A stretch of 64,000 nucleotides of DNA, from assembly GCA_037176845.1 (NCBI GenBank), contig JAYKXP010000058.1, positions 186,001-250,000 on the forward strand, in the 5' to 3' direction. Below the pieces are notes generated by a model. That model was not told the origin of the DNA, ran no database searches, and saw nothing but the letters and a program-made list of their open reading frames with translations. The stretch comes from Paramarasmius palmivorus (Eukaryota > Basidiomycota > Agaricomycetes > Agaricales > Marasmiaceae). Made by a program: the position numbers and the translations under genes. Below are positions 1 through 64,000 of the stretch, piece by piece; positions within the stretch are counted from its first letter, which is position 1; every line of letters begins with the position of its first letter.

Positions 1-1213
1 CACGACTAGACTACACAAAGCATAATCTGTCCTATGCCTAGAATCATTGAGCGTGCGAGGAAAGTGAGGAAGTGAAGCAAATGAACCTTTTCAAGAGCAA
101 GACCAGTCAAGGGAAGGAACGTAGCCGCGTATACCTGAACCATAGTCTCCTATAAGCCGACGGTCATACTTTTTAAAGGGACGAGGGTGGTACCGTATAC
201 CAAGGGACGTCGAGGCAAGATCAAGGACCGCTTTGTGTTCTCGCAAGTCGAAGCGGAAATGTGGGACGAAGACATTTCATGAAGGTGAGCTTGCGGGTCG
301 AGCCTTGGGTTTTCAGCGTTTCCTGCGAGTTCATCACTTCACTTCCCCTTCCGAGCCTATTCATCCATACCATCTCTCCTAGCACTCCCCATTCTGACGC
401 TTATTCGCAATGAAGTCCAGGCGCATTCCTGAGGAACGACAGTAAGACCTTCCGCGCTAGGTAGACATCCCCAAACGCATGTCCATCACCAGAGGCGGCG
501 GTGAATCGACTCGCACCCGCACGCCCAACATTTACACAGCCCAGAGCTACTAGATTATATACCGTGTTTTTGGATTGGATTCTGAGGAGTGGAGTGGGAT
601 AGGTTGAGGAATGGGACGCGTAGTGGTGCATATAAGGGTAGCGGTGCGGCAAAAACAATCCGTGTTGGTCCTAATACAAGGTAGTGTATCAAGGCTATGC
701 GATCTCATTTTGAATAGTCTAGGGTCATGTTAGAACAAGAGCGACGAAGTAAAGAGAGAGGACGAAAGGGCAAGGAACTTGGAAGGAACGCACCCACAAC
801 ACCCGAATTTTCCTAGGCAAATTCAATTGTGTCAATTGCTTCCGAATGATTGGGAAGAGGGTAAAGGTGTGGTGGTTGCGTTGTGGGCATCGCTTGGGGT
901 AGCCAACGGGCCTTCAGATATGGCGTGTCATAGGATAGGATGAACAGGGATATGGATTCGGAAGACAAGTACTCACAAAAGGCCATAGGCTAGTTGTGGT
1001 GCACGTGGTTATTTTTGCAGCACACAACGCAAGCCGCTGAACGTCGTCGACGACCCTCGACGACCATACTACATATTGCAATGCTCCTCTACATAACCAG
1101 CACTTGTTTTATTGTGATACGTAGGGGGTTACATGGCCTATTCGAACAGGAAACATACTACATGCATCGGTCCATGATTCCCAGCTTGTCGTCTCCGCGA
1201 CAATCAACTGAGC
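1..1213. other. Left-edge spacer without a recognisable gene
   Basis: I see no gene here. The longest open frames are under 100 codons, lack plausible splice structure and resemble nothing I know. The stretch is the 3' flank of copy A, which is transcribed towards it. A gene running in from outside the window cannot be excluded. Confidence 0.5.
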
Positions 1214-2752
1214 CTATCGTACAAAAACCTTTTCCTCGTCTTCCCGAAGCTCAACTTCTACCCCTGTTAGCACAATATCAATAGACTGTACCCGGTGCCC
1301 ACGTCGATCATTGAACCGCATGTCAGAAACAACTTCCATAGTAGTTTGCAGATTCTCGACATTCTTTCCGAGTTTTGCCCGGACTAGGATGAGGGTCGGT
1401 GCGATTGCCTGTTGATTTTTAAGATGCTAGTCAGTAACAAGTCATTAGGATACCGGGAATGCTTGCTCACTGCCATCAAGGTAGCAATAGGAAAGAAGTC
1501 GAATGACACTGAGCTATTGTTTGGCAGAGTATTGACTTGAATGAGATTTGCAACTTGGAACAGTGGGTAAAGGATCCCTGATTCCATGCTGTAGGTAATA
1601 TAGTAACCAACGGAGTCGGTGGTATTCTCGAAAGCTTGAACGCACATAATCTTATAAACTGAATGGACGAGATTATCACTAGTGTGAGTACCATCGGCAA
1701 CAACTTGTCTGTGAATCCACCAGATGCGTCCAGCTGCAAAACGCATAGATATAAGATAAGGGCAGGAAAGCGAGGAAGACACACCAGTCAGAAGCGTCAG
1801 AATCAAATTGATAGCAATGCTACTGATGCCAGACACAAAATTGATGAGGTTTCCTTGAGCAAATAGCTCTTGCGAGTTCTTTTTGAGACCAACTGCTATG
1901 ATTATAGCACTAGTAATTCCAGTAGCTAGCCACATTCATGAGGACAGGGAAATGACGACGAGAAAAACGGTACCATTTGAAATAATTGATGCGAAAATTA
2001 AGGGTAGACCTATTCGTTTGTTGAAACTCCAGATTGTGTAGCACCGATGAATCTGGTTGGGATTTCAATCAGAACTGGTATTAAGAATGTGTAGAGGAAG
2101 TACTAACAAGCATCCATTCAGCCGTGGCACTATCAATGCGTCAACATCAAACCATAACGATCGGGATTGACACATACTTGAGGAGGATAGAAACCAGTGG
2201 CTGAAGTACCCTAAGTGTTCCAGGGAGATCAGTACAAATATGAACATGGAAGACAGATAAACTTGAACTTACTCGAGAACTATCCTACTGACGTTCGTAT
2301 GAGATACCAAGTATTTGCGAAAAAGTTGAGGGTCCCCAGTCTTGATCGTGTTGAAGAAGACAACGGAGTCGTTGGCATAAAGAATACTATAAACTAGGAC
2401 GAATAGCGTAGACAACACGAAAAGGGATATCGCCAGCCCTAGGTAGAGCCTATTCGTAGTTGTCGCACTGCCCGACCTTCGCTTGTGATTTCTCAACATA
2501 TAAAGATATGTGCCGATAAGGAAGACGTAGGTTCCTAGCAGAGGAATCGAATGTGATTCCCAGGCCATAGCTTGGATATAGATTGCGGCCGCCTACCGTA
2601 AACAAAGTACATAGCCTGGAATATTAGAGCATTAGCGTGGTAGCAGAGCGAAAAACGCATTCGAAACTTGCAGAGAATGTGGATATCGGGCGAATGATTG
2701 TCCGTTCAACGGAGATGTAAGAGGCGTACTTTTCGGGGAGTGTCGATGCCAT
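1214..2752 (-). CDS. 7-TM membrane protein, copy A
   Basis: Leftmost member of the nine-gene 7-TM family; the family is described under copy F. Ten exons can be followed. Exon 1 (2752-2672, 27 codons) starts MASTLPEKYAS. Exon 2 reads AMYFVYG, exon 5 ATAEWML, and the last exon begins with AIAPTLILVRAKLGKNVE and ends EEKVFVR then TAG. No stop or frameshift was found, so the copy looks intact. Intron 1 apparently has a GC donor (TCT then GCAAGT), where most copies have GT at this site. The exon 1 length of 81 nt, shared with other copies, supports that boundary. Function unknown. Confidence 0.8.
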
Positions 2753-4039
2753 AGTCAAGGGTAGGATATGGCTGAGTTCAGGTTAGCGCAGCTAATGCAG
2801 TTTGCAGATATGAACCGTATGCTCACTTTAAATATAGTCAAAAATTGAATACGTCGCGAACTCGACAATATCGAAGAGGTGAATGCTGCCGCCCTGACAG
2901 AATCATGATGGTCGTTAATTAAAGCCTGTGCGCCTCGGCGACCGGCATGAGTTGGAGAAGACTGTATTATGTTCATTGAAAGGGTCATCCCATGCATGGG
3001 CTGTGAGTTAAGAGAGACGCAAAGCAGAGCCGATTGAAAGAGGCTATATTCGTTATGCTACAATACACCAAGTCAAAGATGTACGAATGAAAACCAACGC
3101 GCACCTTGAGCGTATGTATAACCAATGATCATTGATGAACACTGCAATTTCACTAATGTGAATGCTCAATCCAATGATTCGCATGATCCCGAAGTACGAA
3201 TATTGCGCTGATCAAGGGCGCTCAGCGCTCAGGATCGTCACAGGTTACAGCAGTTGAAGTTGGGTTCCACGCTCTTCAAAAAATCAGGCTAGAATTGTGT
3301 TAACCTATCAGAAGAACCACATACCTTCACACGACCCTAGAAACAGTCGTATAAGAATGTGATGGTGGCCATCGTTGACGAGGACCCGAGAGAGAAAAAC
3401 GCGATTGTAGCTGTAGCAAAACAGCTGCCTTTACATTGAGTAGGAGGCTACTTTGCATCAGGTAGTTTGGGAACTACGATGATATCAGTAACGAGGTTAC
3501 AACTGCTAGCTCCTACGAACCTGTTGGCAGGAAGTGCGTCAACATTCCATCATGGTGTAGAGGGATCCAGGTACGCAGACTCGATTACTCCAAACGAAAA
3601 TCGAGGGAGTAGATAGTGCTGTAGAAGGTGCCAATTGCGGATAGGCTGGTGGATCAGGTCATCTTCCATCCTGTGTTGGGAGTTTTCACATATGAACTCT
3701 GGGCGGCGGCCGACGAGAGAAAACGCGCCGTAACTTTCAAGTATGCAACACTCCCACATCATAGCGGATAAGAGGAGACTTGGGGTATCGTCATTTCTTG
3801 TCCTCCAGGCAGTGTACGACGCTTTTCCGACCTTGGCGAGAATGTACTCACATCCAGCCCTCCGCTCCCTAGATCTTCGCCCAGTACGCCATATCGACTT
3901 GAGCCCGTGCCCTACGTGTATGCTTTCTCGCAGATAGTCTTGTGAAAGAGAATGTTTTCCCCGGATGTTCGCCCAGTGCAGCTGGTGCTGATGCTTGCAA
4001 CTAGCTGACGGTGGAGGCAAGGTTGGTTGAATCGCATGC

Positions 4040-4930
4040 TGTCCTAAACATTAAGACATTGGGGCAGGTCGAAGAACCTTCGTTTGGGGGTAGTGTAGCC
4101 TAGAGAACGACACTGAATGAACGGGGCGTGATTGACCGAACTTCTGTTTTCGCTGCCCACCAAAATGCGCCAAAGTTGCCTTCGAGGGAAATACACCATA
4201 AATAGGATGCCAATTTCGCGCCGCGGAGTCGAGTCTAGATGGTGATTCTTTTCAACATCGCCTACACGGTGAAGAGATTGAGGTAGAGGACAATGAGCGC
4301 GTGTTGTTTTCGTGGAGTAGGGTATGGAATGCATGGGCAATGTGGGTGATTGATCCCGGTACAAAGCTCGGGAAAGCGTGTTCATCCTGCCTGGAGACTG
4401 AGTTAGAGCAGCCTGGTAAGACGAAGGAAAAGAGGGAACGCACCTCAGTTGTTACCCAGCTAGCGCTAGCTAAGTGAATACCTGGAGCGTCCCGTTATAA
4501 AGGATTGTTTCGAATTCAAGACTACGTTTCCGCGGCGTGAAGGGGAATATTTTCCCGGTGGAGGCACAGAAGTGTTATTGGTGTATCAGTGGATGTCGAT
4601 GATATTGAGCCGCTTCCTGTTCTAAACGATAAACCATTGGCTTGTGAGAGTAAGGACCATGGCTTCTGGTGCTTGCGCCCGAGGACTCGCGATAGACGCC
4701 ATGAAGGTTTGGGTGGAAGTATCGAGCTCGAGAGCACAGTTGTTTGGCATCAGTAAAATTTAGAGAACCTTCAACTTGAACTTGTAAAATGTATGGCAAT
4801 GGTGCATTGGTGACAGTTATTGCAGAGGAAGAAAAACAAGTTTCGGGTTCCGGTTCTGACTTTCCCGGTCACGCTTCACCAGCACTGGCGCAGGCGGCAC
4901 ACTTTGAACATCGATATTCAGAGCTGCCAT
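4040..4930 (-). repeat. Degenerate exon family, unit 1
   Basis: Minus-strand remnants of a duplicated sequence that recurs at about 10.1-11.0 and 13.5-14.3 kb. The units share a splice-acceptor-like stretch followed by a coding-like motif reading QDEHAFPSF (near 4385), and a second block reading LQVQVEGSLNFTDAK (near 4760). The sequence around 4750-4930 aligns by eye with 10866-11040. No long continuous frame survives, and I do not recognise the parent gene. The rest of 2753-5196 holds no gene I can support. Confidence 0.5.
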
Positions 4931-5196
4931 AGCGAGTAGTTCGAGCCCGACTAGGTCTAACTGTCACCTATAACTTGCATTTACAAAATGCAAAACAAAT
5001 ATTTCCTATCCAACTATAGCTCTCGAATAGAAAATGGCTCTAGCAGACAACTGAGAATGTAGCAGTCAAATGTTATCGGAGGAAGACACAGAGATTGGTG
5101 TACATAGCACAGAGTAATCGCACAGGGTAATCATACATCATAGACAGTACGCGAAAGCAATACACACACACCAAAACTTTCAAAGGGTCGGCGGAC

Positions 5197-5745
5197 CTAG
5201 CGATGACTCTCCTCCTCAGGCCGAGGACCGATTTGACGACCCACACGAGTACCTATCCGGATATCAGTGGCGATTCTAGGAGCGCCTTTTGCATGGACGG
5301 CTGCGTGGCAGTCGTATATCGCTTGGCAGACTTGGGACCATGAGCCTTCTGACAGCGATCGAGTTATTCGTCTAAGTGTATTTTGGGTGGTACAACGGGA
5401 AGAGACGAACCTAGGTTGGTACCGTATCCGCTATGATGCGTATTAGCATCGGGATTAGATAGAAGGCAGACGTCGACTTACTGTAACTATAACAAACGCG
5501 TTAGCTGAGAACGACGGGAAGTAGAAAGACAGATCCACAGATACCTTATACTTAACACCAGATTTCTCAAGTACTCTCTGACACTCTGCATTATACTCCG
5601 CAACGGACGGCTCACCTATTCCCACAGGAACCAAGGAAAAATCTACAGTGTAACTCGTCAGCTAGGGACCTGTATACGGAAGAACCCATGAAGACATACC
5701 AGCAACAGCATACAAATTTTGAGAACTCTCTGAAGTTATAGCCAT
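5197..5745 (-). CDS. ECM15/UPF0045 (YqgV-like, thiamine-binding fold) protein, second copy
   Basis: Five exons: 5745-5700, 5642-5545, 5486-5482, 5430-5411 and 5348-5197, giving 106 residues. The product starts MAITSESSQNLYAVA and carries FSLVPVGIGEPSVAEY, then GYGTNLEGSW, HAAVHAKGAPRIATD and IRIGTRV, the family's conserved blocks. Members are small ferredoxin-fold proteins; some bind thiamine-type ligands. Intron positions and phases match the copy at 16344 exactly, including a 5-nt exon. The C-terminus differs: after IRIGTRV it ends GRQIGPRPEEESHR, shorter and without the lysine/glutamate-rich helix. The frame is open upstream into the tail behind the PARP-finger gene, so the true start is uncertain. 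It could be a functional paralogue or a young pseudogene. Confidence 0.75.
5482..5486 (-). other. 5-nt microexon (TTACA) of the second ECM15 copy
   Basis: On the minus strand TTACA is flanked by an upstream TTATAG acceptor and a downstream GTAAGTCG donor. Including it turns TATAAG plus CGGATACGG into codons for YKLHGYGTN, the expected family motif. Skipping it breaks the frame. Confidence 0.8.
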
Positions 5746-6036
5746 GGTGGCACGAGACTTCTCTGTGGGTTCCTCCTCAGCATCTCCAGCCCCTTGCCCC
5801 TCAGCTTCGCCCGCAACGGTCTGTGCAATTGCATGACACACTGTTTTGGACGCCTGTGTGCTTGCCCTTGCTTTGTTGGACTTCTCACCATGATCCTTCT
5901 TCTCTGTCTTCTCTTCGCTGTCGTCCTTCAAGTTCTTCACGATGGCCAAAGGCATCTTCTTAGGCTTATCCACCATCCACTTCTCTGAGAGGTTTCCTTG
6001 CGCTCTCGGGAATATCTTCTGGGGCAACGTGGCCAT
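5743..6036 (-). other. Lys/Glu-rich open frame linking the PARP-finger gene to the ECM15 copy
   Basis: This frame is offset by one base from the PARP-finger frame and open from 6036 through the ECM15 start at 5745. It encodes a charged tail (KPKKMPLAIVKNLKDD, then EEKTEKKDHGEK) of the sort expected behind a fungal PARP-type finger, and reads straight into MAITSESSQ. Either the finger gene suffered a one-base frameshift that cut off its natural tail, or the tail is used through a splice I cannot see. The finger gene's own stop is at 5966-5968. Confidence 0.5.
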
Positions 6037-6490
6037 CTTCGTATGCCTTCTTCACGCGCTCCTGGTCTTCAGGCTTGAGATCTTCATAGCCGTCCAACTC
6101 CGAAACATCTGAGGACCGCGCCTTCATGTTTTCGAATTGTTTCTTGCTAACGCATCCCCAATGTCTCCATGCGCTAAAGAGCAAAAGGAATAGGACAGTT
6201 CGAGGTCAGACAAACAAAACAGGCGATGCGCACTCACTATGATTGCTTTCCCTCGAATTTCACAATGGTTCCAAAACGAAGTGTACCTTTGGCAATGGGA
6301 GTACCTAACAACGTATGTGTATCGCAACCTCGAAACTTGAGATAATGAGTTAGCCCAAGAGCTTGCCTGAGCAGGGTTTAGAGCCTGGATCAGAATGGCA
6401 TCAAATAACACCGATTTGAAGGAGTAAATTCTCACCCTTGCACTTTGCGCGATTGGAGGCGGCATATTCAAGGCGGTATCCAGAGGGCAT
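5966..6490 (-). CDS. PARP-type zinc-finger protein (short, possibly frameshifted)
   Basis: Four exons: 6490-6436, 6384-6367 (only 18 nt), 6304-6238 and 6173-5966, giving 115 residues. The product reads MPSGYRLEYAASNRAKCKG, SKPCSGTPIAKGTLRFGT, then YAWRHWGCVSKKQF. Zinc ligands are visible as C-K-G-S-K-P-C and W-R-H-W-G-C, the PARP-type arrangement known from DNA-nick sensors. The tail LKPEDQERVKKAYEDGHV is typical of small fungal single-finger proteins. Intron 2 appears to be GC-AG (CAG then GCAAGC). The frame stops at DGG; a longer basic/acidic tail continues in the next frame, so the gene may be damaged. Likely nuclear DNA binding, inferred from the finger alone. Confidence 0.75.
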
Positions 6491-6662
6491 AATGGTGGTA
6501 GGAAACAAGCATGCACTACGATCGACTCGGCTACTTCCTATCGCGTAACGTGACAGTGAGAGAGCTGTTTTTATTTATTATCAACAAATCGACAGCGCCC
6601 ACCGTTATTGGTTGTCCACTCTTGAGTCTTCATCGTTATATAGATAGATAAAAGCACTACGG

Positions 6663-7170
6663 AAGTGTGGTTTTTATGGCAAAATTAAATACACGGAAAA
6701 ATAATGAGCAAGAATTAAATGCCGGCCTCTTAAAAATTGTACTAAAATACCACCCAAACAATAGATAGCCCTGTCATTGTGCAGCAGGCAAATGTTAAAT
6801 GAAAAGTCTAGCTTTTGAGAGACTTTTGACAGTATTTTACCTGCTCCAAAACACTGAGACAATTTTGAATTTCTCTTGAGTTCTAGCAGCATTTTGGCAG
6901 CATTTTAGCGTGGGAAAATGCTAAAAGGCTGCCAAAATGCTGCTAGAACTCAAGAGAAATTCAAAATTGTCTCAGTGTTTTGGAGCAGGTAGAATGTTGT
7001 CAAAAGTCTCTCAAAACTTAAAGTTTTTCATTCAACATGGCCTACTGCACAATAACAGGGCAAAGTATCATTTAGGTAATATTTTGGTACAATCTTTAAG
7101 AGGCCAGCATTTAATTTTTGCTCATTATTTTTCCGCAGAATTCATCATGCCATAAAAACCATGCCACCGT
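6663..7170. repeat. AT-rich foldback element (two ~240 bp inverted arms)
   Basis: The left arm (about 6663-6900) and right arm (about 6929-7170) are imperfect reverse complements around a short centre near 6914. Translating either arm outwards from the centre gives nearly the same 72-residue frame starting MLLELKRNSKLSQCFGAG, which only reflects the symmetry. The arms are clearly richer in A+T than their surroundings. The structure fits a non-autonomous foldback or MITE-like element; I could not assign target-site duplications with confidence. It lies between the PARP-finger gene and copy B. Confidence 0.8.
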
Positions 7171-7255
7171 AGTGAAGGTAGAAATAACGCAGTTGGTTCA
7201 CATATCCAAATTCGTGTATAGGTGCGTAGAATTCAGCTTCATATTACCCCATTCA

Positions 7256-8804
7256 TCAGACTGACTCTACCTTCCCTTCTTCCTCCCGAGACCCAACGCT
7301 GGCCCCCGTCAGTGCAACGTTCAGAGACTGCGCCTGAGTCCCCGTGGCAGTATCCACAGCACCACGTCGATCGTTGAAGCGAATATCCGAAACTGCTTCT
7401 TCCCTCTGCAAACTTTCAACGCTTTTCCCGAGTTTTGCACGGACCAAGATGAGAGTAGGCGCGAGTCCCTTTAAGCGGCAATCAACATCATTACAAAAAA
7501 AAGGACTCGGTAAACCACTCACAGCACTCAAAGTAACCAATGGGAAAAAATCGAACGGCGCCATGTCCGTGGTATTCACCTCGACTAGATCAGCAATCTG
7601 GAGAAGTGGGTAGATGATCCCTGACTCCAAGCTGTGCCAGTGATGTCGATAAACGATCGAAGATCCATAAATGTCAAAATTCAAGAACACGCACATGATT
7701 CTACAGACTGATGGAATAAAGTTATCCGTTGATTGAATGCCACGGGCACGAACTTGTCGGTGAATCCACCAGATGCGTCCAGCTGTAGCATCACTTCGTA
7801 TAAGAAGAGGGACAGCTGAAAAGAATGGCACAGTACGACGCACCAGTAAGAAGCGTTAGAATAGAGTTGATACCTGCACTGCAAACATTGTATGCGAAAA
7901 AAGAGGTTCGTCCTTGAAGATTCAAGTCCCATAGCCCGCGTACGTTGAGGCTAACAAGGATTACAATGATACTCGCGATCCCAGCCGCTAATAGAATGAA
8001 TGATTAAAACGCATAGATCGTCAAAGACAAAAAGAAAACAGTACCATTTGAGATGACTGATGCCGTTATCAAGGGTATCCCGATTCGTTTGTTGAAACTC
8101 CAGATTGTATAACAGCGATGGATCTAAGTTTCAGTTAGCCCAGCTCGAAAAGATGGTTGGAGTAGTCACTGACAAGCATCCAATCCGCTGCCACGCTATT
8201 AATCCGTCAGTAAACTGACCTAGTTATTCACAGAGAAGACACGCACTTTGAAAAGATAGGGATCAATGTCTCGAGTGAGCTAAAATGGATGCGGGGATTA
8301 GATAAAGGTTCAAGGACTAGGCTGTGTTCGTCTTACAAAAGCGCCATCCTCTCCTTGTTGGCAGACGTCAGATATCTATGGAGGGTTCGATAATCCCTGG
8401 CCTTGGCCGCATTGAAAAAGAGTTCGGAATCCTGAACGCGCATAGCAGTAAATTCGGCAACAAATATCGTGGATAGCACGAAGAGGACCACCGCTAGCCG
8501 TAGATAGAGCCTGTTCGCAATGGTGGTATTGTCATACTTTTGCTCGTGGTTTTGCATCATGTATAGGTATGTCCCAAAAATCAAAACGTAGATGCCTTGT
8601 GAGGAACACATGAGTCAAAGCCCACTAAGCATGCAAAATTTGGTGCATACCGTAGACAAAGTACATAACCTAATGATGAACATTAGTAGTTGGAATGAAG
8701 ATTAGCTAGCCTAGACGTACCGAAAACGTGGACAACGGAAGGTCGATAACTCGCAGGACAGAGATGTATGGGGCCACTTCTTTTGGAACTGTCTCGGAAG
8801 CCAT
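7256..8804 (-). CDS. 7-TM membrane protein, copy B
   Basis: Intact-looking ten-exon member of the family described under copy F. It starts MASETVPKEVAPYISVL and ends REEEGKVESV then TGA. Readable landmarks are GIYVLIFGTYLYMMQ in exon 3, NVAADWML in exon 5, IHRCYTIWSFNKRIG in exon 6, AGRIWWIHRQVRARG in exon 8, and AKLGKSVESLQ with SDIRFNDRRG in the last exon. The splice sites I checked are GT-AG. The loop after the WSFNKRIG segment differs clearly from A and C, so A-C are not very recent duplicates. Confidence 0.8.
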
Positions 8805-11234
8805 GATGCTAGTTAGGATGGAACCAAATCTCGCCGTTATATGGCTTTTCGCCACTTCCTTAACCGTAGAGTTACGGTAGATAGTACAGACCAAGCCATA
8901 GCTGGGAGAGCAATCCATAGCGTTGATCTAATGATTGATACTGAAGGCTAGAAGGAACGAATCGAAGATGCGGAGAGAAGCAGGTGATGATGGAAGGCAG
9001 TCCGTCCTATTCGGAGTATTGGCCACGACCATGGAACCGGAGTTATGAGTTGCAAACTGCGAGCTTGTCAGTTAAATGTCTACCGTACAAAGGGACAGAC
9101 AGACTAGAATTCGTAACCAAGTATCAGATTACCTCTGGACGAGCAGATATTCGAGGCAAGGTGTAGAAGGCCGGTGAAACTGTGTAATAGATCTTTGCGG
9201 TTAGTGCTGTGGAGCAATCAATCAAATGGCTGCGGTGTTCTGTAGTCCGTGCATGATAGGAGCTATATCTCGAGTCACATATCACTGAGTACTCAGCAAC
9301 GACTCCCGATGTAGGATGGCATTTAGACGGGGTGGCGAGGCCTATGACCATCCGATCATACGTTATTCGAAAGCACGGCGGGAAGGGACCTGCTTCTATC
9401 CAAGCAGGAAAGGAAAATCAGTGTTGAAAACGTTTCATGTTGCCAGGAAGGGTGAAGTCGAAGAGCTTGGCTGTTCGAAAGAGATGATTGATTATACAGC
9501 TTTCGTAGTGCTGAACTCTTCTATCGTCTTCGGCACCTTGTTGAATTTCTTTATTCGATCTCTCGATTTGATGAGATGAACCAGATAAGCACCCCGGAAT
9601 TTTACCCTTGCCGTACAATAACTCAATTCGCGAGGTGAGGCGAAACAAGTCAAGTCGTTTCTCGTCCTGTATATAGTATTGGTATATGTTAGCTTTGTGG
9701 AGTTGTGAAAATAGAAGACGAGGGAACGCACCTAAGTTCTCTTAGGTGTACAGGTTGTTAGTCGTGAGAACCTTCCCTGGCCCGTACATTGCTTCATCGT
9801 CCTGGCCTCCCGACAACCTCGTCGGAAACCAAGTCCGTGTGGTTGTGTGGACCCAGGTTAAAGTGCGAGTCCCTTTGAAGGTAGAATAACATCCTGTGAT
9901 AACACGTTAGATGGAAACGAAAGGCGAGGAGGACACAAAATCACCTGTGAGATCCTTGGACATTGCATTCTTCTCTTCTGCCGCTCCTCGCGAAAGATAG
10001 GGAACCGGGATCAAGAAAGAGAAAACGTGCATGATTCTCGTTGACATTCCGACGCAGACCCCCTTCATGTTGGGTTCCGCAAGATTACCAACAGGTCTCA
10101 GTGACGTATAGGTCGGCCATAGGCACCTCCAATGGCGGCCAGCGAAAGACACCCGCACGGGGATGGCAGTAGAAATCGGTGGACTCGACATTGGTGCTGG
10201 TTTGTGGGTAGAGGAATGATGAATGTCCTTTTGGGGAGCATAGCCGAGGGAACGATACTGTGGTTTTGCGAGGGACTCTGAGGATGGTCTTCTGTTTTCA
10301 GTAGTCCTTCCTGCCCTTCACCGCCCACCAGTGTCCTTCCCCTTGTTCTGGAGACGCTAACGTTGCCTTCGAAGAATACACCACGAATATGGGGACTGTT
10401 TCGCAAAATGGAGTCTATGTGATAGCTCTTCAACATGAGAGGTTAGGCAGTCCTTGTGTAAAGCTCGGAAAAGCGTGTTCATCCTAGAGACTGACTTAGA
10501 ACGGCCAGGCGAGAGGAAGGAAAAGAAGGAACGCACCTCAATAATTACCCCAGCTAGCAATGACAGATACATCGATACTGTAGCCTGCAGGTTGAGGAAT
10601 AGGACTGATGTGAGCGTTTAGGTGTGGATGAGGTCGGGTAGTTGTAGTTCTGTGCAAAGCTCGGAAAAGCGCGTTCGTCCTGTCTGGAGTGTCTCTATGT
10701 TCCCGTGTTAGATTAATAGCGACGAAGTAAGAGAAAAAGAAGGAACGCACCATATCAACTTGGGCCCACTGCACCCTGCCATGTATGAGCCCACCGGTGA
10801 AATTCAAGTTGGGAATAAATTTGAACGGGACGCTATCGTGGTCGGAGGTCGATTCTTTCGCATCAGTAAAGTTTAGAGAATCTTCAGCTTGAACTTGCAA
10901 AAGTGTATGGTGCATTGGTGACAGTTACTGTAGAGGAGTCTCGGGTTCCGGTAGTTCCGGTCATGACTTTCCCGGTCACGCAGCACTAGCGCAGGCGACA
11001 CCAGGTTTTGTACGTTGAACTTCAGAGCTGCCGCGGTGATTCGAGCTCAACTTCTAACTGTCACCTATAACTCGCGCACCCATTTACAAAACGCAAATCC
11101 CACAAAATGAATATTTCTTATCCAACTATAGGTTTCATAGACAAGGAGAAGTCTACTAACAGACAACTGAGAATGACACAGAATGTAGCAGTCAATGTTA
11201 TCGGTATCACGAAGTATACACCGGGAACTCTATC
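8805..11234. other. Spacer between copies B and C with a degenerate repeat
   Basis: No intact gene seen. Short open frames occur on both strands around 9.1-9.7 kb without family resemblance. The part from about 10.1 kb onwards is unit 2 of the degenerate exon family, listed separately. Confidence 0.5.
10100..11070 (-). repeat. Degenerate exon family, unit 2
   Basis: Second unit of the family seen at 4.0-4.9 kb. On the minus strand it holds LQVQAEDSLNFTDAK (near 10890), a WAQVDMVR block (near 10760), and two copies of the motif after an acceptor-like site, QDERAFPSF near 10678 and QDEHAFPSF near 10485. The internal duplication shows that the motif block itself was copied. No complete frame remains. 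Confidence 0.5.
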
Positions 11235-12804
11235 CTAGACAGACACCTTCCCCTCCTCCCGTGAACTACTCCCTTTATCCGTCAACGCAATGTCAACAGC
11301 ACCTGTAGTAGCAACAGGTCCATCATTGAACCGTATATCCGAAACAGCCTGGCTCTCCTGTATATTCTCGACATTCTTTCCCAGTTTCGCGCGGACCATG
11401 ATCAATGTGGGTGCAATGCCCTATAATGATATAAACGTTGGTCAGCGAATAAGTAGCGTAGAAAGTAAGAAGAGGATAATCACAGCGCTCAATGTACTAA
11501 TCGGATAGAAATCATACGGAACGGAGACTACATCAGAGACGTTGCGTAAGATGAGGCCGGTCATCTGGAAGAAGGGGTAGAGGATCCCTGATTCGAGGCT
11601 GTGAAGACACATACTCAGCAAAGATCAACGTCGTGATTGAGCCCAACACATGCATAATCCGATAAACAGTCTGAACAAAGCGATCACTTGTCTGACTACC
11701 ATGGACACGGACTTGTCGGTGGATCCACCAGATTCGACCAGCTACATACACCATGGTCCATGAGCATCAAGAGGGAGCGTTAAAAGGAGAACGCCGACAT
11801 ACCAGTAAGGAGCGTTAAAATGGAATTGAATATGATGGTACCAATGTTATAACCAGTATCAACATTTTCTCCTTGATTATAGGCTTCCTCCAGCCCGTAC
11901 ACGAGGCCAACGACTACCATGATGCGGTTAGCGACTCCGGAAGCTGAAACGTTACGATGTCAGCACGCTGCACGGGAGAAGTATGAGAAAAGTAAAAAGA
12001 TGCACACCGTTAACCAAGACCGATACCACCACCAACGGTATACCAACCCATTTATTGTAACTCCAGATCGCGTAACAGCGATGGATCTGTGGTGGTATTG
12101 ATGAGTTTCAAGTTTCAACGTAGGCAACGCAAATAGCAGAACCACGAACAAGCATCCAATCTGCAGTGATACTATAACAGAATCAACTTGAAAAGGACAA
12201 ATAACGATCATACTTCAACACTTACTTGAGCATGACAGGTACCCAGTTATCAAGCTCACTAAATAAATCACCCACAAGTCAGTGACACAGTCGAAAAGCA
12301 ATCAAAAAAGTGTTCCGCGTACTAGACAGCCAGCCTATCCGTGTTATCCCTTGCAGAAAAGTATTCGCTGAGAGGCGAGGCATCCCCGGTTGAAAGAACC
12401 CCAAAATAGACAATGGTATCGTTGACGTGAAAGATGGTGTAGACCACAACGTATATCGTACACAGGACGAAAAGGGCTACTGTGAGCCCGAAATAGAGCT
12501 GGCTCGCGTTAGCGGTACCGCTCGACCTTTTTTCGTGACTTCGCATCAGATAGAGGTATGTCCCGAAGAGAAGGACGTATATGCCTGATGAGGGAAGCGA
12601 AGTGGCAAGTCAGAACGATTTGGTACACGATATTAGGGCGATAGGCGGCATACCGTAGGTAAAGTACATCGTCTAGATGCACAGGTTCAGTATAGGCTCG
12701 TGAGAAGAATATCTAGGACTGACCGACAAAGCGAATATGGGGTGGATGATCAGCCGTTGGACGGAGAGCAAAGGAGCAAGTGCTTTGGGAATTGTCGAAG
12801 ACAT
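11235..12804 (-). CDS. 7-TM membrane protein, copy C
   Basis: Ten-exon member of the copy F family, starting MSSTIPKALAPLLSVQ and ending SREEGKVSV then TAG. It has TMYFTYG (exon 2), GIYVLLFGTYLYLM (exon 3), NITADWML (exon 5), IHRCYAIWSYNKWVG (exon 6), AGRIWWIHRQVRVHG (exon 8) and IAPTLIMVRAKLGKNVE (last exon). Intron 8 at about 11653 appears to start with GC (AGGATTAT then GCATGT) where sister copies have GT. If that donor does not work, the protein would be truncated before the last two membrane segments. Confidence 0.75.
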
Positions 12805-14500
12805 GGTCGTGATGAAGATGCAGCTGGATTCCGACGTTTATAACAGTCGTCCTGCAACTTTTAATAGAACTATTGCACTGGGAAAGGGTCCATTGGGTGG
12901 ATAGGGGCGAGGAAGGTGCGGGATATCATGGAGCTGATGTGATGAGTACGAGATCCGAATGGGTTGAAACGATCAAGAAGTTGATGAGGGTCTTGCTACC
13001 ATTCCTCTACAAGTTTAGACCTCGACAGCAAATTCATCTAGAAGAATAGGGTCCTCTATATAATATATCAGCCACGAAGATCTATTGGACGGAAGGCTGA
13101 GTACTTACACACCACGCGGTTCATATTTGCTGTGACGATCCAAAGATGTACACATTGTACTCTATATACCGCAGCTGTAATTGTGGCCTGGTATCAATCA
13201 CTACGCTGATGTGAAGATACGACGTGAGAGCCTATCGATGAACAAGGGGGCAAATCTATGTCTGTGTCGATGAAGCACAAATTAAAATCCGGACGCTGTA
13301 TGTAGCCTGAATCATTCTCTCAGCACAGGTACGACGATGAAAGAGACGAAAGCGTACATCGAGCACATCCCTTCTACTTTCTTGCCCAACAGGTTCCCAT
13401 CGTTAGTGATTGAGAGACCGAGTCACCAGGTCCTGTTACGCCAAATCAGAATGGAACATTTCAGAGTCGAACAAGGAAGGCAAAGAACGCACCGGGAGAC
13501 ATTTGATTCTTCTATCGTCTTCGGCACCTTCTCAATTTGATGAGATAGCGGAGTCTAGGTGATAGTCCTTTTCAACATCACCTGCACGAGTGACGACATG
13601 TTCATATCAAGCGAGCCTGCGAGCGACGTTGGAGGACATTCAAGGGAGCGTGCTGTTTTCACTAGCATGCGTAGGTGCCGGAGAGATCAGGCAGTCCTTG
13701 TTGAACGTGTTCATCCTGGCTGGTGTTAGAGCGGCTGGGCTGGGTAAGAGGAAGAAAAAGAACGCACCTTGATTACCTCCTAGCAATGCGAGGCTTTCAG
13801 ATCCCAAGTTAAAGTTTTGGTCCTGGTTCACCGAAGACTTTTGAATCCTGTGCCCTGGAGTGGTGAAGCGATATGTAGACCTTCAAAACGTCCTAGACGA
13901 TATTCGTTTCAACGCGAGAGCAAGTATCGAGACAGAGACATTCATGTTGGGCGCGTGTTATGGGGTACTGTTGCCTGTAGGTCAAGGAATGGGACTGGTG
14001 TGAGGGGATGAGATTAGGTCATTGTAGCTCGGAAACGCGCGTTCATCCTGTCTGGAGTGTTTCCATGTTACATAGACTAAGAGGAAAAGAAACAAAGAAG
14101 CGTACCATATCGACCTGCAGCTGAGCCCATTCCCTGAAAGTCTCTGCGGAATATTTTTCCTGGAACCTCGTCGGCGAGCTGATGATGGTGAAGGCTCGGT
14201 GAAGACGCAGAAGCGTTTGAGCTGTATCCTGTTCCGCTCCAAACGATAAGTTGGCATCGACTTGTTCATTGAGGTGGTACATGATCAAGCCATAGGTTCT
14301 AGAGCCTTAGGCTTTAGGACTCGCGATAGGCGCTATGAAAGATAGACACCGTGAAGCCTTGAAAGCTTGGGTGAAAGTATCGAGAACAGGACGGGACAGA
14401 ACAACGCACGAAACGCGTCGACGACCTTGTAACGACAGCATTCGAAAGCAATATCCATTCAAACTCAAGATACAATACTTTTATACAATCCAATCCACAA
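12805..14500. other. Spacer between copy C and the IRS4-like gene
   Basis: No intact gene recognised. About 13.5-14.3 kb is unit 3 of the degenerate exon family. The rest (12.8-13.5 kb) has only short frames and nothing I can assign. Confidence 0.5.
13500..14300 (-). repeat. Degenerate exon family, unit 3
   Basis: Third unit. It keeps the longest readable piece: a minus-strand frame from 14288 reading LNEQVDANLSFGAEQDTAQT, then WAQLQVDMV just before a plausible donor, an acceptor near 14055, and a QDERAFPSY motif. Comparing the three units shows the ancestral order was probably DANLSF-like exon, AQVDMV, intron, then QDERAFPS exon. I do not recognise the parent protein. Confidence 0.5.
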
Positions 14501-16210
14501 TCACGTAGGCAACCCCAGCTGCATAACAGGCGGCGGTGGTGGCGGTTTTCTCCTCGTCTTGCCTATACTTCCATCGCCTTTACTCTCAGTCCCAGGCCCT
14601 GTACTACCATTCCCAGCAGTACTCCCAACACCAACACCATTCGCACCAACTCTCCCCACAGAAACATACGACCCAAACACTCCCGTCGAGCTCGACGGCG
14701 AAACCGACGTAGATATCGACGTAAACGACGACGTAGAAGACGTCGGCGAACCCTGCTGTACCGGTTGTATCGGATTAGGTACCGGTCTCGGTACAGGTAC
14801 GGGTATCGCCAACGTATTCGAGTTCGTCCGTGTACTAGAAACACTAGACGTACGACTGGGCGCCAGGATAGTCGTACTCCCCCTCGAAGCAATCTTCGGC
14901 AACGGCACCTCCGCCTTCCTCAACTCTTCATCAATCCTCCACATCCCCACCACAAAACTATTCTTATCCAACGACCCTGCCTGCGCCGAGTCACATTCCG
15001 CCCAGATCTCTTTCAACTTGTGTTTGGGTAGCCTAGACCAACCCCAGAGGATCTTGATAACACACCCAGGAAGTCGATCGTCTAATTGGATCGGCTTCCA
15101 TACTTCCTCGTCTTCGGAATGTTGGTGTTGATCACCGCGCCATCCAGGCCCAGGACCATCCAACGAAATCAACAACCCCTCACCGGAACCGACACCGACA
15201 CCGCGCCGCTCCCGCTGCCGCACATACTTCGCCCTTCGACCCTGCCGGACGTTTTCGTCAAAGACGGCTTCGTATCGTCTACGAGCGGTTGCTGGGACAG
15301 GTGTTGGTCGGGATGTACGTGTACCAGGTGCTTTTGTAGTAGAACTTGGTTGTGCTTTGGGCTTGGGTTTAGCTGCGGGTATCGGAGGTGGTGGTGGCTT
15401 CCTCGTAATCGTCCCCATCCCAACACCCCCAACACTGACACCAGCGTTCAACGAATGATTCGACGGACTCTTCCTCAAATACGGTGCATACCCCGTCGGT
15501 GTCGGCGGAAGCGTATGTGTCCTCGACGGAGGCGAAATCGCACTAAACGACGACATCGAAGTCGTCGATGTCGTTGAAGGCGCTCGTTCGCGGATAGGTG
15601 AAGGGAGTATTACTGTTGATGCGCTGGATGTTGAGGTTGTTGGTGAGATGGGTGTTATTGGGGTTATGGGTGAAGGAGAAGATGTAGTAGGTATCCTGAG
15701 TGAACTCGTACTCGACGATGAGGATGTAGATGAGGCTGTTGGTCGACGTTGGGGTAGTTTGGGCGGGCCTGTAGCTGTATTCGTAGTCGTAGTACCATTC
15801 CCTGTACTCTTCAAACCAGCGCCGCCGCCCCAACCTCTAACGAGCTGCTTAACACTTATATTCTCATAAGACTCCTCTACATCCCCACCTCCCCCATCCC
15901 CCGCTTCTTCCTTCTCGTTATCAGACAAAGACACTGAATGGAACGATGATATCGACGAGCTGTGCCCATGTTTGGGCGGGTAAGTGTGTGGTGAATCTAC
16001 ACGTAACAACGTCGAGTTTGGGGAAGGTTTGCGTGGTGGTAACGGTGGTGCTGGTGCATTGTTCGGCGGTGGTGGTGATGTGGATGTAGAAGGGGGTAAG
16101 GGATCTTGAAAGTTGATCAAAGGCGCATCTGCGTCGGCGGTGTTGTTTTCTGAGGATTTGGGAAAAGACCCTGATTCAAAGGCTTTGATACGGGATTGGA
16201 CGCGGGACAT
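14501..16210 (-). CDS. IRS4/Tax4-like EH-domain protein
   Basis: Single-exon gene of 569 residues starting MSRVQSRIKAFESGS; a longer frame continues upstream to 16534, but the first good family start is at 16210. Most of the protein is low-complexity Ser/Thr/Pro-rich sequence with proline tracts such as KPPPPPIPAAKPKPK. An EH domain lies at about residues 370-440: IQLDDRLPGCVIKILWGWSR, LPKHKLKEIWAECDSAQAG, SLDKNSFVVGMWRID. That architecture (disordered N-terminus, C-terminal EH domain) matches yeast Irs4/Tax4, which act with a phosphoinositide 5-phosphatase and in autophagy and rDNA silencing. The function here is inferred from that resemblance. It is transcribed divergently from the ECM15 gene. 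Confidence 0.85.
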   Translation of the reverse strand: MSRVQSRIKAFESGSFPKSSENNTADADAPLINFQDPLPPSTSTSPPPPNNAPAPPLPPRKPSPNSTLLRVDSPHTYPPKHGHSSSISSFHSVSLSDNEKEEAGDGGGGDVEESYENISVKQLVRGWGGGAGLKSTGNGTTTTNTATGPPKLPQRRPTASSTSSSSSTSSLRIPTTSSPSPITPITPISPTTSTSSASTVILPSPIRERAPSTTSTTSMSSFSAISPPSRTHTLPPTPTGYAPYLRKSPSNHSLNAGVSVGGVGMGTITRKPPPPPIPAAKPKPKAQPSSTTKAPGTRTSRPTPVPATARRRYEAVFDENVRQGRRAKYVRQRERRGVGVGSGEGLLISLDGPGPGWRGDQHQHSEDEEVWKPIQLDDRLPGCVIKILWGWSRLPKHKLKEIWAECDSAQAGSLDKNSFVVGMWRIDEELRKAEVPLPKIASRGSTTILAPSRTSSVSSTRTNSNTLAIPVPVPRPVPNPIQPVQQGSPTSSTSSFTSISTSVSPSSSTGVFGSYVSVGRVGANGVGVGSTAGNGSTGPGTESKGDGSIGKTRRKPPPPPPVMQLGLPT

Positions 16211-16343
16211 TGTGCATTGGTGGTCGTTTTTGTAGTTATGGTGTTGTGTTGGGGGTGTGGTGGTGTGAGTGAGGTGAGGTGGTTGTGGGAAGAAGAAGAG
16301 AAGAGAAGGCGTTTGACCGTTACCGTTACCGCAAACTACCACC
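16211..16343. promoter_or_regulatory. Short divergent promoter between IRS4-like and ECM15 genes
   Basis: Only 133 bp separate the two start codons, so core promoters and 5' leaders must share this space. It contains a C-T/G-A-rich strand-asymmetric stretch (16240-16320), common in fungal promoters. No clear TATA box was seen. Confidence 0.5.
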
Positions 16344-16919
16344 ATGACTTCGGAATCGGAGAATTCACAGGATTTGTATGCTGTCGCTGGTACGTCTTGC
16401 TCGTCTTCTCTTCGGTTCGTATTTATCACTAAAATAAAATAGATTTCTGCTTGATTCCGATGGGAACAGGCGAACCGTCTGTAGCGGAGTATATCGCTGA
16501 ATGTCAAAGGGTGCTCGAGAAATCTGGGGTTCAATACAAGGTCCGCTTTCGTTCAATTTCTTTATCGTTTCTGGGCTAACGATCTATTGCAATTGTAGTT
16601 ACAGTAAGAAACCAACCAAAATCCTCAAATCCAAGTACCTAACCCCGACTCCCATCTCAGCGGATACGGCACAAACCTCGGTACGCCCTTCCTCTCTTCT
16701 TTCTCATCGCCTCATCTTAAACAACCCACAGAAGGTCCCTGGACACAAGTCTCCCGCGCAATTCACGACTGCCACGCCGCAGTCCACGCAAAAGGCGCTC
16801 CTCGGATAGCTACTGATATACGGATCGGTACGCGTGTGGATAGGGAGATTAAACCTGGGACAGGGAATGAAGGGAAGGTTGAGAGGGTTAGGGAGATTTT
16901 GGAGAAGGATGAGAAGTAG
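16344..16919 (+). CDS. ECM15: ECM15/UPF0045 family protein (thiamine-binding fold)
   Basis: Five exons: 16344-16389, 16443-16540, 16599-16603 (5 nt), 16661-16680 and 16732-16919, giving 118 residues. The product starts MTSESENSQDLYAVAD and reads FCLIPMGTGEPSVAEYIAE, GVQYKLHGYGTNLEGPW, HAAVHAKGAPRIATD, IRIGTRVDREIKPGTG, then a charged C-terminal helix ending EILEKDEK. The CLIPMGTG and HGYGTN blocks identify the UPF0045/ECM15 family, small ferredoxin-fold proteins found in bacteria and fungi; yeast ECM15 is linked to cell-wall phenotypes and homologues bind thiamine-like ligands. Length is close to the family norm. All five exons are needed to restore the motif, which makes the model strong. 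This is the better preserved of two copies. Confidence 0.9.
16599..16603 (+). other. 5-nt microexon (TTACA) of ECM15
   Basis: Flanked by AATTGTAG upstream and GTAAGAAA downstream. The 57-nt intron that follows has a TACCTAAC branch-like site. Joining AAG, TTACA and CGGATACGG gives KLHGYG, the expected motif; any other joining hits a stop or leaves the frame. Confidence 0.85.
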
Positions 16920-18483
16920 GGGTTTTTACGGTGAGATACATCTGCCTTGGCTGATGGTGTAGGTTGTAGCAGGAATGATAAGTTGTTTGTAGGATATGTA
17001 AGATCTAACACGGTGTACAAGAATCAAAACAAATCTTGATTTTCAGCATTGCGCTTGACGCAGTGATTCCACTCGTGGCCTTGTTGCTCGCGATTTCTCT
17101 TCTCCCAATTTCACTCGTCATGCTACTACTGAAAAACTGCAAATACAGGACCACTCGAGGGTCACTTCGATAATTCTCTGACACCCAGACTGCCAATCGC
17201 GCTGAAGCTATGATGTCCCAGTCAATACTGCAGGTCAAAATACATGCCGAATACAGACCCAACCGATCGTTTCCTTACCGTGTACTTCAGGTTGGAGCAT
17301 CAAGGTATCGGTGATGCTGCGTAGAAAGGGAGAGGAGTGTACCAGAAGGGGCAGAAATCGAAGAAAGCCGTCGTCACCGCCTGAAGCGCAACATGCGCAG
17401 AAAAGGAGAAAATTTCGAAACACTGCAGCATCTCGCATAAACCTCTTCCACCTCAACCTGACCCAAAACCTTCAAGACCAGTCGGATTCTGGCCCTGTCA
17501 CCGCCGAACTGCGTATCCTTCTCTTTTCTCTGACCAATCTTCTCCGCATGACCACATCTCCAAAAGAACCGAGAGCCCTGCCCAAGAGCACGCTGGTCTT
17601 TGTAGGAGCTGTAAGAGGAGGCAGGGAAATTCAAAGGACGGAAGAAAGAAGCTCAGGATGCGCATGGGGCCTCGTATATCTTCGAGAACGTCTCACGAAC
17701 GTCAACACTAGTGCCTATCCCATCGCATTCCGCCGCAGTATCTGCGTATCAGGTTTCACCTATACGATATATTTGGAAATGGACCGTTACACATCGACAC
17801 CTGTCTGGTTCCTGTGTTATCCAGGGGACTAGTTGTCTGATGACCAAAGTACTATACAGAAAGATGGCAGGAGGGATTAAAGTCTCTTGGGTACTCCAGG
17901 ATATGGGTCAACACAAACCTCAGCGACTCGAACAAGATCAAACCAGTTATATGTATCAAGGACTCAGAGGTTGAATCTGTGCATCAATCTATCAGATCAT
18001 GGACAGGGGACACAGCAATCAATGGATGCGGTCAAATTGCATTCAGATAAGTACGCTACAGGGTCCATTTAAGTTCTCATACCCTCTCTGACGTCCTTTA
18101 TCAGGTGTCGCGACTCGCCATACGCGTATTGATTCCAGTGGCATGCTCGCTCTATGAGCCTCTTATAATCAGCATTATGATACGAAAATTGCAATGGCTG
18201 GGCCTTTAGGATCTCAAGCTCTTTCTTTGCTGTGTGCCGCCTCCGGCAGTCTGATGAAACAAACTTCAAGCGGCACAGCTTTGTACCCGCTGTGTTGAAG
18301 CTCCTCTGCCACCTCGTTTGTATCAAGTATCAAGCATCAAGTATCAAGCTTATCAAGTATGGATCGCCTCACACACTCCTTATATATTACTCCAATGCGA
18401 TCAATGTCCAACGTCCAACATTCGTTCGCAACAGCAACTCGTGGTTCCGAAAATAATACAGTAGCCCATATTCCGGCGTAGTA
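16920..18483. other. Spacer between ECM15 and copy D; weak minus-strand gene candidate
   Basis: A two-exon minus-strand model is possible at about 17456-17020: a frame with MRWKRFMRDAAVFRNFLLF, a donor after the codons EVHG, an acceptor near 17229, then DWDIIASARLAVWVSENY and a stop at 17005. It resembles nothing I know, so I do not call it a gene. Opposite-strand frames at 17.3-17.8 kb are equally anonymous. Confidence 0.3.
18321..18360 (+). repeat. Simple repeat based on TATCAAG
   Basis: Five imperfect copies of a 7-nt unit (TATCAAG/CATCAAG) in a row, about 125 bp upstream of the start of copy D. It looks like a short minisatellite in the promoter region; any effect on expression is unknown. 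Confidence 0.7.
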
Positions 18484-20024
18484 ATGTCGTCGACAATCCC
18501 TAACGAAGTCGCTCAGTATCTCTCTGTCGAGCGGGCGGTCATTTTTCCTCTAACTTCTTTCTCGGTAGGACTTGGAGACTTTTGTACTCTGTGATCCCAA
18601 GCTTACGCTCCACGCCTAGGTTATGTACTTTGCCTACGGTATATTCCAATCCATGGCGAACGAATCGGATTCTGGAATAATATTCTTGCCCCACTAGGCA
18701 TATATGTCCTCCTTTTCGGAGCGTATCTATACACGATGCGACGCCGCGAGCAACGGCTTGAAGATGTAGACGCTTCAAATAAGCTTTATCTGGGGCTGAC
18801 AACAGCCCTTTTCCTATTGTCTACCGTGTTTGTCGTGGCTTATACAATCTTCTATGTCAGAGACTCTGTCATGTTCTTTGACGCAGTCAAGACCAAGGAT
18901 TACCACGCTCTTGTCAGATACGCTACGCCCGCTGAAGATTTGGAGAGGGTAGTTCTTTTGTGAGTTTTCCACCCTACGCTGTCTTGTAATCAGCTCAGTT
19001 CTAACATGCCTGGGTTTACTTAGCGTTTTTGAGTACTTGATACCCGTACTTGTCAAGTAAGTTTACACCTTGTCTTTAGAGCAACATCAATATGCTGACA
19101 TTTTGACAGTATCGCGGCAGAGTGGATGCTTGTTAGCGATGTTCTCCTTCGTAAAATGCCAAATCTGATTGAAAATTTTGAACATTGCAGATTCATCGCT
19201 GCTATACAATCTGGGGTTCCGACAAGCGAATCGGTTTACCTTTGGTGCTAGCTTCGGTGCTTTCGAACGGTATTCGTTTTGTTTTCAAGCGTCCTGCCTC
19301 GCCATTGACAACTCGACTATTAGCTGTGGGGATTATTAGCATAGTCATTATGGTGGTGGGCCTCATTAAACAAGGACCCAGAGGTTTATTCACTCTGGGA
19401 GACACCATCAGTCTTGGCCACTATATTAGTAGTATGGCCGTCAACTCGATCCTGACAATTCTTACTGGTGTGTTTCCTCGTCTTCAATTGCTTCGTTCTC
19501 CTGACTCAGGTCTGTCGTTTTGACAGCGGGACGCATCTGGTGGACTCACCGACAAGTTCATGCATACACAGGCGACAAGCTCATCCAATCAGTGTGCAGG
19601 ATTGTGTGAGAATTCTGTTTTGACATTCAGAGCGTTCTTATTCACTACTTGGTATAGCATCGAATCAGGGGTTCTCTACCCAGCTTTCCAAACTGCCACT
19701 CTCATTGCGGTCAATACCTCAGATATGACGACGTTTCCGTTTGATTTCTTCCCTCTTTCTACGCTGAGCGCCGTGAGATACCTACATTCTAACTTACTAC
19801 CCAACGCCACACTGATCAATCTATTAAACAGGGAATTGCACCTACTCTCATCATGGTGCGCGCAAAACTTGGAAGGGACAAAAGTCCCCAAACGCTAAAA
19901 ATTTCCGATATACGGTTTAACGATCCACCCAGGTCTACGACCACCACAAGTCCCCATTCGCGATCCACCGATATCGCTGTGGATGAGGTCAATATACAGC
20001 CTCACAAGATGCCGCCCGTGTGAA
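18484..20024 (+). CDS. 7-TM membrane protein, copy D
   Basis: First plus-strand member of the copy F family. Ten exons with GT-AG sites can be followed. It starts MSSTIPNEVAQYLSVE (exon 1, 81 nt) and ends IQPHKMPPV then TGA. Landmarks are VMYFAYG, GIYVLLFGAYLYTM, NIAAEWML, IHRCYTIWGSDKRIG, AGRIWWTHRQVHAYTG, ESGVLYPAFQ and IAPTLIMVRAKLGRD. It looks intact. Its position downstream of ECM15 on the same strand mirrors the order ECM15 copy then copy A on the minus strand. Confidence 0.8.
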
Positions 20025-20279
20025 ATGGAGAAGTCGGACTCTGGAGTATTGAAGGATGATTTGATGCAGATGAATCGTTAGTTCAGACCATTCGAGGCGA
20101 ATGTAAGAAGGACAGTTATGGAACGGTGAAGAGAAGGCGGCGTGACAAGGAAAGTGTATATCGAGTCACATATTTACATTAGGCGGTCGTCTGGTTCATT
20201 AGACTGGCTTTGAAGCCTTGTGTCCGTGTCAATCCGAGCATAGTGAGGGAGCGAGGTGGACATACGGCCGTGTTTAGTT

Positions 20280-22450
20280 TAGTTTTTGAGGTACGCTTCG
20301 CAACGATCGGGGACGTGTATTCAGAATGAGGCCATCGGCGCGGTCAAGAGGGGCCTTCAAAGCTTCAACTTTCAAGGGCGCAAGCCAAAGAAAAAAGCCG
20401 CCCGCCGTCAGCAGTTCCAGCGCTCAGAAAATCTTTTCTCTGCTAGGACCATCACCAAGGCCGAGGTTTCCTAGGCGCCTCTCGTTGTCGACACCCTCTT
20501 AGTATTACACAACGATACAAAGAGATTTGCTGAGTCTGCGGACAGGGAAAGGCCCGACTTTTGGAGCGTTATCCCCGACTGCGACATGCCAAGACTGGTG
20601 AGAGCAAGCTGGTTTCTAGAATTAGTGTGATTTAGTACTGGCTGTACGGGGCTTGGTTAGCTTGAGGTGTTGCTTGACTCTGGTCGTCCAGTATTTGCCA
20701 AAGAAGGCCGGTTCAATCGTTGAATGTGGGTATGAATAGGGCAGTGTTGGTTAAATAAGACCAAAAATCCCTTCTTCTACGCCAGTCGTTGTACACGCGT
20801 ATCGAAGTAAGTGCATCATGGTACTCCTGAGTGAGAAGTCGAACAACTTGATGAAAGCCTGGCGTACGAAAAGAGAACAAGAGTATTGAAGGCGGCATTG
20901 AGGTTGTTGGAGGCTAGGTGCAGAGCGAGGAAGGTGTTGTCTTGACCATTCAGTAGCCTCAGAGCATCGAAGAGGGTGCAAAAGCGTGACACTGGTCGGG
21001 TTTATAAAATGCCGCGGCCCGGGCAATTTTGCCATCGGTTCCGGAGGCGTTCACTACAGCTCTGAGCTCTGAGCTCACTGACACTAGTACTACGGTAACT
21101 CTGATCTCGTCTCTCGAGCTCCGTGGAACGCGTCTACAGGAGCTACGGCTCGTGCGTTGTCCGTCTTTCTTTACATCAAATTCGCCCTGTGCAGGACGAA
21201 ATATCGCTTTTCACATTGTTCCAAGACTATCACTTTCACCCAATGCGACGACAATGCGCTCTAGTTCACGTCCAGTGGCCTAAGCGAACATCTCCTACAC
21301 GGTCCACTGTCGTACACTTGAATACCTGGAGCGTGGATAGAGTCGCGTTTCAAGCTTCAAGCCTAGTCGTCCGGCGGATGTAGACCGAGTCACGACGGCG
21401 TATCGAGTCACCCTTGTTTGTGGAATTCTCGATATCACTGCAAAAACACCAACATTGACTCCATGCTCGAAGACTAGGAGGATCGTACATTCCATTCTTC
21501 AGTCGTACGGTGTACGTACTTGTCAATGTCGCGACAGAATGGAAAAGAGCCGGAGTCTGGGAGATGAATACCAGAGGGTGGAATTTTATCGGTGCAGGCT
21601 TCAACCGCTCTCAATGTCGAGCTCTGATTACTCTGGAAATCACTATAAGTACGAGTTTCTAATTTCTGTAAATCATCACGCCATTGACTGCAACCAGCCA
21701 GAGTCGAAGGGCCCCCCGAGATATTCATACACCCTCGTTCAAAGTATTTTGCCAGCGAATCACCTTCATCAGCTTCTTTTTCGATACCTCCAAACCCTAA
21801 TCCAAACCGCTTTCCGTCTTAATGCCAAGCTCACGGTTCTATCGCTTGCTTTCCGGCCTAGACTCGTGCGTCTTTACGACGGTAAGTGTCTGCGAGTGCT
21901 ACCATGTACTGGGAAAAGCTGGAATCGACTAGGACGATCTGCAAGTCATGGAAGCTGCGGATCTCAGGCCTTCAAGTATTCTGGATTGTTGCTCCGGTCA
22001 TGATGAAGGTGCTGAGAGATAATGCCTGGGACTCGAGTTTTAGGGGATCTATGATCTACTTAATGGACAGGTGAGTAACTTGTCAATCAGCTTCGCGAGT
22101 TCAAGTATTCAATTAAAAGCCCAGCACGCGATAAACATGGACATGGTGTTTCACAATCTAGCCCCAAACCCCCAGTTAACCACAACTGACCGCAAGCTGA
22201 GGTGCCTCGAAGTCGAAGTCGGGGTGTTAGGCTATGGGTCTGTGTTCTGATGGTGAGGAGACAGCCCATTTCGAGGTCCACATGTGTGCTGTAGAGGTGG
22301 GATTGACCAGAAACTCGGATCATGGTTTCTTAATATTTGCTCTCCTTCCTTTACGTGCTCATTAATACACTTGCAGATTCTACGCAGTTTCGATCACGAC
22401 CTGATCACTAGTAATAGTGAGTCATATCGGTGTTGCTGTTAGGCCATTGA
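20280..22450 (+). repeat. Intergenic cassette, copy R1
   Basis: Duplicated non-genic block. Words such as GTCTGCGGACAGGGAAAG, GCGTGGATAGAGTCGCGTTT and TCAATCAGCTTCGCGAGTTC recur in R2 (about 57.0-59.4 kb), and AAATCATCACGCCATTG recurs in R3 (62.4-63.8 kb). No coding frame is conserved between copies. It separates copies D and E as R2 separates H and I. The stretch 22451-23258 behind it shows no gene. Confidence 0.65.
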
Positions 22451-23258
22451 ATTCATCATCCGTACGCGCGCGATTGAATGGGTCTCAGAACGTCCATCGT
22501 GCGTCAAGTGGGGAGAGGGGCTCTAATGCCTTGAGCTGGATGGCGAAGCAGGATAAGAGCCGCTAAGAGGAATCGCAGGATGTACACGCAGTATATTATG
22601 CACCAGTGCCGTGGCTTTGAGGTGTGTAGTTCATCTTCCAAAGAAGTTTACCCGACGTCTGATTCATCAATCCACAGGTCACAGATTGCCCTCGGCTCAT
22701 TGTTTATCAATTTGTTTCACCATGGAAGCTCTCAGGCTGTAGTCCGATAGATGTAGTGGGTCCCTCAAGATGATGTCCCGTACATACGGTACAGAAGTAG
22801 TCTTTTTTCCCTCCCAACCTCTGTTTGAATGACTGCTCTAGGGCCTCGTGGTTGTCTCCATCAGCAAAATCAGATCGCGAGAGCCAACGCTATCGTTTGG
22901 GACGCGTTTTTCGCCTGTAATTTTGTAAACCAAGGATGTGTGCGTTTTCATATGAAGAGTGCCGTTCCTATTCATCACAGTATCCTTCTAGGCAGCTTTG
23001 TTTTTTGGGTTATTCACAGGGGTTTTTCACTGCTTTACCAGATCACGATATAACGCACGGAAGGAATTCTACCGATAGCGCCGTGCTTGTGTGGAGATTG
23101 ATGCTATGTGCAATTCTATAGTACAATGAGCGTTTATCTTCACCAAACGCTATGTGTTCATCTTCTTCCCAATGCCAACGATCACCTCAAGTACGATCAG
23201 TTCCAGCTGGCGACTACTGTTAAAAAAGCAGGAACGAAAGCATGCTTTCTTCACAACC

Positions 23259-24755
23259 ATGGCATCCATCCCTAAACAGCTGGCGCATTTTTTCTCCGTC
23301 GAACACATCGTTATCTCTACCATCTCCACTCTCTTGGTATGCATCGAATGCATTAACGTTACTACTGACACTGATGTTCCATGATCAGGCTATGTATTTT
23401 GTTTACGGTATGTGCCAAATCACAACGCCCAAAAAGCTTAGGCCAACTCCTATCTTAGGGACATACGTGCTTCTTCTTGGAACGTACCTGTACGTGATGC
23501 GACACCGCGAGCAAAGGCCTGTCCGTCGTGAGAATAGGCTCTATCTATGGCTAGCGGTTGCCCTTTTTATATTGTCTACCATGTTCGTCGTGGTTTATAC
23601 CATCCATCTTGTCACCGACTCCGTCACCTGTTTCGATGCCCTCACAACTGGAGACCACCGAGGATCTGCCAGATATATAACGCCTACCGATAATTTGGCA
23701 ATGGTAGCACTCGAGTAAGCCTCACGATTCCTGGTTTGATGTTATGGTGAATCTGATCCATTTCTTTAGCTGCTTTGCTAGCCTGATTCCTGTTCTCCTC
23801 AAGTAGGTGTCGGAATTTCACGCATTGAAGTGGGCTGACGATTTGATAGTATTACTGCAGATTGGTTGCTTGTGAGCATCTCTTTCTGCGCATTCTCAAC
23901 GCTTGGATTGACCGCAATTCCCGATTGTCAGATTCATCGCTGCTATACGATTTGGCTATCGGACAAACAAATCGGCGCAAGCTTGGCAGGCGCTTCAGTT
24001 CTTATAAATAGTAACTTTATCTCTCTTTCACCGTCCCGTCTACTGACATATTGACAGGTTTCGGCCTTGTTGGTGTTATTGTGATGTTGGTTGGCCTATT
24101 AAGGGCTGAAGGAACAGAGCAGTTAGATGATTGGGGAAATGATTTCTATGTTGTCTATTCAATAGGCAGCATTGCTATCAACTTCATTCTGACGCTCCTG
24201 ACTGGTGTGTCTTTTCAGCTCCTTCCTCTTTCCGCTTTCCTAACACTCTTGTTCCATGCAGCCGGACGCATCTGGTGGATTCACCGCCAAGTTCGTGTTC
24301 ACGGTATTCATACCAGTGACAGACTCGTCCAGTCAGTTTGTAGGATTGTGTGCGTAGTTCTGATTTGATTCTCGGAAACCCTCTCGTGTCTCATTGTTTA
24401 TCGGTTCGCACCTATAGCATCGTGTCAGGACTGCTTTACCCTGTTTTGCAACTTGTTGGTTTAGTCGCTTCCAACACCTCAAAAACGTTCCCGTTTGATT
24501 TCACCCCGATCTTTACCCTGAGTGCCGTGATTTTCCCCTTCTCTCCTTTCTACTGCATGAGGCTGATCAACGTCGATCTTTGATCAGGGAATTGCACCTA
24601 CACTCGCCATGGTCTACTGTAGACTGAAAACGAATTTCGAGAGCCTACAAACGGCGAGGAGCTCGAATGTTGAATCGAACAGTCGATCTGTCGCACGTAC
24701 CATCAACGTTGCTCCGACAGACGTTGTAATTGAGCTCCGCCTGATCCGAGCTTGA
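23259..24755 (+). CDS. 7-TM membrane protein, copy E
   Basis: Member of the copy F family and close twin of copy I: most exons and introns are alignable by eye, and both have unusually divergent tails. It starts MASIPKQLAHFFSVEH and ends VVIELRLIRA then TGA. Readable blocks are AMYFVYG, GTYVLLLGTYLYVMRHRE, NITADWLL, IHRCYTIWLSDKQIG, AGRIWWIHRQVRVHG and YPVLQLVGLVASNTS. Near the C-terminus the usual VRAKLGKNVE is changed to VYCRLKTNFE, a departure shared in part by copy I (ARAKLKTNSE). Splice sites look intact. Confidence 0.8.
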
Positions 24756-26226
24756 TTCCTAATACTCATAGGTAGGCGGGGTATTTCTGGATGTTTTCTG
24801 ATTCTTAGCATCTCGTAGATATCACAGCAACATTGGGTATATGAACGTGGAAATGAAATCCGAGTATTCCTGTACAGATTATTTGATCCAACAATGCGAC
24901 ATTTGAAGCAGCCTACAAGAGCAACACCTCCCGAGGACTTGATTCTTCACTGCCGTTTCGTGTTCGTGAGTAATGCAAAGGAAGATCCTTGAACAGGTAA
25001 GCGTTGAGAAGAGATGATTTAGGTCTGAGAAAGTCTGAAGTGTTGTCCAAGAAAAGCCGATCTTGCAACTACAGTTGGTTGATTCTCTCTGAAGTACCTA
25101 AAGGTTGCATGTCAGCTCACTCAACAAAGTATGAGCGGAGTCCTTACTTCGATACGGCGTTGTCCTCCATGTCTTAAGCCTGATGTTGAAACCCATCATG
25201 ATCTCCCACCAGCTCGATGTTCCGGACATTCTTGACCCGCAATGTAATGCACTAATCATAGTGGAATGATAATCCGCCCTACTGAGCCAATGACAGGGCT
25301 ATCGGTACCGAATAAGGCCTTAAGGTGAATTTCGAACTTGGTGAACGCCGTCGAATCGCGTGAGGCTGCATAGGAGTGCTGACCTTGTTGGAGGTGCCCA
25401 AGATGTATATTTGACGCGTAGCGATAGCGAATATAGAACAGACACCAGAAAGAGGGAATCCACTTGAGGTTTTGCGAGTGCTGAACGCGACTATTAAGTG
25501 ACTTGCGAAGAAAATCTTTTCATGAGGAAGTTCTGGGCAATCTGTGGCATGTTTCCTCTGAAACTGTAACAATACTATAGCATTTGAAAAGAATTTTATA
25601 GCTATAATACACACCTTTTTGCGGCCAGTCACTTGAGAAAGATGTAGCCAGCTTTCCTCCTTGATTCCTCCGGGATCCAAGTCGAGATCCGTCGACAACA
25701 GCATATTCTTCCTCTCTGCCAGAGTCTCTAGACTTTTCGGATCCTTTCCATCACCTCCTTCTAACTAGCAATCGAAACGAGTACCAATAGCGAGAACCTT
25801 TGGCATATGTAACCCTAGACCGTGGAACGTGTATGATTGGGTGAGGCCTAGTCGTAATGTCGTGCATGGTAAATCTTGAGGACAATCGGGAGAGGGTCAG
25901 AGTGATTTTACTAAGCTTGAGCAATTGGCCTGTCGTAGTGTAGAGACGAGGTGCATAACAGCCGAGGGCTGCCGAATGGTTCAAGTTATCCGGGAGTCGT
26001 TTTTCGCCTTAGCCCACCAACTCGCCAATAAAAATCCTTTTTCACTCTTCAAAGCTTCAGCTATGAAAGCTCCCACCTTGGTCGAATTCACCAAGCTGTG
26101 TTCCCCAAGTCTGGTGCTTCCAAGTAACCCACGCGCTTCGACGATGCTAGAGATTTCGGCGACACTCCCGGTGCGTCCGTAAATTCTTTTCATTTTCTTC
26201 ATATTCTGCTTTACCTACGACAATGT
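24756..26226 (+). other. Spacer left of the large element; possible interrupted gene
   Basis: A plus-strand frame at about 25983-26170 reads RESFFALAHQLANKNPFSLF, then APTLVEFTKLCSPSLVLP and STMLEISATLP, ending at a plausible donor (GTGCGT at 26171). It looks more coding-like than its surroundings, but I do not recognise it and could not find a complete gene. The rest of the spacer has only anonymous short frames on both strands. Confidence 0.3.
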
Positions 26227-26235
26227 GCACCGCGC
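26227..26235. repeat. Left copy of the 9-bp direct repeat flanking the element (GCACCGCGC)
   Basis: GCACCGCGC lies 4 bp outside the left inverted terminus and recurs at 41976-41984, 5 bp outside the right one. Because the inverted termini line up best if the element starts one base earlier, the target-site duplication may be 8 bp (GCACCGCG). Confidence 0.65.
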
Positions 26236-26239
26236 AGAT

Positions 26240-26310
26240 AGCCGCGTGTGAAAAGACCCGGAGTGACCATCCCCGCCTTTTTTTGTTTGGTATACACGCC
26301 CGCTCACTTT
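26240..26310 (+). repeat. Left terminal inverted repeat of the element
   Basis: Begins AGCCGCGTGTGAAAAGA and ends GCTCACTTT. By eye it matches the reverse complement of 41899-41970 in order and spacing, with conserved blocks at the outer 17 bp, at CCGCC (middle) and at the inner GCTCACTTT. Confidence 0.65.
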
Positions 26311-26409
26311 CTGTTCCTCTCGTCACGACGTAATGAACTTGTACTGCCATTACAATTTTGTATCTGAGTTCTTGGGAACCGTAAAGCACAAACTTTGAAG
26401 ATCACGGCA

Positions 26410-27680
26410 CTCGAAAGGATTCAGTCACGACGAACCATTTCCACACACAAAGAGTGTCAGTAGACCATTTCTCACATGCCGGTGATCCTGCATTTCAGGT
26501 GTGACACCAATAGGTGAGTGCTATTGAACCCAATTTCGTCCTTGGCCCTGATGTTGGTTCATATAGACTATTTTACTCTTCCGCCATATGAAGTTGGGTC
26601 TCCTAAACCATTATCGTGACCAGCAGCACCTTCGAAGTCAGTCTATACATACCGTTTTGGATCGGTGAGTTCAATACAACTCATTTCCGACATGGATGCT
26701 GAAGTCGGTTCAGACAGACTATTTCTATTATGCCTATCTCAATTCGGTATCTCCAAACTATTCCTGTTTCGCCTCCGTAACCTCAGAATCAGTCTTCCTG
26801 GACCCTTCTGACTCGGTGAGTTTGACCATACCGATTTCCGTTGCTCGTGCTAAATTCAGTTCGTTAAGACTATTTCAACGTCTGCAGATACAAGTCAGTT
26901 CCAATGAACCATTATGGCGCTCAGCAGTGATACCGCAATGCGCCCCGTGAAATCAGTCTATACATACTCTTTTGCTTAGGTGAGTTTAATAAGACTCATT
27001 TCCGACATGGATACTCAAGTCGGTTCAGTCAGACCGTTTCGATCATGCCCATCTCAATTCAGTGTCTCCAAACTATTCTTGTTCGCCGCTGCACCCTCTC
27101 AGAATCGGTCTCCCTGAACTCTTCTGACTTGGTGAGTTCAGACATACTGATTTTTATCACTTGTGCTAAACTCAGTTCATCAAGACCGTTTCGACCTCGG
27201 CGAATACAAGTCAGTTCCGATGAACCGTTATGGTGCTCAACAGTGATACCGCAAGGTGCCCCCATGAAATCAGTCTATCCATTCCCATTTGCTGAGGTGA
27301 GTGCAACAAGACTCATTTTTGACACTCATACTAAGGTTGGTTCATACAGACCATTTTGCTCGCTCTATGCCAAGTCAGTTTCTCCGAACTATTACCGCGC
27401 CACCAATAACCCTTGGTGACTTCCTGAATTCAGTTTATCTAAACCATTCCCCCTTAATCAGTGCGACCAAACTCATTTCTGACCCTGGTACTAACATGGG
27501 TTCATACAGACTATTTCGCTTACCTGTATCTCAAAACAGTTGTCCTAAACCATTTCCGTGTAGGCCGAAGGATATTGGTTCAGGAAAACTCAACTGCTAC
27601 TGTGAGTGCACACAAACTCTTTTCAAGATCATGTAATGATATCAGTCTGTACAGACCGTTCTGCATTCAACTCATTAGGC
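26410..27680 (+). repeat. Left subterminal repeat array (~315 bp units of ~45 bp submotifs)
   Basis: Units of about 315 bp begin near 26686, 27001 and 27317 (for example TTCCGACATGGATGCTGAAG and its variant), followed by a shortened unit to about 27680. Within units a short motif of the form CAGTY-N5-7-GACYRTTTC recurs roughly every 40-50 bp, and stretches starting GGTGAGTTT recur. The same motifs in reverse orientation make up the array at 40.4-41.8 kb. Open frames inside are by-products of the repeat. Confidence 0.7.
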
Positions 27681-27821
27681 CTGGCTCAGATACAACAGCC
27701 CATCATGCACAATGCCGTCGCGAGCACCACATTCAAGACCATGATACTCTCTTTGACGAGGATGAGAAAAAATCCTACGCACTACTGGGCAATGCTGGGC
27801 GTAAGCCATGACTGCAAGAAA

Positions 27822-27910
27822 GCCATAGCCGGATTTGAACTCGCGACATCATCAGTTCGCGGACATACAACTCGCGGCACGCGCACCGACTGCACCGAGA
27901 GGCCCATGAC
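27822..27910 (-). other. Degenerate tRNA-like sequence / possible SINE head
   Basis: On the minus strand there is an A-box-like D-arm (GTGCAGTCGGTGCGC, with a GTGC/GCGC stem) and a B-box-like T-arm (GAGTTCAAATCC), about 55 bp apart. Outer 7-mers GTCATGG and CTATGGC can pair with wobbles. An extra stretch before the D-arm and mismatches in the T-stem argue against a working tRNA, so a pseudogene or tRNA-derived SINE fragment is more likely. Confidence 0.35.
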
Positions 27911-28044
27911 ATTCCAGGAAAACATCCGATCCACGGCCCTCTGTGTACGGGCGAGCCACTTTCAAGGCTTCAGCTCTGCGCCTCATTTTTTTGTCATCCC
28001 AATCTCAATCCGCATACTCCATGGGCTCTTCCCTCAGCATTGTC

Positions 28045-29555
28045 ATGGCTCAACTTTCCCGAGACATCGAAAATCTTCCCCCGTGTCCCAAGTGAGTGAT
28101 CTCATCTAAAAAATCAGGATTTGCCGTTAATGCTTGTATCTCAGACCCACAGATGACTGGAACGTCAACAAGAACATGGCTTCCCTGCTCTTACTTGAGC
28201 TGCAACCACTCCGACACCGCCTCAAACACTTTCAAAGTATGTTCCCCGAGGCCGACTACAAAGATCTTCGACGTCAACTTCGAGATCGATACCAGGAGGT
28301 TCGGCGACTTTCCTCTCCCATCCAGGGCTGTCCACTGGAAGTCATTTCAGCAATACTTTCATACGTCGTTGAGCCGGTGGTCCTCACCGAAATCACGGGT
28401 ACTTGGGGTGGAGAGGACCGCCTCGCTCCCTTGTATCCATGGGCGTATGTCTCGTCTAAATTTCGGAGAGCCCTTCTTACCAATCCACAACATTTCGACC
28501 ACATTGTTTTTCATCGCTACGCTCGTTGTACTGGAGTCGACGTACACCGTCCTTCTCTCGTCGAAATGCTCAACTTCTTCCTGGGCCTTTCCGGAGTGCT
28601 ACCTCTCCATATCAAGGTCGTCCTTGCCTTCCAATGGGGAGATGAAAATAGCACCCAGGCTCTTCTTCCAGCATGCCCCATCATCGACCAACTCCTGCAG
28701 AGACCGTGGAAATCTTTGGACATCCAAGGATCACCCAGACATTCAACCATCACATTTCTTCACGGGATCATCCCTCGCATTCCGCCCAATGTATTAACAC
28801 AGTTGGATCTTCACATTACAGAAGGACCCACTAACGACTCGTATAGAGCATTATCCCGCCTCCCCAGTACCATCACGACACTTCGGCTCAGTTTCGGAAG
28901 TGTCTACCCCGACTCTGGCGTGTCATTTTCAATTTCTCTGCCCCATATCACTGATCTGCGCGTTCGCGGATGTGTTCGGTCTATCTTTACCGTGCTGATA
29001 GGCTGCCCTCAGGTACAGCGTCTTGAAGCGGTCATGGTTGGCAATGACATGCCGGAATGGGATCTTATCGTTGAGATGCCAAGCGTTGAGCGCATTTGGG
29101 CCTCTGTAGAGTCGTATCCCGGACACGAGTTACTTCCGTTCTTTCGTTACCTCCGTGCTCCTTCCACCAACAGCATCGTCGTTTATTGGAACATTGGTCT
29201 ACCTCAGCGTACTCCCGGCCTTTCTGTCGCCATGGACAAATTTATATGGCCTCTGGACGATTTAACAGAGCTCACGCTCCTCAGGACACCCTTCTCCTTT
29301 CAAGAAGCGCGCGCAATGATGGGATCTGCCACCCGGCTGTTTTACGCATCAGCTGACACGTATCGATGGCGATTTTCATCGTTGGGGAGATATGAGAATT
29401 GGGCATGGACGAAGGCAGGCAGTCCAGTTGGGGACTCTGACTCGCTTGCGTCATCAGTCGAAAATGAATGGGGTAACCTGACGAGCCCTAATGATCCTTG
29501 GTCGCATAATCCTTGGACGAGCACTGATGACCCGAGGGACTATGGTAGTTACTAG
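28045..29555 (+). CDS. F-box-like protein (agaricomycete type)
   Basis: Two exons, 28045-28091 and 28145-29555, giving 485 residues. Exon 1 encodes MAQLSRDIENLPPCPK and exon 2 continues PTDDWNVNKNMASLLLLELQ. A helical region with LRRQLRDRYQEVRRL precedes the F-box-like core SPIQGCPLEVISAILSYV at about residues 65-82, the layout of the large agaricomycete F-box expansion (coil, then a P-[IL]-P/C-x-E-[IV] box). The remainder is leucine-rich and repeat-like without clear motifs. F-box proteins recruit substrates to SCF ubiquitin ligases; the substrate is unknown. It lies just inside the left array, as putative cargo. Confidence 0.8.
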
Positions 29556-29805
29556 CTCTGGACCTACTTCGATACGTATTGTTAGGTGTATCTCATTTTG
29601 AAAATCATAGAGAATTCTGCGGAAGTTCGGTGCTTAGAGCGTCAAGAAGCGCGTAGATACAATGTCTCAAAATTGATTCCAGAATTCGATTGGAGTAACT
29701 ACGTTCCCGGCTTAAAGTAATCTGACCATGCGCGCCTCAATCAAGCATCAACCCCCGATCTCGCAGCCGTCTATGTTTTTCCCATCAGAATCAGAAACAA
29801 TGTTA

Positions 29806-30422
29806 TCAATGATAGATGGAAACATACCTCACAACACGCCTGGCTATGTCTCGCTTCGCAACTGCCGACATATCGCCTATATCCCTTGGCTCCCCGTCTG
29901 ATGTTGAATATGCAACAACCAGAAGTGGGCCAAGATAGACTGTTGGACCTCCTACGCAACTATGCAGCAAAACATTGAAGTCCTTGGCCATGTCCAGTAG
30001 TCTACTTTTTTGAGGCCAAAAGAATGCTCGATACTGGATGCCAGGTGTATGTGAACACAGAGCCAGCCAGTCTGGCTGATGGCCCTCGTAAGGGGGAAAC
30101 CAGGCAAGTGTGGAAACATCGTCAATGTGATATGTTTCGGGTTCTCTTTCCCGAACCGGAACTTGCACGGTGTAGACATCGTCGCACATAGTACCCCAAT
30201 ACAATGCCTTGATTGACCGCGGAAAACCCTGTTCCTGTATCAGTATAGATCTGAACCGATTTGAAAGGACTTGCTTACACAGGAATGGCCTTCCAGAAAC
30301 TTGAGACATGTGTTCACCGCTTCAACCACGTGGATCGTATCAGGACCTTGAACCAGGGATCGCGTTGGATCGGGTATGTGCATTAACATGGTGTAGGGGC
30401 GTAGAATGAACTTGAATATCAT
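29806..30422 (-). CDS. Hypothetical protein, 190 residues
   Basis: Two exons in phase 0, 30422-30279 and 30234-29806, joined by a GTAAGC...ATACAG intron. The product starts MIFKFILRPYTMLMHIPDP and includes EQGFPRSIKALYWGTMCDD, WFPPYEGHQPDWLALCSH and GGPTVYLGPLLVVAYSTSD. No signal peptide or membrane segment is obvious. I do not recognise the family. It is convergent with the F-box gene and lies inside the candidate element. An extra 3' exon beyond 29806 is possible, since a GTATGT donor lies shortly before the stop. Confidence 0.5.
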
Positions 30423-30530
30423 ATGTAGCTCAAGGCAGTGTATATATACATAAAAAAAGGTTTAGACATACTCAAAAAATCTATATACAGACACATGTAT
30501 AGAACGTAGAGCAATTCATGCACAAAAACT

Positions 30531-33202
30531 CTAATCTTCGTCAATTTCAATATACTTCAACATTTTGCGACCAGCAGATGCCTTTCCCGAGGAGCCTTCC
30601 TTGACAGGAGAACCAGGAGTAGGATCTGCATCGGCAGACCAAGAGGGCAGCGTGACGGTGACAGGCAAACCCACTGAGATCTGCATGCGACTGATTGAGA
30701 TGTTGGTGATGTCAGCCGGATCGCGATGCTTCCAATGGCCCTTCACCGAGACCATGCTATAGCAATCGTAGACAGTTAGCTTTGTCCCTTCACGCCAAGA
30801 GGCCAGATACAAAGCACGCTGGCGAGGCCTCACCCAATCTGTGTTCCAACCCTCGGTTCTCGCCATCGTCGGTGATGTCAACTTCCCGGTCTTGAATAGA
30901 TAGAAATCCAACAAGACATCGTCAACGTCACAGCCACAGTCCAAGGCCTTGGGGTGACGGCCCTTGACCCGCTTCCACCACCAGGGAGACCACGACACAC
31001 AGTGCAAAGGATCCATCTCCCGAATGTCAGGCTCTTTCTCTTTCTCATCTTCCGATGACGAGGAAGCGTCTTCATCTTCACGACCGACCGCGTTGTTATC
31101 GTTAGCCGCCTTCATTGCCTTGGTAACGCCAGGCCAGGGCGTGCCGTAAAGTTCTTTGTCGTTGTCGAAGCGGCGTCCAGTGGTCTTCTCTGTCTGGGTG
31201 TGGAATCGGCACTTGGCAAAACCCTTCTGAGAAGTAAGGGCAGCAAGCGCAATTTCCCAAGATGATGTAGCAGCTTCCGGGATAGTGGAGGAGTGTTTGA
31301 GGACATAAGTCGTTAGGCCTTGTGAGACCTTTGGAATGGATGATGGGCCTGCAGTCTTCTTGCACCTCAGGAGCCAATTCTTAGCCGATTCTATACAACG
31401 GTGAGTTCATGCACAATACCCGGATGTCAAATAAAGACTTACTAATTGTACGGGGTGGGACCTCACCCGACAATGGATCGTTTGTCTCTCTGTTGATATC
31501 ATCTTCGTCCTCAGTAGGAGCTGCAAGGTATTATCCTGAGTTGGCATGGTGACGAACAAACGATCAGATACCCTTACCTTTATTCTTGCCTCGATTCACC
31601 TGGCTGCTTGACTTCGTCGGGCGTGCGCTGTCCTCGGCGGTGTCCTCAGCGGCAGCTACAAAGCCAGAATAAATGATTTGTTGTGAAAATAAAGAGAATG
31701 ACAACATACCTTTCCCTTTCCCTTTCCCTTTCCCTTTACCCTTATTCTTTCCGTTCGGGGGGCCAGACTGATCAGAGACCGCATTTGCATCCGGGTTAGG
31801 AGTAGCTGAAAAGGAATGCATGAGGTTGGTTTCTTCTTCGATGGAATGAACATACGTTTGGTCTTCTTTCCCGATTTTCCTTGCGCTGTTGCCGGTGCCA
31901 TTTGCTTATCAGTGACGTCGCCATCATTGGAGGGCACCTCGGCGGCTACTGTCTTGACGGACTCTGTTGATTCCATGGGCATCGGATCTGAATTGTTGAC
32001 GACGCCTGCAAAGCAAATCTATGTCAAAATCAACTCAGCCAGTCGCAGCAAGATGGGTTACCTTTGGCCTTCTTCTGAGGCCGTGTTTCAGCCTGGGTGT
32101 CTGAGCCAGTACGCTTTCTGGTGGGACCGTCGTTTGCTAAAAAAAGAAACATAGAATTAGAAAATTCGACCTAGCATAACACGGATAAATTGGCGTACCG
32201 TTTGTGTTGCTGCCGTTGGCTTGACCTCCTTTACCATCTTCGGAACCGGGTGGCTTCTCTGGAACTAGGGGAGCCGCAGCACTTTGGTCCGAACCTAGAA
32301 CAGTATCAGTATGTCCTAGAGTATATACTATGTACAAACAACACGACTTACCGTTGTCTCCGGCAGTAGTTGAGGGCGCGGCGATTGAATTGTCTGTGGA
32401 AAAAAAATTCAATAAGAGAAAAGAGTGACAACGAAAAAATTCTCGCACCATTGTCAGCAGCACTGGCTTGGTGCGCGTTAGAAGTGCTGGTGCAGGCGTC
32501 GTCCTTGTCATCACCACCAGTCGAAGACGGATTTGCAGACGCCACAAGATCTGATGACAAGGTGTATACGTTAGGACTTGTGCCAGCAAAAAAAAGACGA
32601 CGCCTCACCAGTAGTTTGGGATGGATCCTCAGACTGAATGCCGTCTGGGAGGTCGGACAATTCAGAGAGGGCCGGGCTGGATGGCTCAGCCGCTTTGACG
32701 CCCTCCCGCTTCATAGCACGAGCTAGAGGGAGACAGTTAGATCCAGTGATTATGCATAGGTGAGTGCTTACTCCGGGCGGTTTTGTACACGCCGACCAGC
32801 TTCTTGGCCTGATTCAGTTTGCGACTAGCAGCTTCGGCGAGACCCTTTTTTATCTTCCACTCCTCGACGGCCTCGTTGTAGCGGTGTTCAGTAGTCTTGG
32901 TCTTTTTCATATTATGTTCCTCTTTTGCACGGCCACGGCGACGATCAGCTGCGCCCGCCTGTGCAATGTGAGCCTCCCACTCTTTCTGCAGGGCCTCACA
33001 TGTCGCTTTAGCATCGGCATACGCTAGAAATCCCGTCAGCCATGGTCTAACTGTTGACAAAGGGTCTCTCACCAGCAGAAGCTTCTGCCACCGTCATGGC
33101 GGTAGCAGGTGCCGTCGTGTTAGCTGAAATAGAATGTAATATTAGTGGCGAGAAAAAGGTAGATACCGTCAGAATTTTACCTTTTTTCTTCTGACCGGCC
33201 AT
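30531..33202 (-). CDS. Multi-exon orphan protein: coiled-coil N-terminus, low-complexity middle, conserved C-terminus
   Basis: About a dozen short exons can be followed. The start at 33202 reads MAGQKKK; exon 3 is a charged helix (KEEHNMKKTKTTEHRYNEAV, EEWKIKKGLAEAASRKLNQA) likely to form a coiled coil. Then come many 15-50-residue Ser/Thr/Asp/Gly-rich exons, one ending in a GK repeat (KNKGKGKGKGKGKG). The last exon is ordered and aromatic-rich (LHCVSWSPWWWKRVKGRHPK, TEGWNTDWVRPRQRALYLAS) and ends MLKYIEIDED. No known domain recognised. Middle exon borders are uncertain. The modular low-complexity exons suggest growth by exon duplication. Confidence 0.55.
31709..31740. repeat. CCCTTT hexanucleotide repeat inside an exon
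   Basis: Five perfect or near-perfect copies of TTTCCC on the plus strand, encoding alternating Gly-Lys on the minus strand in the orphan gene. Length variation here would change the protein without shifting the frame. Confidence 0.8.
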
Positions 33203-34038
33203 AGTGAGATTGGGAAGGAGAGACGTTCGAGAAGTCAGTTGGGAGGTGGTGGTGAAAAGAAAAGTGGCGATATACCCTGAGAAAATGGGCAACAAGATAC
33301 ACCAGAATGGTAAAAGTTCCCAGTGCGCCATGCGGATGGATAGGATAAGTCTGAATGACACCGTGGAAGGAGCTTGACCATTAGGGGATGCATGGAAAGC
33401 GAGATTTGCCAAGGTTGTCCTGAGTATTCCCTTTTGATGCTGGAGGACGGGTAGATAGTCGTACATCCACCAGGCATTGCAAATGCAATGCCTGGTGGTC
33501 GTCAAAACGAACCAGGGACCACGGAGAAAAAGCACGATGCACAGCAACACGTGTTTCACTGGCCCTGCAAGCTGAGTCAAACAGTTGACATCACTCAGCG
33601 CTTGCAATCTCACCACAGCGAGTTCGGATTTATTCCAAGTTGTTTCTGTGTTCAAGAATACATCTTCTTGCCGTCTTTAATTACAACAGGAAAAGATTCT
33701 GTGATAGTATTTGAGTGTAGTCTACACCCTTCTCCCTCAACGCAAGGTCAAAGTGCTTGTGTCGCAGCTATCGATTACAGAAGTGAATTAGCCGCTCGTC
33801 AGGCGCTCACCTTCGACTTTTCAAACGTTCATATGTCAATGAGCCTCTACTGCGATGGGTTCTGGGCTGGAGAACCCAATGTAGAGTTATAACAGAGCAC
33901 CATATTCAAAAATCTAAGTGATTGAAAAGGGTAAGAAAATGTGGTGCAGACGCACCTTGTAAGTGTTAAGACACAGCTATCACAAAGCTAGATTACACGC
34001 TAACTCTTGTTCTCACCTTCATCCGTCTTGCTTCATCA
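33203..34038. other. Spacer with a perfect 14-bp hairpin
   Basis: Shared 5' flank of the orphan gene (minus) and the basic-protein gene (plus). Open frames of 134 and about 200 codons exist but show no family resemblance and partly run across the orphan gene's first introns. The main structural feature is the hairpin at 33467-33498. Confidence 0.45.
33467..33498. repeat. Perfect 14-bp inverted repeat with 4-nt loop
   Basis: CCACCAGGCATTGC, then AAAT, then GCAATGCCTGGTGG. It could be a protein-binding palindrome or a remnant of a small foldback insertion; nothing in the context decides. Confidence 0.75.
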
Positions 34039-34873
34039 ATGCCTCGTCAGAAGACCCGTTCTAAGGCAGCCATTCAAGCAGCTAACCGCCTCAAGGCCTC
34101 CAACTATTACTACCGGTTAGTGAATATGCGTAACTTCCTTAGAAGTCATTCTCAACTGATTACAGGAACCGCGAAACCATCCTTGCCAAACACCGAGCTC
34201 TCAGAGAACATGCTAAGCGTAAAGAAGAGGTTGCTAGGTAAGTCTATAGCCTATCTTGGCTTGTTCTCCACCTTACCGGCGTGCAGATTCAAGACGACAA
34301 AAGAGAAAACTCAGATGCGTTTCCAGAAGGATCAAGCAGGAATAGGCAAGGATGCCACCTCATTCTTGTTCGTCACACAATGTACATGTACAGATCTACA
34401 GCTGACGTTGATTTGTGTACCCAAGGGATCCACTTGGTCGCTTGCGTCGGTTGAAGAAGAAGATGGCATCGGACACCGGAGGCTCAGTCAGCGGGTACAT
34501 CAACAACGCCTTCCACCTGACAATGCAAATACGAAGCTCCGGCTCCCAAGCAGCCTCCACTCCTCTTTCCAGAGCATATGATATGTTCATGCAAATACTC
34601 TCCCAGATTAACCGCCTCGACGACCTTGTTCTCAATGACCATGGTGCCGGTAAGGAACACCAGCGGGTTCAGGCGTTCCGTGAGCAAGTTCGGTGGATCA
34701 TTCGCTGCCTTGACGACATCGACATGTATATTTTGGATCCCGATGCTGATCCACGCAAGGCCTACAACGAAGGAAAGCTGGCTTTCCAAGATCCAGGGAA
34801 TCAACAGTTTATTGATGGTTTCACGGGTGCACCTAAGATAGAATACATGATGAATATTGGTCGCTCTGTTTGA
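34039..34873 (+). CDS. Hypothetical protein with basic, bZIP-like N-terminal helix
   Basis: Starts MPRQKTRSKAAIQAANRLKA. Exon 1 ends before a GTTAGT donor near 34116; exon 2 encodes NRETILAKHRALREHAKRKE; exon 3 starts RFKTTKEKTQMRFQ. The last exon, in another frame from about 34415, encodes MASDTGGSVSGYINNAFHLT, INRLDDLVLNDHGAG and IIRCLDDIDMYILDPDADP and ends IGRSV. The basic, arginine-rich repeat recalls short basic helices common in agaricomycete orphan proteins; DNA binding is only a guess. The intron between exon 3 and the last exon could not be placed with certainty, so the gene may be broken there. Confidence 0.45.
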
Positions 34874-34989
34874 TTTTCATATGTTAGCTATGGTAGTAGA
34901 GGGGTATGCGACAATGGACTTGTGCAATGTCGACGAACTAGGTGTTAGGACTGGTGTGACCTATGTGACATGTAACATTTTTACCCTTG

Positions 34990-35290
34990 CTAATCTCTTC
35001 CATGGTGCAGACGGATGAAGAAAAGAAACAGGCCAATAAGGTGGCCTGTGCTAAATATCGTGAGCGGTACGTTTACTGTGATTTTTACAAGTGCTATAAA
35101 TTCTGAAGCTTGCCAGACATGCTCAACTAATTCGAATGCGGTCTCGGGAACGGATGCGGCGATATCGCATGAGGGGCAAGGTTTTGCGGTATGTGGCCTT
35201 TGATTTGTGGGGCAACTCTCATACCGAACAGCTTTTAGTGCCAATGGAGGCGAGCAGAAATGTCCACCGCGACACCGGAGGTTGAAGGAC
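34990..35290 (+). pseudogene. Partial second copy of the basic-helix gene
   Basis: Follows an acceptor-like GGTGCAG near 35012. It reads TDEEKKQANKVACAKYRER, then after a likely intron (GTACGT...TTGCCAG) HAQLIRMRSRERMRRYRMRG and stops soon after. The arginine-rich helix resembles the NRETILAKHRALREHAKRK block of the upstream gene. No start codon or C-terminal part was found, so it looks like a fragment or a missed exon set. 35291-35577 shows nothing recognisable. Confidence 0.35.
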
Positions 35291-35577
35291 GGGTGCGCGC
35301 TGCCAGTGCCGAATGGGAACCAGTTGCTAATCATTCCTCGCAGATCCAATAATGAATCCTCCCCTTTGCCAACACCTTCTCCCACTATATCCTCACGAGT
35401 ACCTCCGGTTCTGACATTCCGCCACTGGAACGATTCACCCCATTATATTTCACCTCATCATTATCCTTATATGTGCCAAACACATTGCAATCGGGCTGGC
35501 TAAAGCCAGTGATGCTTGTTCACAGTTCATATACGTTGTATTATTATGCTATCTTAATGCTATGTCACTGCTTTCGT

Positions 35578-36835
35578 CTACGCAACATTTATACCTGCCG
35601 CTTCCAAAGCCACGCGATATTCCTCTGCCCTCTTCAGTGCGGCCTCCTCGGCTTCCTTGGCGCGTGTTAGTTCATCCCGAGCCGTCTCAAGGTCGGCTGC
35701 AATTTGAGAAGCATCACGTCGACGAGCGGCTTGCAAACTGGAGTACATCCGTTTTGATGCTTGGTGCACGGAGTCCATGAGTTCACCACCCTCGCTGCGG
35801 AGTCGTTCTGAGGTGTAATGTATGAAAGGATGCTGAGACGTGGGTAGCTGTGCGTTGAAGTACAACCAACATCCCGTCTCAGTTGCAAGGTCCTCGAGCT
35901 GTAGAGGCACAATAAGCTTGAAAAGTCGGATCAACAAATGGGATAAACTTGCTACCTTGGTCATAAGCGACCGCGTGCGGTCGTAAAAGCGTTTTGGGAC
36001 GTTGAGCTTGCCAATCTTGCCGGGATTTATAGCCTGGCGAGTTCGGAAACATGCTGAGATACTCATACATCAACAGCCTTTCCATCACGGGGAAGAGCTC
36101 ACTCACATAAGTGTCTAGTTCCACGATAAACCCCTGTCACGTGGCCAAAGATAGGCTTCTTCTTGGATGCACGTTCCCGCCGACTAGGGGTACTAGAAAC
36201 ACTGGAGGGTGTATCTGAAGACATCGACCTATGCCCAGGAGAATGCTGTTCATCCACCAAGTTCATGGAACCTACGGAAGTTGAACGCTGGCGCCGAGGT
36301 GTCTGGAAAAGCGAGCTCTGGGGAGATGGAAGAAAGAGGGGCTGTGAGGGTGCAAGAAGGTCTGGATCAATAGGAATGGCATCCTGTCGCAGGAAGTGAA
36401 TCCAAAAGTCCAAATGAATGGGGTTAATACATACGTCATCATTTATAGTGGGCGCAGCCTGGCTCACTGATTCATGAGGTGGAGGTCCTGGGGGATCGAG
36501 AGATGAGGTATTTGCGCCGCCAATAGACCGAGATTCTGGGTCATTTGACGACATAGGTGGTGGATTTGGTGGGCTCGACGCGTCGACCTGCTGCCCGGAA
36601 CTAGACTAGTATGTTCAGCTACCTGAGATGGGGTAGAGTAATGGAAAACTCACTGAGGACGTGTTTTGAGAGTCCTTTCTCTTCTGCGGAAAAAGTTAGA
36701 AAAAGAAAATACTAAAGTAGGTACACGTACACCAGACGTTCTACCACGGCTGTAGGTAGGACATTCCTTCATAAGATGAACTTGAGGGAGACATTTGCGA
36801 CACATGCGCTGTCTTTTGGTGATCTCAGAAGACAT
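35578..36835 (-). CDS. Zinc-knuckle / coiled-coil protein divergent from the transposase
   Basis: Minus-strand multi-exon gene. Exon 1 (from 36835) reads MSSEITKRQRMCRKCLPQVH, LMKECPTYSRGRTSG, with a Cys cluster (C-x2-C, then C) like a small zinc knuckle. A Pro/Ser-rich middle follows (SSPPNPPPMSSNDPESRS, TPRRQRSTSVGSMN), then KRFYDRTRSLMTKVASLSHL and a C-terminal coiled coil (LETARDELTRAKEAEEAALK, ending EAAGINVA). No known enzyme domain. Its start is only 78 bp from that of the transposase gene, so the two probably share a promoter, suggesting an accessory role in the element. Exon borders near 36100-36650 are provisional. Confidence 0.55.
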
Positions 36836-36913
36836 AGTGGTGGTATAAACGGAGGATGAAAGGACATGTTGTCGCGCCTTATCAAGCGCGGTGATGATTA
36901 GTCAGCAAAATCA
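36836..36913. promoter_or_regulatory. 78-bp divergent promoter of transposase and zinc-knuckle gene
   Basis: The whole interval between two divergent start codons is 78 bp, which requires a shared bidirectional promoter and very short or overlapping 5' leaders. It contains a small inverted motif, GCGCCTTATCAAGCGC. No TATA box is evident. Confidence 0.5.
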
Positions 36914-39900
36914 ATGGCAAATTGGGACGACGACAACGAACCGTTTATTCTAGAGCCTTTGCCTGATACAACCCAGGCTCCAGAGGCATATCCTGGTCAC
37001 CTCAACCACTTCATTCCAAGTCCTGTGCGTTCATATAACACGAATCGTAATAAGCGCCGAGCCCAACGTAAAGGAGAGAATGCATTCAAGCGCCGGAAGA
37101 ACACGGAAAACATCAGCGTCTCAGACTCCAATGGCGGGACACCTGGATTGGGCAATATGCTACCAACAATTGACGAATGCGAAGTGCCGATAGCAACTAT
37201 TGATCCTGACGTCGACGAGAATCCCTTTGTGGCTGAACCACTCGCAGTGGAGGATACGGACGGAGACGATACATATCAGGAATTTGTATCTCTTGTTGAG
37301 GACCAGTGTATATCCTTTGTCCATGTAGCAACTCGGGTATATGTGGTCGAAGGCTTTGATGCTAGAAAAAAAGAGGGGACAGTATGTCATTCTCCATCAT
37401 GGCAGTTACAGAGTGGGTGACTAACCGCGTACACATCCTAGGGCCTTTTCTATCACTTTGAGGCTAGGAAAAGGGGTACTGCTCTAGACCTTGTTTGTCA
37501 GTGTCCTGGAGGAAAGGACATTTGCGTCCATCGCCAATTCTACGAAGAATTTAGAGAAACACGCTTTGCTGCACAAGAGGCACATTTGGATCTTGGTGAG
37601 CCATACAAACCGGATGATCAGAGATCATGCGTGAACTTACAATCTACAGATGGCGATGTGGTGTGTTTCGCACGTATCCAGATAGATGTAGAGAAGGATG
37701 TCTGGATTAGCCGGTTCTCTGTGGCGGGCGGTACAGCCTCTGACACTGGGCGTAGTCGTGCAATTGTCACCTTCGAAGGAGTAGGGTCAGGCGCCGGTAA
37801 ATGGCAGTGTTCCAAGGACCGAGACTTACACCGAACAGAATGTGCCCACATGACACGTGCAAAGAAGCTCCTGGACCTCATTACAGGTAATGCAGGGGCT
37901 GAGGTGGGAGAGGATGACATTAGCGACAAGATGTATATGGGTGAGTGGGTTGGCTTGCATTCACGAGAGATGTCTGACACTGGTCTAGTTGATGGAATGA
38001 ATGCAGGCGGGAATTCTGAGAGATCCATCTCTTACCTTCCAATTATGCCTCCGCGATGGGCACTACTGCCCGAAGATGAGATACTATATCCGTACCCTCC
38101 ACCAAACGCCGATTTACCAGAGTTGCTTGCGCTCGATGAACAATCTCGAAGCTTTTGCGGCGAGCATTTCTTCAACCCCCAAGCGCCAAAGTTGCAGAAG
38201 GACTGCACAGTGTATACACTCACCCATACTGTACTTCGGAAGGTGGAGTTGCAGTGGTGTCCTGGTTGTCCACGGCGACGCCAGTGCTTCATAGGACCTG
38301 AACCACGAGCCCTGGGATTGTTTAACTACAACAACTCAGTCATGTTCACCCACGAACTGATGGACGAACTCACAAGCCGATATACCAGTAGCGAGACACC
38401 TTTCACTGCTTTCGTTCAGGCTGTGGATCGGCTCTATACTTCCCGAGGATGTCGTTTTGTGGGCGAGGATTTATTCCGTTCAGCATGGTTTGCGTTTGCA
38501 ACCAACCAGGAACTGAAGAACGATATGTCGTGTTCCGAGTGTGGGGTACATCCAAAGACTGTTGTCTGGGATGGAGTGACTATTTCCTTTGCGAAGCGAC
38601 ACCTCAAGGACACCCTGCAACCTCCCACGTGCATTACGAAGAATGCACCGAAACGAAAACGGACGCGGGTGCATAAACAACAATGGCTACCTCACGCAAA
38701 CGATAAGACAACGCCGGTGCGAAAGCTTCTTGTGAACTGGGTACGAAAATGGGGGGATAAAAAGCCTGCTGAAAGTATGACCAAGGCCGTAAACGTGGAT
38801 GTGGAGGCGTCGTCAGAGGAAGAAGACATTGAGCTATCAGCGAAAGACAGCGGCATATCAGAGACGACAAGGCGCAACGGGGAATTCCAGGAGGTAGAGA
38901 GGCGTTTGTTGGAGATAGGGGCTGCGCCAGTTCGAGATCTCCTCGTCGAGGTGTATGGTACAGGTGGTGACACCCTACATTGGAGATTGCGTAAACGGTA
39001 CAAAATGCTGTTGGAACAGGTACGTCAGAACATATCAGAGGAATGAGTGACTAATCGAACCTTTTAGATTGGGGCTGAGGAGTCCGTGTTGCAGATGGTC
39101 AATGAGAAGGGACTGAGAGCACTGAAAGCATTCGTGGAATGTCCTGATGCTAATAGCATTTCGCTACTAACCGATATCCCGGTCCTAATGATGATCCTAG
39201 AGCATTTAACCCACAGCCAGAAAAGTATAGCGTCGCTTGTAGCATTGTCCAAGTGGATGATACAGCGAGTAGAGGCTGTACTTTCCCAGCTCAAGAACAA
39301 GCACGATGTACCGTTGCAAAGACTACCGATGGGAGAGGTGACAACAGAAGACTGGCGGAAGGTGAGTTCGGATCGGAGATCAAGGTGACACTGCTCACCA
39401 TGAATTATTCGATGATAGACGGGGTGCTGTTACGGCTTTCCGCAAATCCGTTATCGCCCAGCTTATCCAAACATATCTGGCGACGCAGAGCCTGAAAAAG
39501 ACGTGAAGAGGGGCGGTCAATGCTCGAAGTATTATTCGACATACAGCGAGCGGAGACTCACTGGGGGCATCCTATGTGCATGGTGTACCCATAGTATATG
39601 CTATGGTTTCCATTGTATTCCGAAGGGAGAGGGAAGGAACGACGTTTTCTCTGCCATGGTTACTCGTTGGCCTAAAGCGCCCGAAACAGTGATCTATGAC
39701 TTCGCGTGTGCCTTGGGACCATACTGCCTAACGAGGGAGCCTGAGTTCTTCTCGGAGACACTGTTTGTGGTAGACCGGTTCCACGCCAAAGGTCACACTA
39801 GATGCTCCTCGGCTGCCTTTCTCTCAACATACGGCGAAGTCAACGGTGAGGTGGACAGAATCAACTCGAGTGCGGCGGAGTGTGGAAATAGCGGGATGAC

Positions 39901-40012
39901 ACGCATACGAAAAGCTGTCAGTTATATGCGTCAGAACAGGGCTATCCTATACACCAAGCATTACCTCTCCATTTGGAATAGGGTGCGGATACGCAAGATG
40001 CGACGTCTGTAG
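36914..40012 (+). CDS. KDZ-type transposase-like protein (CxC cysteine-cluster group)
   Basis: Four exons in phase 0: 36914-37381, 37442-39019, 39068-39361 and 39419-40012, giving 977 residues without stop or frameshift. The N-terminus is acidic/basic and disordered. Then come a cysteine cluster (VCQCPGGKDICVH, about residues 174-185), a SWIM-like WQCSKDRD...ECAH (277-292), WCPGCPRRRQC, FNYNNSVMFTHELMDELTSR and SCSECGVHPKTVVWDG. The last exon has CSKYYSTYSERRLTGGILCA, WCTHSICYGFHCIPKGEGRN, VIYDFACALGPYC, FVVDRFHAKGHTRC and SSAAECGNSG. Such proteins are annotated in agaricomycetes as KDZ transposase-associated CxC-cluster proteins. Asp in YDFAC, Asp in VDRFH and Glu in AECGNSG are candidate catalytic acids (inference). 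It looks intact and possibly active. Confidence 0.75.
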
Positions 40013-40389
40013 GTGTAGATAAATTTCGGGTATAGAGAATTGAACGAAGGATATAGCTTACCGGTCAAGTCAAGTCATTTGAACTAGGGAGGCGGAGAGT
40101 CACAGAAAAGAGTTTGAGCGACGGGAATTCTGGAGTAAGAGTGTGAGCGAACCCAAAGCGGGTGTGCACGGAGTTTGGAATTATATAAGAATTCTCCACG
40201 ATCAGGTGATAGGGGCGCTACATCTCATTGGCAAGTGAAAAAAATGGTAGGGCACGACCGTTTCGTAAAACATGCCTACACACATACATAGCATCGGTGT
40301 ATCTCTCTTGTATGGTAAGCGGAAATGCAGTTCCGGTAAATATATGTTTCGTTGTACTTCATAGCAAGTGGTATGTCAAGACTGCATCT
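40013..40389. other. 3' flank of the transposase gene
   Basis: About 380 bp of non-repetitive sequence between the transposase stop and the right array. It would hold the terminator; no gene is seen. Confidence 0.5.
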
Positions 40390-41760
40390 GGTCTGTGGGG
40401 AATAAAACAGTCCTGGTCGACTGATCCGAGACTGCTCCTGTTCGAAAGAGTTCATTGGAACCGACTTCGGTAGGCCTGGCTAGAAATAGTCGATATAAAC
40501 TGAAATAAGCATAGGCCTCGAAAAAGAGTCCGAGAAAACTCACCTATGATACCTGACAAACAGTATCACAAAACCGTATTCGATGCATTGGGAATAAAAC
40601 AGTCCTGGCCGACTGACTTGGTTGGAGGTGAGCGAGAGGCACGTCGTGGCATAAAGAGTTCATTGGAACCGACTTCGGTGGGCCTGGCTAGAAACGGTCT
40701 GTATAAACTGAAATGAGTGCTTGCTTCGAAAAACAGTCCGACAAAACTCACCTATGATACCTGACAAACAGTATCGCAAAACCGTATTCGAGGCATTGGG
40801 AATAAAACAGTCCGGGTCGACTGACTTCGTGGGATGAGACCCGAGACTGCTCCTGTTCGAAAGAGTTCATTGGAACCGACTTCGGTAGGCCTGGCTAGAA
40901 ATAGTCGATATAAACTGAAATAAGCATAGGCCTCGAAAAAGAGTCCGAGAAAACTCACCTATGATACCTGACAAACAGTATCACAAAACCGTATTCGATG
41001 CATTGGGAATAAAACAGTCCTGGCCGACTGACTTGGTTGGAGGTGAGCGAGAGGCACGTCGTGGCATAAAGAGTTCATTGGAACCGACTTCGGTGGGCCT
41101 GGCTAGAAACGGTCTGTATAAACTGAAATGAGTGCTTGCTTCGAAAAACAGTCCGACAAAACTCACCTATGATACCTGACAAACAGTATCGCAAAACCGT
41201 ATTCGAGGCATTGGGAATAAAACAGTCCGGGTCGACTGACTTCGTGGGATGAGACCCGAGACTGCTCCTGTTCGAAAGAGTTCATTGGAACCGACTTCGG
41301 TAGGCCTGGCTAGAAATAGTCGATATAAACTGAAATAAGCATAGGCCTCGAAAAAGAGTCCGAGAAAACTCACATATGATACCTGGCAAACAGTATCACA
41401 AAACCATATTTGATGCATCGGGAATAAAACAGTTCTGGCCGACTGACTTGGATGGGGGTGAGCGAGAGGCACGTCCTGGCGGAAAGAGTTCATTGGAACT
41501 GACATCGATGAGCTCGAAGAGAAATGGTCGATATAAACTGAAATAAGCATAGACCTCGAAAAACAGTCCGACAAAACTCACCTGGTGCAGACAAACAGTG
41601 TCTCAAAATGGTACGCGGAAATCAGTTTGAGGCGACTGATTATGGTAGGTGAGAGGAAGAACAGTCAGGGAGTGCGAAAAGGTTCATCTGAACTGACCTT
41701 GAAGTGAATCCCGAAAACAGTCCCCACAAACCGACCCCCTAACGTGCCTCTCAAAATGGT
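40390..41760 (-). repeat. Right subterminal repeat array with identical 415-bp higher-order units
   Basis: Two block types alternate: one of about 186 bp (40566-40751, 40981-41166, diverged copy from 41396) and one of about 229 bp (40752-40980, from 41167). The 415-bp composite is repeated with no difference that I could see between about 40441-40855 and 40856-41270. On the minus strand each block starts GGTGAGTTTT and contains TTCAGTTTATA and GTTCCAATGAAC, the same succession found on the plus strand of the left array. Identical open frames of 61 codons inside are products of the repeat, not genes. Confidence 0.85.
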
Positions 41761-41898
41761 TCCCTAGCACTGAATATCCAAGCATGCTATTACCGTTCTT
41801 GTAATGAGAGCGCTGAAATAGTCTGAGGAAACCGAAAGTTCTTTGTATGGGCCAAACAATCATATGTAACATAATTCCGCATGGCATCACCACAGCAA

Positions 41899-41970
41899 AA
41901 AGTGAGCCCGCGGGTAAGCATATCTTCATCTAGGCGGCCATGCCCGTTCCTGCTCTTTTCACACGCGGCT
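41899..41970 (-). repeat. Right terminal inverted repeat of the element
   Basis: Its reverse complement begins AGCCGCGTGTGAAAAGA and has GCTCACTTT 63 bp further in, matching the left terminus at 26240-26310. Confidence 0.65.
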
Positions 41971-41975
41971 GCCCC

Positions 41976-41984
41976 GCACCGCGC
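41976..41984. repeat. Right copy of the 9-bp direct repeat (GCACCGCGC)
   Basis: Same orientation and sequence as 26227-26235. Together they bracket the element as expected for a target-site duplication. Confidence 0.65.
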
Positions 41985-43416
41985 TTACTATGATAACGCC
42001 TATTTACAGGAAATTTGTACGCCACAGGCCAGGTTTCTCGTCATGGCACTTCTCATAGTATCAGCACTACCAACAACTACAACGTTCTCTATTCCGTTTC
42101 TCCTTCAAACACAAGAACTCCTGCTTTCTTATCTGTCTCAAACATTCGAAATTGCATTCAAAGAACAATCGCATACCTCTTTCTTGCCTCGACGCTCGAG
42201 TCCTAAGTCGCTACGTACGCGGTACGAATTCAAGAACTCAAGGGAGGATCTGCCGGGGACCGTTCCCTACCAGTCCCACAGACCATTCTAGTATGTTGTT
42301 CAAGTCATCGCAAACTCGATTAAAGAAACTGAAGGAGAGACTAGGTCACCCGAGATACACCTCATTACCTTTCTTGTTTTTTGCTCATGCTGAGTCCCAA
42401 GAGCCATGCTGTCGGCATTTTGGCACATCTTGCAGACCACACACAACAAACCATTTCGATGACGTTTTATCATCGAATACATGGTACACCATGCACGGCA
42501 AGTCGATGGTTGAGACAAGGACCTATCCCGAATCGAAGTGCCAGTATCCGCTGAGCAATACTGAAGCACTTCGTGGTCGCAAAGCTATCGTATTATGCTA
42601 TCAATTGAGGGCATTGACCGCGTTGATCAAATTGATCTGTCATGGTACGTGTCCTATCCTACCCCTAGAACTGCGTCTTGATATCGTCTCCTTTCAGCAC
42701 ACTGAACAGGCCGCATTGAAGCTGTTTCCATGCGCTTCGCTCATGAGGATCTTATAAGATCTCAATCCAATTGCGACTTCAATATATCCACTGAACATGG
42801 TCGCGTATGTGGAACCACAGCCTCAATGGAATGAAGGAGATGGTGCGCTAGTAGATGACGGAAGTGACGCAAAGAGATTGAATCGAGATTCTGCTATCAG
42901 CGCTGGAAAGGCATCCATTGTCATGTGGTCCTTGCGTTGCTCGAAAGTAATGGAAATGACCATTCTTTACTACCGCGTTCGGCCTTTATGGCTGGTAGCA
43001 ATCAAACCTCTTACAGAAAACCGATTTCCCATGTCGAGTTTGAACCACTCTTCTCATGCCATGTTCCATGGGCAGATATATCAACGTATCCCTGTCACTC
43101 TATGCAAATGTGCGTGTTCAATCTCAGTGAGCTGTTCACTCTGTTCAATGGCGCTTTTCATTTACTGATCATCACATCTAACATCATGAACCACTGTCTG
43201 GTTTCTGCTATTCATCTTACATTCGTTTTGATCCCTGAGTAACGCCATAGAACTCTTACCTGCCTATCTGCCAATTGACTATGCATCATTCTGTGCATTC
43301 CATGGTCAGTGATTCCTTTCGCACATACACAGGATCCAAATTTATCATAAACCTATATCTAGCAGGTTCCAAAGCTGCTATATTAGCACGATTGAACATT
43401 TACCTTCACCCCGACT
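41985..43416 (+). other. Spacer right of the element; coding-like remnants
   Basis: Just right of the element, TATGATAACGCCTATTTACAG looks like a branch site plus splice acceptor, and one frame behind it reads LYATGQVSRHGTSHSISTTN, LYSVSPSNTRTPAFLSVSN and ends after LFLAST. Further right (to 43.2 kb) frames are broken and unrecognised. This may be the far side of a gene interrupted by the element, but I could not confirm frame continuity across the left donor. Confidence 0.3.
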
Positions 43417-44952
43417 ATGGAGTCATCAATCCCTAAAGAAGTGCTCGATCCCTTACTCACAGTCGAACGGGACATCATTTTCCCGATAACCACGTTGTCG
43501 GTAGGTTTCGCTAGCATCGATAGGATCTCTCGTTCCAACCTTAATAACGTTCTCTGTCTAGGTCATGTACTTCGTCTACGGTATGTCTTAAGTCATCTTG
43601 GATCAATTCTGGAGTAATGTCGCTTGACCTAGGCGTCTATGTTCACCTCTTTGGAACGTACTTGTATTTGACACTGGGTTGCAAGCAACGGCTCGATGGG
43701 ATGACTACAAACAAGCTGTACCTAAGCCTTGCTTCGGTTCTTTTCGTGTTGGTCACAATGGTCATTGCGGACGAAACCATTACCGTGGTGCTCTACTCCA
43801 AAGTTTATTTCGGCGCAATAAAGACAGGAAACTACCAAGCTGTAATTGAGCTTTTGGCACCTGACAACCCGGAGACATTAATTCTTCAGTGAGATCCCTG
43901 CATTCTACGGTCTGTGGTCATTTGGATCTGAATTTGTTGGTTTCCAATCTAGAACCTTTGGCAACTTAATCCCTGTTTTATCCAAGTAAGTCCTCGACGT
44001 CAAACTAGTATCAAGGCTCCTGGCTGATGTGCCGATAGTATCACAGCAGACTGGATGCTTGTTAGTACCTATGCCAATCTGCACGATAATTCAAACATCT
44101 AAACGCTACAGATACATCGTTGTTATACCATCTGGGGATCTAACAAACGAATTGGTGTACCCTTGGTGTTAGCCTCCGTCCTCGTAAACGGTATCTCTCT
44201 CTGCACATATATTTCCTTCTCTAGCATTGATCATCATTAGGAACGGGTCTTGCCAGCGTTATCATGTTGGCAATTGGCCTCAACAGTATCTCGGAGCAAT
44301 TATTTGATCAGGCGGGCGTCGTCCTTCAAGCGTTTAGCATTAGCAGTAGTGTGCTCAACGGTATCTTGACTCTTCTAACCGGTAGATTTTACCCACTCTT
44401 TGCGATATTTCTTTACTCAAACCGGCACTCTACAGCTGGACGAATATGGTGGATATCTCGACAAGTTCGCGCCCACGGCACTCAGGTAGCCGATAACCTT
44501 GCACAATCAGTTTGTAGGATTATGTACGTCTATTCATAATTCGTCAATCTCTTGTTCACCCGGTTACTACAGCTTCGAATCAGGAATCATTTACCCACTA
44601 GTCCAAATCGCCGATTTAATCGAGGATAATGCCACTAGCGGTTCAGTAGCATTCCCATACGATTTCTTTCCTCTCATTTCTCTGAGCGCGGTGATTACTT
44701 TCTCTATATCCCCTTACCTTGAGGTGCTAACCCTTCAAACAGGCAATCGCGCCTACTCTCATCATGGTCCGCGCCAAACTAGGAAGGAACGTCGAGAACT
44801 TGCAGACGCAGGACGTTCTTTCTGACGTCCGGTTCAACGACCGGCATGGACGCACGACTATCACCACTGGCGTACAAGCGCAACCTCTCGATGTTGCGGT
44901 GACTGAATTTGGAACTGAGCCTCGAGAGAAATCCGGAGCAGCATCTGTATAA
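43417..44952 (+). CDS. 7-TM membrane protein, copy F (reference member of the family)
   Basis: Ten exons, all GT-AG: 43417-43500, 43562-43580, 43633-43888, 43953-43985, 44039-44060, 44112-44190, 44241-44381, 44436-44523, 44573-44690 and 44743-44952, giving 349 residues. About seven hydrophobic segments are visible. Conserved blocks: VMYFVYG (19-nt exon 2), GVYVHLFGTYLYLT, NITADWML (22-nt exon 5), IHRCYTIWGSNKRIGVPLVL, AGRIWWISRQVRAHG, ESGIIYPLVQIADLIED and IAPTLIMVRAKLGRNVENLQ before a hydrophilic tail with SDVRFNDRHG. The family is common and lineage-expanded in agaricomycetes as unnamed integral membrane proteins; ligand and role are unknown. A receptor-like role is a guess. The frame is intact. 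Confidence 0.85.
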
Positions 44953-45097
44953 TACGAGATGGAGATTTCAAGAACAAGTTCAAACCATCGCCCTGTTTCA
45001 ATGAACCAGATATATATGTACAAGATGATACCTATGAATATAGTGACCCCTGCCCTTGGCTCGCCCTGAGGTGAAGAACAAGGAATCCGCTGTGGCC

Positions 45098-45778
45098 TCA
45101 CGAATCAGAGCTTTCCGCGGTGCCATCTGAGGGTCCTGATAGTGATGTTGGCGCCAATGAAGCATTGCAAACGTTTTTGTGCATCTCGAGTCCCCTCTGA
45201 GACGAGAAGTACTGTGAACATCGCGTACACGTCCACTGGCTTGGTTTCCCGTGCTGGGTGACTTCATGTCTCCAGCAGTCGTGTTGCCTGGAGAAGCATG
45301 CGCCGCATCCCACAGTACATCCGTATGATTTCTTGTCCTTTGGTCGATGTGTCAACATATGAGCATCTCGCGTATAACTGCTCGTGAAGACTCGGTTGCA
45401 GTTCGGCTTTCTACAAGGGAAGTTTCGTGGGCGCTTTCGTGTCCCCGATGATGATGACGACGATGACGACGGTGTTTCTGCGGCAGCGGGCGAGTCGTCG
45501 ACATCGAGTGACTTTGGTGTCATAGCAGTTGACAATGAAGAGCTGTTACTAGTACATGGCGATGGAATTTCCAATGAACTGTCCGAACGAACAGCAGGAT
45601 CGAACGGCGAATGACCAGTATTCTGGAGTCCTTCGTTGTTGTTCATACCAGCGCGTGATGTATGCCGCACAGAGGTGGTTGTAACCGGCATGTTCCCGAA
45701 TGAATGATGGTGAAGAAAGTTGTAGCTAGGGCTCGAAACGAACCCGGGAGGATCGGAGGGTAACATGAACGAGGTCAT
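45098..45778 (-). CDS. C2H2 zinc-finger protein, probable transcription factor
   Basis: Single-exon frame; I chose the start MTSFMLPSDPPGFVSSPS (226 residues), since the frame's earlier ATG at 45877 adds an atypical leader. The N-terminal half is Ser/Thr/Pro-rich with a poly-Ser run. Three fingers follow: FPCRKPNCNRVFTSSY...HMLTH (C-x4-C-x12-H-x3-H), YGCTVGCGACFSRQHDCWRH (the Cys-rich second finger common in fungal factors) and WTCTRCSQYFSSQRGLEMHK ending in Cys rather than His (C2HC). The charged tail ends TAESSDS. Likely nuclear DNA binding; targets unknown. It is convergent with copy F, with only 145 bp between their stops. Confidence 0.8.
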   Translation of the reverse strand: MTSFMLPSDPPGFVSSPSYNFLHHHSFGNMPVTTTSVRHTSRAGMNNNEGLQNTGHSPFDPAVRSDSSLEIPSPCTSNSSSLSTAMTPKSLDVDDSPAAAETPSSSSSSSSGTRKRPRNFPCRKPNCNRVFTSSYTRDAHMLTHRPKDKKSYGCTVGCGACFSRQHDCWRHEVTQHGKPSQWTCTRCSQYFSSQRGLEMHKNVCNASLAPTSLSGPSDGTAESSDS

Positions 45779-46971
45779 GCCTAGGCTGCCTGTGTATAAT
45801 ACTAAGTCCCCACTGATAGATAAGCAGCTGACGCGGTTCAGGCTCACCCATATCACTTCCTTTCTGGGGTAGCGCATTGGAAGGCATACCCTCGAAACGT
45901 CTTAACGAGCTTAAGGGGCCTTGTCTCGAACCATCTGCAGGAAGGTTGTCATAAAACCGCTTGAAGAGGACAGTTTGACGTACCGAAGTAGATGTGATTC
46001 TCGTTCTCGATATAATCCGACGGAGCTCGGCACGGCTCTGAAGGAGCTGCTGGAGTTTTTTTGTCAACGCTCTGCCATGTCTCTTTTTGAAAAACCACTT
46101 ACCGGGCCATTGTGCTGTTTGAGTGACGACAGGCTTTCTTGAGACGGAAAGTGTCAAGCCACCACGACCCTCTTTCACAACGTCAAATTGTATACTTGAG
46201 GGCATCTGAGATGCATTGCACTCTGGCTTCAAGAACGCATCTGGGAGTAGTGCTTTAAGCTCGAAGGAAGGCCGCATTGAGAAGCCGCCGCCAGGGATGA
46301 GAATCATCAGCTGATATACGTCAAGTGCTTGTAGTGGCAGCGCGAATGACATGCTCGTCTGAATCAGTCTGTGAAGAATCCAGAGGTAATCGCGGGTACA
46401 CGCTAGTGTCCAAAACTGGATGAGGTGTTGAAGTGGATTCAATAGGCATTATTTAAAGAGAACCTTGACAGCACTTACTTATAATCAAGACCAACAACGT
46501 CGGAACATTAAGTAATTGTGCATTGTAAGCCCTCAGCTTACAGCTATCCGATATCGTGAAAACCCTAGAGACTCTCGAAAAAAAGCGTGCACTCTTACGT
46601 GCCAATCGTGTCCCACTCCACATGCTTGCCCTTTTGAAGCAAGTGCACGAGCGTCGCGACTCGAGAGCCTCGAAAGCCCCCTGGAAGCTCCAACAATGAA
46701 TTGGGGGTAGCCGGGAGCCCTCAGCAAGTGGAAGTAAAGGTAAGCGTGCTGGCGTGATAAGCGACTTAACGGGGGATGCTAAGACGGGAGGGCGGCTATC
46801 AGTCATTTTGAGTACATGACGTGACCGGAGCACTGGGAAATGGTGGTGGAAGTTATGTGAAAAAATGCCCTGCGCAAGGGACCCCTTGAGGGCAGGGCGT
46901 AGTGTAGGGAGGCGCAAGGCTTGAATAAACTGGGCTTGCAGGAGGAGTCGTTGTCGAAGGAGCTCGACCAC
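45779..46971 (-). other. Open frames upstream of the C2H2 gene, uncertain hypothetical gene
   Basis: Two long minus-strand frames lie here: 46971-46453 (MVELLRQRLLLQAQFIQALR) and 46442-45726 (including IQFWTLACTRDYLWILHRL and QFDVVKEGRGGLTLSVSRKP). They could be exons of an unrecognised gene or the long 5' leader of the zinc-finger gene, which the second frame overlaps. A TATA-like box at 47025-47036 sits about 55 bp upstream of the first ATG. Confidence 0.3.
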
Positions 46972-47024
46972 TTCGGAATCGTTGGGTGATGAATCGATGA
47001 AGGGCCGTGCGCGCGGTTCTTTCG

Positions 47025-47036
47025 GACCTTTATTTA
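47025..47036 (-). promoter_or_regulatory. TATA-like box
   Basis: Minus-strand TATAAATAAAGG, about 55 bp upstream of the ATG at 46971. It is one of few canonical TATA-like matches near an open frame here. It supports, but does not prove, a minus-strand transcript starting there. Confidence 0.35.
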
Positions 47037-47456
47037 TACTCGGGACCGAAAGCCCCCATGACGGTTAGATCTCGTTCCTGTCTCGATTTCATCTCGTCCG
47101 TTGGTGTGCATCCGCTTGAGCACGGTTCAGGGAACCTGACTATCTTCATCGCCGCAAATTCAGCAAATCAATATATTATGTTACGTAGAGCGCGTACTTC
47201 CGTGTATTGTAGTACTACCTAAAACCATAAGCACAGGAGAAAGACAAAGAATAACACATCCATGAATCAGAACACGAAAAGTACGCACTGCGTACTGTTC
47301 AAGGAATCACATAGAATAAGAGTACCTGCAGCTGATCAGTGCGACGCATTTAACGTTACGGCGCACGACGATTCGATTTACCATAAACAATCACATTGTC
47401 TTTCTTGTGCTTTTCGTGCATATCTCCTGTGCCGGCGTCTTTCTAGAACCTCCAAG
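47037..47456. other. Short spacer
   Basis: Nothing recognisable beyond short open frames between the TATA-like box and the end of the orphan gene. Confidence 0.45.
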
Positions 47457-49747
47457 TCATGCGCGTGAACCATCGACTGCACCTCCTTCCAATACACTTC
47501 TCCAACTCTTACCCTGAGCTCGCCATGTCGGTATAGGAATCCGCGAACGGCTGGCCTCGCCGATAAGGTAAGGGCGCTTCTGTTGAGAAACTGAGAGACG
47601 ACCACGTAATGGAGTATTGACTCTTGGTTGAACCTTGACCTTGGAATGCGGTATCGCCGCAGGGATGCGTGAAGGCTTGGGCGTAGATGTGGTGAGCGAA
47701 GGCTCAGGGATCGTGACTGCTGCTGCAAAGTGAGATAGTGAAACTAACAGCGTATTGGACGGAGCACTGACCTTCAACTGCCAGAGGTGTATCAAGTTCT
47801 TCCGGCACACTCTGCTTATCGAGAATAGACGAGTTTTCTGTGAATCGCAAATTAACAATGTACAAACGACTGCGAAGCTTTGGGACTAACCATGAACTTG
47901 TTCAAACCGACTTGCCGTTGTCTCGTTATCGATGAGGATATCCCACTCTGGATATCCCAAACTTTGAGCAAAATCGGCAGTGGTAGGGTCAAAGCCATGA
48001 GCGACTTGCCAGTTGCGGATGGCAGTGTAGACATGGCTTGGCCATGTATACACCTCTGGCCCATAAATGTGTACATACGCATGCAACTCTGGAACCCCCC
48101 ATCGCCTACATTCCGCCTCCGTCATCTCAGATCGCCCATTCTCGTCAAGAGACCAGAAGTGGGTTCTGTTTTTCCTCCATGACTTGATTTCAGCCAACGT
48201 CATGGGGAGAGGGTAGATGAAGAGGTAGATGGGCGGGGGTGTTTCAAGCGGTAATAGTCTTTGTCGAACCAAGCGTCTTGTTGATTTGAATTTGAGATAG
48301 ATATCATCTGGAGAATCAATGATACCTATGCAAAGGAAGAATGATGAGTTCAATTGTCGACATGGTGAAGGAGGACATACAGCATTGTTCCTCTGTTTCC
48401 AACATCCCGCAGCCATCAATGATCCTTGAGCTTTGTGACAGCCAACTCTGCTCAAATTTAAGCGAGTCAAAAGAGAAACGAGCATCGACATATGGACCGT
48501 CTAGCTTGAAACTTTAGAAATCAGCACCCAAAACTGAACCATTACGCCCACGCTCACTCACCGAATCAGCCCATCATCCATTACCGTTTTATCCACCAAC
48601 CCCTTCATATACCGCATTCGCCACAACGCCTCACCATCCCGCCACCTCGCAACAGCCCCCAATGAAGGGGAGTAAACAGTATCAATGCGAAGCCCATCTC
48701 GAGTTTCCGGTGGGATGTTGAGCGCTCCTTCACGAAAAAGGCTTTTGAGCGGCGATGGTGAGTAACGATCCCATGCGCATTCCATAATGAGGGGGTCCAC
48801 CGTTGAAGGGAATTGGAGGAGGAATTGAAGGAAAATGTCCTCTTGTAGCATCTCTACTGATGATGGGATATGAATTTCATCGATGATTTCAACAGTTTCA
48901 ACCTTGAAGCTAGGCCCCTCGGGTCCCTTGATCAGAGTCCCTCTAGTGTCCAACCATATCTCCCAGTCCCAGCAACCCAATTCCTTCTAAAAGAATGGTG
49001 TGTTAGCTTTGCGGGCACAGAAAACACCAACTTAAGGACGCACCCGCAAGAACTCAACGTATAGATCCCCCCAAAACGAGTGTGTGTGGAAATGCCCAAT
49101 CGGGACAAGTTCTATTGCACCAACTTGATCAGTATATGACATTACTGAAGAGGGAGGACTCACCGTCATGGAAAATCAAAAATGGGACGTTGGATCGGTT
49201 CAGGCCGTAGAGTTGCCATGCGTTGACGGACCTATCTGGTTGTCAGTGAAGTTGTTGGGTGGGGAAGGCGGTAACGAGCCTGTTTTGTGAAAAGTGACGG
49301 AAATCTTTCTCCCAGAACTCTTGTGCCTCCGGGCCTTTGTATTCGATGGCGGTGCACTTGATTTTTCGCTCGGGTAATACGACGCTGTAGATCGTTTTCT
49401 GGGTCCTACATGACGGACAACAGCAGCCTGGGATACCATTCCGATGGACCTCCTCCAAAAGATACATGTCCCCTGTCGTCACCCGTTTAAACTATGATTT
49501 TCGTGTTCAGCTCATGACAATACATCACAGTAGAAGGACATACCTCGTCGTATTCCGTAGGCTCCGCCAGTGAACTGAGATAGACATCTCTTGCTGTGAA
49601 GTTGACCTGGTCGCGCGATACGTTGTTGACGGCTGGACCAGCGACAATGACCTGCGAGGCATTGAAGCTCATTGTTGGCGAGGGATGACTAGGGCTGAGG
49701 ATTTCGGTGGTGGTAGTTGAACGTTGAACAGCAAGAGAGGCAGGCAT
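47457..49747 (-). CDS. Multi-exon agaricomycete orphan-family protein (NNVSRDQ N-terminus)
   Basis: About eight exons. The start MPASLAVQRSTTTTE lies at 49747, with an alternative ATG at 49672 (MSFNASQVIVAGPAVNNVSR, DQVNF). Downstream exons read TGDMYLLEEVHRNGIP, KCTAIEYKGPEAQEFWEKDF, SVNAWQLYGLNRSNVPFLIF, LGCWDWEIWLDTRGTLIKGP, IHIPSSVEMLQEDIFLQFLL, TRDGLRIDTVYSP and GLVDKTVMDDGLIRF, then WRKNRTHFWSLDENGRSEMT and a Pro/Ser-rich tail ending GGAVDGSRA. I recognise this as a multi-copy family of unnamed mushroom proteins without an assigned domain. The NNVxRDQ signature also occurs at N-termini of some mushroom NLR-like proteins (from memory, weak link). One intron (donor near 49279) appears to be GC-AG. 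No damage seen. Confidence 0.6.
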
Positions 49748-51819
49748 CTCACAGCTTTATGGCTGTTGGGTGTGTAAGAATGGTCGGTGATCTTCAGTGG
49801 ATCTGTAGTAGGCGCTGATTATGCCTTGGAGACCACTGGAGGGAGTTGAGCGTCGCAGGTAAGGTGTTACCTTGCGGTACTTAGGAGGATATAGAAGTGG
49901 ACAGAACGACCGAGGCGAAGATGAGTGCAGGATGGAGTTGGCGGCTTTGGAGAGCAAGCCGAGTTCTCATAGTGTACACAATGAGTCGCGAATTTGGCAT
50001 CGTCGCTTTGGTTGCCTACTGTGCAAAACTAGAAATTAAAAGTTAGCTTGAGGCGAGCTTGATGAAAAGTGGTAGAGCAGGCAAAGTACCCACCGAAACC
50101 GAAGCGTCTAACCGTTTCCTAATAGTACACCCATATACTTGTAGGGTCTCTGAATCGGATCTCTAGATCTCAATGCTCGAGTCGCGAGTAACCTCTGGTG
50201 TCTGATCCTAAGCAACGGGTAATCGACTTGGGGCTTTGATACTCGAGACAAAACTTCGAGGATACTGGTAGAGTAGAAGAGGCGGCAAGGCTAGGAGAAA
50301 GCCGGGGGAAGGCTGCCGGCGTCCAAACGGTGAACTAAGTTCTAACCGAGTTCTAACCACCATCACCATTACCTGGCTACCTTCTTCCTCGTCGTACTCC
50401 CAACCATGTCTCTTGTAGGAACTTTGCGTTTCGCAGCTCGAGTTGAAAAGCCCTGGAAGTTCCTATTCATAATATCTTCAATGTCAACATGCTCTTCATG
50501 GGATACGTTCGAGCCCCAAAGAAACTGAAGCCGTTGTGCTCTCCTCCGTACAGAACAGAACCACCAGACTTAGATGCCTGTCATGGTAACCCTCTCGATT
50601 CCTATCCCCGTCCCTCTTTTTTTACGACTATCCGAACCTGTCTTTCATCATCACGTTTGATTCTCGCCTTCTATGGCAATCCAACAGGTACATTATCTGC
50701 GGGTCAGCGTTAGATCGGGAATACAAGTCAGAGGACTGGGCGAACTGGGAGCAATATATGAAGAAAGTATGGGCAACTAGCAACTGCCGGTCTCACTCGA
50801 GTGTAGGATGCCTACGTCCCAGAGTTTCGTAGATCTACTCTTGACTTCCCACTGGCAGGTGAGCGATTCCTTGTTCAGAATCTCGCCTCAGGTATCTAAC
50901 TGCCTCATCCAGGTTCGGCACTCCACCATCATGGATCCGTACGAACACTGCATTTGGGTATCAATAATTGTCGTCCGCATTGCCAGATGGTGCTCCCCGA
51001 AATCAGGGCTGGTACCTTGGAGGCTGTCGCTCGTCGCTACCAGAGATTTGAGAGCCCCAAAAATGATGGTTTGCGTCGTCCGCCACCGACGTCATTCAAC
51101 GGTTTGTGTTGGAGCCATTTCTGCTTCTCCTCGACGCTGAGATGCAGTTTTGATCGCGATCAAATTCTCGGAGTCGAGTCGCGGAGATCCTGCTGTTGAA
51201 TACAAGCCATTCCACTAATACCGCGAGTACAGAATACACATGGCTCGATGGATTCTAGCCTGGTTGAGGGCCACTGGGAACTTTCAGCCGAACATCGAAT
51301 GAGGCTAAGGTGCACGAGCTAGTCCAGCGTGTGTTTTCGTGCGTCTAAATCCCAGGTATCAATTCCACAGGTCAATAGAATAGATCTGGCAGCCATGCAC
51401 GATTTTATGGTTGCCTGTGCAACCTCATACCGCAAGGAATGCGATACATACAATCCGTCTATCTGATAATCAAACGCGATGGTTTGTACCCCAACAGACG
51501 TATGGGGTTCACACCAGTTGTGTCACCTCATTCAAGACGAGCATACGATCTAGATGCGGACCTTTGTCTTCTGTTAGGGTCTCCTTCTGACGCTGCTTTC
51601 TAGGGACTCGTCCTGAATAAGTAAGAATTAGTGATAGCTCCAATCTCAGCCCGCTCCCAAGTCGCCGCCTCCCATGCGGTATCATCTCGTACCGATACAT
51701 CGATTGGGGACATCACGCTCTCCCCTTGTTCGCCCATCTATCGCTTGCACCCGAGTGTAGTCAGGCCCTGATCGACAATGGATATAATAATGGGTATTGA
51801 CCAACCCTTCACCATAATC
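49748..51819 (+). other. Spacer with degraded gene remnants
   Basis: From about 50405 a plus-strand frame reads MSLVGTLRFAARVEKPWKFL; further pieces are ALDREYKSEDWANWEQYMKK (about 50709) and VLPEIRAGTLEAVARRYQRF (about 50990), each in a different frame. They look like exons of one decayed plus-strand gene of unknown family. 49.75-50.4 and 51.2-51.8 kb hold nothing recognisable. Confidence 0.35.
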
Positions 51820-53279
51820 ATGGCGCAGATTCCTGAGGTATTCGCGCCTTTTCTCATAGTTGAAGAAGTCATCATTCTACCGATATCCACACTCTCGGTA
51901 GGTCTCAATCTTTCGTCTTACTTTTCACTCTAATGACTCTTCCTACCCAGGCCATGTACTTTGTCTATGGTATATCTCAATTGTATCTAGAGATTCAAAC
52001 TGACGCTGACTCAATTTTCGTGCCAGGCATCTACGTTCTTCTTTTTGGGACATACTTATATGTGATGCGAAACCGTGAAACAAAGCTCGCCGATGCGTCT
52101 GTCTCACACAGGCTCTACCTGTGGTTGACAATATGTCTCTTTGGATGGTCAACGGCGCTTGTCGTGGTCTGTACCATCATACAAGTCAACAATTCTGCGA
52201 TGTTCTTTGACACGGTGGACACTGGGGACTATCAAGCCTTTGTAAGATACTTGTTGCCCGTTAGTAATGCGAGGATGACAGTACTTGGGTAAGCTTAATC
52301 CACCTTCGTATCCGTGTTTATTCTATATCCTGACCTGCATGGTCATCTTCAGCAGACTGACGTATTTCATTCCCGTCTTTCTCAAGTACGTGTGATTGTT
52401 TTTTCCCTTACTATGCTCGTGCTGACCCGTCGATAGTATTTCTGCAGATTCGATGCTTGTCGGTCTTCCATCTTTTCAGTCCAGAGACATTATCAATTGA
52501 AAAGCCAGATCCATCGTTGCCACACAATCTGGGGTTCTGACAAACGAATCGGCGTGCCGTTGGTGCTGATGTCAATCATCATAAACGGTATTCCTCTTCT
52601 CCGGCTTGCTACATCTCCGTTGACAATGCTGTCAACCAGCCCTGGGACTTCTCAGCACCACAATGACTTTTGTCGGCCTCATGAAGTATAGAGAATCAAT
52701 GCAACTATATGATCAAGGAGCTACCATGTATGCTGCGTATGAAACCAGTATCGCTGCGTTGAATGCTATCCTAACACTTCTTACTGGTGTGTTATCCTTG
52801 GGCTTTCTCGCTCTCTTGCACTTTGCTTATCGATACTTTGCCCAGCTGGACGCATCTGGTGGATATACCGACAAGTCCGTGCCCATGGTATCCACACAAG
52901 CGATAAACTGATGGAATCTGTCAGTAGGATAATGTGCGTTTCCTCTTTCAAACTGCGAATCTGATCGAAGCTAATACCATCACCAAACTTGCGCCATTCG
53001 ACTTCTTTCCGATCACGAATTTAATGATTGTAATCACCCCTTTGCCTTGTTTCCTACCATGGGACACTGATCAACGTTTGTTAACAGGGAATCGCATCTA
53101 CCCTTGTCATGGTCCGAGGCAAACTTGGCAAGAATGTCGAGAGCCTGCAAACGGGAGGCGTGGTTTCAGAAATTCAGTTCAACAGTCAGGCTGGGCCCAC
53201 GACTACCACCTCCGGACACACGCAGTCCCTCGATATCGCACTGACGGAGGTCGAGGTCGAGCCTCGGGGGAAGGTATGA
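51820..53279 (+). pseudogene. 7-TM membrane protein, copy G, with an internal deletion
   Basis: Starts MAQIPEVFAPFLIVEEV and keeps exons 1-8 in order (AMYFVYG, GIYVLLFGTYLYVMRNRE, NISADSML, IHRCHTIWGSDKRIG, AGRIWWIYRQVRAHG). At 52927-52950 the donor ATAAT/GTGCGT is followed within a few bases by CTCTTTCAAACTGCGAATCT, which encodes LFQTANLIEANT. The rest of the intron, its acceptor and the codons for the usual ESGxxYP are missing. Reading on gives a frame change and early stop. The last exon is otherwise preserved (VRGKLGKNVESLQ) and ends VEVEPRGKV then TGA. It is probably non-functional, or would need skipping of exon 9. Confidence 0.75.
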
Positions 53280-55145
53280 ACAGTGTCTGTATGAGTGTTT
53301 GATTGAGTCGCGCAAGCTGGACTTGTAAAGACACCCCAGGGCTCAGAACAATGCCTTGGTTGCTATTTATTCGATGTACATACTTACAAATCTATAGGGA
53401 ACGATAATTGAACAGATATCTGACAATGGAAACTCGATGAGTACCCGAGGTGGAATGTAGCACGAAGAGGAGATGCGCAGGAAATCCAGGAAATGCTGAG
53501 ATTGGCTGGTGTCGCGCCCGAAAGTTACCGTCAAACTCTATTCTTCGATTTTGACGTATTCCGTGTTCCCGAGAAGATAGCTTGTACTGAGAAGGAACGA
53601 GTTACGAGCGGCTAGCCAGGGTGTCTGGGCGAGAAATAGGTATTCAGGTCCTCAGTCCGGCTGAAAGTGGCTATATCGCATTATCGCATCGAACGCATAG
53701 TTGTTTAACTGGAACGGATATACATCTGCGAGAACATTAGTACAATGTATGGACCATGTACAGTCCGAAAACTCACTCTATTTGGAACCGTTCTTCACGG
53801 TATGTTCTCGTTCTCTCCTAGTCCCACCCATTTTCGCAAGTTGCGCATGGACCCACTGGCATGTTTGATTAGGTAGCTCTGCAAGCAGTCTTTTTCAGGC
53901 GGCAGCGAGTGATTGGTCTTCTTGATAACGGTGTAAAGGTGAAAGAAGATCTAGTACGGTCCGAGATATCCCGGCCGGGACCGCTGTTTCCTCATCCATC
54001 ACATGCATGCATTCAACCTGCTAGTTCAAGCCATTGCTCCTTCCTCCCATTGGATTATTGTCAACCACACAAACATCTCCGTAGCCATCCCACTATTGCT
54101 TGAAGCCGTCTACAGGTCAAATATGCTCGTCAATGTCCAAAGAACGAAAAGAAAAGTGATGGGAGAATTACTCGTCTTGGTTGGCCAGGGAGATACCGAT
54201 GCGTAACGGAGACAGTCGAGCGCGATAACCCCTTACTTGGAACAGCCGCCTCGGTGGTTGCGATAGAAAAGACCTGGGTGGTCCATGCTCTGCGCATACT
54301 GCCTCATCTCAACACCTTTCTCCTAGGTCATCTGCCTTTACTCCCTATTTAATGCCAGCACACCTCCGCATTTTCCACTCCCCAAATGCGTCCGACATCC
54401 GTGTCCGCTCGCGTCGAGCCTTCTCTTCTATCTCTACGTTTTTCGAAATGTTTAGATTACAGGGGATGTTGCTATCGCTCTGGTCTGCTCAACCGATGTC
54501 GTCATGTGTTTCATTGCCATAGACGAGGGTTTGGGTAGCGGGGAGTGTATCAGGGGGAATTCGTTGAAGACCTTACCTCGAGGCTAGAATCTTGTGTTGT
54601 TTTGTGGCAGGTTAGGATGGACGGAGGACACGGCTTCGTTCCATGGATTAGCCTGTAGAACAAAGGAAGCTACTCAGCTTGCATTCTAAATTGATGCTCA
54701 AATTGGACCGAGAGCGATGCGATGCCGAAAGATGATCGGATTGTCCTGTCGATCACAGTGCAACGAGGACTCTGATCGCCTCAGCCGAGGTGGTATGTAC
54801 CCTTCGTCGAGGGTGTCTTGTTTCTTTTAGCTGACTGTGTATAGTTGCGTTGGATCTTGAGCTGCAGGTCAGAGCTAAATCCTCGACGAATCCCTCGCAA
54901 GATTGCATAGCTAGATATCACTGCACATAGGGTCTTTCACCAAGCCATCAAGAGGATCAGAACGATGTCATGGGCAACCCATAGACAATACAAACCATGC
55001 TCTTCGGGACTGAGCCGGCATCGCATTGACTTTATGGTGCATGCTGTCTTTCGGCTCATAAGAGCTGTGGTTGTTGCTGCCTAGACTTCAAAGATAACCC
55101 ACAAAGCTCACCCTTGTGGAACGAGCTCATACATCCATTGCGATT
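53280..55145. other. Spacer between copies G and H
   Basis: No gene recognised. Short plus-strand frames near 53.9-54.2 kb are anonymous. I could not match it to the R cassettes with confidence. Confidence 0.45.
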
Positions 55146-56638
55146 ATGGCGTCAGCAATTCCCAAAGAACTTGCGCCTTTCTTGTCGGTCAAATCTACCG
55201 TTATCCTTCCGATATTCACCTTCTCGGTAGGCATCTAGTCACAGTATCTCTATCCAGACCTAAGTTCTAACGAACGTCACCTCCTTAGGCCATGTACTTC
55301 ACCTACGGTATGTCCGAATAACACCCCAAGGGCTTCAACATTGATTTCTTCACAAGGCTTCTACACCCTTCTATTCGGAACGTACCTTCTGATGATGCGG
55401 AAACGTGGACCAAGGCACGCCGGCGATGGTACCACCAGACTATATCTCGGCCAAACAATAGCCTTGTTCGTGCTATCGACAATGTTCGTCATAGTCGTTA
55501 CTATTTACTATGTCGGCGACTCTACCATGTTCTTCGACACCGTTAAGAGTGGAGACTACGAAACGCTTGCGGAGTATTTGGCATTGGGCGGTAACAAGAA
55601 GAAGATAGTTCTGGGGTATGGCTAGAGCTTCGTGTTCCGTGTTAGTTCATGAGCTGACGTCTGCATGTACAGGATTCTTGAGAGCCTGATCCCTGTACTT
55701 CTCAAGTACGTGTGGCTTCTTTACATCCAGGCTCACCACTGACGCGGACGCTTTGACAGCGTGACAGCGGAGTGGATGCTGGTGAGTACGTTTTCCAGCT
55801 CAACTCCGCCTCGAGCTAATCGGAGATGCAGATTCACCGCTGTTGTACAATGTGGAGCTTCGACAAACGGATGGGTGTGCCGCTGATAATGGCTTCCCTT
55901 GCCATAAACGGTACCATCTTCTATCCTTTTGCCAGCTCAGTACTGACAGATCCCTAGCTATCGGGCTGGTGAGCGCCATCATGATGGCAGGCATCAGTCG
56001 CGATTCGCAGAAGCTATACAATCAGGGGACTACTCTCACTATTGCGTACAGCATCAGCAGTGTTATTATTAATTCCGCCTTGACTGTTCTTACCGGTACG
56101 TCCTCAACCTTTGTTTAGGAGTACTCTTCTCATAGGCCTATATAGCTGGGCGTGTCTGGTGGATCCACCGACAAATTCGGGCTTGCAATGTTTACACGAG
56201 TGATAGACTCGCCTGGTCGGTCTGTAGGATTATGTGCGTGCCATATCATGGTATTCCCGTTCTATCATTCATCGTCTCGTTTAGCCTCGAATCAGGGATA
56301 ATCTACCCAATCTTCCAGATCGCCGGCCTCATCGAAGCCAACACCGGACATTTGGCTCCTCTCGACCTATGGCCCTTAATCGCTCTGAGTGCTGTGAGCG
56401 CCTCCTTCCCCGATATACACATTACACTAATGACTTGTCTTAGGGCATTGCACCTACACTCATCATGGTTCGCGCGAAACTCGGTACAAGTAACGAAAGT
56501 TCACAAACGAGAGGCAATGTTTCAGACCTCCAGTTTGGATCTGGGGTTGTCGTTTCAACTCAGGTGCAATCGCATAATATAGCGCTTACGGAGATCGCGC
56601 TTGGGGATCGGGGGGCAGAGGATAAAGTATTGGTGTGA
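55146..56638 (+). CDS. 7-TM membrane protein, copy H
   Basis: Ten-exon member of the copy F family with GT-AG sites throughout. It starts MASAIPKELAPFLSVKS and ends GAEDKVLV then TGA. It reads AMYFTYG, GFYTLLFGTYLLMMRKRG, GILESLIPVLLNVTAEWML, IHRCCTMWSFDKRMG, AGRVWWIHRQIRACN, ESGIIYPIFQIAGLIEANTG and GIAPTLIMVRAKLG. A small tail difference is TSNESSQTRGNVSDLQFG. The second residue after IHRC is Cys, where other copies have Tyr or His. It looks intact. Confidence 0.8.
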
Positions 56639-56959
56639 TGTTGTATACTACAGAATCAAGTGGAGGGTGAAATGATGTCCGTAGCTCATTCAAAGAAATC
56701 ATCCGTTTAGTACGCGTCCCATTCCAGGCTCGTCTTTGGTTTCCGATATGAGAACGTGGTTGATGTACTTTCATGAATCGAGTCTGCACTGAAACCAATG
56801 AATTGGTGTTTATCTACAAAGCTATGTACTACTTACGGATACATGTAGGGTTCCAAAGCCATGCATGGGCATAGGAGTGGGGGAGACATCCATATTATAC
56901 CCGCTATGTACTAGCACTTAGACTATACGCCGAAGCTGAATAGCTAGCTCGTCGGACCC

Positions 56960-59420
56960 ATGCGAATGGTGAAAGATGGTGCAACCCTTCGAGCTTCAAG
57001 TTCAGCTTCAATTCTGATCCGAGACCGCACCCATTTGATCAACCACCATCAGGCTTTCTAGCTTCAAGCTTCAGCTCGCCAATAGAAGCGCGGCGCCGCA
57101 GTTCAAAAAAAACACCGGAAAATCTTTTCTCCGTTAGCGGCCAAGTAGAACCATCGAGGCTGAGGCATCCTAGGCTAGGCTTGTCCGTATCTCAGGGTTC
57201 CCAGGAGGCGAGACTCGGAGTTTGAAATCTAGCCTGCCGCAGCAAATGCCGTGGTCATGTTACGTGTCACCGACTTGACAACTTTCCCAAAGTTGCGGCA
57301 CTTTCAATATATAGAGTTGTTACAATGAGCTACAGTATAATAACATTGTCATGTCTCTATCCCATCTGTGATGATGAACTCGACGAGCCTGTATCGATAT
57401 CAGTATCCGCTAGCTCTCCAACCGCTGTGGCACGTACGCTCACATACGCTCCAAAAACATCGGATATCGCCGTCACATCTCACGAGATAATTAGCGGGGA
57501 GTCACGTCCGAGAACATCGAACAATCGAGAGTCCACTGGTAATAGTATGATTGAGAGTTACAAGTACAATTTTTGACGTTCCCGTTCATCTCCCAATTTT
57601 TTGCACTGTGTGGCACATCGACGAGCAAACAGCCGAGTCTTATCCCGTAGCACCTTCCCCAGACATGTACCAGAGAAGATCTAGACAGGTTGCTTCGATC
57701 AGCAAAATTAATTAAGAACGTCTTGAGGATTCTATCGTAGACTGCGTGAGTAGCGCGGGGTGCTGGTAGATTCCGAAAAAAGACATAGAAATGATTAGGG
57801 TCAGAGTTCCTGGGATCATAGCTAATAATTCGTACGGAAAATGAGGTATCAATCGCACACTAGATGGAACGATATGTGTCTTTCAGTGGAAGATCATAAC
57901 GATGACGCACATAATTTCAGCGTGTGGGAATGGGAACCGCCGCGCTGGCATGTCAAAATTCAAACTCCGAGTCTCGCCTCCCAGGGACCGGGACATACGG
58001 ACAAGACTCTATCTACAGTGAATACCTGGAGCGTGGATAGAGTCGCGTTTCAAGACTATCCTAGGCGCCTTTTGTCGACACCCTCATACACAACGATTCA
58101 AAGAGATTTCCTGAGTCTGCGGACAGGGAAAGACTCAACTTTTAGACCATTATCTTCACCTCCGACATGCCCAAGCTTGCGACGCTCCGTTTACAGTGAA
58201 TCTGGTATGTAGTTCTCCTTCCGTTCGTCTGGCACCGGGCTTACTGTGATAGACTTCGCACAGCTTTTCATCATACTCTCGATACCACTGCAAACCATTA
58301 TCGCAACGTTCGCATGTCCTCACCAACACCGGCGTCGATTTCTACCTGTATACGCAAATTCGGCAACTACTAGGAAGAATGTACACCCCACTCTTGGCTC
58401 TCTTGTACCATTTTTCTACGTGCCGGGGTGTAGGTGCTTGTCGTGACAGAGCAGGAAAAGAAATGGAGACTACTCTCAACATCAAGCTCTGTACAATTAC
58501 TTCGTTCAGAACTGTAAGTTCAGGTCTTCAATTTCTGTCAATTACTCGGTCGTTGACCGCAACCATTCAGGATCAAAGACACCCGCGATATCGATATAGC
58601 CTTGTTCAGAACACGAAGTTCGACAGCGAATCTCCGACACTTTCACCGCCCTTTTCGAAGCCTCCAGACCATGAACGCAAGCATTCATTCAATCCGCCCA
58701 CACTGGCAAGACACGCGCAGCCGGCCTCTACCCATCCAACTCGCGCGTCTCTACGACGGCGAGTCTCCGAAAGTGCTACCGTAACGCTACGAAGCTAGGG
58801 CAAAGTACTGGGAACAACTGGAATCGAGTAGGACGATCTGCGAGTCATGGTAGCTACCGGAGTACTCTGGATTGTTGCACCAGTCACGGAGAAGGCGTTG
58901 AGAGATAATGACCGGGACTAGAGCTTTTGGGGACTTAAAATCTATCTCATAGACAGGTGAGTAATTCGTCAATCAGCTTCGCGAGTTCCAAGTATCTAAT
59001 TCAAAGCCCAGCACGCGACAAACATGGATATGGTCCCTGAAACTAGCGAGCACCCACACGCGTATCGGAACCCAGTGTTTCATTCCCAGACCCCAAACAC
59101 CAGATTATCCACAACTGACCGCAGGTGCCTCAAAGTCGGTGTTGGGCTATGGGCCTTTGGGACTATCGTTTGATGGCGAGGAGACAGCCCATTTCGAAGT
59201 CGACATGTATGGTGTAGAGATGGGATTGACTTCGTGGCCAGAAACTCGGATCATACATAGTTCGTGCTCATTATTTGATCTGCTCCCTTTACGTGTTCAT
59301 TGATACATTTCCAGATTTCATGCAGTCTCAATTACGACCTGATCACTAGTAATAGTGAGTCATATCGGTGTTGCTGTTTAGGCTGCTGAATTCATCATCC
59401 GTATGCGCGATTGGATGAAT
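56960..59420 (+). repeat. Intergenic cassette, copy R2
   Basis: Second copy of the cassette seen at 20.3-22.5 kb, with matches such as GTCTGCGGACAGGGAAAG (about 58113), GCGTGGATAGAGTCGCGTTT (58031) and TCAATCAGCTTCGCGAGTTC (58968). Gaps and internal rearrangement are evident. With copy I and its leader it forms the right-hand half of a duplication whose left half is R1 plus copy E. 59421-60297 shows no separate gene. Confidence 0.65.
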
Positions 59421-60297
59421 CATGGGTCTCAGAGCGTCTGACAAGTGTGGTGGATGATGAAGCAGGATAAGGGCCGATAGAGGAATCGCAGGACGTCCAC
59501 GCAGTATATTATGCACTGATGCCGTGGCTTTGAGGTGTGTAGTTCACCACGTCTAATTATCCAAAGGTCACAGACTGTCACAGATTGATATTGAGTCCTC
59601 GACTCGATCAATCATCGTTTGCCGACGAGCGCCTTGCATCGCAAGTTGTTTCACGCTATGAGCTCAGGCTATAGCTTGATGCATGTAGTGGAGCTTGTGG
59701 TGCTCTGGATATACTGTAGCATTCGTCGGTCCCCAGGTTAGTGGGCGGTTGGCCGAATCCATATTTTGATAATTTTGGTCACAAGTCACTATCTCGTTCG
59801 AACTGTTCAAAATGCTATAGTACTTCACCTCAACGTGACGTGCAGTACATACGGTAAGAATTAGTCTTTTCCTCTCCTGAGCATTCGTTGAATGGCGGTT
59901 TTAGGACCTTGTGGTTGTCGCCTGAGGCAAAATACAGATTAAAAGAGCCAGAACTATCGTCTGGGGTGCCTGTGATTTTGTAAAACATCTATGCGTTTCA
60001 TACGAGGGCCGTTTCTAGTCATCACAACCTCCTTCTAGGCAGGTTTGTTTCTCACAGGAACTCTTCACCGCTTTACCACATGACAATATATTCCAAGGCG
60101 CGGAAGTAATTTAAATTCTCTGATAACGCCCTGTTCGTGTGGAAGATTGATCTATGTACCACAACGAGCGCTCATCTTCGCCAAACGCGATATGTTCACC
60201 TTCTTCCCGCTGCCAACGATCACCTCAAGTACGACGAGTTTCCAACTAGCGACTACTGTTAAAAAAGCAGGAATGAAAGTACGTTTTCATCACAACC

Positions 60298-61806
60298 ATG
60301 GCATCCATCCCTGAACAGTTGGCGCATTTTCCCTCAGTCGAATACACCGTCATCTTTACCGTATCTACACTCTCGGTATGTATCGAATCCATTATTGTTC
60401 TACTGACACTGATATTCCATGATTAGGCTACGTACTCCTTCTACGGTATGTGCCAAATCACGATGCCCAAAGAGCTTAGGCCAACTTTTATCTTAGGGAT
60501 GTACGTCCTCCTTTTCGGAACGTACCTGTACATGATGCGACACAGCGAGCAAAGGCCTGTCCGTCGTGAGAATGGGCTCCATCTATGGCTAGCGGTGGCC
60601 CTTTTCATATTGTCTACCATGTTTGTCGTGGATTATACCATCCGCTTTGTCACCGACTCTGCCACCTATTTCGATGCCCTCGAAACTGGAGACCACCGAG
60701 CGTTTTCCAGATATATGACGCCTACTGATAATTTGAAGATGATAGTACTCAAGTAAGCCTCACGCGATTCCTGGGTTGATGTTATGGTGAATCTGATCCG
60801 TTCCTTTAGCTTCCTTAATAGACTGTTTCCCGTTCTCCTCAAGTAGGTATCGGAATTCCTCAGCTTTGAAGTGGACTGACGATTTGATAGCACTACTGCA
60901 GATTGTTTGCTTGTGAGCATTTCTTTCTGCACGCTCTCGGCCCTCAGACTGACCGCAATTCCCGATTGTCAGATTCATCGCTGCTATTCGATTTGGCTAT
61001 CGGACAAACGAATCGGCGCAACCTTGGTAGTCGCTTCAGTTCTCATAAACAGTAACTTTATCTCCCTTTCACCGTCCCCTCAATTGACATATTGACAGTG
61101 TTTGGCATTGTTGGTGTCATTGCGATGTTGGTTAGCCTATTAAGGGCTGAAGGAACAGGGTGGTTATATGATCGGGGAAATGATTTCTATGTTGTTTATT
61201 CAATAGGCAGCATTACTATCAACTTCATTCTGACACTGCTAACTGGTGTGTCTTTTTGCTTTCCCCTTTCTGCTTTCGTAACACTTGTGCTCTATGCAGG
61301 CGGACGCATCTGGTGGACTTACCGACAACTTCGTGTTCACGGTATTCACACCAGCGATAGAATCTGCCAGTCAGTTTGTAGGATTATGTGCGTGGTTCTG
61401 ATTTGATTCTCGGAAACCCTCTCGTGTCTCATTCCATCGGTCGGTACCTGTAGCATCCTATCAGGGCTGCTTTACCCTGTCTTGCAACTTATTGGTTTAG
61501 TCGCTGCCAATGCCTCAAGCATGAAAACGTTTCCGTTTGATTTCACCCCGATCTTTACCCTGAGTGCCGTGATTTTCCCCTTCTCTCCTCTTTATTACAT
61601 GAGGCTGATCAACATCGATCTATGAACAGGGAATTGCGCCTACACTCGCCTTGGCCCGAGCTAAACTGAAAACGAATTCTGAGAGCCTACTAACGGCGGG
61701 TATTTCGGACATTGAGCTGAACAGTCAACCTAATGCACATACCATCAACGTTGCTCCGACGGACGTCGTGATTGAGCTCCGTCGGATGGAAACTCGAAGG
61801 GAATAA
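60298..61806 (+). CDS. 7-TM membrane protein, copy I
   Basis: Twin of copy E: the upstream leader (AACGATCACCTCAAGTACGA), exon order and even intron words match. It starts MASIPEQLAHFPSVEYT and ends RRMETRRE then TAA. Differences from E include ATYSFYG for AMYFVYG in exon 2, NTTADCLL in exon 5, GGRIWWTYRQLRVHG in exon 8, and a tail that keeps TINVAPTDVVIELR. Splice sites look usable. Changes at otherwise conserved positions (Met to Thr, Trp to Cys) suggest relaxed constraint or early decay. Confidence 0.75.
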
Positions 61807-62359
61807 GGTCCAACTTCGTCTAACGTGACTCGTCTCACACCGAGGAAATCTAGGTTGGGCTGAGGGCGAGCGAAGCTCGACCAGGTACGCGGAGGGGTCA
61901 CGCCTGGGCGGGATCCCTCGACGATTTGTTCCTCAATGTGAAACTGAGCCAGATATGATGTATGTACTGATTCAAATTGCAATAAAGCTGTCCGATTTGT
62001 ATATATACTTCTTATTAACTGTTGTCAAACGGTATCTCGGGAATAGGATGTTCGAGAATAAGCAGCGGTGGGAGGGCGGGATAAAGCGAAGAACGGTCGA
62101 GAGCTGAGCGGAATCCGACTGTCGGCTTGCTGTCTGTTGTGGGGAGAGCGAAGACCGACCTGCTGAGTCATCATCACTAGCCGCTCAGTTGGAACGCTGA
62201 TGCCGAATCCGCTGGCTTCGCTTCAGCTCATCGGCATCTACACTTCATGATCATCATGTTTGCAGTTGAACTAGGATAGTTCAGACAGATGTCGGGATTA
62301 ATTCTTCTTGATTTGTGCTTGGAATGTATTTAGTGTCTTCGGAATTTTTAGTCTTGTAG
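61807..62359. other. 3' flank of copy I
   Basis: No gene recognised between copy I and cassette R3. Confidence 0.45.
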
Positions 62360-63800
62360 CTTTGAGATGCGCCATATTATGTGTTCAGAACGAGGCCGCG
62401 ATGCGTCGCGGTCAAGAGGCTCGAGAAAGTTCTCACGCCGTCGGTCAGATGTTCAAACACCGGAAGATCTTTTCTCCGCTCTAACCATCATGGAGGCTTG
62501 CGCCAATTGTCGATATCCTAAGCCTTGTACCACAACGACACGAATTCGAAGAGATTTTCAGAGTTCGCGGTCAGGGAAATCCTCAGCCTTTCGTGCATCC
62601 TACAAAAGTGTCCACAACTCCAAGATGCCCCAGCTCACAAGGTCTCGACTTTGGTCTTTCCATTTTTCTGGCACCAAGCTTACCCTTCACACAAGTCATC
62701 CAGTCCTTTCAAGTCAAGGGTAGGCCTCGTGCAGCTCCGCGCCACTATGGATACCACTGCAAGCTATCATTGCGACAGACACATCCCAATACATTATTTA
62801 TCCTTTCCCTGAAAATGCCAACACTTCCACCTACATACGCTAGCTCGACAAATCAAGTGCTCGAAGACTAGGAGGATCTTACACCCCCGCCCTTGGCTCT
62901 CTCGGGCCGTACTTCTACGTGTCGTTGTGGGTGCTTATCAGTGTTGCGAGTCGCGACGGGGCAGAAATGAACTGGAATCTAGGAGATGGATAGGGTGGAA
63001 ATTTATCGGGTACAGGCTTCGATCGCTCTCAACGTCGAGCTCGAGGCGATTTGAATTACTGCGGCCAGTATTATAAGTACGAGTTCCCAACCTCTGTAAA
63101 TCATCACGCCATTGCTCACAACCAGTTAAGTAGATTCAAACACGCTTGGGATGAATCACCGTTCAGATCTCCAATCCCCTCGACCAGCTCCATTTCAAAA
63201 CCTCAGCGCTCAGCCAACCTTCGACACCAGTGGCCAATACCGTACCTACAACCCGGATCTAAATTGTTTTTCGTTATAATGCCAATTGCACGGTTCTTAC
63301 CTTCACGTAGTACTGCTGTAATACCTCGAGGCTTGAGCGAAAGAATTGGGAAAAAGTGGAGTCGAGTAGGATGATCTGCGTGACATGGTAGCTACCGTTC
63401 CACCAATCTCAGGCTCTCTAAGTGCTTGACTAGAGTACGTTGCTCCAGTGAAGGTCCTTTGAGATGATGAGCGGTAGAGAGATTTGGGGGACGTGTGATC
63501 TACCTCGTGGACAGGTAAGTATTTAACTTAAGCTTTGCAAGTCCAAGTATCTAATCTGAGTTCAGCACACGATGGTCATGGGCGCGGATCTTCAAGCTTC
63601 AAGCTTGAAATCAACCACTCCCGATCGCGGGTGCCTCGAAGTCGGGGTTGGGCTAGTTCCTCGGGTCTGTGGCTGGGGATACATCTCATGGCGATGATAC
63701 GCGAGGCGGTGAACTCAAACTAACGTTTGTATTCGACCCCTTCTCTTCTCCTTCAAGTACGTCCTCAGTGATGCACTTCCAGATGCCATGCAGTCTCAAT
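62360..63800 (+). repeat. Intergenic cassette, copy R3 (partial)
   Basis: Third, shorter copy of the R cassette. GGAAGATCTTTTCTCCGCT parallels GGAAAATCTTTTCTCCGTT in R2, and TATAAGTACGAGTTCCCAAC plus AAATCATCACGCCATTG parallel R1 at about 21640-21680. A further 7-TM copy might lie beyond the right edge if the pattern cassette-then-gene continues. 63801-64000 holds nothing recognisable. Confidence 0.55.
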
Positions 63801-64000
63801 TACGGCCTAATCGCTCAAGTCGGTTCATAGCAGTATAGCTCTTCAGGATGATCAAATCCATCGTCTGGATACTCATCACTTTCTTTTCTTCGCTCGCGCC
63901 TAGTAGCATCTCGGCTACCAGCCCTAAATTCCAGATTTAGGGGTTCCAATGTGATGAAACGAATCCTACAAAATCAACATCTTAATTCTTTTAACGCTTG

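Follow-up and report, generated by a model that had tools for sequence, protein, structure and literature searches.

A segment of 15,741 bp in the genome of the mushroom Paramarasmius palmivorus is very likely a complete cut-and-paste DNA transposon that carries several genes and belongs to a divergent branch of the KDZ transposons. It occupies positions 26235-41975 of the window, the term used here for the whole analysed stretch of 64,000 nucleotides (GenBank assembly GCA_037176845.1, contig JAYKXP010000058.1, positions 186,001 to 250,000). The movement of the element is strongly supported by its defined ends, an 8-bp target site duplication, full copies elsewhere in the genome and a homologous contig with the empty site; the first description as a large DNA transposon carrying genes was thereby confirmed. 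The roles of the accessory genes we infer.

Element ends and target site duplication

The limits of the element were set by the breaks of homology to the copies in the contigs C183 and C35 and by the duplication. The following features define the ends:

26235..41975, plus strand: complete element
26227..26234: left 8-bp target site duplication, GCACCGCG
41976..41983: right 8-bp target site duplication, GCACCGCG
26235..26310, plus strand: left terminus with the tip CAGAT, the core AGCCGCGTGTGAAAAGA and the inner block CTCACTTT at base 69
41899..41975, minus strand: right terminus with the tip GGGGC (read inward), the core at 41954-41970 and the inner block at base 70
26422..27660, minus strand: left subterminal array of AAnAGTn7AAACTG, 31 minus sites, mostly at a spacing of 28-45 bp
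40137..41834, plus strand: right subterminal array of AAnAGTn7AAACTG, 37 plus sites, largely in tandem units of 208/415 bp

The first bases of the element are CAGATAGCC (26235), the last are GGCTGCCCC (41975), and an exact 8-bp duplication directly adjoins both ends. The initial annotation had allowed for 8-9 bp. Eight base pairs were retained; the ninth common base is the first base of the element on the left side, but flanking DNA on the right side, and a 9-bp duplication was ruled out because this base is not common in the copies E183 and E42. E183 alone has one extra matching base on the outer side of its duplication.

A perfect inverted core of 17 bp, AGCCGCGTGTGAAAAGA, is located at 26240-26256 and as reverse complement at 41954-41970. 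On each side five bases separate the core from the duplication, CAGAT on the left versus GGGGC on the right, read inward. Both ends also possess an inner GCTCACTTT block. The block CTCACTTT begins at base 69 from the left tip and at base 70 from the right tip, thus the equal spacing proposed for the inverted termini holds within one base. Among six elements, C[TC]CAC[AT]TT begins 68-70 bases from the tip in 11 of the 12 ends.

Further inside, each end has a repeat array built from a short motif, and the two arrays mostly run in opposite directions. A PWM of the motif AAnAGTnnnnnnnAAACTG detected 31 minus-strand and 15 plus-strand sites in the left 2 kb, 37 plus-strand and 11 minus-strand sites in the right 2.2 kb and 9 sites in the interior. 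The total was 103 sites, whereas ten local shuffles averaged 12.7; it is no independent test, since the PWM was trained on the same arrays. The arrays first described are real, but their opposite orientation is a prevalence, as each also contains reverse sites.

Further copies and empty sites

A search for the termini, set beforehand as a test, revealed further copies in the same genome. Five more full copies of 15.9-20.5 kb were obtained, each with its own exact 8-bp duplication, as had been anticipated for other insertions. The target sequences differ among the six duplicated sites, and an exact 8-bp match was present in six of six true registers versus 0 of 9,840 shifted registers of these elements. 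Between close copies, the homology breaks off at the element ends. The survey of ends comprised 14 loci, with 7 further clusters left out: six loci had both ends and an exact 8-bp duplication, four a single recognisable end and four no end. The copy E42 has a near-identical terminal repeat of 1.15 kb inside the outermost 18 bp.

The homologous contig C41 represents the empty site of the window copy. Its flanks, in total 4.8 kb with 91-93 % identity, are joined at the insertion point: the left flank comprises 2,800 bp (91 %) up to C41:418619, the right flank 2,000 bp (93 %) from 418620. C41 is contiguous over this point, where neither the inner genes nor the duplication are present, thus the predicted empty allele exists. 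A second empty site with a single CAAGTCCG was located at C32:22675-22935 for the C32 copy (E32), on the same contig and about 30 kb away from it.

The close copies differ in sequence by about 5 % to 40 %, varying along their length. In a quartet comparison, 597 sites in 26235-29560 grouped the window copy (W) with E183, versus 4 and 8 sites for the other groupings, whereas in 33202-41975 the pair E183 and E35 was supported by 399 sites versus 92 and 95. The supported tree switches near 31.15 kb, inside gene G2. The element copies are mosaics. The suggestion that the element was recently active agrees with the exact duplications, the open transposase frame and the empty site, but less with copies that are 5-40 % divergent.

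Gene content and selection

Seven genes were modelled in the element:

28021..29555, plus strand: G1, F-box-like protein, 493 aa, exons 28021-28091 and 28145-29555
29806..30389, minus strand: G3, orphan, 179 aa, exons 30389-30279 and 30234-29806
30531..33202, minus strand: G2, 671 aa, 13 exons, C-terminal conserved domain of unknown function at 31388-30531
34039..34873, plus strand: G4, small gene with an Arg-rich N terminus and a conserved ORF at 34412-34873, splice model uncertain
34995..35521, plus strand: G5, tentative small basic gene, model uncertain
35578..36835, minus strand: G6, 328 aa, with a zinc-knuckle-like (CCHC) N terminus and, at the C terminus, a conserved domain and a long helix; six exons (36835-36731, 36683-36654, 36590-36435, 36383-36107, 36053-35956, 35898-35578)
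36914..40012, plus strand: G7, CxC4/KDZ-like transposase, 943 aa, exons 36914-37381, 37442-37595, 37650-37940, 37989-39019, 39068-39361 and 39419-40012

The order G1 plus, G2 minus, G6 minus and G7 plus was found at all 21 loci possessing these four genes, which encode the F-box-like protein, the protein with a conserved orphan domain, the zinc-knuckle-like protein and the CxC4/KDZ-like transposase, respectively. The protein identity of G1 among the loci falls to about 24 %. Joint recurrence and such low identities make the genes look like an old core set. Judged from these sequences, most of the "cargo" would not be passenger DNA and does not look recently acquired; no obvious case of a captured host gene was noticed among the element genes. 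Five genes were measurable for selection, and most comparisons indicated purifying selection; dS was saturated in most pairs involving E32.

G1 is open in all four close copies, with dN/dS values of 0.222-0.320 in six of six pairs. The G1 match is free of stops, with open frames of 330-577 codons, in 20 of the 21 complete clusters; in the remaining one (C32) it spans the intron and contains one TGA. An F-box identity of G1 is weakly indicated by the UniRef naming of homologues (F-box domain-containing for two of three) and by a sub-threshold Pfam F-box-like match (E 0.012) in one of ten distant homologues. For the window protein itself, neither Pfam nor a PDB profile search returned a significant match, and its AlphaFold model, of low confidence (mean pLDDT 50.5), presents helices followed by alternating strands and helices.

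G6 contains the pattern C-x2-C-x4-H-x4-C, retained at longer spacing in many relatives. The best PDB profile match was a CCHC protein at a sub-threshold E of 0.067. The structure model has a low mean confidence of 60.1, with pLDDT values of 82-85 at residues 11-30. The deposited models for the copies in C183 and C32 have the same layout as ours, whereas for the window copy the deposited model has no knuckle exons and retains two introns. Among the three pairs of W, E183 and E35, dN/dS was 0.18-0.22; G6 of E32, with stops in the projected frame, yielded no value.

By eye, G2 has a helical-looking start and a low-complexity middle; Pfam and PDB searches gave no significant match. Its last exon had a dN/dS of 0.10 (W-E183). 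The copy in C35 matched only residues 1-113 of the 284-residue query, and the two pairs of this copy with a value had 0.36 and 0.66. G3 occurs at 10 of the 21 complete clusters and gave no hit at the C35 copy, though the ends of this copy are complete. When the G2 and G3 models were projected onto other copies, stops appeared that could reflect misalignment or genuine decay, and for G3 they precluded a dN/dS value. G4 had dN/dS values of 0.09-0.11 among W, E183 and E35. By reading of coordinates it was found at only the four close clusters, and its homologues adjoin typical KDZ transposases (all 51 G4 hits used).

The transposase and its relation to KDZ elements

The transposase gene is unbroken, as first noted: joining the six exons of G7 gives a continuous frame of 943 aa. 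It is open (942-943 aa) in four of four close copies, and its GT..AG introns occupy matching positions in them. The dN/dS was 0.085-0.102 in three of six pairs, the other three being saturated in dS. G7 matched the CxC4 domain (PF18717) with E 9.5e-43, in a 961-aa reading that included 18 residues from the frame-preserving intron 37596-37649, a stretch on which the hits probably do not depend. All 28 relatives aligned, including the deposited window model, have CxC4. The Pfam KDZ profile (PF18758) scored 24.2 bits for the last exon ORF and 19.9 bits for the 961-aa reading, both under the cut-off of 26.6; at E 0.01 or better it matched 7 of the 28 deposited relatives, some of whose models lack the catalytic exon. 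A comparison of positions, covering about 150 of the 178 KDZ matches in the genome, also speaks against the assignment, as none of these was on C58 (the contig of the window), C183 or C35. We take the catalytic D/E motifs of G7 to look like those of the KDZ family. The assignment as KDZ-type thus stands on the CxC4 cluster, the 8-bp duplication and the terminal repeats, together with the apparent resemblance of the catalytic motifs, with the Pfam KDZ score below its curated cut-off; at the level of sequence, it is a probable membership.

According to the available text of PMC12730594, KDZ DNA transposons comprise Kyakuja, Dileera and Zisupton, and some of them carry TET/JBP genes in mushrooms. 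An 8-bp duplication is given there for Zisupton and Dileera and terminal inverted repeats for Zisupton, while Kyakuja has a 7-bp duplication, CA..TG ends and no inverted repeats. The 8-bp duplication was present in six of six complete copies, and terminal inverted repeats are present as the 17-bp core and inner block of the window copy and as the long repeat of E42. A placement in Kyakuja was ruled out by the 8-bp duplication, the CAGAT/GGGGC tips and the inverted repeats. Pfam detected no TET/JBP domain in 17 element ORFs and five spliced proteins, a scan that may miss the distant PE type, identified via structure comparison in PMC12730594. Nor did these sequences match a tyrosine recombinase captain, and a Starship-like element was therefore rejected.

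Proposed mechanism and alternative explanations

G7, with its CxC4 cluster and RNase-H-like catalytic region, would excise the element and join it to an 8-bp staggered target. Its recognition sites may be the inverted core on the outer side and, about 69 bp from the tip, the inner block. The subterminal motif copies could collect the transposase or an element-coded partner, so that ends more than 15 kb apart are paired; a candidate for this partner is the zinc-knuckle-like G6. The consistently different tips suggest separate roles of the left and right end. G1 might join a host ubiquitin ligase, through which a factor of host silencing or repair is removed, or might keep the transposase dose in check, with G2 and G4 as putative structural or targeting partners. 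Element lineages would swap whole modules by recombination, one switch being the one inside G2, so that the F-box module on the left would have a history different from that of the transposase module on the right.

About 20 other relatives with the same gene order in this genome suggest that elements can travel as small gene communities. In a tentative extension, possible rather than probable, mushroom genomes would host a class of such gene communities. These transposons would combine a transposase and proteins acting at the DNA ends with an F-box-like adaptor that evolves fast and turns a host ubiquitin ligase on silencing or rival factors, and their lineages would exchange modules by recombination. 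If true, a part of the F-box-like repertoire of these fungi would be transposon equipment rather than host genes. Rather unlikely, in our estimate, is that transposase and zinc-knuckle-like gene form the mobile core, while the F-box-like and other genes were taken up from the host in a single ancestral capture and have travelled as passengers since. G7 and G6 indeed have the most tabulated hits (63 and 45, versus 34 for G2, 29 for G1 and 12 for G3; several hits per gene are possible), G1 evolves faster than G7, and G1, G3 and G4 are not at every locus, the end-complete C35 copy lacking G3. These counts used 63 of 83 transposase hits, 45 of 66 for G6, 34 of 35 for G2, 29 of 32 for G1 and 12 of 13 for G3; the hits omitted from the cluster counts are further pieces on contigs already listed. 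Against a passenger role of G1 speak its stop-free matches at nearly all complete clusters and its low dN/dS between close copies. Moreover, the search with G1 showed no relative closer than the three close copies, and for 22 of the 29 tabulated hits of its family a transposase hit is found within 25 kb; in this latter, narrow sense, the idea that the element spreads F-box genes is supported.

A dead or non-autonomous remnant, mobilised by some other KDZ transposase, is an improbable reading of the element. The genome offers 178 typical KDZ transposase matches, the close copies differ by about 5-40 %, and the C35 copy has no G3 hit and a partial G2 domain; but G7 is open in all four close copies, with the low dN/dS of 0.085-0.102 where measurable. 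The cut-and-paste transposon is also preferred over the view that segmental duplication or unequal recombination spread a family of host genes and that the termini are low-copy repeats present by coincidence, which is extremely unlikely: the genes are multi-copy and under selection and the empty site of E32 lies near its copy, but the exact duplications of differing targets at the ends of six elements, the homology stopping there and the contiguity of C41 led to its rejection.

Some orphan and F-box-like genes of this genome are element genes, and in such genomes a part of what is counted as gene families may be mobile elements. With ends and transposase available for a movement assay, it is testable now whether transposons encode F-box-like proteins to manage their host.

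Comparison with known systems

The Starship giant transposons of ascomycetes are large, contain many genes and possess a tyrosine recombinase. Our element is likewise large and multigenic, but its 8-bp duplication and inverted ends fit a DDE-type transposase. With KDZ transposons it shares the CxC cysteine cluster, the 8-bp duplication, terminal inverted repeats and accessory genes. The complete mushroom KDZ elements in the available text of PMC12730594 are those with a TET/JBP gene, and the words "F-box", "cargo" and "accessory" are absent from its main text. In contrast to those elements, the present one has at least five other genes, one of them F-box-like, and a catalytic region below the Pfam KDZ cut-off. 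The complete elements of 15.7-20.5 kb thus present a recurring gene set other than TET/JBP, together with defined ends, duplications and an empty homologous site.

In fish, F-box::CxC7 genes have been described, and one platyfish Zisupton isoform was noted as including an F-box (PMC12062965, in the text available). There an F-box, and here an F-box-like protein, is associated with a KDZ-type cysteine cluster; however, the fish proteins combine both domains, whereas the F-box-like protein in P. palmivorus is a separate gene at the opposite end of a 15.7-kb element. A CxC5/CxC6 insert of 6,792 bp in MSH4 of sporeless Pleurotus ostreatus had, by the available account in PMC7641404, no KDZ transposon nearby, and its authors suspected a Copia element. 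That insert, which hit a mushroom gene, is likewise a mobile piece with a KDZ-associated cysteine-cluster gene, but our element is of the CxC4 type and 15.7 kb long.

Element boundaries and insertion sites

Inverted ends and a direct repeat, as claimed in the initial annotation, are both present in the sequence. The window (C58:186001-250000; source genome 68.3 Mb in 393 contigs) holds the copy W of the candidate KDZ-type multigene transposon, its limits set where homology with the copies on C183 and C35 breaks off. The anticipated further insertions with a target duplication exist: an exact 8-base identity was present in all six full elements, and sliding the ends against one another as a control gave 0 matches in 9,840. 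For E32, E4 and E42 the duplication helped to place one of the two ends and is thus not fully independent of the boundary; their common tips do count as independent of the duplication.

Full elements with their target duplications
W: 26235-41975, 15,741 bp, first bases CAGATAGCCGCG, last bases CGCGGCTGCCCC, flanked on both sides by GCACCGCG
E183 (contig C183): 20,516 bp, duplication ACCTTTGC
E35 (contig C35): 16,496 bp, duplication GTAGGCAC
E32 (contig C32): 15,908 bp, duplication CAAGTCCG
E4 (contig C4): 19,057 bp, duplication CACATAAG
E42: 17,936 bp, duplication GATTTTTT

Tip sequences in the six elements are C[A/G]GATAG on the left and, in inward direction, GGG[G/A]CAGCCGCG on the right. 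In E42 the two ends differ over their outermost 18 bp, followed by 1.15 kb of almost identical inverted repeat, so the contrast between left and right tips is apparently preserved. Eleven of the 12 ends carry an inner block at base 68-70, counted from the tip; at the remaining one, the right end of E4, inspection by eye showed a one-base variant. The opposite orientation assigned to the subterminal arrays holds for the main direction of the motif AAnAGTnnnnnnnAAACTG, learnt from the window arrays, and sites in the other direction occur as well. The four close copies (W, E183, E35, E32) show a clear bias; in E4 and E42 it is weak.

Subterminal motif sites (left/right end)
W: main direction 31/37, other direction 15/11
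E183: main direction 31/27, other direction 15/8
E35: main direction 35/40, other direction 14/11
E32: main direction 31/32, other direction 11/16
E4: main direction 11/21, other direction 8/11
E42: main direction 19/18, other direction 14/13

Ends were looked for at 14 of 21 clusters, loci with grouped element genes (C10, C11, C179, C212, C30, C47 and C5 were left out). Six of the 14 were complete elements, four had a single recognisable end (C193, C23, C140, C57), and at C87, C223, C19 and C356 ends were not found with the search patterns used. Midway through the C140 cluster (oriented base 7365-7381) lies CCCGCGGCTGCCCC, a right-type terminus for which a matching duplication was not found; it is maybe the end of a nested element. 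The C57 cluster has at oriented base 94 an inverted right-type terminus on the F-box side, where a left-type end is expected.

The flanks of the element, joined together as query, matched C41 through the joint with 94 % identity, a probable case of the empty allele that had been sought; for E32 a joined-flank match was also obtained, at C32:22675-22935 (98 %). In the aligned sequences both empty sites have a single target copy, that of C41 being GCACCACG, one base off the duplication. The left flank of W, 2,800 bases including the duplication, resembles C41:415789-418619 (91 %), the right flank, 2,000 bases, C41:418620-420632 (93 %), and additional matching stretches are collinear between C58 and C41. 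We read C41 as the other haplotype of the C58 region; it may instead be a segmental duplicate.

The window surroundings include the following features:
14504-16552, minus strand: 683-aa ORF matching the EH domain (E 1.6e-6) and probably a normal gene of the host
23435-24745 and 60473-61787: pair of 1.3-kb stretches sharing 86 % identity; C41 has the pair as well
45101-45901, minus strand: ORF whose C2H2 zinc finger match is weak, below the cut-off

Gene content and mosaic copies

Exons were joined by hand at frame-keeping GT..AG sites. The transposase gene G7 is unbroken, as first proposed: its six exons encode 943 aa and form an open frame in each of the four close copies, with a CxC4 match (E 9.5e-43) and a KDZ match below threshold. 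The deposited G7 model of W contains the intron 37596-37649 and runs into the last intron, hence it is without the catalytic exon. The genome is KDZ-rich; 178 KDZ domain matches were reported genome-wide, many without internal stops.

G1 (493 aa) appears F-box-like by our reading of its layout and by database label; its structure model, built from 4 sequences, had a low mean pLDDT of 50.5. Ten distant relatives have open frames of 405-564 codons. The C-terminal domain of G2 (671 aa, 13 exons) shares 36-40 % identity and many invariant residues with eight other loci, and no known family was matched in Pfam or PDB. G6 combines a CCHC-type motif with a conserved C-terminal domain; its best PDB profile match, not significant (E 0.067), was a CCHC protein. 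Its 24 database relatives came from P. palmivorus (19), Moniliophthora (3) and entries without species name (2). The G6 structure model (22 sequences) reached a mean pLDDT of 60.1, with higher confidence in the knuckle region, and has a long C-terminal helix. In fold, the C-terminal domain (35578-36000, minus strand) weakly resembled DNA-binding domains of the MADS-box type, without reaching significance, and profile comparison did not support the likeness. G3, G4 and G5 are small genes.

Values of dN/dS were 0.085-0.102 for G7 (three pairs with measurable dS), 0.22-0.32 for G1 (six pairs), 0.10 for the last exon of G2 (W versus E183) and, among W, E183 and E35, 0.09-0.11 for G4 and 0.18-0.22 for G6; the exception was G2 of E35 with 0.36 and 0.66. 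Identity between W and E183 is 88-96 % over the left part, as far as ~31.2 kb, then 70-88 % up to and including the transposase gene; in the right subterminal region it is 59-67 %. For E183 and E35 the values are 46-76 % (left) and 74-96 % (right), for E35 and E32 78-90 % to ~29.7 kb and less beyond. Four-way informative sites favour W with E183 up to 31.15 kb (292:2:3, 305:2:5, 92:8:20) and E183 with E35 beyond (102:15:17, 116:33:42, 120:22:22, 163:37:31), a switch which argues for an exchange of large modules between element lineages. The C183 copy has a 4.6-kb stretch absent in the other copies (element bases 14647-19283); its ORFs seem to resemble the terminal part of a Helitron-type helicase from fungi.

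The tabulated hits for G1, G2, G3, G6 and G7, covering a part of all hits, group into at least 61 clusters; at least 21 contain G1, G2, G6 and G7, the remaining 40 of the 61 being partial. The order G1 (+), G2 (-), G6 (-), G7 (+) was found in all 21, and G3 was also present in 10. In E35, complete at both ends, no G3 hit was found and the G2 domain was matched only in part, so that G3 and a complete G2 may be dispensable for movement. Of 51 G4 hits, 47 lie away from the four close copies; by their coordinates, none was found inside other complete clusters. Twenty-six of the 47 have a typical KDZ match at a distance of 10 kb or less (~4 % expected; about 150 of the 178 matches used). G4 seems to be a companion gene common to ordinary KDZ elements, and this sharing seems to tie the divergent branch of the element to the ordinary KDZ group.

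Proposed mobilization and known systems

The ends, the duplication and the catalytic motifs suggest that G7 would mobilize the element by cut-and-paste. Accessory roles of G1, G2, G4 and G6 are hypothetical; the most economical idea is G1 as candidate adaptor for a ubiquitin ligase of the host. No multigene KDZ element that carries an F-box-like gene separately was described in the titles and abstract beginnings covered, which include a minority of the subscription papers; such elements may already be in print. For the genome of Marasmius oreades, a supplementary figure reports KDZ elements together with inverted-repeat motifs (PMC8290104).
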